From NCBI GenBank assembly GCA_030700315.1, contig JAUYJO010000011.1, positions 1 to 42,624 of the forward strand: a stretch of 42,624 bases of DNA. Reading direction: 5' to 3'. Source of the DNA: Gallionella sp. Its GTDB lineage: Bacteria > Pseudomonadota > Gammaproteobacteria > Burkholderiales > Gallionellaceae. The first letter of the stretch is position 1. The number at the start of each line of letters is the position of its first letter. A program made the position numbers and the translations under genes. The notes under the pieces were generated by a model. That model was not told the DNA's origin, searched no databases, and saw nothing but the letters and a program-made list of their open reading frames with translations. This document shows, in pieces, positions 1 through 42,624 of this stretch.

Positions 1-75
1 ACCTCGCAACGCCTCCAAACCTACCTTCGCCTTGAACTCCGGGGTGTGGGTTTTACGCTTCTTCGCTTCGCTCAT
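1..75 (-). CDS. IS3-family transposase OrfA, N-terminal fragment (cut by window edge)
   Basis: The first 25 codons of a minus-strand reading frame start with ATG at 75. The fragment begins MSEAKKRKTHTPEFKAKV, the typical basic start of IS3-family OrfA, the helix-turn-helix subunit that binds the element ends and is usually joined to OrfB by a -1 frameshift. An AAGGA Shine-Dalgarno lies 7-11 bases upstream. The remainder is beyond base 1, so nothing can be said about whether it is intact. Confidence 0.8.
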   Translation of the reverse strand, partial: MSEAKKRKTHTPEFKAKVGLEALRG

Positions 76-134
76 TTCTTTTCTTCCTTTATGACAGCGC
101 ACATCTTAAACTGCTGTCTTGAAAACAGGGTCCA
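1..134 (-). mobile_element. IS3-family insertion sequence, left end (partial)
   Basis: Read on the minus strand, a likely terminal inverted repeat occupies about 115-134 and begins TGGACCCTGTTTTCAAGACA, the TG-start and layout usual for IS3-group ends. A leader follows, then an OrfA start codon at 75. The rest of the element lies outside the window, so its size, other end and any target duplication cannot be seen. Its edge is 126 bp upstream of the first reductase gene, so insertion may have changed that gene's upstream region. Confidence 0.75.
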
Positions 135-260
135 CTATATACGGTTGCATACATGTCAACGGCAGATGTCAAATAAGACGGATTTATTGCTCCATAAGGC
201 AACAGGCGTGTGTCAAAATATTGGGTGTGGCCGATCAATGCCGAATGGATTCAATATTCA

Positions 261-2681
261 ATGACTGAGAAATTCAAGATAGCCATAATTGGCGCAGGTC
301 CGGCCGGCTTGTCTGCGGCTGCGCATGCTGCCGAACTGGGAATCCCGCATATCCTTTTGGAAGCCGGGCAGTTTCCTGCCAATACCATCCATAAATATCA
401 AAAAGGCAAACTTGTCATGGCGGAGCCTGCTGTGCTTCCGCTCAGAAGTCCGTTGACGTTTGCAGCAGGGCCCCGTGAAAATATCCTTGAAACATGGGGC
501 CAGGATATTCAGAGATGCCAGGTCAATCTGCACCTGGATACGCAGGTCGATGGAATTAAAGGCGAGCGCGGCAATTTTTTTATCACTTCGCCTTCCGGTA
601 AAACCATCAATTCCGAGTTTGTGGTACTGGCAATCGGGCTGCAAGGCAACATTAACAAACTGGGTGTTCGAGGTGAAGATCTGCCCAATGTGCAATATCA
701 ACTCGATGACCCGGAAGAGTTTAAAGACGAAACTATCGTGGTTGTGGGTGGCGGCGATGCCGGCGTAGAAAATGCGCTTGCACTCGCACAGCAGAATCGG
801 GTGATTCTGATCAATCGCGAGGAAGAGTTTAGCCGTTGTAAGGAAGGCAACTTTATCCTGCTGCAAGCCGCCATCAAGGCGGGTCGTATTGAACCCCGGG
901 TAAGTTCAAGGATAGAACATATCGATGCCGAAGCAGCAAATAACTTTCTGCTGCAGGTCGTTGCAAAAACTCCCGAGGGCGTCGAGATCATTAATTGCCA
1001 TCGCGTTATTGCGCGTCTTGGCGCCAGTCCGCCGCGTAAACTGCTGGAAAGTTTCGGTGTGAAATTTCCCAATAGCGACACGGCTTCTGCGCCAGAACTA
1101 TCGGAACAATACGAATCGAATATCCCCGGCCTCTATATCATCGGTGCGCTTGGGGGTAGCCCGCTCATCAAGCAAGCGTTGAATCAGGGTTACGAGGTAA
1201 TCGAATATATCCTCGGGAACTCGGTGGAGGCGGCGGACGAACCTCTCCTCAAGCAAAAAATTTCCGGCTTCAACGCTTCATGCTCTGTCAATGAGGGGCT
1301 CGCCATTATCCGGCGCAACGCGCCTATATTAGCCGGGCTTAACGCGTTGCAGTTGCGCGAACTCCTCCTTGAAAGCAATGTGTTGACCCCCAAGCCGGGC
1401 GAAATTATTTTCAAATATGATGATTACACCAGCAGCTTTTTCTCAATTCTCGAAGGCGAGCTCGCTGTTCTGGTTAAAGCCAAGGATGGCAGTGAAATTT
1501 ACTTTCAAGTCAAGGCGAGGAATTTTTTTGGTGAAATGGGGCTGATATCCGGACGCCGCCGATCCGCCACAGTCAAGGCAATTACGGATTGTGTGCTTAT
1601 CGAAACACCGCGCCGTTCGATGCTTAAATTGATCAACTCCGTGGAGTCTGTGCGTCGAAAGCTCGACGAAGTATCGATGAAGCGGGTAGTGCGCAATTGC
1701 CTGACCAACACGCTGCCGGAAAGTGAGCTCAATTATTTGTTGAAGGGTGCAACAATCAAACGATACAAAGCCGGAGATGTCATATTTAATCAGGGTGATA
1801 AAGCCGACGGGCTATATCTGATACGGCGCGGCTCAATAATAATTTCCCGCAAGATAGGGGGGAAAGAGGAGGTATTGTCATACATTGTCACGGGTAATTA
1901 TCTCGGCGAAATGGCGCTTGTTTCGGAACGACCTCGCTCCGCAACAGCCCGTGCAGCCTCGGAAACAGAGATTGTCTTGCTCAGGGCATCTGAGGTTATC
2001 GCGGTGCTGGAGCGCAATACCGAGCTGCGGGATCAGCTCGTCTTACGCTATCGCGAATATGCCGCTTATGATAAAAAAAGAGGCGAGCAACAGGGTAAGC
2101 TGGAAAGTTTATTTAATTTTCTTATTCAGCAAGGGGTGGGCGAAGCGACAGATGTGTTGCTGATCGATTATTCGCTTTGCATCCGTTGCAACCGTTGTGA
2201 AGCCGCCTGTGCCGATACGCACAAAGGCATTCCGCTATTTAAACGTGAAGCCGGCATTACTCATGGCCATGTTCATTTGCCCAACGCTTGCCGCCATTGC
2301 GAGCATCCCTATTGCATGTTGGATTGTCCACCTAATGTTATTCACAGGTCGGTTAACGGTGAGGTATTCATTGCAGAGGGCTGTATCGGGTGTGGTAATT
2401 GCAAAAATAACTGTCCTTATGACGCCATCCAGATGGCCGTCGTTGATCCAAATTTCAAGAAGCCGAATTTATGGCAAGCACTGCTGGGGCACGCTAATCG
2501 TGGTGGGGTGGAACACATCTCCGATGATATTTTAGCCAAGAATGCAATCAAGTGTGACTTGTGCAAGGATAATCTGAGTGGGCCAGCCTGTGTACGGTCA
2601 TGCCCGACGGGAGCCGCCTTGCGCGTCAGCCCGGAAGATTTATCTCAGACTATGCGCGGCAGTTCTGTGGAAGCAGAATAA
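261..2681 (+). CDS. FAD/NAD(P) reductase fused to two cyclic-nucleotide-binding domains and a 4x[4Fe-4S] ferredoxin domain (module 1)
   Basis: The protein has 806 residues. An N-terminal FAD-binding Rossmann motif (IIGAGPAG, about residues 9-16) and a second dinucleotide motif (VVVGGGDAG, about 161-169) mark a two-dinucleotide-binding flavoprotein of the thioredoxin reductase/YpdA type, but the CxxC redox pair of thioredoxin reductases is not apparent. Two Crp-like beta-barrel domains follow (about 365-460 and 485-570), each keeping a phosphate-cassette-like GEMxL...RSAT stretch. The C-terminal part (about 640-781) has 16 cysteines in four groups (CxxCxxCxxxC, CxxCx4CxxxC, CxxCxxCxxxC, CxxCx8CxxxC) as in DmsB/NrfC-type polyferredoxins. 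It was probably cytoplasmic and passes electrons between NAD(P)H and the membrane protein encoded 33 bp downstream. The start at 261 aligns with the paralogue at 9705; an earlier ATG at 210 adds 17 unsupported residues. No strong Shine-Dalgarno is seen. The reaction direction is unknown. Confidence 0.88.
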   Translation: MTEKFKIAIIGAGPAGLSAAAHAAELGIPHILLEAGQFPANTIHKYQKGKLVMAEPAVLPLRSPLTFAAGPRENILETWGQDIQRCQVNLHLDTQVDGIKGERGNFFITSPSGKTINSEFVVLAIGLQGNINKLGVRGEDLPNVQYQLDDPEEFKDETIVVVGGGDAGVENALALAQQNRVILINREEEFSRCKEGNFILLQAAIKAGRIEPRVSSRIEHIDAEAANNFLLQVVAKTPEGVEIINCHRVIARLGASPPRKLLESFGVKFPNSDTASAPELSEQYESNIPGLYIIGALGGSPLIKQALNQGYEVIEYILGNSVEAADEPLLKQKISGFNASCSVNEGLAIIRRNAPILAGLNALQLRELLLESNVLTPKPGEIIFKYDDYTSSFFSILEGELAVLVKAKDGSEIYFQVKARNFFGEMGLISGRRRSATVKAITDCVLIETPRRSMLKLINSVESVRRKLDEVSMKRVVRNCLTNTLPESELNYLLKGATIKRYKAGDVIFNQGDKADGLYLIRRGSIIISRKIGGKEEVLSYIVTGNYLGEMALVSERPRSATARAASETEIVLLRASEVIAVLERNTELRDQLVLRYREYAAYDKKRGEQQGKLESLFNFLIQQGVGEATDVLLIDYSLCIRCNRCEAACADTHKGIPLFKREAGITHGHVHLPNACRHCEHPYCMLDCPPNVIHRSVNGEVFIAEGCIGCGNCKNNCPYDAIQMAVVDPNFKKPNLWQALLGHANRGGVEHISDDILAKNAIKCDLCKDNLSGPACVRSCPTGAALRVSPEDLSQTMRGSSVEAE

Positions 2682-2714
2682 AACGGCAAAACTTAATTCA
2701 GGACGGGCATATAT

Positions 2715-3644
2715 ATGCAGCAAAGCGTATTGGAGTACAAAAATTATCGGTATTTTAAAATCGCCAGCTTGCTGATGATTTTTGCCGTGATGGCTTATTT
2801 ATTCCATCAACCTGCTACGGGCATTTACGCTTATGGGGGGACCTGGCTGGGTTATGTGCTGGGGATTTTGTCGACATTAATTGCCATCGTGCTGGCGCTG
2901 TACGGGGTTCGCAAGCGCTTGGTGTCCATGCGCAGGGAACGGCGGAGCTTGTCCAATGCTTCGTTACCGCAACTGAATGTTGCAAATCGTCGAAAAAATG
3001 AAGCGAATTGGCTGCGTCATCATGGCGCAACGCTTCAAGGTTGGCTTTCTGCGCACACCTATCTGGGTGTTGCCCTCGTCGTGCTGGCCACGCTTCATAC
3101 CGGTTTTCAGTTTGGGTGGAATGTTCATACGCTGTCCTATGTTTTGATGATGGTCGTTGTTGTTAGCGGTTGCTATGGCACTTATGCTTATTTGCGCTTC
3201 CCACGTTTGATGACAGCCAATATGGGCGGAAGAGATACTTTTGATGCCTTGCTGCTTGAAATTGACGATCTTGATAAGCAGGCGAGTGTCAAGTCCCTTC
3301 AGTTTTCTGATGAAATCTGTGCGCTTGTGCTCAAGGCCAGGCAAGAAACGCGCATTGGCGGAAATTTTTTCCAACAATTGATGGCATACCAGCACAAATG
3401 CCCGACCGCCCAAGCCGTAAAACAGCTACAAGTATTGGGCAAAAACCTGAAGTACGATCAACTAAAATCTTTCGATGACCTTTATATCGTCGTGGCGCAG
3501 AAAGATGCTCTGGTAAAACGGGTTCGGCGGGATGTAATGTACAGAGCACGCATGGAGTTCTGGCTTTATTTGCACGCGCCGTTTTCAATGGCATTTCTGG
3601 CAGCACTTGTGGCGCATATTGTCCCCGTATTTTTTTACTGGTAG
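2715..3644 (+). CDS. Multi-helix membrane protein, probable haem-b electron carrier (module 1)
   Basis: This 309-residue protein has two N-terminal hydrophobic helices, a basic cytoplasmic loop, two helices in the middle (about residues 110-155), a long soluble stretch and a C-terminal helix pair. Histidines sit at helix positions that could ligate haem b: HTYLG and LHTGF in the middle, LHAPFS and AHIVPVF near the C-terminus. I do not recognise a named family; the layout recalls cytochrome b561 or ferric-reductase-like membrane subunits. It is clearly a paralogue of the gene at 6299-7282, and both directly follow a paralogous reductase, so a membrane partner that relays electrons from the Fe-S domain is the natural inference. 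It ends with the same FFYW tetrapeptide as its paralogue. Confidence 0.82.
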   Translation: MQQSVLEYKNYRYFKIASLLMIFAVMAYLFHQPATGIYAYGGTWLGYVLGILSTLIAIVLALYGVRKRLVSMRRERRSLSNASLPQLNVANRRKNEANWLRHHGATLQGWLSAHTYLGVALVVLATLHTGFQFGWNVHTLSYVLMMVVVVSGCYGTYAYLRFPRLMTANMGGRDTFDALLLEIDDLDKQASVKSLQFSDEICALVLKARQETRIGGNFFQQLMAYQHKCPTAQAVKQLQVLGKNLKYDQLKSFDDLYIVVAQKDALVKRVRRDVMYRARMEFWLYLHAPFSMAFLAALVAHIVPVFFYW

Positions 3645-3993
3645 CGCGAGAATTTCGATGTGCGCCAGCTCAAATGTCAACCCGCACACGCTCGCTGCCC
3701 GGCACCCGGACTCGCTACCCGACACAAGGCGTGCTGTACCAATTCTGTGGATATAAAGCTCGACCATGCCATGCCTCCATAATCGCGTTTCCGCGGCTTC
3801 CGGGCATATTTCGCGGCAGGAAATACCTTTATCGTTCAGGCTTAAGTGCCATTTTGAGGGAACTTTATGCAGGGACTATTGACATCGCGCGTCTTAATAC
3901 TGGAAAATGGCCGCGCAGCACAGTCTTGAACATTACAATCTTGAACATTACAATTTGAACCTTATAAACTTAACCTGGAAGAGGTAATTACCC
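3645..3993. other. Intergenic region with a 15-bp tandem repeat
   Basis: No convincing gene lies here. Near the right end the 15-base unit CTTGAACATTACAAT occurs twice head to tail (3925-3939 and 3940-3954), followed by a partial third copy (TTGAAC). A clear Shine-Dalgarno (GGAAGAGG, around 3976-3983) belongs to the cytochrome gene downstream. The tandem repeat lies about 40-70 bp upstream of that start, where a promoter or regulator site would be expected, but I recognise no specific binding motif. Confidence 0.5.
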
Positions 3994-4443
3994 ATGCAAA
4001 AAATATCTTGTACGCTGCTCGCGTTATTTGGCTTTATCAGTCTTTCTGCTCAAGCGGCAGATAATATTAGCGGCCAGTTCGCCAGCCAGTTCAATGTTGC
4101 ACAAACCCTTGCCGCAGATTACTTGCAAGAAGCCAAGAAGAGTGACAAACATGCAGCCTTGTCCGCAGAAGCAGGGCGCGCGTTCTATACCAAAAAAGTG
4201 GTTATGGACGGCAAAGAGCTTTCCTGTTCGGCATGTCATACGGACAATCCGGCCAATGAAGGCAAGCATAATGAGACCGGCAAGCCGATCAAGCCTGTAG
4301 CTATTTCCGCTAATCCAGAAGCCTTTTCTGATATAAAGAAGGTGGAAAAGAATTTTGCGAAGCATTGCCGTGAATTGTATGGCAAAGATTGCTCCGCTCA
4401 GGACAAGGGTAATTACCTCACTTACTTGCTGTCGGTCAAATAG
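3994..4443 (+). CDS. DUF1924 / SHP-like monohaem cytochrome c
   Basis: This 149-residue exported protein starts with a signal peptide (cleavage likely after SLSAQA, near residue 22). One haem c site, CSACHT, lies at residues 78-83. The C-terminal block with a second cysteine pair (HCRELYGKDCSAQDKG) matches the DUF1924 / sphaeroides haem protein (SHP) pattern, in which the pair forms a disulfide and the haem can bind small ligands such as O2 or NO. It should act in the periplasm, taking electrons from a partner cytochrome. A strong GGAAGAGG ribosome site supports the start, and a terminator follows at once. SHP genes usually sit beside a dihaem cytochrome and a cytochrome b; here the neighbour is the b-type module 1 membrane protein. 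Confidence 0.85.
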   Translation: MQKISCTLLALFGFISLSAQAADNISGQFASQFNVAQTLAADYLQEAKKSDKHAALSAEAGRAFYTKKVVMDGKELSCSACHTDNPANEGKHNETGKPIKPVAISANPEAFSDIKKVEKNFAKHCRELYGKDCSAQDKGNYLTYLLSVK

Positions 4444-4470
4444 TCGAAGCAGAAGAAAAGCACCAGAAGC

Positions 4471-4504
4471 AAAAAATGGCCCGCATTATGCGGGTCATTT
4501 TTTT
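4471..4504. terminator. Bidirectional rho-independent terminator
   Basis: An A run (4471-4476) precedes a stem whose core is CCCGCA (4480-4485), loop TTA, TGCGGG (4489-4494), extended by a G-T pair, a G-C pair and a T-A pair, followed by seven T (4498-4504). The flanking A and T runs make it usable from both strands. It lies between the convergent arms of the two electron-transfer modules, 27 bp after the SHP-like cytochrome stop. Confidence 0.9.
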
Positions 4505-4649
4505 GCGCAACTTTATATCAATTCTGGCCAATTGCTGGGTGCGGCAGCTTCCCCCTTCCATTTTCAGGGCTAAGGGGCTGGCGTTGTGGCTATGTTGCTT
4601 CTCCCTGAGCCGTTACCGGCTCTTGCTCAATTCAGGATGCGGTGGCGCA

Positions 4650-6293
4650 TCACTTTGCGCCCGGGTGAAACCGGTGGCAGCTGTCGCAGGTGCTTCTTAT
4701 TTTCCCCTTGGCAGGCTTGCTGCCGTCATGGCATTCGCGGCATTTTTCTATGGTCGGCATAGCTATGTCAGCGCTGACTTTTGAGTTCATCTTGTCGTGG
4801 CATTCCGTGCAATTAATTGTGTCATGTTTGGAGTGTGCAAACACGGCGCCCGGTTGCCAATCGCGAGTGATGTGCAGTGGCGCAACCTTCCACGGAACCT
4901 GATTATCCCCGCTCGGTTCAAATTCATGGCATACGCCGCACTCAAGATCTTCCCCATTTTCTTTGAATAGCGTGGCAGCGGCATACTTCCGGGCAAGATT
5001 GTTGGCACACTCCAACGTGTGCTTGGCCGCATTACCCGCTCCGCTTGCTGGCGCACAACCGGCCATATTTTTGGCCGGCGAATCAGTCAGCCGTTTTGTA
5101 TAAAATTCACGCACCTTGTCCATTGCTTCGCGCTCGGACCCATGGGGGGCTTTGCCCTCAACAGGCTCCGTGAAATACAGCGTGTGGCAACGGGATTGCT
5201 GGCAGGTTTCGCGCAGGGTCATGGGCGCGAAATGTGTTCCGGCTTCATCTATTTTGTGGCAATCCTGGCACACCATCACTGTTCGTCCCAGAGGGCTTGA
5301 CACTCCTTTTTTGTCCAGATGAACTTGGTGTGAATATTTAAGCCGTGATTTTTCAATCAGCTTCCCTTTTTCGGTTTGTGGGACGCGAGTGATATTTTTT
5401 CCATCCTGCAAAGTAATATGGAAAGGTGGATGGTCCGAGCCAAAATCACGCGTATTGGCGCGTGTTGCGTTGGGGTTTTTACGTTTCAGATCGCCATGGC
5501 AAGAAACACAACCTGAAGAATCATGCAGAATCAGCCCAGCTCGCCCGACGTGATCCAGATGACAGCTCGTGCAGCGCACTTTCTTGAAAATACTCGCGTG
5601 TAAATCCTTTTTTGCCAAGTGCTTGGCAACTTGCTTATGGCATGCCGAACATGCATCATCGGAGACTGGCTGGAAAGGGCGTTGATGGCAGGTTGAACAT
5701 TTCGCGCCGATTACACGATGCCCGCCCGCCAGGGAGCCAGGGCTCCATGAATCAGTCAAGGTAACGGGTAGTGCGGCCTGCCATTTGTCCAATGCCGGTG
5801 AAATGCTCGGCAGCATGGGCAGCAGCAGAAATATGAAAATAATGCAGGCTGCCAGGCCGAAGCCCAACTTGCGTTTGCTTAATCCCAAATCTGCCAGGGT
5901 GACGGGCGCAGCCCGGCGGGCTTTGGCCGTATCCTGCTCCGGCAGCGGCTGAGCCATTTCTACCGACAGGGCGATATCGTGCCCATCCGGCGCAGGTTCG
6001 GCGATAAGCAGATAAGGGCCTATCTCGACGCGCGTTCCTGGCGAGAGCGCGGCGCTGTGTTCAATGAAGCCATTGATGTTGAGGGTGGCGTCTTTTTCCC
6101 CCTCAATGTACAGCGTGCCATCTTCGGAGCGTTTGATGGTGGCGTGCAGCAGATGGACACGATGGTCGAGCAGATTGATCTTGCAGGGAGCGCTTCGGCC
6201 AATCTGGATCGATTCGCCGCTAATGGTGCTTTCTTTGCGGATCGGCAACCCTTGCGGATTGCGTGAGACTTGAATCAACAGGCAAGAGATCAT
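4650..6293 (-). CDS. FHA-like domain fused to a membrane-anchored decahaem cytochrome c
   Basis: In this 547-residue protein, residues 1 to about 110 resemble a forkhead-associated (FHA) domain, a phosphothreonine-reading fold (IGRSAPCKINL and a following strand-rich stretch). One transmembrane helix follows near residues 138-162 (KRKLGFGLAACIIFIFLLLP). The rest carries nine CxxCH motifs (CSTCH, CSACH, CTSCH, CVSCH, CQDCH, CGVCH, CTECH, CRECH, CDSCH) plus one CxxxxCH (CQQSRCH), so about ten c-haems of cytochrome c3/c7 style. Topology would put FHA in the cytoplasm and haems in the periplasm. It starts 5 bp after the stop of the b-type membrane gene, so it is the third gene of the module 2 operon and its probable periplasmic electron partner. 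The FHA assignment is by appearance; the haem count is direct. Confidence 0.88.
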   Translation of the reverse strand: MISCLLIQVSRNPQGLPIRKESTISGESIQIGRSAPCKINLLDHRVHLLHATIKRSEDGTLYIEGEKDATLNINGFIEHSAALSPGTRVEIGPYLLIAEPAPDGHDIALSVEMAQPLPEQDTAKARRAAPVTLADLGLSKRKLGFGLAACIIFIFLLLPMLPSISPALDKWQAALPVTLTDSWSPGSLAGGHRVIGAKCSTCHQRPFQPVSDDACSACHKQVAKHLAKKDLHASIFKKVRCTSCHLDHVGRAGLILHDSSGCVSCHGDLKRKNPNATRANTRDFGSDHPPFHITLQDGKNITRVPQTEKGKLIEKSRLKYSHQVHLDKKGVSSPLGRTVMVCQDCHKIDEAGTHFAPMTLRETCQQSRCHTLYFTEPVEGKAPHGSEREAMDKVREFYTKRLTDSPAKNMAGCAPASGAGNAAKHTLECANNLARKYAAATLFKENGEDLECGVCHEFEPSGDNQVPWKVAPLHITRDWQPGAVFAHSKHDTINCTECHDKMNSKVSADIAMPTIEKCRECHDGSKPAKGKIRSTCDSCHRFHPGAK

Positions 6294-6298
6294 TTAGG

Positions 6299-7282
6299 CT
6301 ACCAATAGAAAAATACAGCCACAATGTGAGCGATGAGCGCTGCCAATAATGCGATAGATAACGGCACATGCAGATATAGCCAGCCATCCAGTCGAGCTTT
6401 CAGCATGATGTTGTAGCGCGCTTTTAATACCAGTTTTTCTTTGTGCAAAAGCACGGAATACAGATCTCGCATTAATTTTGGGTGATCGCCATTGATATAT
6501 TTTTTGCCGAGATTTTGTATCTGTCGCGTGGCAAACGTGGTCGGGCAATGATGCTGGTGGCCGCTTAATTGTTGAAATATATTGCCTCCTATGCGTGTTT
6601 CATGGCGCGCCCTTAATACCAATGCATTCACCTCGTCCGGCAAGTCAAGCGCGCGGATTCTGGCCAACTCGTCAAGCTCGGTAATTTTGAGCAGTAAATC
6701 TTCCAGCGTATCCCCGGCCATATTCTGAGTGATTTGCCGGGGGTAATTCAGGTAGGTATACATCCCGTAAAATCCGCTGGCAATCACCACCACCATCAAT
6801 ATATAAGACAAGGTGTGAATATTCCAGCCAAACTGAAAACCGGTGTGCAACGAAGCCAATACAAGAAGCGAGAAACCCAGATAGACGTGCGAGGAAAGCC
6901 ATCCCCGCAGCGTGCCACCGTAGCGCCAGCTTTCTCTGGCCGGGCGTTTTCTGCGCTCGGATTTTGGTTGCGTAGCAAAACCCGATTGAGCGCTACCATT
7001 GCTGTGATTTTGGTTGTGATTTTGCCCCGCGCTTTCGTGATAGTGCCTTCTATCTGATATTTTTGGAGTGCGGCGTTTGGCGACCCCATACCACATCAGC
7101 AAGAACATAATCAGGGTCGAAATTATACCCAACGTATAACCCAACCACGTTCCGCCAAAAGGATGTTCGGCTGTCTCTACCAATGCATATGCCACAATAC
7201 ACGAGGCCACCAGCAAGCTGGATAGCTTGAAATACCGGCAATTATTGTATTTCAGCAGGGTGGCATGTTGCATCATATTCAT
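6299..7282 (-). CDS. Multi-helix membrane protein, probable haem-b electron carrier (module 2)
   Basis: This 327-residue paralogue of the gene at 2715-3644 has the same order: two N-terminal helices, a longer basic loop rich in His/Gln/Ser (HNQNHSNGSAQSG), a helix pair with HVYLG and LHTGF histidines, a soluble segment with the shared RARHETRIGGNIFQQL stretch, and a C-terminal pair with LHVPLS and AHIVAVFFYW. Its start codon overlaps the stop of the reductase gene by one base (TAATG), indicating translational coupling. A second Met two codons in would also fit. It probably links the cytoplasmic Fe-S domain to the decahaem cytochrome encoded next. Confidence 0.82.
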   Translation of the reverse strand: MNMMQHATLLKYNNCRYFKLSSLLVASCIVAYALVETAEHPFGGTWLGYTLGIISTLIMFLLMWYGVAKRRTPKISDRRHYHESAGQNHNQNHSNGSAQSGFATQPKSERRKRPARESWRYGGTLRGWLSSHVYLGFSLLVLASLHTGFQFGWNIHTLSYILMVVVIASGFYGMYTYLNYPRQITQNMAGDTLEDLLLKITELDELARIRALDLPDEVNALVLRARHETRIGGNIFQQLSGHQHHCPTTFATRQIQNLGKKYINGDHPKLMRDLYSVLLHKEKLVLKARYNIMLKARLDGWLYLHVPLSIALLAALIAHIVAVFFYW

Positions 7283-9705
7283 TATTGCTCCGTTTGCATG
7301 TTTTCCCAGCCTTCCTCAACATAGCCCAGAAAAACCTCCGGGCTGACGCGAAAAGCCCCGCCGGTCGGGCAAGCGCGGACACAAGCGGGTAAGCCGAGAA
7401 TGCCTTTGCACATATCGCATTTCACGGCTTTCTTGGCGGACGTCTCGCCTGCCTCACTCTGCGCATTTGAATGATGGTTGCCCGTACCGAATATTATCTG
7501 CAAAATACTGCGTTGCTGGTGTGCTTTTCTGGTTGCCATTTGAATGACGCCATAAGGGCAGTTGTTCTGGCAATTTCCGCATCCGATGCAACTGTCCCCG
7601 ATAAATACTTCGCCATTGACCGAACGATGAATCGCGTCGGGCGGGCAATCTTTCATGCAATGGGGATGCTCGCAATGCCGGCATGAAGCGGGAACATGAA
7701 TTTGTTCATAGGTCGGGCCGGCTGCCCGGTTAAGCCGCGAAGTCCCATCATGCACATCCGCGCAGGCGGCTTCGCAATTATTGCAGCGTATGCACCGTGA
7801 ATAGTCAATCAGCAGTATGTCTGTCGCCTCCCCCACTCCCTGATCTATCAGGAATTTGACCAGGCCGCTGAATTTACCGGATAAAGCGGAATCGCCCATG
7901 CGCACCCGTTCCAGGTAGCGGCTGTCAACCTTGCTGCGTATCGAGGAATTTCTCAGCATCACCGCGCTAACCCGCTCGGCTTCGAGCAAAACCACCTCGG
8001 TGGGCGAGGCGGCACGCACGGTCGCAGAACGTGGCATGTTGGAAACCAAAGCCATCTCCCCGACATAATTACCTGCGGAGACATAGGCCAACACCACCTC
8101 TTTGCCGGCGATAATGCGGGATACGGTAACGGAGCCGCGCCGGATCATATATAACCCATCCGCTTTATCGCCCTCATTAAACAGCGTTTCCCCGACTGCG
8201 TATTGTTTAAACTGGGATTCCTGAACCAGATGATCGAGTTCGCTTTCCTGGAGCGAGGCATCCAGATAATTTCGCACAATCCGCTTGAGTGATACCTCAT
8301 CCAGCCTGCGCTGCACACCAGTGGCTGTTTGCAGCAATTTAAGCATCGAACGGCGCGGTGTTTCGACAAGCACACAATCCTCACCGGCAATCACGGTACC
8401 CGAGCGGCGGCGTCCGGACAACAAACCCATCTCACCAAAAAAGTCTCCCGCATTCAGTGTGAAAATGGCGGGGGCGTCATCCTTGCCTTCGACACGTATG
8501 GTGACTTTGCCTCTCAGGATCGAGAAAAAACTGTTGCTATAGTCATTCTGTTTAAAAACCACTCCGCCTGGAGGCGGTGCAAAAATCGTACTATCCAGCA
8601 TGAACTCGCGCAATTGCAGGGTGGTGAGCGATGCCAACAGCGGCTGGTTGTCCCTGATCAGCGCAATACCATCGTTAACCGAGTGAATGCCGAGGATGCC
8701 GGAAAACTTTTCCCGCAGCAGCACTTCGTCTGCCGGCTCCACTGGATTTCCCAGGATGTATTCGACGACCTCGTATCCCTGATTCATTGCCTGCTTGATG
8801 AGCGGGTAGCCGGCTAATGTTCCCACGATATATAAGCCTGGCACGTTTGATTCATAGCGCTCCGACAGTTGCGGCACAGAAGCGATGTCGTTGTTCGGAA
8901 AGCTTACGCCAAAGCTTTCCACCAACCGGCGCGGTGGATTAGCGCCAAGGCGCGCGATAATACGATGGCAGCCGATATGCTCCAGACCCTGCGGCGTTTG
9001 CACGACAAAACTAACGGGCAAGCCACCTGCAGAAGAATTTTCCACGCACTTTGCCCAAGTGCTGACGCGCGTTTCAATTTTTCCTTCCGTGACGGCCGCC
9101 ATCAACAGATCGTAATTGAGCTCCTTGCAATTGCTGAATTCCTCGCTACGATTGATCAGAATCACCCGATTTTGCCCGGCGAGCGCAAGCGCATTTTCTA
9201 CAGCGGCATCGCCGCCGCCGACCACCACAATGGTTTCATTGCAAAATTCATTCGGATCATCCAGTTGATACTGCACTTCTGGAAGGTCTTCACCCGGCAC
9301 CCCCAGCTTGCGGATATTCCCTTGCAGCCCGATGGCGAGCACCACAAATTCGGCAGTCAAGGTCTCGCCTGACAACAGCGTAATTTTGAAATCTCCGCAT
9401 TGCCCCGAGATGGCGGAAACAGTTGCACCTGTTCGCAGGTTGACCCGATGCTTGGCGATTTCCTGTTGCCATGTCTCCAGAATTACTTCTCGAATTCCCG
9501 CACCGAAGCTCATGGTGCTGCGCAATGGCAGTTGCTTAGGCTCCGCCATCACCAGCTTTCCCTTTTGGTAGCGATGTAGTGTGTTGGCCGCATGTGGCGC
9601 GGATTCGAGAAGAATGTGGGAAACACCCTGTTCGGCTGCACGAGCCGCGGCAGAAACCCCTCCCGGCCCCGCGCCAATGATCGCAATTTTGAAATTTTCA
9701 CTCAT
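7282..9705 (-). CDS. FAD/NAD(P) reductase fused to two cyclic-nucleotide-binding domains and a 4x[4Fe-4S] ferredoxin domain (module 2)
   Basis: This 807-residue full-length paralogue of the gene at 261-2681 is collinear over its whole length. It keeps IIGAGPGG (FAD), VVVGGGDAA (NAD(P)), two Crp-like domains with FGEMGLLSGRRRSGT and VGEMALVSNMPRSAT cassettes, and all 16 ferredoxin cysteines (CIRCNNCEAAC, CRHCEHPHCMKDC, CIGCGNCQNNC, CDMCKGILGLPACVRAC). No DNA-binding helix-turn-helix follows the barrels, so they are more likely sensor or regulatory domains than transcription factors. It is first of a three-gene operon with the membrane protein and the decahaem cytochrome. Ligand, electron acceptor and direction are unknown. 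Confidence 0.88.
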   Translation of the reverse strand: MSENFKIAIIGAGPGGVSAAARAAEQGVSHILLESAPHAANTLHRYQKGKLVMAEPKQLPLRSTMSFGAGIREVILETWQQEIAKHRVNLRTGATVSAISGQCGDFKITLLSGETLTAEFVVLAIGLQGNIRKLGVPGEDLPEVQYQLDDPNEFCNETIVVVGGGDAAVENALALAGQNRVILINRSEEFSNCKELNYDLLMAAVTEGKIETRVSTWAKCVENSSAGGLPVSFVVQTPQGLEHIGCHRIIARLGANPPRRLVESFGVSFPNNDIASVPQLSERYESNVPGLYIVGTLAGYPLIKQAMNQGYEVVEYILGNPVEPADEVLLREKFSGILGIHSVNDGIALIRDNQPLLASLTTLQLREFMLDSTIFAPPPGGVVFKQNDYSNSFFSILRGKVTIRVEGKDDAPAIFTLNAGDFFGEMGLLSGRRRSGTVIAGEDCVLVETPRRSMLKLLQTATGVQRRLDEVSLKRIVRNYLDASLQESELDHLVQESQFKQYAVGETLFNEGDKADGLYMIRRGSVTVSRIIAGKEVVLAYVSAGNYVGEMALVSNMPRSATVRAASPTEVVLLEAERVSAVMLRNSSIRSKVDSRYLERVRMGDSALSGKFSGLVKFLIDQGVGEATDILLIDYSRCIRCNNCEAACADVHDGTSRLNRAAGPTYEQIHVPASCRHCEHPHCMKDCPPDAIHRSVNGEVFIGDSCIGCGNCQNNCPYGVIQMATRKAHQQRSILQIIFGTGNHHSNAQSEAGETSAKKAVKCDMCKGILGLPACVRACPTGGAFRVSPEVFLGYVEEGWENMQTEQ

Positions 9706-9850
9706 GGTCCAGACGCACCTTTTACAATTAAGCCGACATGTGGCGCGAAAGCAAAATTCAGTCAGTCAGAGAGAGAAAAAGTTACCCAACATGCCGCCAG
9801 ATTGCGATTTCCAAGCTGGCGTAGTTTTTTGCGGCCGCGAAAATCCGCGT

Positions 9851-9949
9851 CAATATGGCGAGAAGAGCGCTTGCTTGCAGGTTGCGAGCGCGGAAATGCC
9901 GCGTTCGCAACCATGCCCCAGCGTATCGCCCCGACGCCGCGCCATATTG
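9851..9949. repeat. Nested inverted repeat (REP/BIME-like)
   Basis: Outer arms CAATATGGCG (9851-9860) and CGCCATATTG (9940-9949) are perfect complements. Inside them GGTTGCGAGCGCGG (9880-9893) pairs with CCGCGTTCGCAACC (9899-9912) over 14 positions, with one G-T wobble and a 5-base loop. There is no T run after the inner stem, so it is not a standard terminator. Only one copy is in this window, so a dispersed-repeat nature is a guess. Confidence 0.6.
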
Positions 9950-10068
9950 AAGCAGGCTTTAGATAGCCGTTCACACACCGAATTTCGCCGCTGTGACGGT
10001 ATTTTTTATTAGAAAATCCCTTACCGATCAGCGCGGACTGTATCAACTCTTCACAACATTTCATATAT

Positions 10069-10092
10069 GCCGAAATATCTATATATTTCGGC
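10069..10092. repeat. Perfect AT-rich palindrome
   Basis: GCCGAAATAT (10069-10078) and ATATTTCGGC (10083-10092) are perfect complements around a 4-base centre (CTAT). It could be a regulator site or an RNA hairpin. It is about 365 bp from the nearest start codon (9705), far for an operator. Confidence 0.55.
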
Positions 10093-10188
10093 CTAACTAT
10101 ATTTACTTAAGCACGCAAAAAGTTGTGTGATTTGTGGCAACTACTCAGGTCGAAGCAGTGTGCTCGAAAAATAGCCACAACGCCAGTC

Positions 10189-10211
10189 CCTTCCCCTTGG
10201 AAGGGGGAAGG
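10189..10211. repeat. C/G-rich hairpin
   Basis: CCTTCCCC (10189-10196) pairs with GGGGAAGG (10204-10211) across a 7-base loop. It belongs to a set of similar C-run/G-run intergenic hairpins in this window (near 30650-30720 and 30926-31055). No T run follows. Confidence 0.5.
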
Positions 10212-10536
10212 TTAGGATGGCGGCTATGACACGGCGTTGCGAAGCATCTGGGGCGGGAATGGCCGCCTCACACCCGCTCCCGCAATCGGCTGGCTTCGCC
10301 AGTAACGTGTCGCGGGATGTGGGGGTGGGAGGGTGGAGCCATCGCAAAGTGTCTTTTACCCCACCTTTCTACTCCCCCTCCCAGTTGCCCCCTCGCTTCG
10401 CTCTCCACCTTGAATGGGGAGGAGTTTGCGCTTCGGAATTGCGTGCATAGAGTAGTCTTGCAGGGGGACGTATCGGGCGTTTCGGGTGCATTCGAAAGTG
10501 GTGGTAATTCTATCGATAGCGTGCGCACAGCGCAGG

Positions 10537-13362
10537 TTACGATGGTTTTTTCATCGCCTGCTTCAGATATTTCCCCGTCACGCTGTTCTTGTCTTTGGTG
10601 ATGTCCTTCGGCGCGCCTTCCGCGATGATGCGGCCGCCGCCGTCGCCGCCTTCGGGGCCGAGGTCGATCACCCAGTCGGCGGTCTTGATCACGTCGAGGT
10701 TGTGTTCGATCACCACCACGGTGTTGCCCTGGTCGCGCAGTTTGTGGATCACTTTCAGCAGCAGCGCGATGTCGTGAAAGTGCAGGCCGGTGGTCGGTTC
10801 GTCGAGGATGTACAGGGTGCGCCCGGTGTCGCGCTTGGAAAGCTCCAGCGACAGCTTGACGCGCTGTGCCTCGCCGCCGGACAGCGTGGTGGCGGATTGC
10901 CCCAGCGTGATGTAGCCGAGGCCGACATCGAGCAGGGTTTGCAGTTTGCGCGCGATGACCGGCACGGGCTTGAAGAATTCGTGCGCCTGTTCGACGGTCA
11001 TCTGCAAAATCTGGTGGACGTTTTTGCCCTTGTACTAGATCTCCAGCGTCTCGCGGTTGTAGCGCTGGCTGTGGCACACGTCGCACGGCACATACACGTC
11101 CGGCAGGAAGTGCATCTCCACCTTGATCATGCCGTCGCCCTGGCAGGATTCGCAGCGCCCGCCCTTGACGTTGAACGAGAAGCGCCCCGGCCCGTAGCCG
11201 CGTTCGCGCGCCGACGGCACCCCGGCGAACAGCTCGCGGATCGGCGTGAACAGGCCGGTGTAGGTGGCGGGATTGGAGCGCGGCGTGCGCCCGATCGGCG
11301 ACTGATCGACGTTGATCACCTTGTCGAAAAATTCCAGCCCGCTGATCTCGGCATAGGGCGCGGGTTCGGTGTTGCTGCCGTACAGATGCTGCGCCACGGC
11401 GGGATACAGCGTGTCGTTGATCAGCGTGGACTTGCCGGAGCCGGATACGCCGGTCACGCACACCAGCAGGCCGACCGGCAGGTTCAGCGTGATGTCCTTC
11501 AGGTTGTTGCCGGAAGCGCCGACGATGTGCAGCATGCGTTCCGGGTCGGGCTTGAGAGATTTTTCCGGCATCGGGATGCTGCGGCGGCCGGTCAGGTAAT
11601 CGCCGGTGAGCGACTGCTCGCTCTGGCAGATTTCCTCCGGCGTGCCTTGCGCCACGACCAGCCCGCCGTGTTCGCCCGCGCCCGGCCCCATGTCCACCAC
11701 ATAGTCGGCATGGCGGATCGCCTCCTCGTCGTGTTCCACCACGATCACGCTGTTGCCCATGTCGCGCAGCTTCTTCAGTGTCTGCAGCAGCCGGTCATTG
11801 TCGCGCTGGTGCAGGCCGATGGAAGGTTCGTCGAGGACATACATCACGCCGGTCAGGCCGGAGCCGATCTGCGACGCGAGGCGGATGCGCTGTGCCTCGC
11901 CGCCGGACAGCGTTTCGGCGGAGCGTTCCAGCGACAGGTAATCCAGTCCGACGTTATTGAGAAAGGTCAGGCGGCTGGCGATTTCCAGCACGATCTTTTC
12001 CGCAATCGCCTGCTTGTGGCCTTGCAGCTTCAGGCCTTGGAAGAAAGTTAGCGCCTGCTTCAGCGGCAGCGCGCTGATCTCGTACAGGTTCATTTCCGCG
12101 ACACGCACATGGCGCGCTTCAAGGCGCAGGCGCGTGCCCTTGCACTCCGGGCATGGGCAACTGTTCAGGTATTTCGCCAACTCCTCGCGCACGGCGGGCG
12201 AATCGGTCTCCTTGTAGCGGCGTTCCAGATTGTTGACTATGCCCTCGAAGGCATGTTCGCGCAGCATCGGCTTGCCGCGCTCGTTGATATATTGGAACGC
12301 GATCTCAGTCCTGCCGCTGCCGTACAGGATCACCTGCTGAATCTTCTCCGGCAGACTCTCAAACGACTGCTCGATGTCGAAGCTGTAATGCTTCGCGAGG
12401 CCGGCAAGCAACTGGTGATAGAACTGGTTGCGCCGGTCCCAGCCCTTGATCGCGCCGGAGCTTAACGACAACTGCGGAAAGGCGACGATGCGCTTGGGAT
12501 CGAAAAAGCTGATGTTGCCGAGGCCGTCGCACTTCGGGCAGGCGCCCATCGGGTTGTTGAACGAGAACAAACGCGGTTCCAGTTCCGGCAGCGAGTAGCT
12601 GCAAATCGGGCAGGCGAATTTCGCCGAGAACAGATGCTCTTTCTCGGTATCCATTTCCACCGCCAGCGCGCGTCCTTCGGCGTGGCGCAGCGCGGTCTCG
12701 AACGATTCGGCCAGACGCTGCTTGGATTCCGCATTCACCTTCAGCCGGTCCACCACGATCTCGACGGTGTGCTTCCTGGTTTTCTGCAACGCCGGCAAGG
12801 CGTCGATCTCGTAAACCTTGCCGTTGATGCGCAGCCGCGTAAAACCCTGCGCGCGCAGCTCGTCGAACAGATCCAGCTGCTCGCCCTTGCGCTCCACCAC
12901 CAAAGGAGAAAGAATCATCACCTTCGTGCCTTCCGGCAGCTCCAGCACATGATCCACCATCTGGCCCACGCTCTGCGCCTGCAACACCAAATCATGCTGC
13001 GGGCAATACGGATCGCCGGCGCGCGCGAACAGCAGGCGCAGGTACTCGTGAATTTCGGTGACCGTGCCGACGGTGGAGCGCGGGTTGTGCGACGTGGCTT
13101 TCTGCTCGATCGCGATTGCCGGAGAAAGCCCCTCGATCAGGTCCACGTCGGGCTTTTCCATCAGCTGCAAAAACTGCCGCGCATACGCCGACAGCGATTC
13201 CACATAGCGCCGCTGCCCCTCGGCATACAAGGTGTCGAACGCGAGTGAAGACTTGCCCGAACCCGACAACCCGGTGATCACCACCAGCTTGTGGCGCGGC
13301 AGATCGATGTTGATGTTCTTCAGGTTATGCGTGCGCGCACCGCGAATTTTGATTTGTTCCAT
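10537..13362 (-). pseudogene. uvrA: Excinuclease ABC subunit A with an in-frame amber codon
   Basis: UvrA is the ATP-driven damage-recognition subunit of nucleotide excision repair. The frame is collinear with UvrA over 941 codons (E. coli 940): first Walker [10 protein letters not shown], zinc-finger cysteines, ABC signature [11 protein letters not shown], second Walker [11 protein letters not shown]-terminal zinc module (CESCQGDG...CDVCHSQRY). Codon 776 is TAG (11035-11037), where homologues have a residue between RETLEI and YKGK. The same frame then continues intact for 165 codons with signature [11 protein letters not shown] and Walker [13 protein letters not shown]. Termination there would remove the signature and Walker B of ATPase II and should abolish repair. 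The start [13 protein letters not shown] at 13362 fits homologues; upstream in-frame Met codons are unsupported. A natural mutation, sequencing error or readthrough are all possible. Confidence 0.9.
11035..11037 (-). other. In-frame TAG interrupting uvrA
   Basis: The minus-strand triplets run GAG ATC TAG TAC AAG GGC, giving E-I-stop-Y-K-G. No frame shift is needed to continue the UvrA sequence on the far side, and one base change from CAG or AAG would create the TAG. A weak restart could occur at a TTG (11007) or ATG (11001) just downstream, but I see no ribosome site there. Confidence 0.95.
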
Positions 13363-13721
13363 GTCAGGCTGCGAATGAGTAAAACGACCGGGCAATATAC
13401 GCGAATTCTGATGCTTTCCCAACATGTGCATACAGGTCTTGGCAATAAGCGGCCTGGATGCTTTCTTCCTCCATCGCGGCAAGCTGTTCGGCCTGATGCT
13501 CGGCCATCAGCGCGCCGGTTGGTTCTCCGATGTCGCCGTCCATTGATCGCAAAGTGGGCTGCACTTCGTCTGTTCGTGGCCTGATACCACCGAGGCCGCT
13601 GCCGCATTCGCATCTGCGTGCGGAGCTGAAAATACGGCCATGTATAATTCCACGCTCGATATCTGATGCGCATTTTTGTGCGCCCCTTTTTTGTATTCTT
13701 AAATTTTTCGGATCACCGCTG
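13363..13721. other. Divergent intergenic region between uvrA and nhaD
   Basis: No convincing gene. A TATAAT hexamer lies at 13643-13648, about 74 bp before the nhaD start, and could be a -10 box, but no good -35 partner is seen at the right distance. A minus-strand frame across this region runs into nhaD on the opposite strand and has no recognisable domain. No LexA-type SOS box was evident upstream of uvrA. Confidence 0.4.
13643..13648 (+). promoter_or_regulatory. Possible -10 box upstream of nhaD
   Basis: A perfect TATAAT hexamer sits in the uvrA-nhaD intergenic region, oriented toward nhaD. The -35 position has no TTGACA-like sequence, so this is only a weak call. Confidence 0.3.
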
Positions 13722-15137
13722 ATGAAACGTCTTACCCTGTTCCTTGCATTGCTGTTTTTGCCGTTGCTGGCGCAGGCTTCGGCAGGCGTCGAACGCCTCG
13801 ACCTGACCGGCAACTGGGTCGGCATCACCTCGGTGCTGCTGTTCTTTGTCGCCTATCTGGTCGTGATGGCCGAGGAATTCACCCATCTGCGCAAATCCAA
13901 GCCGGTGATGCTGGCGGCGGGCGTGATCTGGGCGATGATCGCCTGGCATTATCAGGCGCACGACATCCCGCATGTCGTCGAGACCGCGCTGCGCCACAAC
14001 CTGGAGGAGTACGCCGAGCTGATGCTGTTCCTGCTGGTGGCGATGACCTTCATCAACGCGATGGAAGAGCGCAACGTGTTCGAGGCGCTGCGCTCCTGGC
14101 TGATCCGCAAGGGCTTCGGCTACCGCGCGCTGTTCTGGGTCACCGGCCTGCTGGCGTTCTTCATCTCGCCGGTCGCCGACAATCTGACCACCGCGTTGCT
14201 GATGGCGGCGGTGGTGATGGCGGTCGGCGGCGGCAACCGGAAATTTGTCATGCTCGCGTGCATCAACATCGTGGTCGCCGCCAATGCGGGTGGCGCGTTC
14301 AGCCCGTTCGGCGACATCACCACGCTGATGGTTTGGCAGAAGAACATCGTGACCAGCAATGGCGCGGTCGATTTCTGGGTATTCTTCGCGCTGTTCGTCC
14401 CGTCGCTGGTCAACTGGCTGGTGCCGGCGGCGCTGATGCATTTTGCCGTGCCGGACGAGAAGCCGCTGGGCGGCGGCGAGAGGATCGCGATGCGGCGCGG
14501 TGCGCTCACCATCGTGGTGCTGTTTCTGTTCACCATCGCGCTGGCGGTGACATTCCACAGCGCGCTCGGCCTGCCGCCGGTGATCGGCATGCTCACCGGC
14601 CTGTCGCTGCTCCAGTTTTTCGCCTATTACCTGAAAACGCGCGGCGAGAAGACCCACGCGCGCGGCGGTGACGCGGAAAACATCGGCAGCCCGGTGGCGT
14701 TCGACATCTACCGCAAGGTGGCGCGCGCCGAATGGGACACGCTGTTTTTCTTCTACGGCGTGGTGATGTGCGTCGGCGGGCTAGGCTTCATCGGCTACCT
14801 GGCGATGATCTCGCAGGTGATGTACGGCGACTGGGGCGCGACCAACGCCAACATCGCCGTCGGCGTGATCTCGGCCATCGTCGATAACATCCCGGTGATG
14901 TTCGCCGTGCTGTCGATGATGCCGGACATGCCGGTCGGCCAATGGCTGCTGGTCACGCTGACCGCCGGAGTAGGCGGCTCGCTGCTGTCCATCGGCTCGG
15001 CGGCAGGCGTCGCGCTGATGGGCCAGGCGCGCGGCACCTACACCTTCTTCGGCCACCTTAAATGGACGCCGGCCATCGCGCTCGGCTACGCGGCGAGCAT
15101 CGCCACACACATGGCGCTGAACCGCAGCCTGTTCTGA
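13722..15137 (+). CDS. nhaD: NhaD-type Na+/H+ antiporter
   Basis: This 471-residue integral membrane protein exchanges external H+ for internal Na+ (or Li+) in salt and pH homeostasis. The N-terminus is a signal-like helix (MKRLTLFLALLFLPLLAQASA), as in other NhaD proteins. About a dozen hydrophobic helices follow, with the family's conserved stretches SPVADNLTTALLM (about residues 150-162) and NAGGAFSPFGDITTLMVW (about 188-205), where polar residues inside helices carry ion coupling, and a C-terminal VDNIPVMFAVLSMM. The start at 13722 is chosen for the signal-like helix; a longer in-frame extension upstream is not supported. The gene ends 6 bp before the next one. Confidence 0.93.
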   Translation: MKRLTLFLALLFLPLLAQASAGVERLDLTGNWVGITSVLLFFVAYLVVMAEEFTHLRKSKPVMLAAGVIWAMIAWHYQAHDIPHVVETALRHNLEEYAELMLFLLVAMTFINAMEERNVFEALRSWLIRKGFGYRALFWVTGLLAFFISPVADNLTTALLMAAVVMAVGGGNRKFVMLACINIVVAANAGGAFSPFGDITTLMVWQKNIVTSNGAVDFWVFFALFVPSLVNWLVPAALMHFAVPDEKPLGGGERIAMRRGALTIVVLFLFTIALAVTFHSALGLPPVIGMLTGLSLLQFFAYYLKTRGEKTHARGGDAENIGSPVAFDIYRKVARAEWDTLFFFYGVVMCVGGLGFIGYLAMISQVMYGDWGATNANIAVGVISAIVDNIPVMFAVLSMMPDMPVGQWLLVTLTAGVGGSLLSIGSAAGVALMGQARGTYTFFGHLKWTPAIALGYAASIATHMALNRSLF

Positions 15138-15143
15138 CGAGCC

Positions 15144-15839
15144 GTGCTTAACCTGATCAGAGGTGTACGGCTATTCTGCTCCGCATTAAATTTTGCGGGC
15201 ACCTTAAAAATTCATATTCGGCGCACCCTTCTGCTAGTTGTAGCCATTGCCCTTATCTCTGCCTGCGACAGCAAGGCCAAGGAAGAAGCGCTTCCTTCCG
15301 GTAGTCTGGTGGTAGCGTTGGGAGATAGTCTGACTGCCGGGGCTGGCGTGGCTCCTGACGAGGCGTGGCCAGCTTTGTTGGCGAGCCGGACGGGGTGGGT
15401 GGTAATCAATGGTGGAATCAGCGGTGACACCAGTGGCGGCGCATTGCGCCGCTTGCCGGAACTGCTTGAGGAGCACAACCCGGTTCTGGTGCTGGTGGCG
15501 CTGGGCGGTAACGATATGCTGCGCCGCATCCCCCAGCAGGAAACTATCGACAATCTCGGCAGGATGCTCGCCATGATCAAGGCGCATGGAGCGAAGCCGG
15601 TGTTGCTGGCTACGCCGGAACCGAGCGTTGCCGGAGCTGTTCTTCAAAGTTTATCGGCGGCGGATTTCTATCGCAGTGTAGCCGGAGAGCACCGGGTTCC
15701 ATTGATCGAAGAGGCGATTGCCGATGTCCTTTCCGATCCGCAAATGAAGGGCGATCCGCTGCACCCGAATAGAGTTGGTCACGCGCAATTAGCCCAGGAA
15801 ATTTTCGATGCGCTCAAGTCTATCGGGTATGCGGGCTGA
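15144..15839 (+). CDS. TesA-like SGNH/GDSL esterase, probable lipoprotein
   Basis: This 231-residue hydrolase of the SGNH superfamily has block I GDSLTAGAGV with the nucleophile Ser, block II GGISGDTSGG, block III GGNDM and block V DPLHPNRVGH with the catalytic Asp and His. This order matches TesA (thioesterase I / arylesterase / lysophospholipase). A hydrophobic helix ending in LISAC suggests a lipobox, so it may be anchored in the envelope rather than free in the periplasm. The annotated ATG gives an unusually long 25-residue lead before the hydrophobic stretch, so the true start may be a non-ATG codon further in. It lies 6 bp after nhaD and may be cotranscribed. Confidence 0.87.
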   Translation: MLNLIRGVRLFCSALNFAGTLKIHIRRTLLLVVAIALISACDSKAKEEALPSGSLVVALGDSLTAGAGVAPDEAWPALLASRTGWVVINGGISGDTSGGALRRLPELLEEHNPVLVLVALGGNDMLRRIPQQETIDNLGRMLAMIKAHGAKPVLLATPEPSVAGAVLQSLSAADFYRSVAGEHRVPLIEEAIADVLSDPQMKGDPLHPNRVGHAQLAQEIFDALKSIGYAG

Positions 15840-15993
15840 GGGGGCGGGCGTGGCAATCAATCAACCGCATCAACGCATCGCACCCCTTATGTTCTTATGC
15901 TTCGCGGCGCTCTGCATGCTCTCTGCCCGCATGTTTTCGGGTAAAATCTGCGGCCTAAACCGTTAATCCGACAGAAACCGAGAACAGCCCAGC

Positions 15994-17679
15994 ATGAGCA
16001 ACGCGCCACAGCACGCCGTTTCCCCGGCTCCCATTGCAAACTTCATCCGCAATATCATCGAAGCCGACCTGGCAAGCGGCAAGCACAGCAGCATCGTCAC
16101 GCGTTTTCCGCCGGAGCCGAACGGCTATCTGCATGTCGGTCATGCCAAGTCCATCTGCCTGAACTTTGGGCTGGCGCAGGACTATCAGGGCAAATGCAAC
16201 CTGCGTTTCGACGATACCAACCCGGAAAAGGAGAGCGAGGAATATGCGCAATCCATCCAGGAAGACGTGCGCTGGCTGGGTTTTCAGTGGGATGGCGAGG
16301 TGCGCTGGGCCTCGGATTATTTTGAGCAGTTGTACCAGTTCGCGGTTGAGCTGATCAACAAAGGCCTGGCCTACGTGGACGACCTCACGCCGGAGCAGAT
16401 GCGCGAATATCGCGGTACGCTGACCCAGGCGGGCAGAAACAGCCCGAACCGCGACCGCCCGGTTGCCGAAAATATCGACCTGTTCACGCGCATGAAGAGC
16501 GGCGAATTTGCCGACGGCGCGATGGTGTTGCGCGCCAAAATCGACATGGCCGCGCCCAATATCAACTTGCGCGATCCGGCTCTCTACCGCATTCGCCGCG
16601 CGCACCATATTCGCACCGGCGACCAGTGGTGCATCTACCCGATGTATGACTACACGCATTGCATTTCCGACGCGCTGGAAGGCATCACGCATTCCATCTG
16701 CACGCTGGAATTCGAGGATCACCGCCCGTTGTACGACTGGGTGCTGGATAACCTCACCATTCCCTGTCACCCGCGCCAATACGAATTCTCGCGGCTGGAA
16801 CTGCACTACACCATCACCAGCAAACGCAAGCTGCTGCAACTGGTAAACGAGAAGCATGTGAGCGGCTGGGATGATCCGCGTATGCCCACCATCAGCGGTA
16901 TGCGCCGACGCGGCTACACACCGGAGGGCATCCGCGAATTCGCCAAACGCATCGGCGTATCCAAGAGCGAAAACAGCGTGGATATGGCGATCATGGAAGG
17001 CGCGATCCGCGAAGATTTGGAGTTGCGCGCGCCGCGCGTGATGGCGATCATCAATCCGCTCAAGGTGACCATCACCAATGCCGACGGTGCGCAAACACGC
17101 GAAGCGGATTTTCATCCCAATGTGCCGGAGCTGGGTAAACGCGAGGTGCCGTTCGGCAAAGAATTGTTCATCGAAGCCGACGACTTCACCGAAGTGCCGC
17201 CGCCGGGTTGGAAGCGCCTGGTGCTTGGCGGCGAGATACGCCTGCGTCACAGTTACGTGATGCGCTGCGACGAAGCGCTGAAGGATGCGTCCGGGAAAAT
17301 TGTCGAGTTGCTTTGCAGCATCGACCACAACACGTTGGGCAAGAACCCGGAAGGGCGCAAGGTCAAGGGCGTGATCCACTTCCTGTCGTGCGCCCATGCG
17401 CTGCCTGCGGAAATTCGCTTGTACGACCGCCTGTTTACTGTACCGGAGCCGGATGCGGATCGGGAGGTGGATTTTTGCACGTATCTCAACCCGGCCTCGC
17501 TCACCGTGGCGCAAGGCTGGGTAGAGGCTGCGGTGCGCGGTGCCGCAGCGGAGACGCGCTACCAGTTCGAGCGTCTGGGCTATTTTGTGACCGACCGGCG
17601 TGACCATCAGCCGGGCGGCAAGCTGGTGTTCAACCGCACCGTGACGCTGAAAGATTCGTGGGCGAAAGAGCAATCATGA
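15994..17679 (+). CDS. glnS: Glutaminyl-tRNA synthetase
   Basis: This 561-residue class I aminoacyl-tRNA synthetase charges tRNA-Gln. The HIGH-type signature is HVGH at residues 47-50 within [15 protein letters not shown]. The KMSKS-type loop is the GlnRS form TSKRKL, followed by the very conserved [19 protein letters not shown]. The anticodon-binding beta-barrel part follows (from about residue 340 to the end). Length fits the family (E. coli 554). Its TGA overlaps the ATG of the next gene (ATGA), indicating coupling. Confidence 0.97.
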
Positions 17680-18029
17680 GCGAGGAAATATTCGTAACCG
17701 ACAAGACGAAAATCAAGTCGCTGCGCAGCCTCACGCAAGTGGTTTATGTGCTGTACGCGCTATCCTACTTCACCGGCATCACAGCCATCATCGGCATCAT
17801 CATCAATTACATAAAAAAAGAAGAGGTCGCGGGAACCTGGCTGGAGAGCCATTTTCGCTGGCAGATACGCACTTTCTGGTTCGGTTTGCTGTGGGCCGCC
17901 ATCGGTGCATTGACCTCATTTATATTGATCGGTTTTGCCATATTATTTGCCAACTTCTGCTGGATTATCTATCGCATTGTCAAAGGTTGGCTCAACCTTA
18001 ATGACAACAAGCCGATGATTTTCAACTGA
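17676..18029 (+). CDS. Small membrane protein, DUF4870-like
   Basis: This 117-residue protein has about three hydrophobic helices (near residues 22-45, 65-85 and 90-105) and a polar N-terminus. The overall pattern (loop [24 protein letters not shown] between helices, ending in a short polar tail) resembles the DUF4870-type small membrane proteins found beside housekeeping genes in betaproteobacteria. Function is unknown. The start at 17676 is chosen because its ATG overlaps the glnS stop; an upstream in-frame ATG at 17658 lies inside glnS. Confidence 0.8.
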
Positions 18030-18052
18030 AGTCGGTATAGGTAAATCGCCTT

Positions 18053-19474
18053 ATGTTAAAAATCTACAATACCCTCACCCGCGACAAGCAGGAATTCATC
18101 CCCATTACACCCAATACCGTGCGCATGTACGTGTGCGGCATGACGGTGTACGACTATTGCCACTTGGGACACGCGCGCGTGCTGGTGGTGTTCGACACGG
18201 TGTACCGCTGGCTGAAGGCCTCCGGTTATGACGTAACCTACGTGCGCAACATCACCGACATCGACGACAAGATCATCAAGCGCGCGGCTGAGAACCAGGA
18301 ATCCATCCATCAGCTCACGCAGCGCTTCATCGCCGCGATGCACGAGGATGCCGATGCGCTGGGCGTACAGCGCCCCGATCACGAACCGCGCGCCACGCAA
18401 TATGTGCCGCAGATGCTGGAGATGATCGCGCAACTGGAGAAGAACGGGCTGGCGTACAAGGCGGTGGATGGCGACGTGAACTACGCGGTGCGCAAGTTCG
18501 ACGGCTACGGCAAGCTATCCGGCAAGTCGCTGGAAGACTTGCGCGCCGGCGAGCGCGTCGAGGTGGATGCGAATAAGAACGACCCGCTCGACTTCGTGCT
18601 GTGGAAACACGCCAGGGATAGCGAAGCGGAAGAAGTGAAATGGGATTCGCCGTGGGGCAAAGGGCGTCCCGGCTGGCATATCGAATGCTCGGCGATGGGC
18701 ACGGAATTGTTGGGCAAGCATTTCGACATTCACGGCGGCGGCGCGGACTTGCAGTTCCCGCATCACGAGAACGAAATCGCGCAGAGCGAGGGCGCGCACC
18801 GGTGCAAGTTCGTGAACTACTGGATGCACAACGGTTTCGTGCGCGTGGATGAGGAAAAAATGTCCAAGTCGCTGGGCAATTTTTTCACCATCCGCGAAGT
18901 GCTGAAAAAATATCAGCCTGAAGTGGTGCGCTTCTTCATCCTGCGCGCGCATTACCGCAGCGCGTTGAACTATTCCGACGCGCATCTGGACGATGCGAAG
19001 AGTGCGTTGGCCAGGTTGTATATCGCGCTTAACTTAGTACCTGCTTCTGCACGGGCAATTGATTGGAATGAGGTATATGCGCAACGCTTCAAGGCCGCGA
19101 TGGACGACGACTTCAATACGCCGGAAGCAATGGCGGTGTTGTTCGACCTCGCCAAGGAGGTGAACCGCTCCAAATCAACTGCTGCTGCTGCGCAACTCAA
19201 GGCATTGGCAGGCGTACTCGGTTTGCTGCAAGACGATCAGTTTTTACAAGGGGGAAATTACGTGTGGGGCGATATAACGTTGCCTGCTTTCACCATGAGT
19301 GCTACTGGTACGGTACCTCATACATCAGAATCGATCGACAATCTAATCGAAGCGCGCACTGCCGCCAAGCAAGCCAGAAACTACGCCGAGGCCGACCGTA
19401 TCCGCAAGGAGCTGCTCGATGCGGGCATCGTGCTGGAAGATAGCGCGGCAGGTACGGCCTGGCGACGCGCATAA
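18053..19474 (+). CDS. cysS: Cysteinyl-tRNA synthetase
   Basis: This 473-residue class I synthetase charges tRNA-Cys. The HIGH-type motif is in [10 protein letters not shown], the KMSKS motif in [13 protein letters not shown], and the zinc/cysteine-recognition residues include the Cys of YVCGMTVYD, the Cys of GWHIECSAM and the His pair of PHHENE. Length fits the family. The C-terminal region contains the DALR helical domain and ends near AGTAWRRA. It follows glnS and the small membrane gene in the same direction and converges with the pilus cluster 25 bp later. Confidence 0.97.
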
Positions 19475-19499
19475 GGTAGAAGCCCGATTTATCAGGCTC

Positions 19500-20168
19500 C
19501 TACGGCAGTTTGCCTGCTGCGACCATGCGGTTGAACAGTTGCGGGCGCGATACCCAGATCATGATGTCGTCGAAATTCGGATTTGGAACGTCACTTTGGT
19601 AAGTTGTATCGAAACTTCCGCCATTCTGTCCATCTGCCGCAAAGTTTTTTCCTGTCGAATAGATGATCGCGATAGGCCGCTCGATGGTGCTGGTAAGCGT
19701 TGAGCCTGCCGTGTTCCGAACCGAGAGCGGGATTGACGTGATGGTTGTCAGGGTGATGGGTACAGAGGATGCAAAAGCCGGGTCTACCCGATATAGCCAT
19801 TTCCCGGCCCAAGCGTCGGACTCCGGAACACCCAGAGTTTTCCAAGGCAGATAATTGTCAGATGAGGGGGTCGCGCAGGCGGCATCCGCCTCGCCATAAT
19901 TGGCATTGCCGGTATCCGAAGTGGTGGCAGGACAGGGCAGTTTGCCGTTTATCACCGCGTAACCATACAAAGCATCTTTGATTTCATTCAGTTGCTTGCG
20001 CGTTTCACTGATGCGCTGCGATTCCCTTTGCGCGGACAAGGTCGGCAGCAACCCGCCCAGCAGCAGGGTGATGATAGCCAGCACAATAGCCATTTCTACC
20101 ATGCTGAAGCCGCCCGATTTGTTCCGGGTGTTAAGCTTTATTGTTGGGGGCTCATCCATGGCATTCAT
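19500..20168 (-). CDS. Prepilin-like protein with N-terminal methylation motif (pilus cluster, last gene)
   Basis: This 222-residue protein has the type IV prepilin start GGFSMVEMAIVLAIITLLLGG, with the cleavage Gly before Phe and Glu at +5, followed by a pilin-type alpha helix. The globular part carries LPCPATTSDTG and LPWKTLGVPESDAW, a pattern shared with its upstream neighbour. It is probably a minor or specialised pilin processed by a prepilin peptidase not encoded here. The start at 20168 is chosen because its ATG overlaps the preceding stop (ATGA); a second Met lies three codons in. Confidence 0.85.
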   Translation of the reverse strand: MNAMDEPPTIKLNTRNKSGGFSMVEMAIVLAIITLLLGGLLPTLSAQRESQRISETRKQLNEIKDALYGYAVINGKLPCPATTSDTGNANYGEADAACATPSSDNYLPWKTLGVPESDAWAGKWLYRVDPAFASSVPITLTTITSIPLSVRNTAGSTLTSTIERPIAIIYSTGKNFAADGQNGGSFDTTYQSDVPNPNFDDIMIWVSRPQLFNRMVAAGKLP

Positions 20169-21679
20169 GGGCTGGAACAACTCATGTCGAGAGTGAGGTC
20201 GGTCTTGATGCAAACGAGCCAGTCGTTGCCGGCGTGGGCGAATTGCCCAAATTGGCTGTTGGACGGGGCGTTGATATTGATGGCTGCCGCATTGATGCCT
20301 TCGAGGTAATTTTCCGCCGAGTTTCTGTCGTTCAGGGTTGTGCGCATCTGCCCGGTTTGGCGGCTTCCGACGAAAATAACGATGCCGGCATAGGGGCCGC
20401 TGCCGTCGACGTAAAGGCATTTTCGCCCGGGTGTGCCCGGGCTGTTGCACAGGTCTGTCGCTACCGCAGTGGAATTTGGCTCGAAATCCTCGGCGACGGC
20501 GTAAAACAGATGATCTTTCCATTTTTCAAACCAACCATCCGGGCTATCTTTGTACGTTACGCCGTCCGTTGTGGTCGGATAGCCCGCCATGGCGAGGAAA
20601 TCCGGGCAATTGTCCGGTCGAAACAGCCTGCAGCCAGTGCTGCTACTTGACGTGCAACTGCTGAAGGACGGCAGGACGCTGCTAGTAGCCAGGTACGAGC
20701 TGCGGAGATGGAATGGAATACGGCCTGTGAGTAGATTGGCAGAGTCGTTAAATTTGTCGTTTTGATAGGTGTCTGGTGCGGCATCGGCAAGGGCAATAGG
20801 TGCGGCCCATGGTAGACGGTTGTTTCCGTAAGTGGCGATGCACTCGGCAGTTTTTTGCAAAAGATTTTGCAGTGATATGTTTAAATCCGAACGCTTCTCT
20901 ATGCCACGGGTGAGAATATGGTCGCGTGAAATCCACAGTAATCGGTCATTGTAGCTGGCCACAGGTTCGGCAACCGCAACCACGGATATTTCATCTGCCG
21001 CCGAATTCATCGCCGCGTTGCTGATAGTTGCGATTGAGTCGAGAAAATGAGCGGGGTCGTAGTCGCCGCCGCATTCGCCAATGCCGCCAGTCCGGTCTTG
21101 CCCGGTCAGCGGTTGGCCGGGAGAGAAAATCACCGCCACGGGTCGCGATTCTGCGGTGTTTCCAGCGATCATCGTGTTGCCGTCTGCACCAACGATTTGA
21201 AATTGCCCGAGGCTGTCCCAGTTGAGCAGATCGGTTTTTGGGTTGGCTTTGAAGCTGCCCGACACCGCGTACCACAGGCAGTTGCCCCAACCGTCGCGCA
21301 GAGGCGGCAGGCCGAGGGTTTTCCAGGGCAGATAGCCGACGACGGTCACTCCCTTGCCGCCACAATTGGGGTCTTCGTCGCCCTCGTTGCCCAGAGCGCT
21401 GCTGGCGTCAGGGCAGGGAAGATGCCCGGGTACAAAGACGATTCGTTCTGGCGTGCCTTTGGGATGGCGCTCCGGGTAGGTTATCGCATAACTGATCAGC
21501 GCCTCTTTCGCCTGAGCCAGCGCGGCGGAAGTGGTTTCCTGACGCGCGTTTTTCACTGCGCTTGCGCTGAGTGAATTGACCAGTACGGCGGCGATCCCCA
21601 TCACCATAATGACCAGCATCAGCAGCAGCGCGGCGCCGCGTTGTCTGGTTCTGGAAAAGCGATGTTGTGGCGGGTGCAT
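20165..21679 (-). CDS. Large PilX/prepilin-like pilus protein
   Basis: This 504-residue protein has an N-terminal RGAALLLMLVIMVMGIAAVL helix, as in PilX-like pilus assembly proteins (a G-A cleavage site without the usual Phe/Glu). The ectodomain has many cysteines (at least ten) and the motifs LPCPDASSALGNEG and LPWKTLGLPPLRDGWG, related to those of the next gene. It may sit at the pilus tip or serve in adhesion, by analogy with large minor pilins such as MshQ or PilY-associated pilins; that is inference. It ends overlapping the next gene and starts 6 bp after the preceding stop. Confidence 0.8.
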   Translation of the reverse strand: MHPPQHRFSRTRQRGAALLLMLVIMVMGIAAVLVNSLSASAVKNARQETTSAALAQAKEALISYAITYPERHPKGTPERIVFVPGHLPCPDASSALGNEGDEDPNCGGKGVTVVGYLPWKTLGLPPLRDGWGNCLWYAVSGSFKANPKTDLLNWDSLGQFQIVGADGNTMIAGNTAESRPVAVIFSPGQPLTGQDRTGGIGECGGDYDPAHFLDSIATISNAAMNSAADEISVVAVAEPVASYNDRLLWISRDHILTRGIEKRSDLNISLQNLLQKTAECIATYGNNRLPWAAPIALADAAPDTYQNDKFNDSANLLTGRIPFHLRSSYLATSSVLPSFSSCTSSSSTGCRLFRPDNCPDFLAMAGYPTTTDGVTYKDSPDGWFEKWKDHLFYAVAEDFEPNSTAVATDLCNSPGTPGRKCLYVDGSGPYAGIVIFVGSRQTGQMRTTLNDRNSAENYLEGINAAAININAPSNSQFGQFAHAGNDWLVCIKTDLTLDMSCSSP

Positions 21680-21685
21680 GGCAAA

Positions 21686-22063
21686 CTACGGGTTCGAATC
21701 CGTTACCGGGTTGACGACCACTCTTTGCCCGACCTTGATCTCGACCGGATGCGATTGGCCACGGAGGGTAACTGGCTCGCTTTCCGGCGTGTGCTGCTTG
21801 CTGTTGCCGGCGGGCTGCGGCACGCCGTTGATCCAGACGGTGCGTTCGCCGCCGTGTTTTTGTACGATGCCGTTGAGGGTCAGCGCGTCGATATTGTCCG
21901 GCTGGCCGGTATTGCCTGGCTCGCCGGTATGGGGCTGTTGGCCGCGTTCGAGCAGCGCGCGCTGTTGCGGGGTAAAAAACAGGCGGCCCAGCTCTTCCGC
22001 GTTGGCTATATCTGCCGCCGTGAACAACAGGAAAGCCATGGCTGTTTTGATCGCCGTGTTCAT
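21686..22063 (-). CDS. Small exported pilus assembly protein (MshK/PilP-position)
   Basis: This 125-residue protein has a signal peptide (MNTAIKTAMAFLLFTAADIANAEE). The C-terminal half (DALTLNGIVQKHGGERTVWINGVPQ ... VGQRVVVNP) resembles the strand-rich MshK/PilP/GspC-type module that contacts a secretin. It follows a PilO-like gene, the same relative place as mshK after mshJ. The start at 22063 overlaps the previous stop (ATGA) and is preferred over an ATG 14 codons earlier. Confidence 0.75.
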   Translation of the reverse strand: MNTAIKTAMAFLLFTAADIANAEELGRLFFTPQQRALLERGQQPHTGEPGNTGQPDNIDALTLNGIVQKHGGERTVWINGVPQPAGNSKQHTPESEPVTLRGQSHPVEIKVGQRVVVNPVTDSNP

Positions 22064-22680
22064 GGGGTATTCCGGTTTTTCAGCGTAATCCAGCCGCCGC
22101 TGCATTCCGCCTTGAGATAGGCCGTGGCGGTCGGGTGGTCAGGGTCTTTAGTGTCGGTGGCACCGGGGCGTTGCAGCGTGCAACTTTCCAGTTGATACCG
22201 CCCCTTTATACCGGTGCGCAGCGCAGCGAAAAAATTCAGGAGCTGTGTCTCGTGGAGCAGATCGAATTGCAGTTTCATTTCGCTGTAGTGGATTTCAAAA
22301 TTGCCGCTGTCGATCGGCGGTTGTGAGGCGTAGTTTTTTTGCGGCGCGATGCGGTAGCGGAAATCCGCCACCAAGTTTTTTTGACGGAGCTGCTCCAGGC
22401 CTTCCATCCAGTCCAGGCGCTGATCGTCGCCGATGATATTTCGTTCGAGCAACGCGCCATACTCACCCGCGTAGATCGCCATATTCTCCTGATCCTGAGA
22501 GGCGGTCGCCAAGCGGTTGCGCGCATCGTTGAGCCGGCTCTGCGCGCTGCCCAACTCGTTTTGCGCGCTTTGCACATATTCGCCGCTGCCGTACAGGATG
22601 ACCGCGCTGATAAGCGCAGATGCGCAAGCTGCCAGAATGCTCCAGCGTATCGGGTGAAAATCTGCTGTGGAGAGTTTCAT
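22060..22680 (-). CDS. PilO/MshJ-like inner-membrane pilus protein
   Basis: This 206-residue protein has one N-terminal membrane helix (SILAACASALISAVILYGSG), a coiled-coil-like stretch (about residues 35-70, SAQNELGSAQSRLNDARNRL) and a C-terminal domain, the PilO/GspM-like layout. It would form the periplasmic side of the inner-membrane alignment complex with the PilM/N-like neighbour upstream. Its ATG overlaps that neighbour's TGA, and its own stop overlaps the next start, so these genes are translationally coupled. Confidence 0.75.
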   Translation of the reverse strand: MKLSTADFHPIRWSILAACASALISAVILYGSGEYVQSAQNELGSAQSRLNDARNRLATASQDQENMAIYAGEYGALLERNIIGDDQRLDWMEGLEQLRQKNLVADFRYRIAPQKNYASQPPIDSGNFEIHYSEMKLQFDLLHETQLLNFFAALRTGIKGRYQLESCTLQRPGATDTKDPDHPTATAYLKAECSGGWITLKNRNTP

Positions 22681-24191
22681 GGTGAAGGCCTCCGCAGAAG
22701 CTTCAGGGAAAAGCCGGGGGCGTTGGTTTGCATTTCACGCTGTCCGCTAATGCTTCCGCCGGGGCTGACATCCAGCGGCTTATCCAGCATCTTGGACAGG
22801 TAGCCTTGCGCGGTCAGATCGTGCTGAAAGTTTTCCAGATAGTTCAGCGTGGCGCGGTAGTCGTTTGCAAAGCCGGTCAACTGCCCCTTGATAATGATGA
22901 ACTGGGCCTGGGAATCACCAGACATGCCAGGCATACCAGACACACCAGGGGTGGCCGCATCGATTCCCCAGGCAAGATTACCCAGTTCGATTTGCGGATA
23001 GCGGTCCAGCGCCGCGCTGATTGGATGCAGAATGTCGCCCGGTTCGGAATTATATTGATCGAGTTTGCGCATGATGGATACGCCGGTTTTCATGTCTGCG
23101 GCGGGCGCATAAGTGTTCGGAAAAGTGACGGTGATTTTTTGTGTGTCATCCTGGGCGCGTTGTGCCTGGGTTTTGAGCGACGCGGCCTCTGCCGCATCGC
23201 TGCCGCTTTGCCACAGGCCTGCAGCTCCCCAAAGCAGCATCGCGAACAGCAGTGTGCCGCTTGCCCAATTCAGCGCATACCTCGCTTGCTGCAACACGAA
23301 GGCACGCGTGTGGATCGGGTGTGCGTAATGAACGCGCGGAGGGTGGGCTGCAAGCTGGTGCAGGAATACCTGGCTGGCGTCCGAATCGGTAAAGCGATGG
23401 CCGATATGGTGCTGGCCGATATTGTGCAGTATGGCGAGATCGGCAAGGTCGACGAAGTCATAGCGCATATCCGCGCTTCTCGGCAATTCCAACTGGAGTT
23501 CAATCAGGTCGTGGCTGTGTCCCAGCAGGCGCACATCGAGCGTTTGTCCGGGAGGGAGCAGGCTCAGGCTCTTCAAATACTGGTAAGTGCGGGCAAGCTC
23601 TTCCACCACGGCTTGCTGGAAGGTCGCACCCGCACGCGCGGGTGTCAGCCGGGAAATCTGCAAGCGGTGGTCGCTGAAATAGGTTTGGCGCAGACCGGCT
23701 GATTTCTCCCAGGAAATCAGCAGCAGGTGATTCGAGGGGTGATCTTTGACCAGCGGTGCGCTGATTTGTGGCACGGAATAAATTCCGACAAGCGGGGTTT
23801 GCTGCGCCAGCATGATATCCAGCCAGGGTTTAATCAGCGCCGGATTGGTCAGCCCCGAGAACAGCATGACGTCATCACGTCGCCCGGTTTTTTGGCGTTG
23901 CAGCAGGGTTGCCTGAGTGAAGGGGGTGCCGGGATAAAACTGCTCGAATTTGCGTTGCAGTAGTGCGCTACGGCTACGCCCATGCAGATGCGGCACGGTT
24001 TCCTGGCGGAAATCTTCTTCGATCAAATCGACCAGCAAATAAGTCGGATGCATTGCCTCCTGCAGGAAGGCGGCAAAATTTTCCCGGCCCTTCGCCGATT
24101 CGATAAATTCGTGTTGGGTGATAATTTTGCCACCCTCCATGAGCTGCGCATGAAGATGTCCTGTGCCCAGGAATAGCAGCAGGCGTTTCAT
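22677..24191 (-). CDS. PilM-N/MshI/GspL-like pilus assembly protein
   Basis: This 504-residue protein has an N-terminal cytoplasmic part of about 300 residues with an actin-like or GspL/PilM-like look (MKRLLLFLGTGHLHAQLMEGG). A single membrane helix follows (WASGTLLFAMLLWGAAGLW, near residue 305-323), then a periplasmic PilN-like domain. It thus joins the jobs of PilM and PilN in one chain, as GspL and MshI do. Position before the PilO-like and MshK-like genes agrees. A Gly/Met/Ser-rich spacer (TPGVSGMPGMSGD) lies in the periplasmic part. The family call is by layout, not by a diagnostic motif. Confidence 0.68.
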   Translation of the reverse strand: MKRLLLFLGTGHLHAQLMEGGKIITQHEFIESAKGRENFAAFLQEAMHPTYLLVDLIEEDFRQETVPHLHGRSRSALLQRKFEQFYPGTPFTQATLLQRQKTGRRDDVMLFSGLTNPALIKPWLDIMLAQQTPLVGIYSVPQISAPLVKDHPSNHLLLISWEKSAGLRQTYFSDHRLQISRLTPARAGATFQQAVVEELARTYQYLKSLSLLPPGQTLDVRLLGHSHDLIELQLELPRSADMRYDFVDLADLAILHNIGQHHIGHRFTDSDASQVFLHQLAAHPPRVHYAHPIHTRAFVLQQARYALNWASGTLLFAMLLWGAAGLWQSGSDAAEAASLKTQAQRAQDDTQKITVTFPNTYAPAADMKTGVSIMRKLDQYNSEPGDILHPISAALDRYPQIELGNLAWGIDAATPGVSGMPGMSGDSQAQFIIIKGQLTGFANDYRATLNYLENFQHDLTAQGYLSKMLDKPLDVSPGGSISGQREMQTNAPGFSLKLLRRPSP

Positions 24192-24389
24192 TAACGTGAA
24201 CCTCGCGCAGCGATTCGTTTGCTTGGCTCCGCCCCCCTCGCTTCGCTCTCCCCGCTTGCGGGATAACCAGCGACTTGACTGGAGCAGTTTTCCAGTCTAG
24301 TCGAATGGCTAGTAGTTCCACCAGAGGATTGAGGAGAGGGAGCGGGCATGGTGAGTTCCATAATCAGTAGTGGTTGCTCGCCATGGCGG
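24192..24389. other. Spacer within the pilus cluster carrying a dispersed motif
   Basis: The only long gap within this otherwise tightly coupled cluster (about 200 bp). It contains CCCCCTCGCTTCGCTC (about 24235-24250) next to CCCCGCTTGCGGG, the same motif as in the gene-free regions at 10388 and 31019. It may be an inserted repeat that split the operon, or carry an internal promoter. Confidence 0.45.
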
Positions 24390-25592
24390 TCAGAATTGCA
24401 CCTTGCCGATGAGGTCGTAAATCGGCGATAGCACCGACAGCATCACCCAGCCGAGCAATACGCCGAGAATGAGGGTCATGGCCGGTTCGATCATCGCCTG
24501 GATTTTCTTGATGGAATCCTTGACGTCGCGGTCGTAAAAATAGCTGACGTTGAGCAGTGCCTTGTCCAGCGAACCGGTGGTTTCTCCCACCTTGATCATG
24601 CGTATGACCAGCGGCGGGAACATGCAGGTTTGCTGGAAACTTTGCGTGAGGTTTTTGCCGGACTCGATTGCCTGGATGACATCATCCAGATTTTTTGCGA
24701 CCACCAGGTTGTTGGCCACATCGCGCGAATGGGCGATGCAGGCGAGGACGTTGATGCCCGAGCTGTACATCATGGCAAAGGTGTTGGCAAAGCGCGCCAG
24801 AATGATTTTGCGCAGGATCGGCCCGGTCACCCACAGGTTGAGTTTCAGGTTGTCCCATTTGAATTGCATCTCCGGGCTGGAGGCGATCATCAGTTTTATG
24901 GCAAGCGGCAGGGCGACCGGCAAGGCAAGGAGCGCGTACCAGTAGTCCACAAAAAATGCCGAGGTAGCCAGCAATAAGCGTGTCTGCACCGGGATTTCCT
25001 GGCCCATGCCCTTGATGAAACCGACCAGTTGCGGCACCAGGTAAATCATCAGAAAAAAAGTGATCGCCACCACGACCGTGCCGACGAAGGCCGGATAGAT
25101 CATGATGGTCTTGGTATGCGCGGCCATTTCATCCTGCCATTTCAGCGACTCGGTGATATGCCGGAACACTTCCGGCAGACGCCCGCTTTCCTCGCCGGCA
25201 TGGATGAGGCTGGTAAAAATTTTGCCGAATGCTTCGGGGTGTTGCTCCATGGCGAGTGAGAGTTTCATACCGCCTTCGATGGCTTCGATCAGGTTGGCGA
25301 TGACTTCCCTGAAGCGCATGTCGCTCAGGGTGTCGCGCAAATCGGCAAGGCTTTCCAGCAACGGCACGCCGGCGCGCATGAGCTGTTCGAGATTGAAAAA
25401 GAAGGTGATCAGCTCGGCGCGTTTGATCTTGCTGCGCCTGGAGCGGGCCTTGCCGCTGTCCTCACTGGCGTCGATCAAATCCAGGCCGCCGCGCTTCAGG
25501 CGCATTTCCAGATCCACCACGTTTACGGCATCCTGCATGCCTTTGGCGGATTTGCCGCGAGCGTTGATGGCGCGATAGGAATACAGCGGCAT
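24390..25592 (-). CDS. mshG: Type IV pilus / T2SS inner-membrane platform protein (PilC/GspF/MshG family)
   Basis: This 400-residue protein has two copies of the T2SS-F domain (about residues 60-190 and 260-390), each with the conserved signature (RAELITFFFNLEQLMRAGVPLLESL; LARFANTFAMMYSSGINVL) and membrane helices near 165-195, 215-235 and 370-390. It forms the inner-membrane platform that works with the ATPase. It begins 1 bp after the ATPase gene stop. The gene symbol follows its place after an MshE-like ATPase; PilC is the generic alternative. About 200 bp separate it from the next gene. Confidence 0.9.
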   Translation of the reverse strand: MPLYSYRAINARGKSAKGMQDAVNVVDLEMRLKRGGLDLIDASEDSGKARSRRSKIKRAELITFFFNLEQLMRAGVPLLESLADLRDTLSDMRFREVIANLIEAIEGGMKLSLAMEQHPEAFGKIFTSLIHAGEESGRLPEVFRHITESLKWQDEMAAHTKTIMIYPAFVGTVVVAITFFLMIYLVPQLVGFIKGMGQEIPVQTRLLLATSAFFVDYWYALLALPVALPLAIKLMIASSPEMQFKWDNLKLNLWVTGPILRKIILARFANTFAMMYSSGINVLACIAHSRDVANNLVVAKNLDDVIQAIESGKNLTQSFQQTCMFPPLVIRMIKVGETTGSLDKALLNVSYFYDRDVKDSIKKIQAMIEPAMTLILGVLLGWVMLSVLSPIYDLIGKVQF

Positions 25593-25593
25593 G

Positions 25594-27294
25594 TCAGCCG
25601 ATCCGGTCAGTCAAATCCACCACGCGGCTGACTTCGGCAAGCGAGGCCACGCCTTGCAGGATACGCCGGATGCCGTCCATCGCCAGCGGGCGGAATCCCT
25701 TGGACAGGGCGGCTTCGCGGATTTGCCGGGTGCTGGCGCGGCGCGAAACAAGATCATCGAGGTCGTGGTCCATCTTCAGCAGCTCCATGATGGTCATGCG
25801 CCCGCTATAGCCCTGAAAATTGCAGGCTTCACAACCGGCGGCACGGTACAGGACGATGTCCTGATGCGTTTCGATGCCCAGCAGTTTGCGCTCCGGTGCA
25901 TCTGGCTGGTATGGGTATTTGCATTCGCCGCACAGCACGCGGATCAGGCGTTGTGCCACGATGCCGATGATGTTGCCGGCCATGATGTCGGGCAGGATGC
26001 CGATGTCGAGCAGGCGCGGGATCGCGCCGATGGCCGAATTGGTGTGCAGCGTCGAGTACACCTGATGGCCGGTCATCGCGGCGCGGAACGCCATCTCGGC
26101 GGTCGGGTGGTCGCGGATTTCGCCGACCAGGATCACGTCCGGATCTTGGCGCATCATGGAGCGGATACCGTTGGCGAAATCCAGCTTGACGGACTCGTTG
26201 ATCGAGGTCTGGCGGATCAGGGCAATCGGGTATTCCACCGGGTCTTCCAGGGTCATGATGTTGATCGATTCGGCGCTGATGTGGTTCAGCACCGAATACA
26301 GCGTGGTGGTCTTGCCGCTGCCGGTCGGGCCGGTGACCAGCACGATGCCTTCCGGCTTGGCGATAATCATCTTCAGCAGGTTGAGGTCGGCATCGTCCAG
26401 GCCGATCCGGTCGAGCGGCACGATGCCCTTCTGCCGGTCGAGGATGCGCAGCACCATATTTTCGCCGTGCGTGGTGGGGTGCGAAGCCACCCGGAAATCG
26501 ATCGGCCGGCCGGACAAGCGCAGCGAAATGCGCCCATCCTGAGGCGCGCGCGTCTCGGCGATATTCATGCCGCTCATTACTTTCATGCGCACCACCATCG
26601 CCTGCCAGAAGCTCTTGTGCAGGCTGCGCACCTGGTGTAGCACACCGTCGATACGGTAGCGGATGCGCAGGAAGCTGCTTTCCGGTTCAAAGTGGATGTC
26701 AGACGCGCCCCGCTGCACCGCCTCGGTGAGCAGCGCATCAATCAGGCGCACCACCGGATGGCTGAATTCGTTTGCGCCGGATTGCAGTGTCGGGTGTTCC
26801 ATCTCGCCCGGCTCGATTTCGTGGAGGATGCCGTCGATGGAAAGCTCGAAGCCATAGTATTGGTCGATTGCGCGCAGGATGTCGGATTCGCCGGCGAGCT
26901 GGGTGATCAGCCGGTATTCGTCCCCGAGCAGGGCGCGCACCTGATCCAGCGCGATAATGTTGTCCGGGTCGGCGATCGCCAGGGTCAGGGCGCGGCCCGC
27001 CTTGTCCAGCGACAGCGGCAATACCTGGTAGCGCCGCGCGACATCCTTGGGAATGAGCGCCAGTGCCGCAGGGTCGGGGATGGTGGCCGCGAGATCGACG
27101 CTTTCATGGCCGAGGCTTTCCGACATGACGTCGCGGATGGTGGCTTCCGACAGAAAACCCAGCCGCACCAGCAGGCGGCCAATCGGCTGATGCAGCTTGT
27201 TCTGTTCCTGCAAGGCGATGCGCAACTGGTCGTCGCTGATCACGCCCTTGTTGACCAGCATGCGCCCCAGCGGTTGTTGGAGTCGGCTGTCCAT
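25594..27294 (-). CDS. mshE: Pilus assembly ATPase (GspE/PilB/MshE family)
   Basis: This 566-residue assembly ATPase powers pilin polymerisation. The N-terminal domain (LGRMLVNKGVISDDQLRIAL and GRLLVRLGFLSEATI repeats) is of the MshEN type that in MshE binds cyclic di-GMP. The catalytic part has Walker A GPTGSGKTTT (about residues 322-331), the Asp box EDPVEYP, Walker B DPDVILVGEIRD and the tetracysteine zinc motif CGECKYP ... CEACNFQGYSGR. All catalytic features look intact. It lies 23 bp after the TPR gene. Confidence 0.93.
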   Translation of the reverse strand: MDSRLQQPLGRMLVNKGVISDDQLRIALQEQNKLHQPIGRLLVRLGFLSEATIRDVMSESLGHESVDLAATIPDPAALALIPKDVARRYQVLPLSLDKAGRALTLAIADPDNIIALDQVRALLGDEYRLITQLAGESDILRAIDQYYGFELSIDGILHEIEPGEMEHPTLQSGANEFSHPVVRLIDALLTEAVQRGASDIHFEPESSFLRIRYRIDGVLHQVRSLHKSFWQAMVVRMKVMSGMNIAETRAPQDGRISLRLSGRPIDFRVASHPTTHGENMVLRILDRQKGIVPLDRIGLDDADLNLLKMIIAKPEGIVLVTGPTGSGKTTTLYSVLNHISAESINIMTLEDPVEYPIALIRQTSINESVKLDFANGIRSMMRQDPDVILVGEIRDHPTAEMAFRAAMTGHQVYSTLHTNSAIGAIPRLLDIGILPDIMAGNIIGIVAQRLIRVLCGECKYPYQPDAPERKLLGIETHQDIVLYRAAGCEACNFQGYSGRMTIMELLKMDHDLDDLVSRRASTRQIREAALSKGFRPLAMDGIRRILQGVASLAEVSRVVDLTDRIG

Positions 27295-27317
27295 TCTTTT
27301 GTTTTTTTGCTTTTGGC

Positions 27318-28421
27318 TTAACGCGCCAGCTCTTGCGCGCGTTGTGAAATTTGTGCGTGGTCGAAGCCCGCGCGGTGCGACGGGTCGAGCTGCATGGCGT
27401 GCCGGTAATGCTGCATGGCCAGTTTTTTCTGCCCGAGATGGTCGAGGCTGACCGCGAGGTTGAAAGCATATTCGGCATTGCCGGATTCCCGCGCATAGGC
27501 GTTGAAGTAGGCCTGTTGCGCCTCACCCCAGCGAGATTGCCCGGCATGCAGGTTGCCCAGTGCAAAATGCAGAGTGGCCGAATTACCTTGTTCGCGCAGC
27601 AGGATTTTCAAGCGGCTCTCGCTGTAATCGGGGTCCGCATTTAATCCGGCCATTCCGGCATTGGCCGCAGCATTGCGCGGATCCAGCGCCAGCACGAGGC
27701 CAAAAAATTGCGCCGCTGCCTGATTTTCTCCTTGCTGCTGGGCGATGGCCGCCAGCCCGAGCAGCACATCGGGGTTGCCCGCATCCTTATCGAACATGGC
27801 CAGATACAGTTGCCTGGCCTTGTCCAGTTGTCCGTCGCGATATGCCAGATAGGCCTCCATGAGCAACGGGTCGGGCGGCTCGGTTTTTTGCTGCTCTATA
27901 CTGATGGGAGTGTTATTGGGGCGTGCCGGATGGCTATCGGGATGCGTCGGTGTAATGTTGCGAGGTTGGGGTGCATCACCGGGAGCTTTTGCGGCATAAG
28001 TTGGGGCAATCTGACGCTGTTCCAGAATCGCGCCCGCACTGTCTGCTGCGGCGATTCCCGGCACCAACCCCTTTGGCGGCGCGGGCTGTGCGGCAGGCAG
28101 CACTTCACGGGCAGGTGCGGGCTGCGCGCGGACAGGATACAGCGGAAAGGTGTTGCTCGCAGAATCGAGAGGCCAGAAATAAACGACGCCGGTCGCCAGC
28201 AGCAAAATTGTGCCGCCCAAGGCGCGCAACAAATGTCGGCTGGGCTGTGTCTTGCTGTCCATCGGGTGCGGGGATTTTGCGGCGAACAAATTATGCCCGG
28301 CATTACGTGCCTGCCCCCCGGATTCCGGCGGCGGATTGGGTTGGCTCGATTCGCCATGATCGCCATGCTGCGCGGATTGCGCTTGCTGCGACTTCTTGCG
28401 CGCATCGAGAAGGAGGCTCAT
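27318..28421 (-). CDS. TPR-containing pilus protein (MshN-like)
   Basis: This 367-residue protein has a cytoplasmic N-terminus rich in Gln, Ser and Pro, one membrane helix (LRALGGTILLLATGVVYFWPL, about residues 65-85), a Pro/Ala-rich linker and C-terminal TPR repeats (for example GNPDVLLGLAAIAQQQGENQAA and WGEAQQAYFNAYARESGN). This layout and its place between secretin and ATPase match MshN. The ATG at 28421 has an AGGA site 8-11 bases upstream. Its first ten codons (MSLLLDARKK) recur, diverged, at 28603, suggesting that the present start is a displaced copy of an older one. Confidence 0.8.
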   Translation of the reverse strand: MSLLLDARKKSQQAQSAQHGDHGESSQPNPPPESGGQARNAGHNLFAAKSPHPMDSKTQPSRHLLRALGGTILLLATGVVYFWPLDSASNTFPLYPVRAQPAPAREVLPAAQPAPPKGLVPGIAAADSAGAILEQRQIAPTYAAKAPGDAPQPRNITPTHPDSHPARPNNTPISIEQQKTEPPDPLLMEAYLAYRDGQLDKARQLYLAMFDKDAGNPDVLLGLAAIAQQQGENQAAAQFFGLVLALDPRNAAANAGMAGLNADPDYSESRLKILLREQGNSATLHFALGNLHAGQSRWGEAQQAYFNAYARESGNAEYAFNLAVSLDHLGQKKLAMQHYRHAMQLDPSHRAGFDHAQISQRAQELAR

Positions 28422-28432
28422 GTTTGTGTTTC

Positions 28433-28603
28433 CTAAGCCGTCATGGACGGATCAGAATAGAAAGTTTTCGTAGGGCGGAAAAGCATGTCCTGAGCGTAGT
28501 CGAAGGGCGTAGCGCCTTCCGCCGCATGGATTTCCAAAATGGCGGATAACGCTGCGCTCATCCGCCCTACGTGCTTCTTGCGCGTGTCGAGGAGCAGGCT
28601 CAT
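28433..28603 (-). pseudogene. Duplicated 5' end of the TPR gene, interrupted by a repeat
   Basis: A 56-codon frame begins MSLLLDTRKKH at 28603, two bases after the secretin stop, then runs into the inserted 103-bp element and ends at 28433. Bases 28572-28603 match 28391-28421 (the start of the present TPR gene) with only a few differences. The frame has no meaningful continuation, so it looks like the former coupled start of the TPR gene cut off by insertion. It could still be translated as a short leader. Confidence 0.6.
28469..28571. repeat. 103-bp MITE-like repeat with perfect 11-bp inverted ends
   Basis: CGTAGGGCGGA (28469-28479) and TCCGCCCTACG (28561-28571) are perfect complements. The interior contains the widely seen dispersed core TGTCCTGAGCGTAGTCGAAG and the block GGCGGATAACGCTGCGCTCA. 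A related copy lies at about 30780-30865. It encodes nothing and resembles the GTAGGGCGG-type intergenic repeats common in proteobacteria. Confidence 0.75.
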
Positions 28604-28604
28604 A

Positions 28605-30374
28605 TCAAGGCCGACCGATAGCCGGCTCTCTGAAGAAATCCCGATCCGGCAGCATGTCGCGATAGGCGCTGAAATCACCGGCTATGCTGGCCTCCTTGAT
28701 AACGGCCGGGCGCAGAAAAATGACCAGCTCGGTCTTGGTCGTGGTGTCGTTGCGATGTTTGAACAGCTCGCCGGCCAGCGGGATTCCTGACACACCGGGA
28801 ACCGCATCGGTCAGGTTGTTGGCTTCGTCCTGCATCAATCCGCCCAGCACCGCGATCTGGTTGTTTTCAATTTTCAACACGGATTCCATCTCGCGGATCG
28901 AAACCTGCGGTATCAGGTTATTGATCGCCAGACCAGGCGTAGGGTCCTGCGCGGGTGACAGCAGCCGGGTGATGGAGGGGCGCAGGTTCAGCAGAACCGT
29001 GTCGCTGTCGTTGATTTGCGGGGTGACGCTCATGGTGAAGCCGACGGGGATAGTGTTGGCCGTGGCGGTATAGTGGGTGATCGGCGTGCAGGGGGCAGGT
29101 GAGCAAGCGGTGGTCTCGGATTTGACGTTGAAATACACCAGATTGTCGACCACGCGCAGCATGGCGGTCTGGTTGTTCATCACGCTGATTTTCGGGCTGG
29201 ACAATACTTTGACCGTGCCGAACGATTCCAGCAGGGAAACCTGCGCGCTCAAATTTCCCCTGGCGGTGGGGTTGGCATAGTCGAGGGTGAACAGGTTCAA
29301 GGGGTTGACGCTGGGCAACCCTGCCGTGCCGAGCTGGGTCAGGCTGATGCCTCTTGTGCCGAGCCGCAAAGCGGCCCAGTTGATGCCTTGTTTGTATTGG
29401 TCGTTCAGGCGCACCTCGACGATGGTCGCCTCGATTAGCACTTGGCGGCGCGCGCTGACCATGACCTTGTCGATGAATTCCTGGATTTTTTCATGCTGCT
29501 TGCCGGTAGCGCGGACAATGATGAGACCGACCTCGGGATTGGCAATCACCGAGGCGGCTTCGCGGAAGGTGTTGAGCCGCGTAACCGTCGTGCCGCCCTC
29601 TTGCACGCTTATCGGGTTGGGGCTGTCCACAAGCGTATTTCGCGCCGCCGATTTTTTGTTGGCCGCTTGCGCGCCGGTGCCGGTGCTGCTCGCGGTGCTG
29701 GCTTGCTGCACGATGGTTTCACTCGATCCTTCGGGCAGAATCTTGTCGGTTTCATGCAGAATATCCTTGATATTTCTGACCAGCGTTTCCCAGAAATTGT
29801 TTTTCGACGAGTTCTTGATCGAAATCGAAGAGTCATTGCCCAGGCTGCCGGAAGGTGCGCTTCCGGCGCTGCCCATGATGACCCCTTCCATTTTCGTGGA
29901 GTTGGAAATGGAGGCGGTCGAATCGCGCGTCATGTTCACATAATCGATTTTGTAGTTGTGCAGATAGGGTGTATCCGGCATCACGGTGAGGTTGCCGTTT
30001 TCCAGTTCATGGCGCATATCAATTTGCCGGGCGATGCGCGTCAGAATTTGCGGCAGAGTCTGGTTGAGCGCGTTCAGCGTGACGCTACCCTGGATGCCGG
30101 GATGGATGTCCAGGTTGATTTTTGCATCGCGCGCCAACGCAAACAGAATTTCCTGCGCGGGCACATTGGTGACCACAACGCTGTAGGTTTCCGCGCGAAC
30201 TGCCGGCTTGGGTGGGGGAAGGACAAAGCTGTGTTTGAGCGTTTGCGGGATGACACTGGCGGGTGATTCCGCCGACTGCTGAATATGTTGGCCCGACAGA
30301 ACAACCGGCTGGGTGCCACACGCGGCGAAAACCATGCTGGTGGCGCAGAGACAAAACATATTGCGTAAGCGCAT
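28605..30374 (-). CDS. mshL: Outer-membrane secretin (MshL/PilQ/GspD family), lipoprotein
   Basis: This 589-residue secretin forms the outer-membrane channel of the pilus machine. It begins with a lipoprotein signal (MRLRNMFCLCATSMVFAACG; lipobox FAAC). An N-terminal STN-type module (about residues 60-130, VVTNVPAQEILFALARDAK) and a Ser/Thr/Lys-rich spacer precede the beta-barrel secretin domain (about 290-570) with QVLIEATIVEVRLNDQ and VPGVSGIPLAGELFKHR signatures. The start at 30374 has an AGGGG ribosome site 10 bases upstream; an earlier in-frame ATG lacks one. It is the first gene of the cluster. Confidence 0.92.
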   Translation of the reverse strand: MRLRNMFCLCATSMVFAACGTQPVVLSGQHIQQSAESPASVIPQTLKHSFVLPPPKPAVRAETYSVVVTNVPAQEILFALARDAKINLDIHPGIQGSVTLNALNQTLPQILTRIARQIDMRHELENGNLTVMPDTPYLHNYKIDYVNMTRDSTASISNSTKMEGVIMGSAGSAPSGSLGNDSSISIKNSSKNNFWETLVRNIKDILHETDKILPEGSSETIVQQASTASSTGTGAQAANKKSAARNTLVDSPNPISVQEGGTTVTRLNTFREAASVIANPEVGLIIVRATGKQHEKIQEFIDKVMVSARRQVLIEATIVEVRLNDQYKQGINWAALRLGTRGISLTQLGTAGLPSVNPLNLFTLDYANPTARGNLSAQVSLLESFGTVKVLSSPKISVMNNQTAMLRVVDNLVYFNVKSETTACSPAPCTPITHYTATANTIPVGFTMSVTPQINDSDTVLLNLRPSITRLLSPAQDPTPGLAINNLIPQVSIREMESVLKIENNQIAVLGGLMQDEANNLTDAVPGVSGIPLAGELFKHRNDTTTKTELVIFLRPAVIKEASIAGDFSAYRDMLPDRDFFREPAIGRP

Positions 30375-30650
30375 ACTTTTTCCCCTGCGCCGTATTGGCG
30401 CGAAGCCTGGCAACTTTGCGGGTATGGCTCAATACGCCGGCGGTTCGCAACTCCGCCTAGGGCGCAACACTACGCTAAAAGTGAGAGCGGGTGTGATAAA
30501 TGTTTGGTGCGATAAATATTTGTCGGTAGCTCTGCGGCAGCTCATTCGCCGCAGAGCGCGCTGCATTCACCTATCGGGTATGGCAGCAGCCACCCCTGAT
30601 GATGAAGCGTCGCGCAAGACTGCTACACCTTTTACCCCAAACCCCCTCCA

Positions 30651-30698
30651 GCTCCCCCTTGTCAGGGGGAGAGCCTAGACTCCTCCCCTGACAAGGGG
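30651..30698. repeat. Double C/G palindrome
   Basis: CTCCCCCTTGTCAGGGGGAG is itself a hairpin and is followed 12 bases later by CTCCCCTGACAAGGGGAG, another hairpin. The two also complement each other (CCCCTTGTCAGGGG against CCCCTGACAAGGGG), so alternative structures can form. No T run follows, so it is not a classical terminator. Confidence 0.55.
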
Positions 30699-30779
30699 AG
30701 GCCGGGAGGGGATTGGGATTTCATTTAGTGTGTTTCAAGTTAATGCCAGACAACCCAGAACCAAAGAAGTGGCAGCTTT

Positions 30780-30865
30780 CGTAGGTCGGAAAAACATGCC
30801 CTATCGAAGGGCGCAACGTTATCGAACACCTCCATGTCGGATAACGCTGCGCTCAACCGCCCTAC
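30780..30865. repeat. Second copy of the GTAGG-CGG MITE-like element
   Basis: It begins CGTAGGTCGGAAAAACATG and ends CTCAACCGCCCTAC, sharing GTCGGATAACGCTGCGCTCA-type sequence and the reversed ends with the element at 28469-28571. It is somewhat shorter and more diverged. It lies in a gene-free region. Confidence 0.65.
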
Positions 30866-30920
30866 AGCGGCTGCAGCCGCCGCTTTCGCCCGAATTGAAT
30901 ACCATGAACCTGCGGGTGCT

Positions 30921-31055
30921 AACTCCCTCCCCCGCGAGCGGGGGAGGGTTGGGGAGAGGGAGGTGGCATAGCAACCAGCTTATCGAATCGCCCGCACCCT
31001 CTCCCACAGCCGGCTCAGCCCCCTCGCTTCGCTCCCCCCGCTCGCGGGCGAGGGG
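30921..31055. repeat. Paired G-run and C-run hairpins with dispersed motif copy
   Basis: CTCCCTCCCCCGCGAGCGGGGGAGGG forms a hairpin near 30925-30950, and CCCCCTCGCTTCGCTC followed by CCCCCGCTCGCGGGCGAGGG lies near 31019-31053. The two blocks complement each other in part. They lie right downstream of the giant protein gene stop (31086, minus strand) and might act as its transcription end, though no T run is seen. Confidence 0.45.
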
Positions 31056-31085
31056 CAAAACGGCTGCACGCTTGAGGTTCACGGG

Positions 31086-34000
31086 TTATTGCACCACCCC
31101 GATCAACGCCAGCGCCGCAGCCGTGCTCGACGAGGTCACCGCCGCTGCAATCGCCATGCCGTTGCTGATCGATGCCTGCGGCGTGTTGTAGGTCAGCCCG
31201 AGCGTCACCGAGAACTGGTTGGCCACGGCGATCTTGTTGTCGAGTAGGTCGGCCACCCAGCCGTAGGTGTCATCGCCCTTGAAGGAGTGGGCGGAGTTCA
31301 GGATGGAGGCCACCAGCGAGCCGCGCGTTTCCCGCATGCTGTCGAGCTCGCCGCTCCAGTAAGCCAGCCCGCTGGCGCCTGCACCTTCCGGGCGGCCCAG
31401 CACATTGCGGTAGACCACATGCACGAAGTCGCCATTGCTCATGGTCGAGGAGAATCCCGTCAGGCTGGAGTTTGCTACGCCTGCGGCGTAGAACGAATCG
31501 GCTATCTGGCTGATGGTCGATCCAGTATTGAACTGGTCTATCCAGTAGGCCAGTCCGTCGGCGGCGGGCACGCGGTTGAAGAAGGCGACATACAGCTCCT
31601 GCAAGCGCTGCAAGTCGGCTGCGGCAATCGAGGCCGCCTTGGCTTGCACGGTGAGGTTCACGGTCATGTCGGAGAAGGTCAGGTGATCCGCCGAAGTCAC
31701 GGTTCTGGTGCCATCGCGCCCGGCCACGAGGTCGGTGACGGTGTAGCTGTCGCCGCTCTGGGTGATCTGGTATTCGCTGCGGGCGCCGGTGAAGGTGGGG
31801 GTTGCGCCCGCCTGCGTAACCGTAAAAGCCTGCCCACCAATAGTCAGCGTGCCGGTGCGGGCGGCGGTATCCGTGTTGGCTGCCACGGCGTAGACCACGC
31901 TGCCGTTGCCGTTCCCGCTGCTGCCGGAGGTGACGGTGAGCCAACTGGCGTTGCTGGTAGCCGTCCAGGCGCAGGTACTGGAAGCGGTAACGGTGATGTC
32001 GCCAGTGCCGCTGGAGGATGAAACATAGCTGCTGGCGGGGGAAATCGAGGTGCTGCAGCTCGCGCCCGCCTGAATGACGGTAACCGACTGCGTCACCTGC
32101 GGTGCGGCGTTGTAGCTACCATCGCCCGCCTGGTCGGCGGCGAGGGTGCAGGTGCCTGCTGCGACTCCGGTGACGGTGCTGCCGGAGACGGTGCAGATGC
32201 CGGGAGTGGCGCTGGTGAAGCTCACTGCGAGGCCGGAGGTGGCGGTGGCGCTCACCGTGGCAGCATCGCCAACGGCCAGGGTCGCAGATGAAAAGACAAA
32301 GGTGTCGATGGTCTGGTCAGTTGCGGGAAAAAGAACAGGGCTTTCGCTCTCGGCCATGCAGCTCGAACCGGTGTCGCAGGGGATGGTGGCCACCAAATGG
32401 ATACGCTCGGCCTCCACCATCTCTTCCGCACTGGTGACCCCTTCCGTGCTGGTGCCGTAACCCACGTAGAACTCGGCGCCCTGAAGGCTGGTGGTGTCGG
32501 TGTTGTTCAGGATGTTCTGTGCCGCAAGCTGGTCGCCCAGCACGCCGCTGGCATAGGGGATAAGCTGCCCGTCGGTCACCAGCTCCCAGCCGGTCGGAGT
32601 GAGTTGCACCAGCACGAAGTCGTTGGGCTCCGATGTTGCCAGGAGTGTGCGGAGTTCCACCTGCCGGCTGCTGACCTTGCCGCCGAGGTAGGGGTTGTCG
32701 CGGGTGGTGGTCACGAGCAAGCCCGGGCTCAAGCTGGCGGTCGCTATGCCCAATGCGCCCAAGCCGCTGACCGGCACCCAACCGGTAATGTACACCGCGC
32801 CCTCCTTGCCCACATCGGACGGGTTGAAGGCGATTTGAGTGCTGACCGTGGCGCTGGTCGCGGTGATGATGCTGGTGGTGGTGGCGACGAAGGGTTCTGT
32901 TTTGAAGGTGGCGGTGACGTTCCTGGCCGCATCCATCGTGACCACGCACGAGCCGATGCCGCTGCAATCGCCGCTCCAGCCGGCAAAGTAGCTGCCCGTG
33001 GCCGGTGTGGCGGCGAGGGTGACCGTGGTTCCCGCCGCATAGCTTTCGGAGCAGTCGCTGCCGCAGGTTATGCCGGACGGGTTGCTGGTGACGGTGCCCG
33101 TACCGGTGCCGGATTTGGCGATGTTGAGCACGGGTAGCGGCACCACCGTTACCGCAGCACTGACGCCATTACCGGCTCCTGCCGCATTGTTGCCAGTGAC
33201 GGTATAGGTGTTGGTAACTGTGGGCGTGACCGCGCAGGTGGCGCTGGTGCTGGAGCAGATGCCGCCAGACCAGCTATAGGATGTCGCCGCCGGCGTACAA
33301 CTGGCCGTCAGGGTCGATGAGCCGCCTGCGGATACCGAGGCGGGCGAGGCGCTCAGGGTGCAGACTGGCGTGACAGACGAGACAGACGTGGCTGAGCCGA
33401 ATATCCTTGAAATCGCTTTGGATCCAGTTACCCCATTGATGGTGTAACTCATGGCTCCAGCGCTGTTGTCACTGAAAAAAAAGCTGACGGTGCCGACGCT
33501 GGTCACCGCAAGATTCGGGTTCCATATTGAGGTCGGCGCGGTCCCGCCGGTGACCTGGTATAAATCGCCAGAGCAGCCATTGCCGAATATAGGGCAACTG
33601 CTCGCGACGTACCAGACAGGATTGCCACTGGTATCATAGGTGTATAAGAGGGCGAAAATCATTTCATTCTGCTGCGTGAGGGAAACCCACCAGCCGGACT
33701 CGTTTGAATTCCCCCATGGCGCGGAATAGTCGATAGCCGGTTGAGATGAACCGGTTGCAAATACCTGCCTGACAATGCTCTTGCTCCCACTCACGCCATT
33801 CAATGTGTAGTTGAATGTTCCGGTGTTGGAATCACTGAAGGTCAGGGTTCCGCTGCCAGCCGTGCTGAGTGCCTGCGTAAAGTCCAGTGCAGCCCAAGCC
33901 TCGGTGGGGGTCTTGCCGCCGACCACCTTGTAGATGTCGCCAGTGCAGCCACTTCCCACCACCGGGCAGGACGGCATGACAAACCATGTCTGTTTCCCCG

Positions 34001-36737
34001 TCGTGTCATAGGTGTACCACCCCATGTGAACCATCGAATCCTGCTGGGTGATATTCAACCCCCAGCCGGATTCATTCTGGTTCCACCATAGACCGGTTAA
34101 TCCGGTTAATAAGGTGGGCGGTAAAGAAGCGACCGTTTGGCAAGCCAGCCAGTTGCCCGCAGCTACGCCACCATACGCGACATCAGTCTCTTGCGCCGCA
34201 ACCCAAGCAGCGTCGATGGCAGAATTTCCGCTGGTAACTAAACTATTTCTGCATAGGTTGCTGCCGGCAGCAAGCAGTGAAGTTGGCGCAGCGGGAACTG
34301 GCCCGCTCAACTGGTTGCCGGTGACCCAAATTTTTTGTAAAGCCGTCAGCCCGTTCAGCGAAGGGATTGAGCCGGTCAACTGGTTACCTTGGACCCAAAA
34401 ATATTGCAAAGCCGTCAGCCCGCTCAAGGAGGGGATCGTGCCGGTCAACTTGTTGTTATAGGCAAAAAAATATGTCAAGGCCGACAGTCCGCTCAGCGAG
34501 GGGATGGAGCCTGACAACTGGTTACCGCCGACCCAAAAATCTTGCAAAGCCGTCAGTCCGCTGAGCGTAGGCAAGGTGCCGACAAGATTGTTGGATTGGA
34601 GATCGATACTGGTAACATGGCTCTGCGTACCATCGCACGAGACACCATACCAAGTGCATTCCGTCCCCGCTGCTCCGTTCCAGTTGGTTTTGTTCGTCCA
34701 ACCTGCGCCATTGGTCGAGGCGTAAAGATTGAGCAGCACCTGGCGTTCAGTGGCGGGAATGCCAGTTCCTGTGCCTGTCGGTGCCCCTGTCTGGCAAGCC
34801 AGCCAGTTGCCCGCAGCTACGCCACCCTGCGTGACATCAGTTTTTTGCGCCGCAACCCAGGCAGCATCGATGGCAGAATTTCCGCTGGTAACCAGACTAT
34901 TGCCGCATAGGTTGCTATTCCACAGTGAGCTTGGCGCAGCGGGAACCGGCCCGGTCAACTGGTTACTGTTGACACTAAAATAGCTCAAAGCCGTCAGTCC
35001 GCTGAGCGAGGGGATCGATCCGGTCAACTGGTTATTGCCGGCCTGAAAGGAATACAAATTTGTCAGTCCGCTCAGCGAGGGGATCGATCCGGTCAACTGG
35101 TTATCCATGACAACAAATGCTTGCAAAGACATCAGCCCGCTGAGCGAGGGGATCGAGCCCGTCAACTTGTTACCCTGAACTTGAAATAATTGCAAAGCAG
35201 TCAGCCCGCTGAGCGATGGCAAGGTGCCAACAAGGTTGTTCGCGTAAACCGCAAAAGCGGTAACATGGCTCTGCGCGGCATCGCACGTAACACCATACCA
35301 AGTGCATTCCGTCCCCGGCGCGCCGTTCCAGTTGGTTTTGATCGCCCAACCTGCGCCATTAGTCGATGAGTAAAGATCGAGCAGCACCTGACGTTCGGAA
35401 GCGGGAACCCATATTGTTACAGTGGCACTGGCGGTATTGCCCGATCCGCTGCTGTTGCTACCCTTCACAGTATAGGTGGTGGTCGCCGCAGGCGTGACGG
35501 TGCAGCTCGCCGCGCTCGTACCGGCGCAGCTGCCACCAGTCCAGACATAAGAAGTCGCCGCCGGGCTGCAACTGGCCGTCAGGGTTGATGAGCCGCCTGC
35601 GGCAATCGTGGCCGGGGTTGCGGTCAAGGTGCATGCTGGCATCGCTGCAGTGCCACAATTGCCGCTCACGGACCCGCTGCCATCCAGCTTGAATCCCACT
35701 GTGGCCGAGCACCCCGCTTTAATGGCAATCAGGGGCGATCCGATGCCCAGCGTCAGCGGTGCCATCGCCACCCCGCCCACATAAAGCGGGGCCTGGAAGG
35801 AATAATCGCTTGAGGATGTTGCATAGGGGCCTACTCTCGATAGGCCACCAGTAACGCCGAACCGAACCGCTTCCGCGTGCAAAGTGTAGTTGCCTGCCGG
35901 TAACAACAAGTTGAAGTAACCGGTATTCTGCATCAGGTAATCGGACACGATGCTGAACACTTGGTGGCTGGATATTTCCTCGACCCAGAGGTTGGCGCCG
36001 CGAATCGGCGTGGTGCCATCCGCCAGCGTAAAGGTGCCGCTCAACTGACCATACACGCTGTTCAGGCTGGTATCGGGATAAAGTGCGCTGACCGCCGCTA
36101 TGTCGTCTTCATGCAGAGAAAGGGTGTCCCGATTAATAGCACCGGCGTACATCAGCGGATAATTGGTGCTCAAGCCTTGGGTGTTATCGAGCTGGGTGTG
36201 ATCCAGACCGATGAGGTGACCGGCTTCGTGGGCCAAAGCTTGTTTCAAAAAGATATCGTCTGTCGGGGAATGCCCGTTGATGATGGCATACCCCTCGGCA
36301 TATTCACAACTGGTGGGATTCCAGGAGCCGCCAAACCCCAAGTAGTGATCTTTCGCACCGGTACCAAACAACATGTCAATTATCGAACCATCGCTATCGT
36401 AAATTACCGGATTCAGGCCATCGCTATAACTACCGCTACCAATATAGGTGGAATAGTTGGCGGTCGTCACGTCAACGGGTAAATCGCTGCCGCGCGCCAA
36501 CGTTACGGTGGCAGTCGTGACATTGGTCCACAAGGAAGCCGCTTCGGTCAGCAGCGCGTCCGCCTGCGCCTTGCTGCGCGTGCCGAGATTGCCCTGATCA
36601 TAATTTAGCGTGATGGTGCCCGCGCCGGGATATTTAACCGGTACCCCGTTGCAAACAGTGAGTGGTCCGCCCGCATGAGCGGGTGCGGCAATCCATAACA
36701 GCAGACCGAGGCTATATTTCAGCAGGTCGCGCTTCAT
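31086..36737 (-). CDS. Giant secreted mosaic protein: matrixin-like metalloprotease with Ig-like, leucine-rich, BACON-like and DUF4214-like parts
   Basis: The protein has 1883 residues. A signal peptide (MKRDLLKYSLGLLLWIAAPAHA) is followed by a matrixin-like domain with zinc-site HEAGHLIGLDH (residues 170-180). Then come an Ig/PKD-like repeat (about 370-440), two plant-type leucine-rich blocks (about 446-650 and 660-870; repeated LTGSIPSLSGLTAL units after an NGAGW/ECTWYGV cap), two ESGWGLNITQQ-type repeats (about 880-1110), a second Ig-like copy (about 1125-1198), an InlB-like GWSGDC repeat (about 1203-1283), another Ig-like part, a BACON-like SASSTCAWTATSNASWLTV domain (about 1570-1640) and a DUF4214-like end (about 1710-1820). 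It may be an exported protease or adhesin. No matching secretion genes are nearby. Its start overlaps the stop of the 219-residue gene upstream (ATGA). Confidence 0.88.
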   Translation of the reverse strand: MKRDLLKYSLGLLLWIAAPAHAGGPLTVCNGVPVKYPGAGTITLNYDQGNLGTRSKAQADALLTEAASLWTNVTTATVTLARGSDLPVDVTTANYSTYIGSGSYSDGLNPVIYDSDGSIIDMLFGTGAKDHYLGFGGSWNPTSCEYAEGYAIINGHSPTDDIFLKQALAHEAGHLIGLDHTQLDNTQGLSTNYPLMYAGAINRDTLSLHEDDIAAVSALYPDTSLNSVYGQLSGTFTLADGTTPIRGANLWVEEISSHQVFSIVSDYLMQNTGYFNLLLPAGNYTLHAEAVRFGVTGGLSRVGPYATSSSDYSFQAPLYVGGVAMAPLTLGIGSPLIAIKAGCSATVGFKLDGSGSVSGNCGTAAMPACTLTATPATIAAGGSSTLTASCSPAATSYVWTGGSCAGTSAASCTVTPAATTTYTVKGSNSSGSGNTASATVTIWVPASERQVLLDLYSSTNGAGWAIKTNWNGAPGTECTWYGVTCDAAQSHVTAFAVYANNLVGTLPSLSGLTALQLFQVQGNKLTGSIPSLSGLMSLQAFVVMDNQLTGSIPSLSGLTNLYSFQAGNNQLTGSIPSLSGLTALSYFSVNSNQLTGPVPAAPSSLWNSNLCGNSLVTSGNSAIDAAWVAAQKTDVTQGGVAAGNWLACQTGAPTGTGTGIPATERQVLLNLYASTNGAGWTNKTNWNGAAGTECTWYGVSCDGTQSHVTSIDLQSNNLVGTLPTLSGLTALQDFWVGGNQLSGSIPSLSGLSALTYFFAYNNKLTGTIPSLSGLTALQYFWVQGNQLTGSIPSLNGLTALQKIWVTGNQLSGPVPAAPTSLLAAGSNLCRNSLVTSGNSAIDAAWVAAQETDVAYGGVAAGNWLACQTVASLPPTLLTGLTGLWWNQNESGWGLNITQQDSMVHMGWYTYDTTGKQTWFVMPSCPVVGSGCTGDIYKVVGGKTPTEAWAALDFTQALSTAGSGTLTFSDSNTGTFNYTLNGVSGSKSIVRQVFATGSSQPAIDYSAPWGNSNESGWWVSLTQQNEMIFALLYTYDTSGNPVWYVASSCPIFGNGCSGDLYQVTGGTAPTSIWNPNLAVTSVGTVSFFFSDNSAGAMSYTINGVTGSKAISRIFGSATSVSSVTPVCTLSASPASVSAGGSSTLTASCTPAATSYSWSGGICSSTSATCAVTPTVTNTYTVTGNNAAGAGNGVSAAVTVVPLPVLNIAKSGTGTGTVTSNPSGITCGSDCSESYAAGTTVTLAATPATGSYFAGWSGDCSGIGSCVVTMDAARNVTATFKTEPFVATTTSIITATSATVSTQIAFNPSDVGKEGAVYITGWVPVSGLGALGIATASLSPGLLVTTTRDNPYLGGKVSSRQVELRTLLATSEPNDFVLVQLTPTGWELVTDGQLIPYASGVLGDQLAAQNILNNTDTTSLQGAEFYVGYGTSTEGVTSAEEMVEAERIHLVATIPCDTGSSCMAESESPVLFPATDQTIDTFVFSSATLAVGDAATVSATATSGLAVSFTSATPGICTVSGSTVTGVAAGTCTLAADQAGDGSYNAAPQVTQSVTVIQAGASCSTSISPASSYVSSSSGTGDITVTASSTCAWTATSNASWLTVTSGSSGNGNGSVVYAVAANTDTAARTGTLTIGGQAFTVTQAGATPTFTGARSEYQITQSGDSYTVTDLVAGRDGTRTVTSADHLTFSDMTVNLTVQAKAASIAAADLQRLQELYVAFFNRVPAADGLAYWIDQFNTGSTISQIADSFYAAGVANSSLTGFSSTMSNGDFVHVVYRNVLGRPEGAGASGLAYWSGELDSMRETRGSLVASILNSAHSFKGDDTYGWVADLLDNKIAVANQFSVTLGLTYNTPQASISNGMAIAAAVTSSSTAAALALIGVVQ

Positions 36738-37393
36738 TTTGCGCCCCCAGTCTGTTGCCGCACGATCTGCTTGAAGTCGTCCAGGCCAAAATGTTTGAGT
36801 TCTTCCGGAGCTTGCTGAATTTTATTCTGTGCGCCTTGCGGCAGCGACTTTGCCGAATAAGGGCGCAGCATTTCCTTGAAGTCCCGGCCATTGGAAAGCT
36901 CGGCACCGTTGGCACCCTGGCGAACGGTGAACTGCCCTTGAGACAGGCCCACCGGGCTAGAAAACCCGGCGCTGGAGACCCCGTAGAGGAACACCACGTA
37001 ATCGCCCCCCACGGCGAAGGTAGTGCCGCCCTCCACCCGGTAGTTAATTTTTTCGGTTTGCCCGCCGAGCTGCTTGATGGTATGGGTGGACCCCACCGTA
37101 CCCTTGAGCACATCGGTTACGGTGAAGGTGGTGTAGGTGACCACAAAGCCGGTCTGCGGCTCCAGTTCGGTCCGGTTAGCCGTGCAGGTGCCCTGAAATG
37201 CCACTGCGGCACTGGCCACCAGCTCATCGAGATACAGGGGTAGAACCGTAGAAGCCTGGGCGGAAGCGGCAAGCATCGCCCAAGCCAATGCGATGTGAAC
37301 AGATTTGCGGAATATCGCCTGCAACCTTAATGTTGTCGCGGCGACCAAGCCGCGCACCCTGTCGCCAAACAGCCCATCGAATTGCTTATTCAT
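36734..37393 (-). CDS. Exported protein of unknown function, cotranscribed with the giant matrixin-like protein
   Basis: This 219-residue protein has a hydrophobic segment ending ALAWAMLAASAQAS near residue 48, a signal peptide with an unusually long N-terminal region. The mature part (STVLPLYLDELVASAAVAFQG; TYTTFTVTDVLKG; YVVFLYG) reads as a compact strand-rich domain. I do not recognise a named family. A good AAGGGAG ribosome site lies 8 bases before the ATG at 37393, which supports this start despite the long lead. Tight coupling to the protease gene suggests a chaperone, inhibitor or surface partner; that is inference. Confidence 0.75.
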   Translation of the reverse strand: MNKQFDGLFGDRVRGLVAATTLRLQAIFRKSVHIALAWAMLAASAQASTVLPLYLDELVASAAVAFQGTCTANRTELEPQTGFVVTYTTFTVTDVLKGTVGSTHTIKQLGGQTEKINYRVEGGTTFAVGGDYVVFLYGVSSAGFSSPVGLSQGQFTVRQGANGAELSNGRDFKEMLRPYSAKSLPQGAQNKIQQAPEELKHFGLDDFKQIVRQQTGGAK

Positions 37394-37448
37394 CCCACTC
37401 TCCCTTGAAAAAATGTTGATTTATTTTGAAACCCCCAACGCGCGAAGG

Positions 37449-37499
37449 GTAACAACAAATAGTTACTGTTGCAAACCGTTTGTTTCTATATAGTTACTG
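37449..37499. promoter_or_regulatory. Possible operator region between divergent genes
   Basis: The 10-mer ATAGTTACTG occurs twice (37459-37468 and 37490-37499), 31 bp apart, or about three helical turns. The first also forms an inverted repeat GTAAC (37449-37453) with GTTAC (37462-37466). It lies between the secreted-protein operon and the divergent HTH regulator, where an autoregulatory site would be expected. No binding evidence exists beyond the sequence pattern. Confidence 0.35.
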
Positions 37500-37522
37500 C
37501 CAAGCTTGGTAATTTCCCGCCT

Positions 37523-37972
37523 ATGGAAACGACCAGCGAACAACACCGAATCGCCTTCAGTAAACGACTCGCCCAAGAGCTGAAGCGTATCGGGCAGCCG
37601 ATTGGCAGCCCGACACAGATTGCGCGCACCTTCAATAAAAATTATTCCGGCCAGCCGGTCACGGCGCAAACGGTCAGAAAATGGTTACTCTCGGAGGGGA
37701 TGCCGACGCAACCGAAGTTACTGGCGCTCGCGGCTTGGCTGGGGGTGTCGGCGCAGTGGTTGCGCTACGGTTCGGGGGAAAAGCTGGAATCTGCCGCGCC
37801 GCTGTCTGCGCAGCAGACCGGTTTGCTGGTGTTGGGAAAAGAGTACGCCGGGTTGGCGCAATACGCCGGGATTGTCCCGTTGCTGGACAAGCTGGTGCGG
37901 CTCGCGCCCCGAGACATCCGCATCGTCGAGGGGATAGTTCAACTGATGTCTTCTGAAAATAACGTGAAGTAG
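37523..37972 (+). CDS. HTH DNA-binding regulator (XRE/phage repressor-like)
   Basis: This 149-residue protein has an N-terminal helix-turn-helix domain (about residues 10-75): FSKRLAQELKRIG, SPTQIARTFN, TAQTVRKWL, PKLLALAAWLGVSAQWLRYG, a pattern typical of small repressor-like proteins. The C-terminal half is helical and of unknown use, perhaps dimerisation. The start METTSEQHRI at 37523 is chosen because the extra 18 codons upstream hold no HTH residues and overlap the candidate operator. It is transcribed divergently from the secreted protein operon and may control it or itself. Confidence 0.8.
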   Translation: METTSEQHRIAFSKRLAQELKRIGQPIGSPTQIARTFNKNYSGQPVTAQTVRKWLLSEGMPTQPKLLALAAWLGVSAQWLRYGSGEKLESAAPLSAQQTGLLVLGKEYAGLAQYAGIVPLLDKLVRLAPRDIRIVEGIVQLMSSENNVK

Positions 37973-38531
37973 GACGCGTCCCTCGCCCTTCTTGTTTTAG
38001 GTAGCCGGAAGTTACAAAGATAACATTATCAAAAGCCGAGCGAACTGCAACAATCGGGGTCAGACCACGGTTTCCGCGCGAGAAGCCGCACTGAGTCCGC
38101 TTGGGGTATTCATGCTCTAACCATTGGGAAAGGCTGGTGCCAAGAGGGCGCAAAAATCGTGTCATGGCTGATGCACCGTGGAGCAGGAAAAAGGGGCGCG
38201 AGACAACCTGCCCGGCTGGGCATCGCCTTGAATGGTGTTGGAACGGGGTGCTGCGGGAGGATATGACACCCGTTGCGGGCATCACCGCCGCTGTAAGCCG
38301 CTGAAGCGGCAACATCGGCGCGACGGCAACGCCGCACAAGCGCGATACGGCGCGCGCCACGGGCTTCATCGCCCGGACGCGGAAAGAGCTACAGGCTTGG
38401 CTTGGCTTGGCAGAATATTATTGCATCGCAGCATCGGCATCCACCCCTAATTATTTTTGTTTGTTATTTGGTTCGTTGCTGCTATTTGCCAATTCACTGC
38501 GTTGTCTGGGACTGGATTCGGCTAAATGCTT
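37973..38531. other. Gene-free stretch between regulator and BrnTA-like pair
   Basis: No convincing gene. Short frames on both strands (for example a minus-strand frame reading QWLEHEYPKRTQCGFSR) match no family I recognise. The right part holds the first copy of repeat C (38404-38478). The segment GGGGTCAGACCACGG near 38055 resembles sequence often found near small transposase remnants, but no transposase frame is present. Confidence 0.45.
38404..38478. repeat. Repeat C, copy 1
   Basis: It starts GGCTTGGCAGAATATTATTG and ends TTATTTGGTTCGTTG. The left half recurs at about 40454-40503 and the right half at 41307-41362. It lies just downstream of the BrnTA-like pair. Confidence 0.65.
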
Positions 38532-38774
38532 TTACATCGTCTTTATGTGAAGTTGCCGCTGGTGTCGTATAACCGGAGCAAGCGCCCTCAAAGCTTCGGC
38601 AACAGTTGCAGCATCCGGGAAGACATCCAAAATATCGGGTGGTATCACCACCACATTAGTTCCTTCTGCATAGCGCTTCGCCGTTACACCTCGCACTGCC
38701 TTTGAAAAATCATATTCTGGCTGCAATGTGTCACGATTATTGGCTCTGGCACTTTGTGGTTTATTCTTGTTCAT
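38532..38774 (-). CDS. BrnA-like antitoxin
   Basis: This 80-residue protein (MNKNKPQSARANNRDTLQPEYDFSKAVRG...) has the typical small-antitoxin opening EYDFSKAVRGVTAKRYAEG with a VVVIPPDILDVFPDAATVAEALRAL C-terminal half. It overlaps the toxin gene end by 14 bp, the toxin-first order typical of BrnT-BrnA. It should neutralise BrnT and repress the operon. The N-terminal start is chosen by this overlap; a longer frame upstream lacks support. The C-terminus is unlike canonical BrnA, so it may be another antitoxin family paired with BrnT. Confidence 0.78.
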   Translation of the reverse strand: MNKNKPQSARANNRDTLQPEYDFSKAVRGVTAKRYAEGTNVVVIPPDILDVFPDAATVAEALRALAPVIRHQRQLHIKTM

Positions 38775-39039
38775 ATTGCTTCCTTTCGTGTCGAGCAGCA
38801 AGACGGGCGGATATGATACGGGTACGTGGAGGACGCTCAGCAAAAGAGACTACAAGAAGTCGGTGCTGCACTGAAAGCCCCATGACCAGAAAACGCTGTT
38901 CATCTTCAGAATGTTTTGGATCATCCATGAGCAACGAAAGCGGATCACAAAAGGCAGTTGTAGCTTCATCGAACGATACTCCATGCTTTTTCAGGTTTGA
39001 TGCCGCTTTCCGCGAATCCCACTCAAATATATAGCCCAT
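38761..39039 (-). CDS. brnT: BrnT-like ribonuclease toxin
   Basis: This 92-residue protein has the BrnT pattern: FEWDSRKAASNLKKHGVSFDEATTAFCDP near the N-terminus, then EDEQRFLVMGLSVQHRLLVVSF, then RIISARLAARHERKQYEQ. BrnT is a RelE-fold ribonuclease that stops growth when its antitoxin is absent; the conserved WD..K...N..KH...F, RII(S)AR and R/E residues are all visible. A GGAG site lies 8-11 bases before the ATG. The gene is upstream of and overlaps the antitoxin. Confidence 0.9.
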   Translation of the reverse strand: MGYIFEWDSRKAASNLKKHGVSFDEATTAFCDPLSLLMDDPKHSEDEQRFLVMGLSVQHRLLVVSFAERPPRTRIISARLAARHERKQYEQE

Positions 39040-39142
39040 TTAATACTCCAGCATTGTGAGTGCTATGGTTATACCAAAAATTGGGCACATATACGATCAA
39101 TTGGAAACCGCGGCTTTTACTGCTTTCTGGTTTTAAATGAAT

Positions 39143-39283
39143 GAGGCGGCTCCCACAAATTCTGTTTTCGTCATCCCGACGCCGAACGCACCCTACTCCT
39201 AAAAAAGCCAAATCGCCACATAAAAAACGGCCTATATATTTTTTCTCGTTGACATGGCATGAATTTTGTGGCTGGCATTTTTA
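39143..39283. repeat. Repeat A, copy 1
   Basis: It begins GAGGCGGCTCCCACAAATTCTG and ends in GAATTTTGTGGCTGGCATTT, giving imperfect reversed ends (CCACAAATTCTG against GAATTTTGTGG). A diverged copy lies at 41389-41524 with the same ends and shared blocks (AAGCCAAATNG..., TTGACATGGCRYG). Confidence 0.65.
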
Positions 39284-39346
39284 CGCCAGAAAGGGCAAAA
39301 GGGGCCAGGTTCAAATTGTTTTTTGGCCAATGAAAAATAAATCGAA

Positions 39347-39394
39347 AACAACCAAAAGTACCGGAGCCGATTTCCTTCCGCAACCCGACTGCTT
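39347..39394. repeat. Repeat B, copy 1
   Basis: A 48-base block beginning AACAACCAAAAGTACCGGAG and ending CAACCCGACTGCTT. By eye it is identical to 41864-41911 and nearly identical to 40411-40453. Confidence 0.8.
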
Positions 39395-39545
39395 TGGCTT
39401 GGCAACATGATGTCGCTCTCCCTGATTATTGGTATTGTTTTTCCAAGTGCGCTTACGCCACGAGGTGCTGCGCTGTCTTTTTTATATTCTTGTGCGGCTT
39501 GTTCTTGTGGGCGGGGTGTTTAGCCGTTGCGCTTTAACTGTACGC

Positions 39546-39833
39546 TTATTTCTCGCTACCTTTTACAACCGTCGTAAAGTCAGACCACTGCTCGATTCGG
39601 AACGCCCGGATGTCTTTCACCGATTTAGGGAACCACGTTTTCGAACGTAGCGCTTGCACGGCAAGGAACAAATTCGCCATATCCTCGTTGTCCGTCACAT
39701 AAAGGCTACCTTGCACACGACGGAAACCATGTTCGTTGAGAACAGAGCCGATGTCTGCGTAGGCTTGAGATACGCCTTTTGGGTGATGCTGCTCCGTGTC
39801 AGCCACGACCAAATCAAATGCAACCGCGTACAT
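39546..39833 (-). CDS. VapD-like ribonuclease toxin
   Basis: This 95-residue protein has the VapD/Cas2-like shape: a first strand MYAVAFDLVVAD, helix AYADIGSVLNEHG, strand FRRVQGSLYVTDN, helix MANLFLAVQALRSKTWFPKSVKDIRAFRIEQWSDF. VapD proteins are small endoribonucleases related in fold to Cas2. The upstream gene stop overlaps its start codon by one base (TGATG), showing a coupled toxin-antitoxin pair. No Cas gene or CRISPR is nearby, so Cas2 proper is unlikely. Confidence 0.85.
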   Translation of the reverse strand: MYAVAFDLVVADTEQHHPKGVSQAYADIGSVLNEHGFRRVQGSLYVTDNEDMANLFLAVQALRSKTWFPKSVKDIRAFRIEQWSDFTTVVKGSEK

Positions 39834-40036
39834 CAGCGCCCCTCTGGATCATCGAGCAGGTGTGTGTACCTGTACTCAGTTTCTTCGCCAGTTTCGACCA
39901 TTTTGATGCACACCATCCAGTCGCCATCATCCAACTGGCGAAGTAGTTGACCAACTTCGTATTTCGGACCAAAAGCACCAAAGCTTTTGATTTTACCCAC
40001 TGCCACAGTCGGTGGCGAATTCAGGATTGTTTGCAT
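39833..40036 (-). CDS. VapX/DUF5397-like antitoxin for VapD
   Basis: This 67-residue protein reads MQTILNSPPTVAVGKIKSFG, then FGPKYEVGQLLRQLDDGDWMVCIKMVETGEETEYRYTHLLDDPEG. The pattern matches the small protein encoded before vapD (VapX, DUF5397-type as I recall). It has an excellent AGGAG site 9-13 bases upstream of the ATG at 40036, which is why I reject an upstream in-frame start. Confidence 0.8.
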   Translation of the reverse strand: MQTILNSPPTVAVGKIKSFGAFGPKYEVGQLLRQLDDGDWMVCIKMVETGEETEYRYTHLLDDPEGR

Positions 40037-40143
40037 GTCACCTCTCCTAACAATAGCCGAACAATGTGCGCAATGCGCCATGATAATGGCTTACATTCTA
40101 TCACTTTCGGCCTTTCACGCTCCGCAAAAAACAAAACGAATGG

Positions 40144-40203
40144 TAGCTGAGAAAGAGAATTGGCGAACTCTACCAGCACCAAATCCGTCGTTACAAAGGA
40201 ACC
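40144..40203 (-). pseudogene. Possible PIN-domain fragment
   Basis: The residues SFVTTDLVLVEFANSLS match the VTTD-x-VL-x-E segment conserved in PIN toxins, including the acidic residue of the active site. Nothing on either side matches the rest of a PIN domain, so it looks like a remnant. The evidence is weak because the block is short. Confidence 0.35.
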
Positions 40204-40410
40204 TGTGTAGGTTGCCGCCACACCAAGCGCCGCCTCGTTATGCGAATCTTTCTTTCTGATAGCCGCACATTAGGAAAGCTCGAAGCTTTGGGCTTTGTGC
40301 GGCTGCGTCAAGGCACGGACAGGTCAAAGATACCAGAAATCGCTATTCATCGACTGACGGTGGATATGGATATCTGTGCGCAGCAAGATAGAGTTGCGGT
40401 TGCCTGAAGA

Positions 40411-40453
40411 ACCAACCAAAAGTACCGGAGTCGATTTCCTTCCACAACCCGAC
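40411..40453. repeat. Repeat B, copy 2 (diverged)
   Basis: ACCAACCAAAAGTACCGGAG, with G-to-A and similar changes relative to the other two copies (CCACAACCCGACG for CCGCAACCCGACT). It is followed directly by a copy of repeat C. Confidence 0.75.
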
Positions 40454-40503
40454 GGCTCGGCTCGGCAGAATATTATTGCATCGCAACATCGACATCCCCT
40501 TTA
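40454..40503. repeat. Repeat C, copy 2 (left half)
   Basis: It contains GGCAGAATATTATTGCATCGC, the same block as in 38404-38478, then diverges after CATCCCCTTT. It follows repeat B directly, so B and C can be joined in one unit. Confidence 0.65.
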
Positions 40504-40510
40504 CTTTCGA

Positions 40511-41152
40511 TCATTGTTTCCGAGCTTGCCCAACAAGCTTTCCCGCCAGAAGCTTCTTTGTCGCTTTGGGCTTGGCGGGTTTTTCTTCTGGTATCACAAA
40601 TCCGATAGGCCGCTTGTGCTGCGGTTCCGGTGGCGCCATCAACTCGCGGATTGCATCGAACACTTGTTTGAGTTGGGCGCGCGTGTTTCGCGCAAGGGTG
40701 TCGTGCCGCAAAGATTGCGCCTCGGTTTTCTGTTCCAGATCGTCCAGCCGCTTGGCCAGTTCTTTATTGGTGAACAGCACTTCGCGCAACTGCACGAATG
40801 CCCGCACGACGTAGACGGATACCTCCACGGCGCGTGTGCTATTGAGGACAGAGGCTGCCATAATTGCGCCATGCTCGGTAAACACGAAAGGCGAAAAACG
40901 CGGGTCGCGGTGCTTCTGTGAACCGGTCGCAAATTGCGACTGGTTCAGCGCTTCGACTTCCCACGCCGTTAAGCGGAACATGAAATCCTCCGGAAACCGA
41001 TCCGTATTGCGCTTCACCTGCTCATTGAGCCGCTTGGTTTCCACGCCATAGAGCGCCGCCAAATCGGCATCCAACAAAACCTTTTGCCCGCGCAACAGCA
41101 AAATGCGCTGGGTAATAGTTTCGAGTGGCAGCAGACTGGAGGTGCGGTTCAT
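40511..41152 (-). CDS. ORF6N-domain protein
   Basis: This 213-residue protein has an N-terminal ORF6N domain (about residues 5-95): ITQRILLLRGQKVLLDADLAALYGVETKRLNEQVKRN..RFPEDFMFRLT, FTEHGAIMAASVLNSTRAVEVSVYVVRAFVQLREVL. The C-terminal part has a coiled-coil-like region (RLDDLEQKTEAQSLRHDTLARNTRAQLKQVFDAI) and a basic tail. ORF6N occurs in phage, plasmid and TA-adjacent proteins with putative DNA-binding roles. It is intact. I see no good ribosome site before this start. Confidence 0.87.
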   Translation of the reverse strand: MNRTSSLLPLETITQRILLLRGQKVLLDADLAALYGVETKRLNEQVKRNTDRFPEDFMFRLTAWEVEALNQSQFATGSQKHRDPRFSPFVFTEHGAIMAASVLNSTRAVEVSVYVVRAFVQLREVLFTNKELAKRLDDLEQKTEAQSLRHDTLARNTRAQLKQVFDAIRELMAPPEPQHKRPIGFVIPEEKPAKPKATKKLLAGKLVGQARKQ

Positions 41153-41306
41153 GATGCTGGAAATGGCAATCTATTGGGGTTGAAGCAGGGTTAGAAGGAT
41201 GGTGAAGCGTCGGCACACAAGAGCGCAGACGCGGATTGCACCCGGCGCGACAAGCCGCCAACTCCCGCACGGTATAAGCAGCCCGACAGAATTTTGATTT
41301 TGTTAA

Positions 41307-41362
41307 ATCGCAACACCAGCGTCCCCCTTAATTATTTTTCGTTGTTGTTATTTGGTTCGTTG
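41307..41362. repeat. Repeat C, copy 3 (right half)
   Basis: The block CTTAATTATTTTTCGTTGTTGTTATTTGGTTCGTTG, beginning about 41328 after a diverged ATCGCAACACCAGCG, corresponds to the right half of copy 1. It lies next to repeat A, so C and A can also be joined. Confidence 0.6.
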
Positions 41363-41388
41363 TCTCTGCCCCAAGCCTCTTGATTGGT

Positions 41389-41524
41389 GAGGCGGCTCCT
41401 GCAAATTCTGTTTCGTTACCTCGATGCCGGACACACACTACTCTCCAAGAAGCCAAATAGATATATGCCGAAAGGCCTATTTTTACCTATTGACATGGCG
41501 CGGATTCTGTGGCTGGAATTTACT
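41389..41524. repeat. Repeat A, copy 2
   Basis: It begins GAGGCGGCTCCTGCAAATTCTG and ends GGATTCTGTGGCTGGAATTT. It aligns over its whole length with 39143-39283 but is clearly diverged. Confidence 0.65.
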
Positions 41525-41595
41525 CGTCGGAGCTGCACAGTTAGGAGATATTCGCGGCAACTATATTTCCAAGGCGAGCGAGATGGCCTGAACAC

Positions 41596-41863
41596 CTACG
41601 CCGGATGCAGTTCTTCGCGGATCACCCGGCGCAGCGTGGATTCAATCTGCTCTGCTGTCATGGCTTGGTGGAGCGCCTGATTGATGAGTGTCTGGTATCC
41701 GCGCTCTCCGGCCTTGGCCTTAAAGTACGCAATGATTGAACCGTCAAGCATGATTGATACACGCTGCTTGCCAAGCTGGGTATTTAATGCCGTGGAAAAT
41801 TCCTCGCGGCTGACATCTTTCAAGCCCACACGTAGGCGGGGTGGCTTAGAGGTAGTGAGAGAG
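41596..41863 (-). pseudogene. BrnA-like antitoxin lacking its own 5' end
   Basis: The frame ends KPPRLRVGLKDVSREEF ... QRVSIMLDGSIIAYFKAKAGERGYQTLINQALHQAM...ESTLRRVIREELHPA, an intact BrnA-type ribbon-helix-helix part (GSIIAYFKA...GYQTLINQ). Going upstream the frame runs straight into repeat B (41864-41911), which is not antitoxin sequence, so the natural start is replaced or missing. A TTG two codons before the core could serve as a start (giving FSLTTSKPPRL...). No toxin gene is adjacent; the next upstream gene is an unrelated PIN toxin. Function is therefore uncertain. Confidence 0.6.
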
Positions 41864-41911
41864 AACAACCAAAAGTACCGGAGCCGATTTCCTTCCGCAA
41901 CCCGACTGCTT
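41864..41911. repeat. Repeat B, copy 3
   Basis: By eye an exact match over 48 bases to 39347-39394. It abuts the 5' end of the BrnA-like remnant. Confidence 0.8.
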
Positions 41912-42061
41912 CCCGCCGACACCATCGGTGTGACTGACAAGGTGAGCGCCGGAAACAACAACCCCACCAGCATGAATAGGAGTAGGCAGGGATGGGCGGT
42001 TCGTAGCCCAACGCGCAAAAAACGCATGAAAAGCGAACGCATGGCGACCCCGGCGACCCCC

Positions 42062-42451
42062 TTAAATGTTTTTGTTCGATGCTGCTATCTCACCGAGCCC
42101 ACGCAATTTAAGCGTTTGGCACCGTAGTCCAGGCAGGTTCGCCAATTGACCATCATTGGTCAGCAGCACGGCATCACGGGTTAGAGCGGTTGCGGCAATC
42201 AGGGCATCTGGCAGTTTCAGGCGATGATCGCGGCGCAGTGCAATGGCGCATTGCTTTACAGCCCCGTCGATTTCAACTACTTCCAGATCGTCAATCGGGC
42301 GCTGAAGCCAGTTCATCTGTGCATCGTCCAGACCAGCAAAGGACAGTAATTCGATTTCCGTAATCACCGAAATCAAATATTCGCCAGGCGGCAAGGGATC
42401 TTCAAGCCAGCCCTTTTGCAGGTAGATAACCGCGTTGGTATCTAATTCCAT
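42062..42451 (-). CDS. VapC-type PIN-domain toxin without visible antitoxin
   Basis: This 129-residue PIN-domain ribonuclease shows the active-site acids: Asp of MELDTNAVIYL near the N-terminus, Glu of ISVITEIELLSF, Asp of LKLPDALIAATA, and the final strand ending VLLTNDGQLANLPGL. PIN toxins of VapBC pairs cut RNA and are held by an antitoxin usually encoded just upstream. Here the upstream sequence is the end of a transposase, 3 bp from the ATG in the original frame, and no Shine-Dalgarno is present. Expression may be weak or lost. The gene body looks complete. Confidence 0.85.
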   Translation of the reverse strand: MELDTNAVIYLQKGWLEDPLPPGEYLISVITEIELLSFAGLDDAQMNWLQRPIDDLEVVEIDGAVKQCAIALRRDHRLKLPDALIAATALTRDAVLLTNDGQLANLPGLRCQTLKLRGLGEIAASNKNI

Positions 42452-42474
42452 TTCTAGTTAGATAGTGCGTTAAT

Positions 42475-42624
42475 TATCCAAGTCCATCCTGTAATCCCTT
42501 GTGTGCGCTTGTGGGACTTTTCAAAGTCAGCGAGAGCCTGTTCAAGATGTTTTTCAAGTGATGTAATGCTGTCAAAGGCACGGTTGTGGAAAGACTTTTC
42601 ACGCAGGTCGTCCCACAGATGCTC
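42475..42624 (-). CDS. IS630-type transposase, C-terminal fragment (cut by window edge, frameshifted end)
   Basis: The minus-strand translation at the right edge reads EHLWDDLREKSFHNRAFDS, then ...LEKHLEQALADFEKSHKRTQGITGWTG and a stop. The EHLWDDLREK.F.NR.F and TGITGW-type ending is the classic C-terminus of IS630-family DDE transposases. The usual ending WIINAL is visible in another frame, ending at a TAG at 42455, so a one-base deletion near 42480 seems to have shortened it. The rest of the gene is beyond the window. Confidence 0.75.

Follow-up and report, generated by a model that had tools for sequence, protein, structure and literature searches.

A conserved flavin/Fe-S, predicted b-haem and decahaem gene unit in Gallionella and other Pseudomonadota, a candidate cyclic-nucleotide-gated outlet for NAD(P)H electrons

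The window, by which we mean the entire 42,624-nucleotide stretch analysed (Gallionella sp., GCA_030700315.1, contig JAUYJO010000011.1, positions 1 to 42,624), contains at 261..9705 two opposed gene modules, each encoding a flavin/Fe-S protein (FLAV) and a predicted b-haem membrane protein (MEM), one of them together with a decahaem cytochrome that bears an FHA-like domain (FHA-decahaem). That FLAV, MEM and FHA-decahaem constitute a conserved unit with a set cofactor order is well supported. We put at roughly 55% the probability that the three proteins form one inner-membrane electron-export complex, which would be fed by NAD(P)H, gated by cyclic nucleotide and end in a membrane-anchored periplasmic decahaem. 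Electrons would pass from NAD(P)H to the FAD of FLAV and its four [4Fe-4S] clusters, from there to the cytoplasmic-side and then the periplasmic-side b haem of MEM, and finally to the FHA protein, which is anchored in the membrane and carries ten c haems. This transfer would probably be gated by the pair of cyclic-nucleotide domains located between flavin and clusters, and the reductase would probably dock at the cytoplasmic FHA-like domain of the cytochrome. The features of the region are as follows.

261-2681, + strand: FLAV1, 806 aa if translation starts at the ATG at 261; a GTG at 210 is an alternative start
2157..2651, + strand: FLAV1 domain for four [4Fe-4S] clusters, with 16 Cys, HycB/DmsB-like
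2715-3644, + strand: MEM1, 309 aa, five-helix membrane protein, predicted to hold two b haems
3994-4443, + strand: SHP-like monohaem cytochrome c, 149 aa (DUF1924, PF09086)
4480..4494, no strand: terminator-like hairpin between the converging genes, a consensus match only
4650-6293, - strand: FHA-decahaem, 547 aa, with an FHA-like domain, one TM helix and ten c-haem motifs
6299-7282, - strand: MEM2, 327 aa, predicted two-haem b membrane protein
7282-9705, - strand: FLAV2, 807 aa, architecture as in FLAV1

An earlier note on this DNA had described two collinear pairs (806/807 plus 309/327 residues) facing each other, and the open reading frames are as it claimed. Module 1 (FLAV1-MEM1, + strand) is opposed to module 2 (FLAV2-MEM2-FHA-decahaem, - strand), in which the FLAV2 stop and the MEM2 start overlap by one base. 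FLAV1 and FLAV2 share 60% identity, and MEM1 and MEM2 50%. A recent tandem duplication was considered and rejected, as the two FLAV proteins fall in two clades, each with other Gallionellaceae (9 rows, support 100, and 14 rows, support 99; values are FastTree local support, with no bootstrap). Judged by this tree, the modules are two old, separate lineages lying side by side, with no local duplication. Only one decahaem gene was found in the genome, leaving module 1 without its own. A decahaem lost after MEM1 was likewise rejected: the stretch 3600-4700 held no convincing remnant, and the top tblastn matches, of 12-14 residues with E 0.001-0.01, fall at the end of that stretch, where they hit the tail of the FHA gene. 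Module 1 probably feeds the single decahaem of module 2. Terminator-like sites (17 in 1-10500 versus 12.6, sd 3.3, in shuffles) and promoter-like sites (16 versus 9.9, sd 2.9) were given no weight.

The earlier note also placed SHP after one pair and the decahaem after the other; both reading frames exist, but SHP probably goes with module 2. This assignment is made because the window SHP shares 50-59% identity with the SHPs of seven clade-B loci (41-46% with clade-A SHPs) and because five clade-B loci have the layout of the window, FLAV-MEM-FHA followed by an opposed SHP. Membership of module 1 is less likely on both grounds, though identity to the SHP of the nearest FLAV2 relative (L016) is only 47%, hardly above the clade-A values.

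To define the unit we searched 397 Pseudomonadota genomes. MEM (E 2.4e-71 or better) and FHA-decahaem (E cut-off 1e-20) occurred in the same 18 genomes, from 10 families; a single family (f53) contributes nine of the 18, which makes the sample phylogenetically non-independent, and the hypergeometric co-occurrence values ignore kinship. The two genes adjoin in 18 of 18 (with a gap of 0.8 kb in G093), and a full-length FLAV adjoins MEM in 17. Among 60 Gallionellaceae genomes, MEM and FHA-decahaem were again found in the same eight. Co-occurrence, which the earlier note had proposed as a check, extends well beyond this genome for FLAV, MEM and FHA-decahaem. SHP is often present where the module is absent: it was found in 47 of the 60 genomes, 7 of them with the module, and at only 16 of the best 80 FLAV loci.

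At E 0.001 the MEM search reached 38 genomes, and the 20 with weaker matches (4.5e-14 or worse) were set aside. Twelve of these 20 loci were fetched: in nine a cytochrome matching the FHA model adjoins the MEM-like gene, none of the matches extending into the FHA-domain part of the model, and in the remaining three, as in locus L112, the adjacent protein has ten CxxCH motifs. The same arrangement emerges from FLAV itself. In the best 80 of at least 579 FLAV loci, a selection biased towards the window's own kind and sharing contigs with the Gallionellaceae sample (e.g., genome G036 and locus L016), MEM lies directly downstream in 58; FHA is next in 52 of the 58, and in the other six the available sequence ends in or just after MEM. 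For 10 of the 22 loci without MEM downstream the genome was checked, and MEM was present in all 10.

In two Magnetococcales the FLAV and MEM genes are fused. This fusion, together with the adjacency of the two genes, points to direct transfer from Fe-S clusters to haem b, and it weighs against a reading in which MEM trades electrons with the quinone pool and FLAV is a second, regulated input or output. Such a quinone-linked complex would resemble the diheme b plus multihaem c systems described or proposed as quinol oxidoreductases in passages of PMC9129911 (CbcL) and PMC2909971 (SHP operon). It would also suit a sister family in which CNB/Fe-S, MEM-like and decahaem parts occur without the flavin head, and genome G418, which has MEM and a decahaem, the latter FHA-less, without FLAV; these cases indicate that the core does not strictly require NAD(P)H. 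Given that FLAV adjoins MEM in 17 of 18 genomes, we regard the quinone link as improbable, yet as the strongest of the alternatives.

FLAV1 opens with a FAD-NAD(P) head of the TrxR/YpdA type (aa ~1-330) and ends in a four-cluster ferredoxin tail (aa ~633-797); between them lie two cyclic-nucleotide-binding domains, the first at roughly aa 376-460 and the second at aa 500-586. Pfam cNMP_binding matches two stretches in each FLAV (E 3e-40 and 4e-40; 136 bits versus a cut-off of 27.5). These domains were absent from the earlier, sequence-only description. The phosphate-binding cassette of cyclic-nucleotide domains contains a Glu and an Arg spaced nine residues apart. Across 89 aligned FLAV rows (at least half of the profile covered, E below 1e-100), E425, R434 and E550 are present in 89 and R559 in 87, and all four are found in 11 of 11 further FLAV proteins. 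FLAV thus probably binds a cyclic nucleotide, with cAMP, cGMP or another as candidates. The 16 Fe-S cysteines, in four motifs, are retained in 89 of 89 rows and in the 11 further proteins, and by phmmer the tail matches formate hydrogenlyase subunit 2 (E 4e-19).

The YpdA/TrxR-type fold of the head, assigned by phmmer, is matched by the model of a Magnetococcales fusion, for which Foldseek returned YpdA (TMt 0.85). The flavin domains of FLAV1 and FLAV2 contain no CxxC, and of the three FLAV1 head cysteines followed through the alignment C246 is present in 87 of 89 rows, C193 in 59 and C86 in 5. Thus, FLAV is not a classical disulfide reductase, and that identity was ruled out.

The predicted b-haem ligands of MEM1 are H114, H128, H287 and H301, and those of MEM2 are H132, H146, H305 and H319; H138 and H156, respectively, are conserved too. 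The five MEM2 histidines are kept in 79 to 82 of 82 sequences (H132/H146 in 82/82; H305/H319 in 79/79, with 3 gapped), and every other MEM2 histidine in at most 41. Paired histidines are 14 residues apart within each helix, and loop charge indicates an N-in topology with both helices running in to out. From this pattern we infer that MEM carries two haem b. Hydrophobic helices number five in MEM1, while the third of MEM2 falls under the threshold. The PF01292 match is below the cut-off (best 25.7 versus 30.1 bits, MEM2); of five further MEM homologues, two likewise score below the cut-off and three give no PF01292 hit at E 0.01. Comparison with solved structures gave no credible match for MEM, and in the AlphaFold model of the Magnetococcales fusion the Fe-S and MEM parts mostly have pLDDT <70, too weak for a FLAV-MEM interface.

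FHA-decahaem is predicted to have a cytoplasmic N-terminal FHA-like domain, a TM helix (aa 143-161) and a periplasmic part with nine CxxCH motifs and one CX4CH. All ten haem motifs are present in 62 of 62 rows (at least 80% of the profile required, which excludes the FHA-less cytochrome of G418; redundant rows kept). The Pfam FHA score is 23.4 versus 20.7 bits. FHA phosphothreonine readers have conserved GR, SxxH and N residues; here G and R are found in 62/62, H in 58/62 and N in 34/62, and the Ser position is variable. The cofactor order read in the earlier note, from flavin through Fe-S and membrane haem, the latter a predicted haem b, to periplasmic c haems, is thereby borne out.

The direction in which electrons would travel bears on a further alternative, in which Fe(II), sulfide or an outer-membrane chain reduces the decahaem and, via MEM, NAD(P)+ for CO2 fixation. 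The cofactor order is reversible in principle, and some of the host MAGs are named after iron-oxidiser genera (Gallionella, Ferrigenium and Sideroxydans). However, NAD(P)+, at about -320 mV, lies far below such donors, inward electrons would oppose the inside-negative membrane, and no proton-coupling subunit was recognised in the component proteins; uphill NAD(P)+ reduction is therefore thermodynamically unlikely. Nor is the module specific to iron or sulfur oxidisers, in which the earlier note had suggested that it could run uphill or downhill: its carriers include Methylotenera, Lysobacter, Solimonas and Sphingobium (Lysobacter and Sphingobium being heterotrophs), and only 8 of 60 sampled Gallionellaceae have it. 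Porin-cytochrome systems have been proposed for electron uptake in Gallionellaceae in section 8 of PMC10734462, yet an inward route remains, in our estimation, decidedly unlikely. A redox or signalling device, in which the cyclic-nucleotide and FHA-like domains read the state of the cell and the redox centres are sensory, would explain why two kinds of signalling domain are kept in one system, but ten c haems, 16 cluster cysteines and the outer-membrane extension of relatives fit electron transport better, and we consider it very improbable.

That extension is confined to module genomes. A decahaem/propeller cytochrome (MHC; E cut-off 1e-30) was found in 12 of 397 genomes and an outer-membrane barrel (1e-20) in 13, all within the 18, and both together in 12 of the 18. 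The barrel, modelled with about 18 strands, resembles AlgE, and the MHC, scanned in two examples, is a decahaem with LVIVD repeats. Among literature matches for LVIVD repeat and cytochrome, the sole one concerns Methanosarcina. The Gallionella genome studied here yielded neither outer-membrane cytochrome nor barrel, an absence that is uncertain given an assembly 95% complete with 5% contamination.

If electron export by FLAV-MEM-FHA is correct, electrons in many relatives would probably continue through the barrel and the decahaem/beta-propeller cytochrome to the outside, and in this Gallionella the acceptor would probably be periplasmic, either SHP or other c cytochromes; SHP binds O2/NO. More tentatively, with odds that we place somewhat below even, the complex may be a second-messenger-gated outlet, in which binding of cAMP or another cyclic nucleotide lets NAD(P)H electrons run directly, without quinones, over the Fe-S clusters and the two b haems to the decahaem and, in a large subset, leave the cell by way of the barrel and the decahaem-propeller cytochrome. 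Should this hold, it would represent a widespread proteobacterial electron conduit of the envelope that draws directly on NAD(P)H and is under post-translational cyclic-nucleotide control, a candidate route by which NAD(P)H reducing power could reach periplasmic or extracellular acceptors, bypassing quinones, in iron oxidisers and ordinary aerobic Proteobacteria alike.

The FLAV-MEM-FHA protein chain is apparently undescribed. As the earlier note had supposed, no complex of this composition is described, by title or abstract start, among the literature matches listed, preprints and most subscription papers lying outside that scope, and cyclic nucleotide-binding combined with multiheme returned no match. 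Neither 'Forkhead' nor 'cyclic nucleotide' appears in the main text of PMC12442390, PMC8788666 or PMC5371394. The FHA-decahaem has been tabulated: Table 1 of PMC10734462 lists Gallionellaceae pangenome cluster 403, a 'Forkhead-associated protein' with 10 CXXCH motifs in 27 of 87 iron-oxidiser genomes, which is very probably the same protein. The section listing it gives no function, partners or operon, and 'cyclic nucleotide' and 'FHA' have 0 occurrences in the main text; the present analysis supplies this decahaem with partners and a context.

Individual parts of the module resemble known systems. The FLAV tail shares the 16-Cys four-cluster domain of formate dehydrogenase/DmsB/HycB-type subunits, but in FLAV this domain shares one protein with two cyclic-nucleotide domains and a flavin/NAD(P) head, and the module has no molybdoenzyme gene. 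The head shares the fold of YpdA/TrxR-type ferredoxin-NADP reductases, with the CxxC pair missing from FLAV1 and FLAV2. Relatives of the module resemble Mtr/Mto, PCC3 and Uet in possessing an outer-membrane barrel together with a large multihaem cytochrome; the barrel of Mtr/Mto-type conduits is 26-stranded, in contrast to the smaller AlgE-like barrel, and the cytochrome differs in its LVIVD repeats, with no match to either in the genome studied here. CbcBA of Geobacter reportedly joins a two-haem b part to a periplasmic multihaem c. According to parts of PMC2909971, the SHP operon consists of SHP, a diheme cytochrome c and a diheme cytochrome b, and thus likewise places SHP beside a two-haem membrane cytochrome b, predicted in our case, and a multihaem c; the module differs in its ten-haem rather than two-haem cytochrome, in its flavin/Fe-S reductase and in the sporadic presence of SHP. 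The likeness to Geobacter CbcL (passages of PMC9129911) and CbcBA lies in a transmembrane two-haem b part and a periplasmic multihaem c that take electrons outward from the inner membrane. However, MEM1 has five predicted helices and the CbcL b domain six, the b and c parts of the module are separate proteins, its cytochrome bears an FHA-like domain, and where CbcL takes quinol, the input to the module would be NAD(P)H, through FAD, four Fe-S clusters and cyclic-nucleotide domains.

The ORFs in the window agree with the positions at which the earlier note had placed six genes. Module 1, composed of FLAV1 (a flavin/cyclic-nucleotide/Fe-S protein) and MEM1 (a predicted two-haem b membrane protein), runs rightward, and module 2, composed of FLAV2, MEM2 and an FHA-decahaem cytochrome (FHA), runs leftward, with SHP, a DUF1924 monohaem cytochrome, in between. 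Module 2 is compact: the FLAV2 stop and the MEM2 start share one base, and five bases lie between MEM2 and the FHA start. Elsewhere in the window, translations inspected by eye revealed a minus-strand ORF run (19500-30413) resembling a type IV pilus/MSHA or type II secretion cluster, with likenesses to an assembly ATPase, inner-membrane protein, secretin and pseudopilins, and a secreted-looking 1883-residue protein (31086-36737) with a metalloprotease-like start and leucine-rich repeats.

The earlier note's proposal that these genes form one system called for co-occurrence beyond this genome, and this was found. Among 397 sampled Pseudomonadota genomes, at E cut-offs of 2.4e-71 for MEM and 1e-20 for FHA, the two occupy an identical set of 18 genomes from 10 families; FHA adjoins MEM in all 18 and a full-length FLAV adjoins in 17. 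The exception, G418, is without FLAV, and its decahaem is without the FHA domain. At this locus (L136) MEM and the decahaem adjoin an HbpS-like gene, and apparent cytochrome c maturation genes, identified by eye, lie on the opposite strand. Within the Gallionellaceae, MEM and FHA are found in the same 8 of 60 genomes, and the seven other than the window's genome have FLAV adjacent as well. For the best 80 of at least 579 FLAV loci, MEM is next in 58 and FHA follows MEM in 52, the available DNA in the remaining six stopping in or just past MEM. FLAV and MEM form a single chain in two Magnetococcales. One Burkholderiales layout is a longer cluster with FLAV at its far end, and the two such loci examined (L147 and L148) harbor MEM then FHA at the opposite end. 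FLAV-only loci number 22 among the 80, and in the ten checked MEM was present in the genome every time. L023, also from the Burkholderiales, has two FLAV genes on its contig and two MEM copies on one contig of its genome. In Methylotenera oryzisoli (L058) a single gene separates the module from an upstream one (5073-9062) for a large, PAS/GGDEF/EAL-looking signalling protein, judged by eye. Loci titled Mycobacteriaceae, Pedobacter, Marinimicrobia and Klebsiella (L024, L056, L079 and L081) have FLAVs that nest among other proteobacterial sequences, that of L056 on a long branch, and are probably misbinned or misnamed metagenome contigs.

In FLAV, two cyclic-nucleotide-binding domains connect a TrxR/YpdA-like flavin/NAD(P) head to a four-cluster ferredoxin tail. 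None of the 89 aligned rows lacks any of the 16 ferredoxin cysteines, and the glycines for flavin and nucleotide are likewise conserved except in one truncated row; the key Glu and Arg are present in both cyclic-nucleotide cassettes, with the last Arg in 87 of 89. This pattern also holds in eleven additional full-length FLAVs. A disulfide-reductase role is unlikely, as no CxxC was found in the flavin domain of FLAV1 or FLAV2.

Five hydrophobic helices are evident in MEM1, while the third scores under threshold in MEM2. In 82 aligned MEM sequences H132 and H146 (MEM2 numbering) are invariant and H156 is present in 81, and H305 and H319 are found in all 79 sequences extending that far. Each His pair is spaced by 14 residues, and both helices run from cytoplasm to periplasm, as judged from loop charge, a geometry that would set one b haem above the other within the membrane. 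In the FHA protein one helix links an FHA-like domain to ten c-haem motifs, all of which are conserved in 62 of 62 rows; basic residues precede the helix, which places the FHA domain in the cytoplasm. FHA domains that read phosphothreonine are expected to have a conserved Ser. In the 62 rows Gly-Arg is conserved and His mostly so, but this Ser is not, and hence the domain more likely docks than reads phosphate.

Extra flanking DNA was examined for four weaker MEM relatives. Each adjoins a ten-CxxCH protein, and three also have a second protein that corresponds to the cyclic-nucleotide and ferredoxin portion of FLAV but lacks the flavin head. Pfam assigned two cNMP stretches and ferredoxin domains to one such protein and one cNMP stretch plus ferredoxin to a second, which is incomplete at the DNA end. 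Thus, the conserved core may be Fe-S, b haems and decahaem. Among the loci examined, the FHA domain is present only where the flavin head is. In this flavin-less sister family, L149-L151 have a cytochrome with 3-4 haems upstream.

In some relatives the system probably extends toward the outer membrane. At 25 of the best 80 of at least 579 FLAV loci, some ended by contig edges, the cluster includes a multihaem cytochrome of ~1,300 residues (in the two examples scanned, with ten CxxCH plus LVIVD repeats), often accompanied by an HbpS-like protein and a barrel. The barrel has an aromatic terminal residue and a model of ~18 strands (mean pLDDT 64), nearest to the alginate exporter AlgE; the Mtr barrel is larger, so threading of a decahaem through the modelled one is hypothetical. 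Of the 397 genomes, 12 carry the large cytochrome and 13 the barrel, every one within the 18 module genomes; four of the 12 retain the cytochrome even though its gene lies away from MEM (other contig or 390-670 kb off). This confinement is strong evidence, but not independent, because nine of the 12 genomes belong to one family. Neither component was found in the window's genome.

The two modules differ in ancestry. By FastTree, the clade of FLAV1 contains Gallionella and Ferrigenium sequences (the nearest, L005, at 83% identity), and FLAV2 falls in a second clade that includes Gallionella, Sideroxydans and the Magnetococcales fusions (nearest L016, 77%). The window FHA matches the FLAV2 clade better (69% identity to L016, 49% to L005), as does SHP, less cleanly. 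Most simply, a FLAV-MEM pair of the first type, without its own decahaem, would have come beside a complete second-type FLAV-MEM-FHA set with an opposed SHP. Because both FLAV and both MEM reading frames are open with ligands conserved, the single decahaem is probably common to both modules.

The predicted electron path starts at NAD(P)H and FAD, continues through four clusters and two b haems, and ends at ten c haems. Redox potential and the inside-negative membrane both favour the outward direction, the downhill one of the two that the earlier note had entertained; uphill flow to NAD(P)+ would need an energy input, and no subunit supplying it was recognised among the components. Two intact cassettes separate the reductase halves, so that cyclic-nucleotide gating would be the natural reading. 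SHP is a candidate acceptor in the window's genome: as described in PMC2909971, it binds oxygen and nitric oxide, and cytochrome b is thought to be its electron source in the classic operon. However, SHP is found in 47 of the 60 family genomes, and 40 of these 47 have no module. The window's genome has a second SHP gene on another contig (G000:C23:6849-7121).

Among the papers listed by literature searches none was on the assembled system, in keeping with the earlier note, which knew of no described complex of this exact composition. What is very probably the same decahaem is recorded for 27 of 87 genomes in a Gallionellaceae pangenome, as a "Forkhead-associated protein" with ten motifs filed under "Other" (PMC10734462), and on a Sphingobium plasmid the three genes are annotated as cyclic nucleotide-binding domain-containing protein, hypothetical protein and cytochrome c3 family protein. 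The b-plus-c principle is shared with CbcL, but PMC9129911 describes CbcL as a quinone oxidoreductase. The module appears to be a membrane cytochrome b/multihaem c exporter, its novel part being an NAD(P)H input that is apparently signal-gated.
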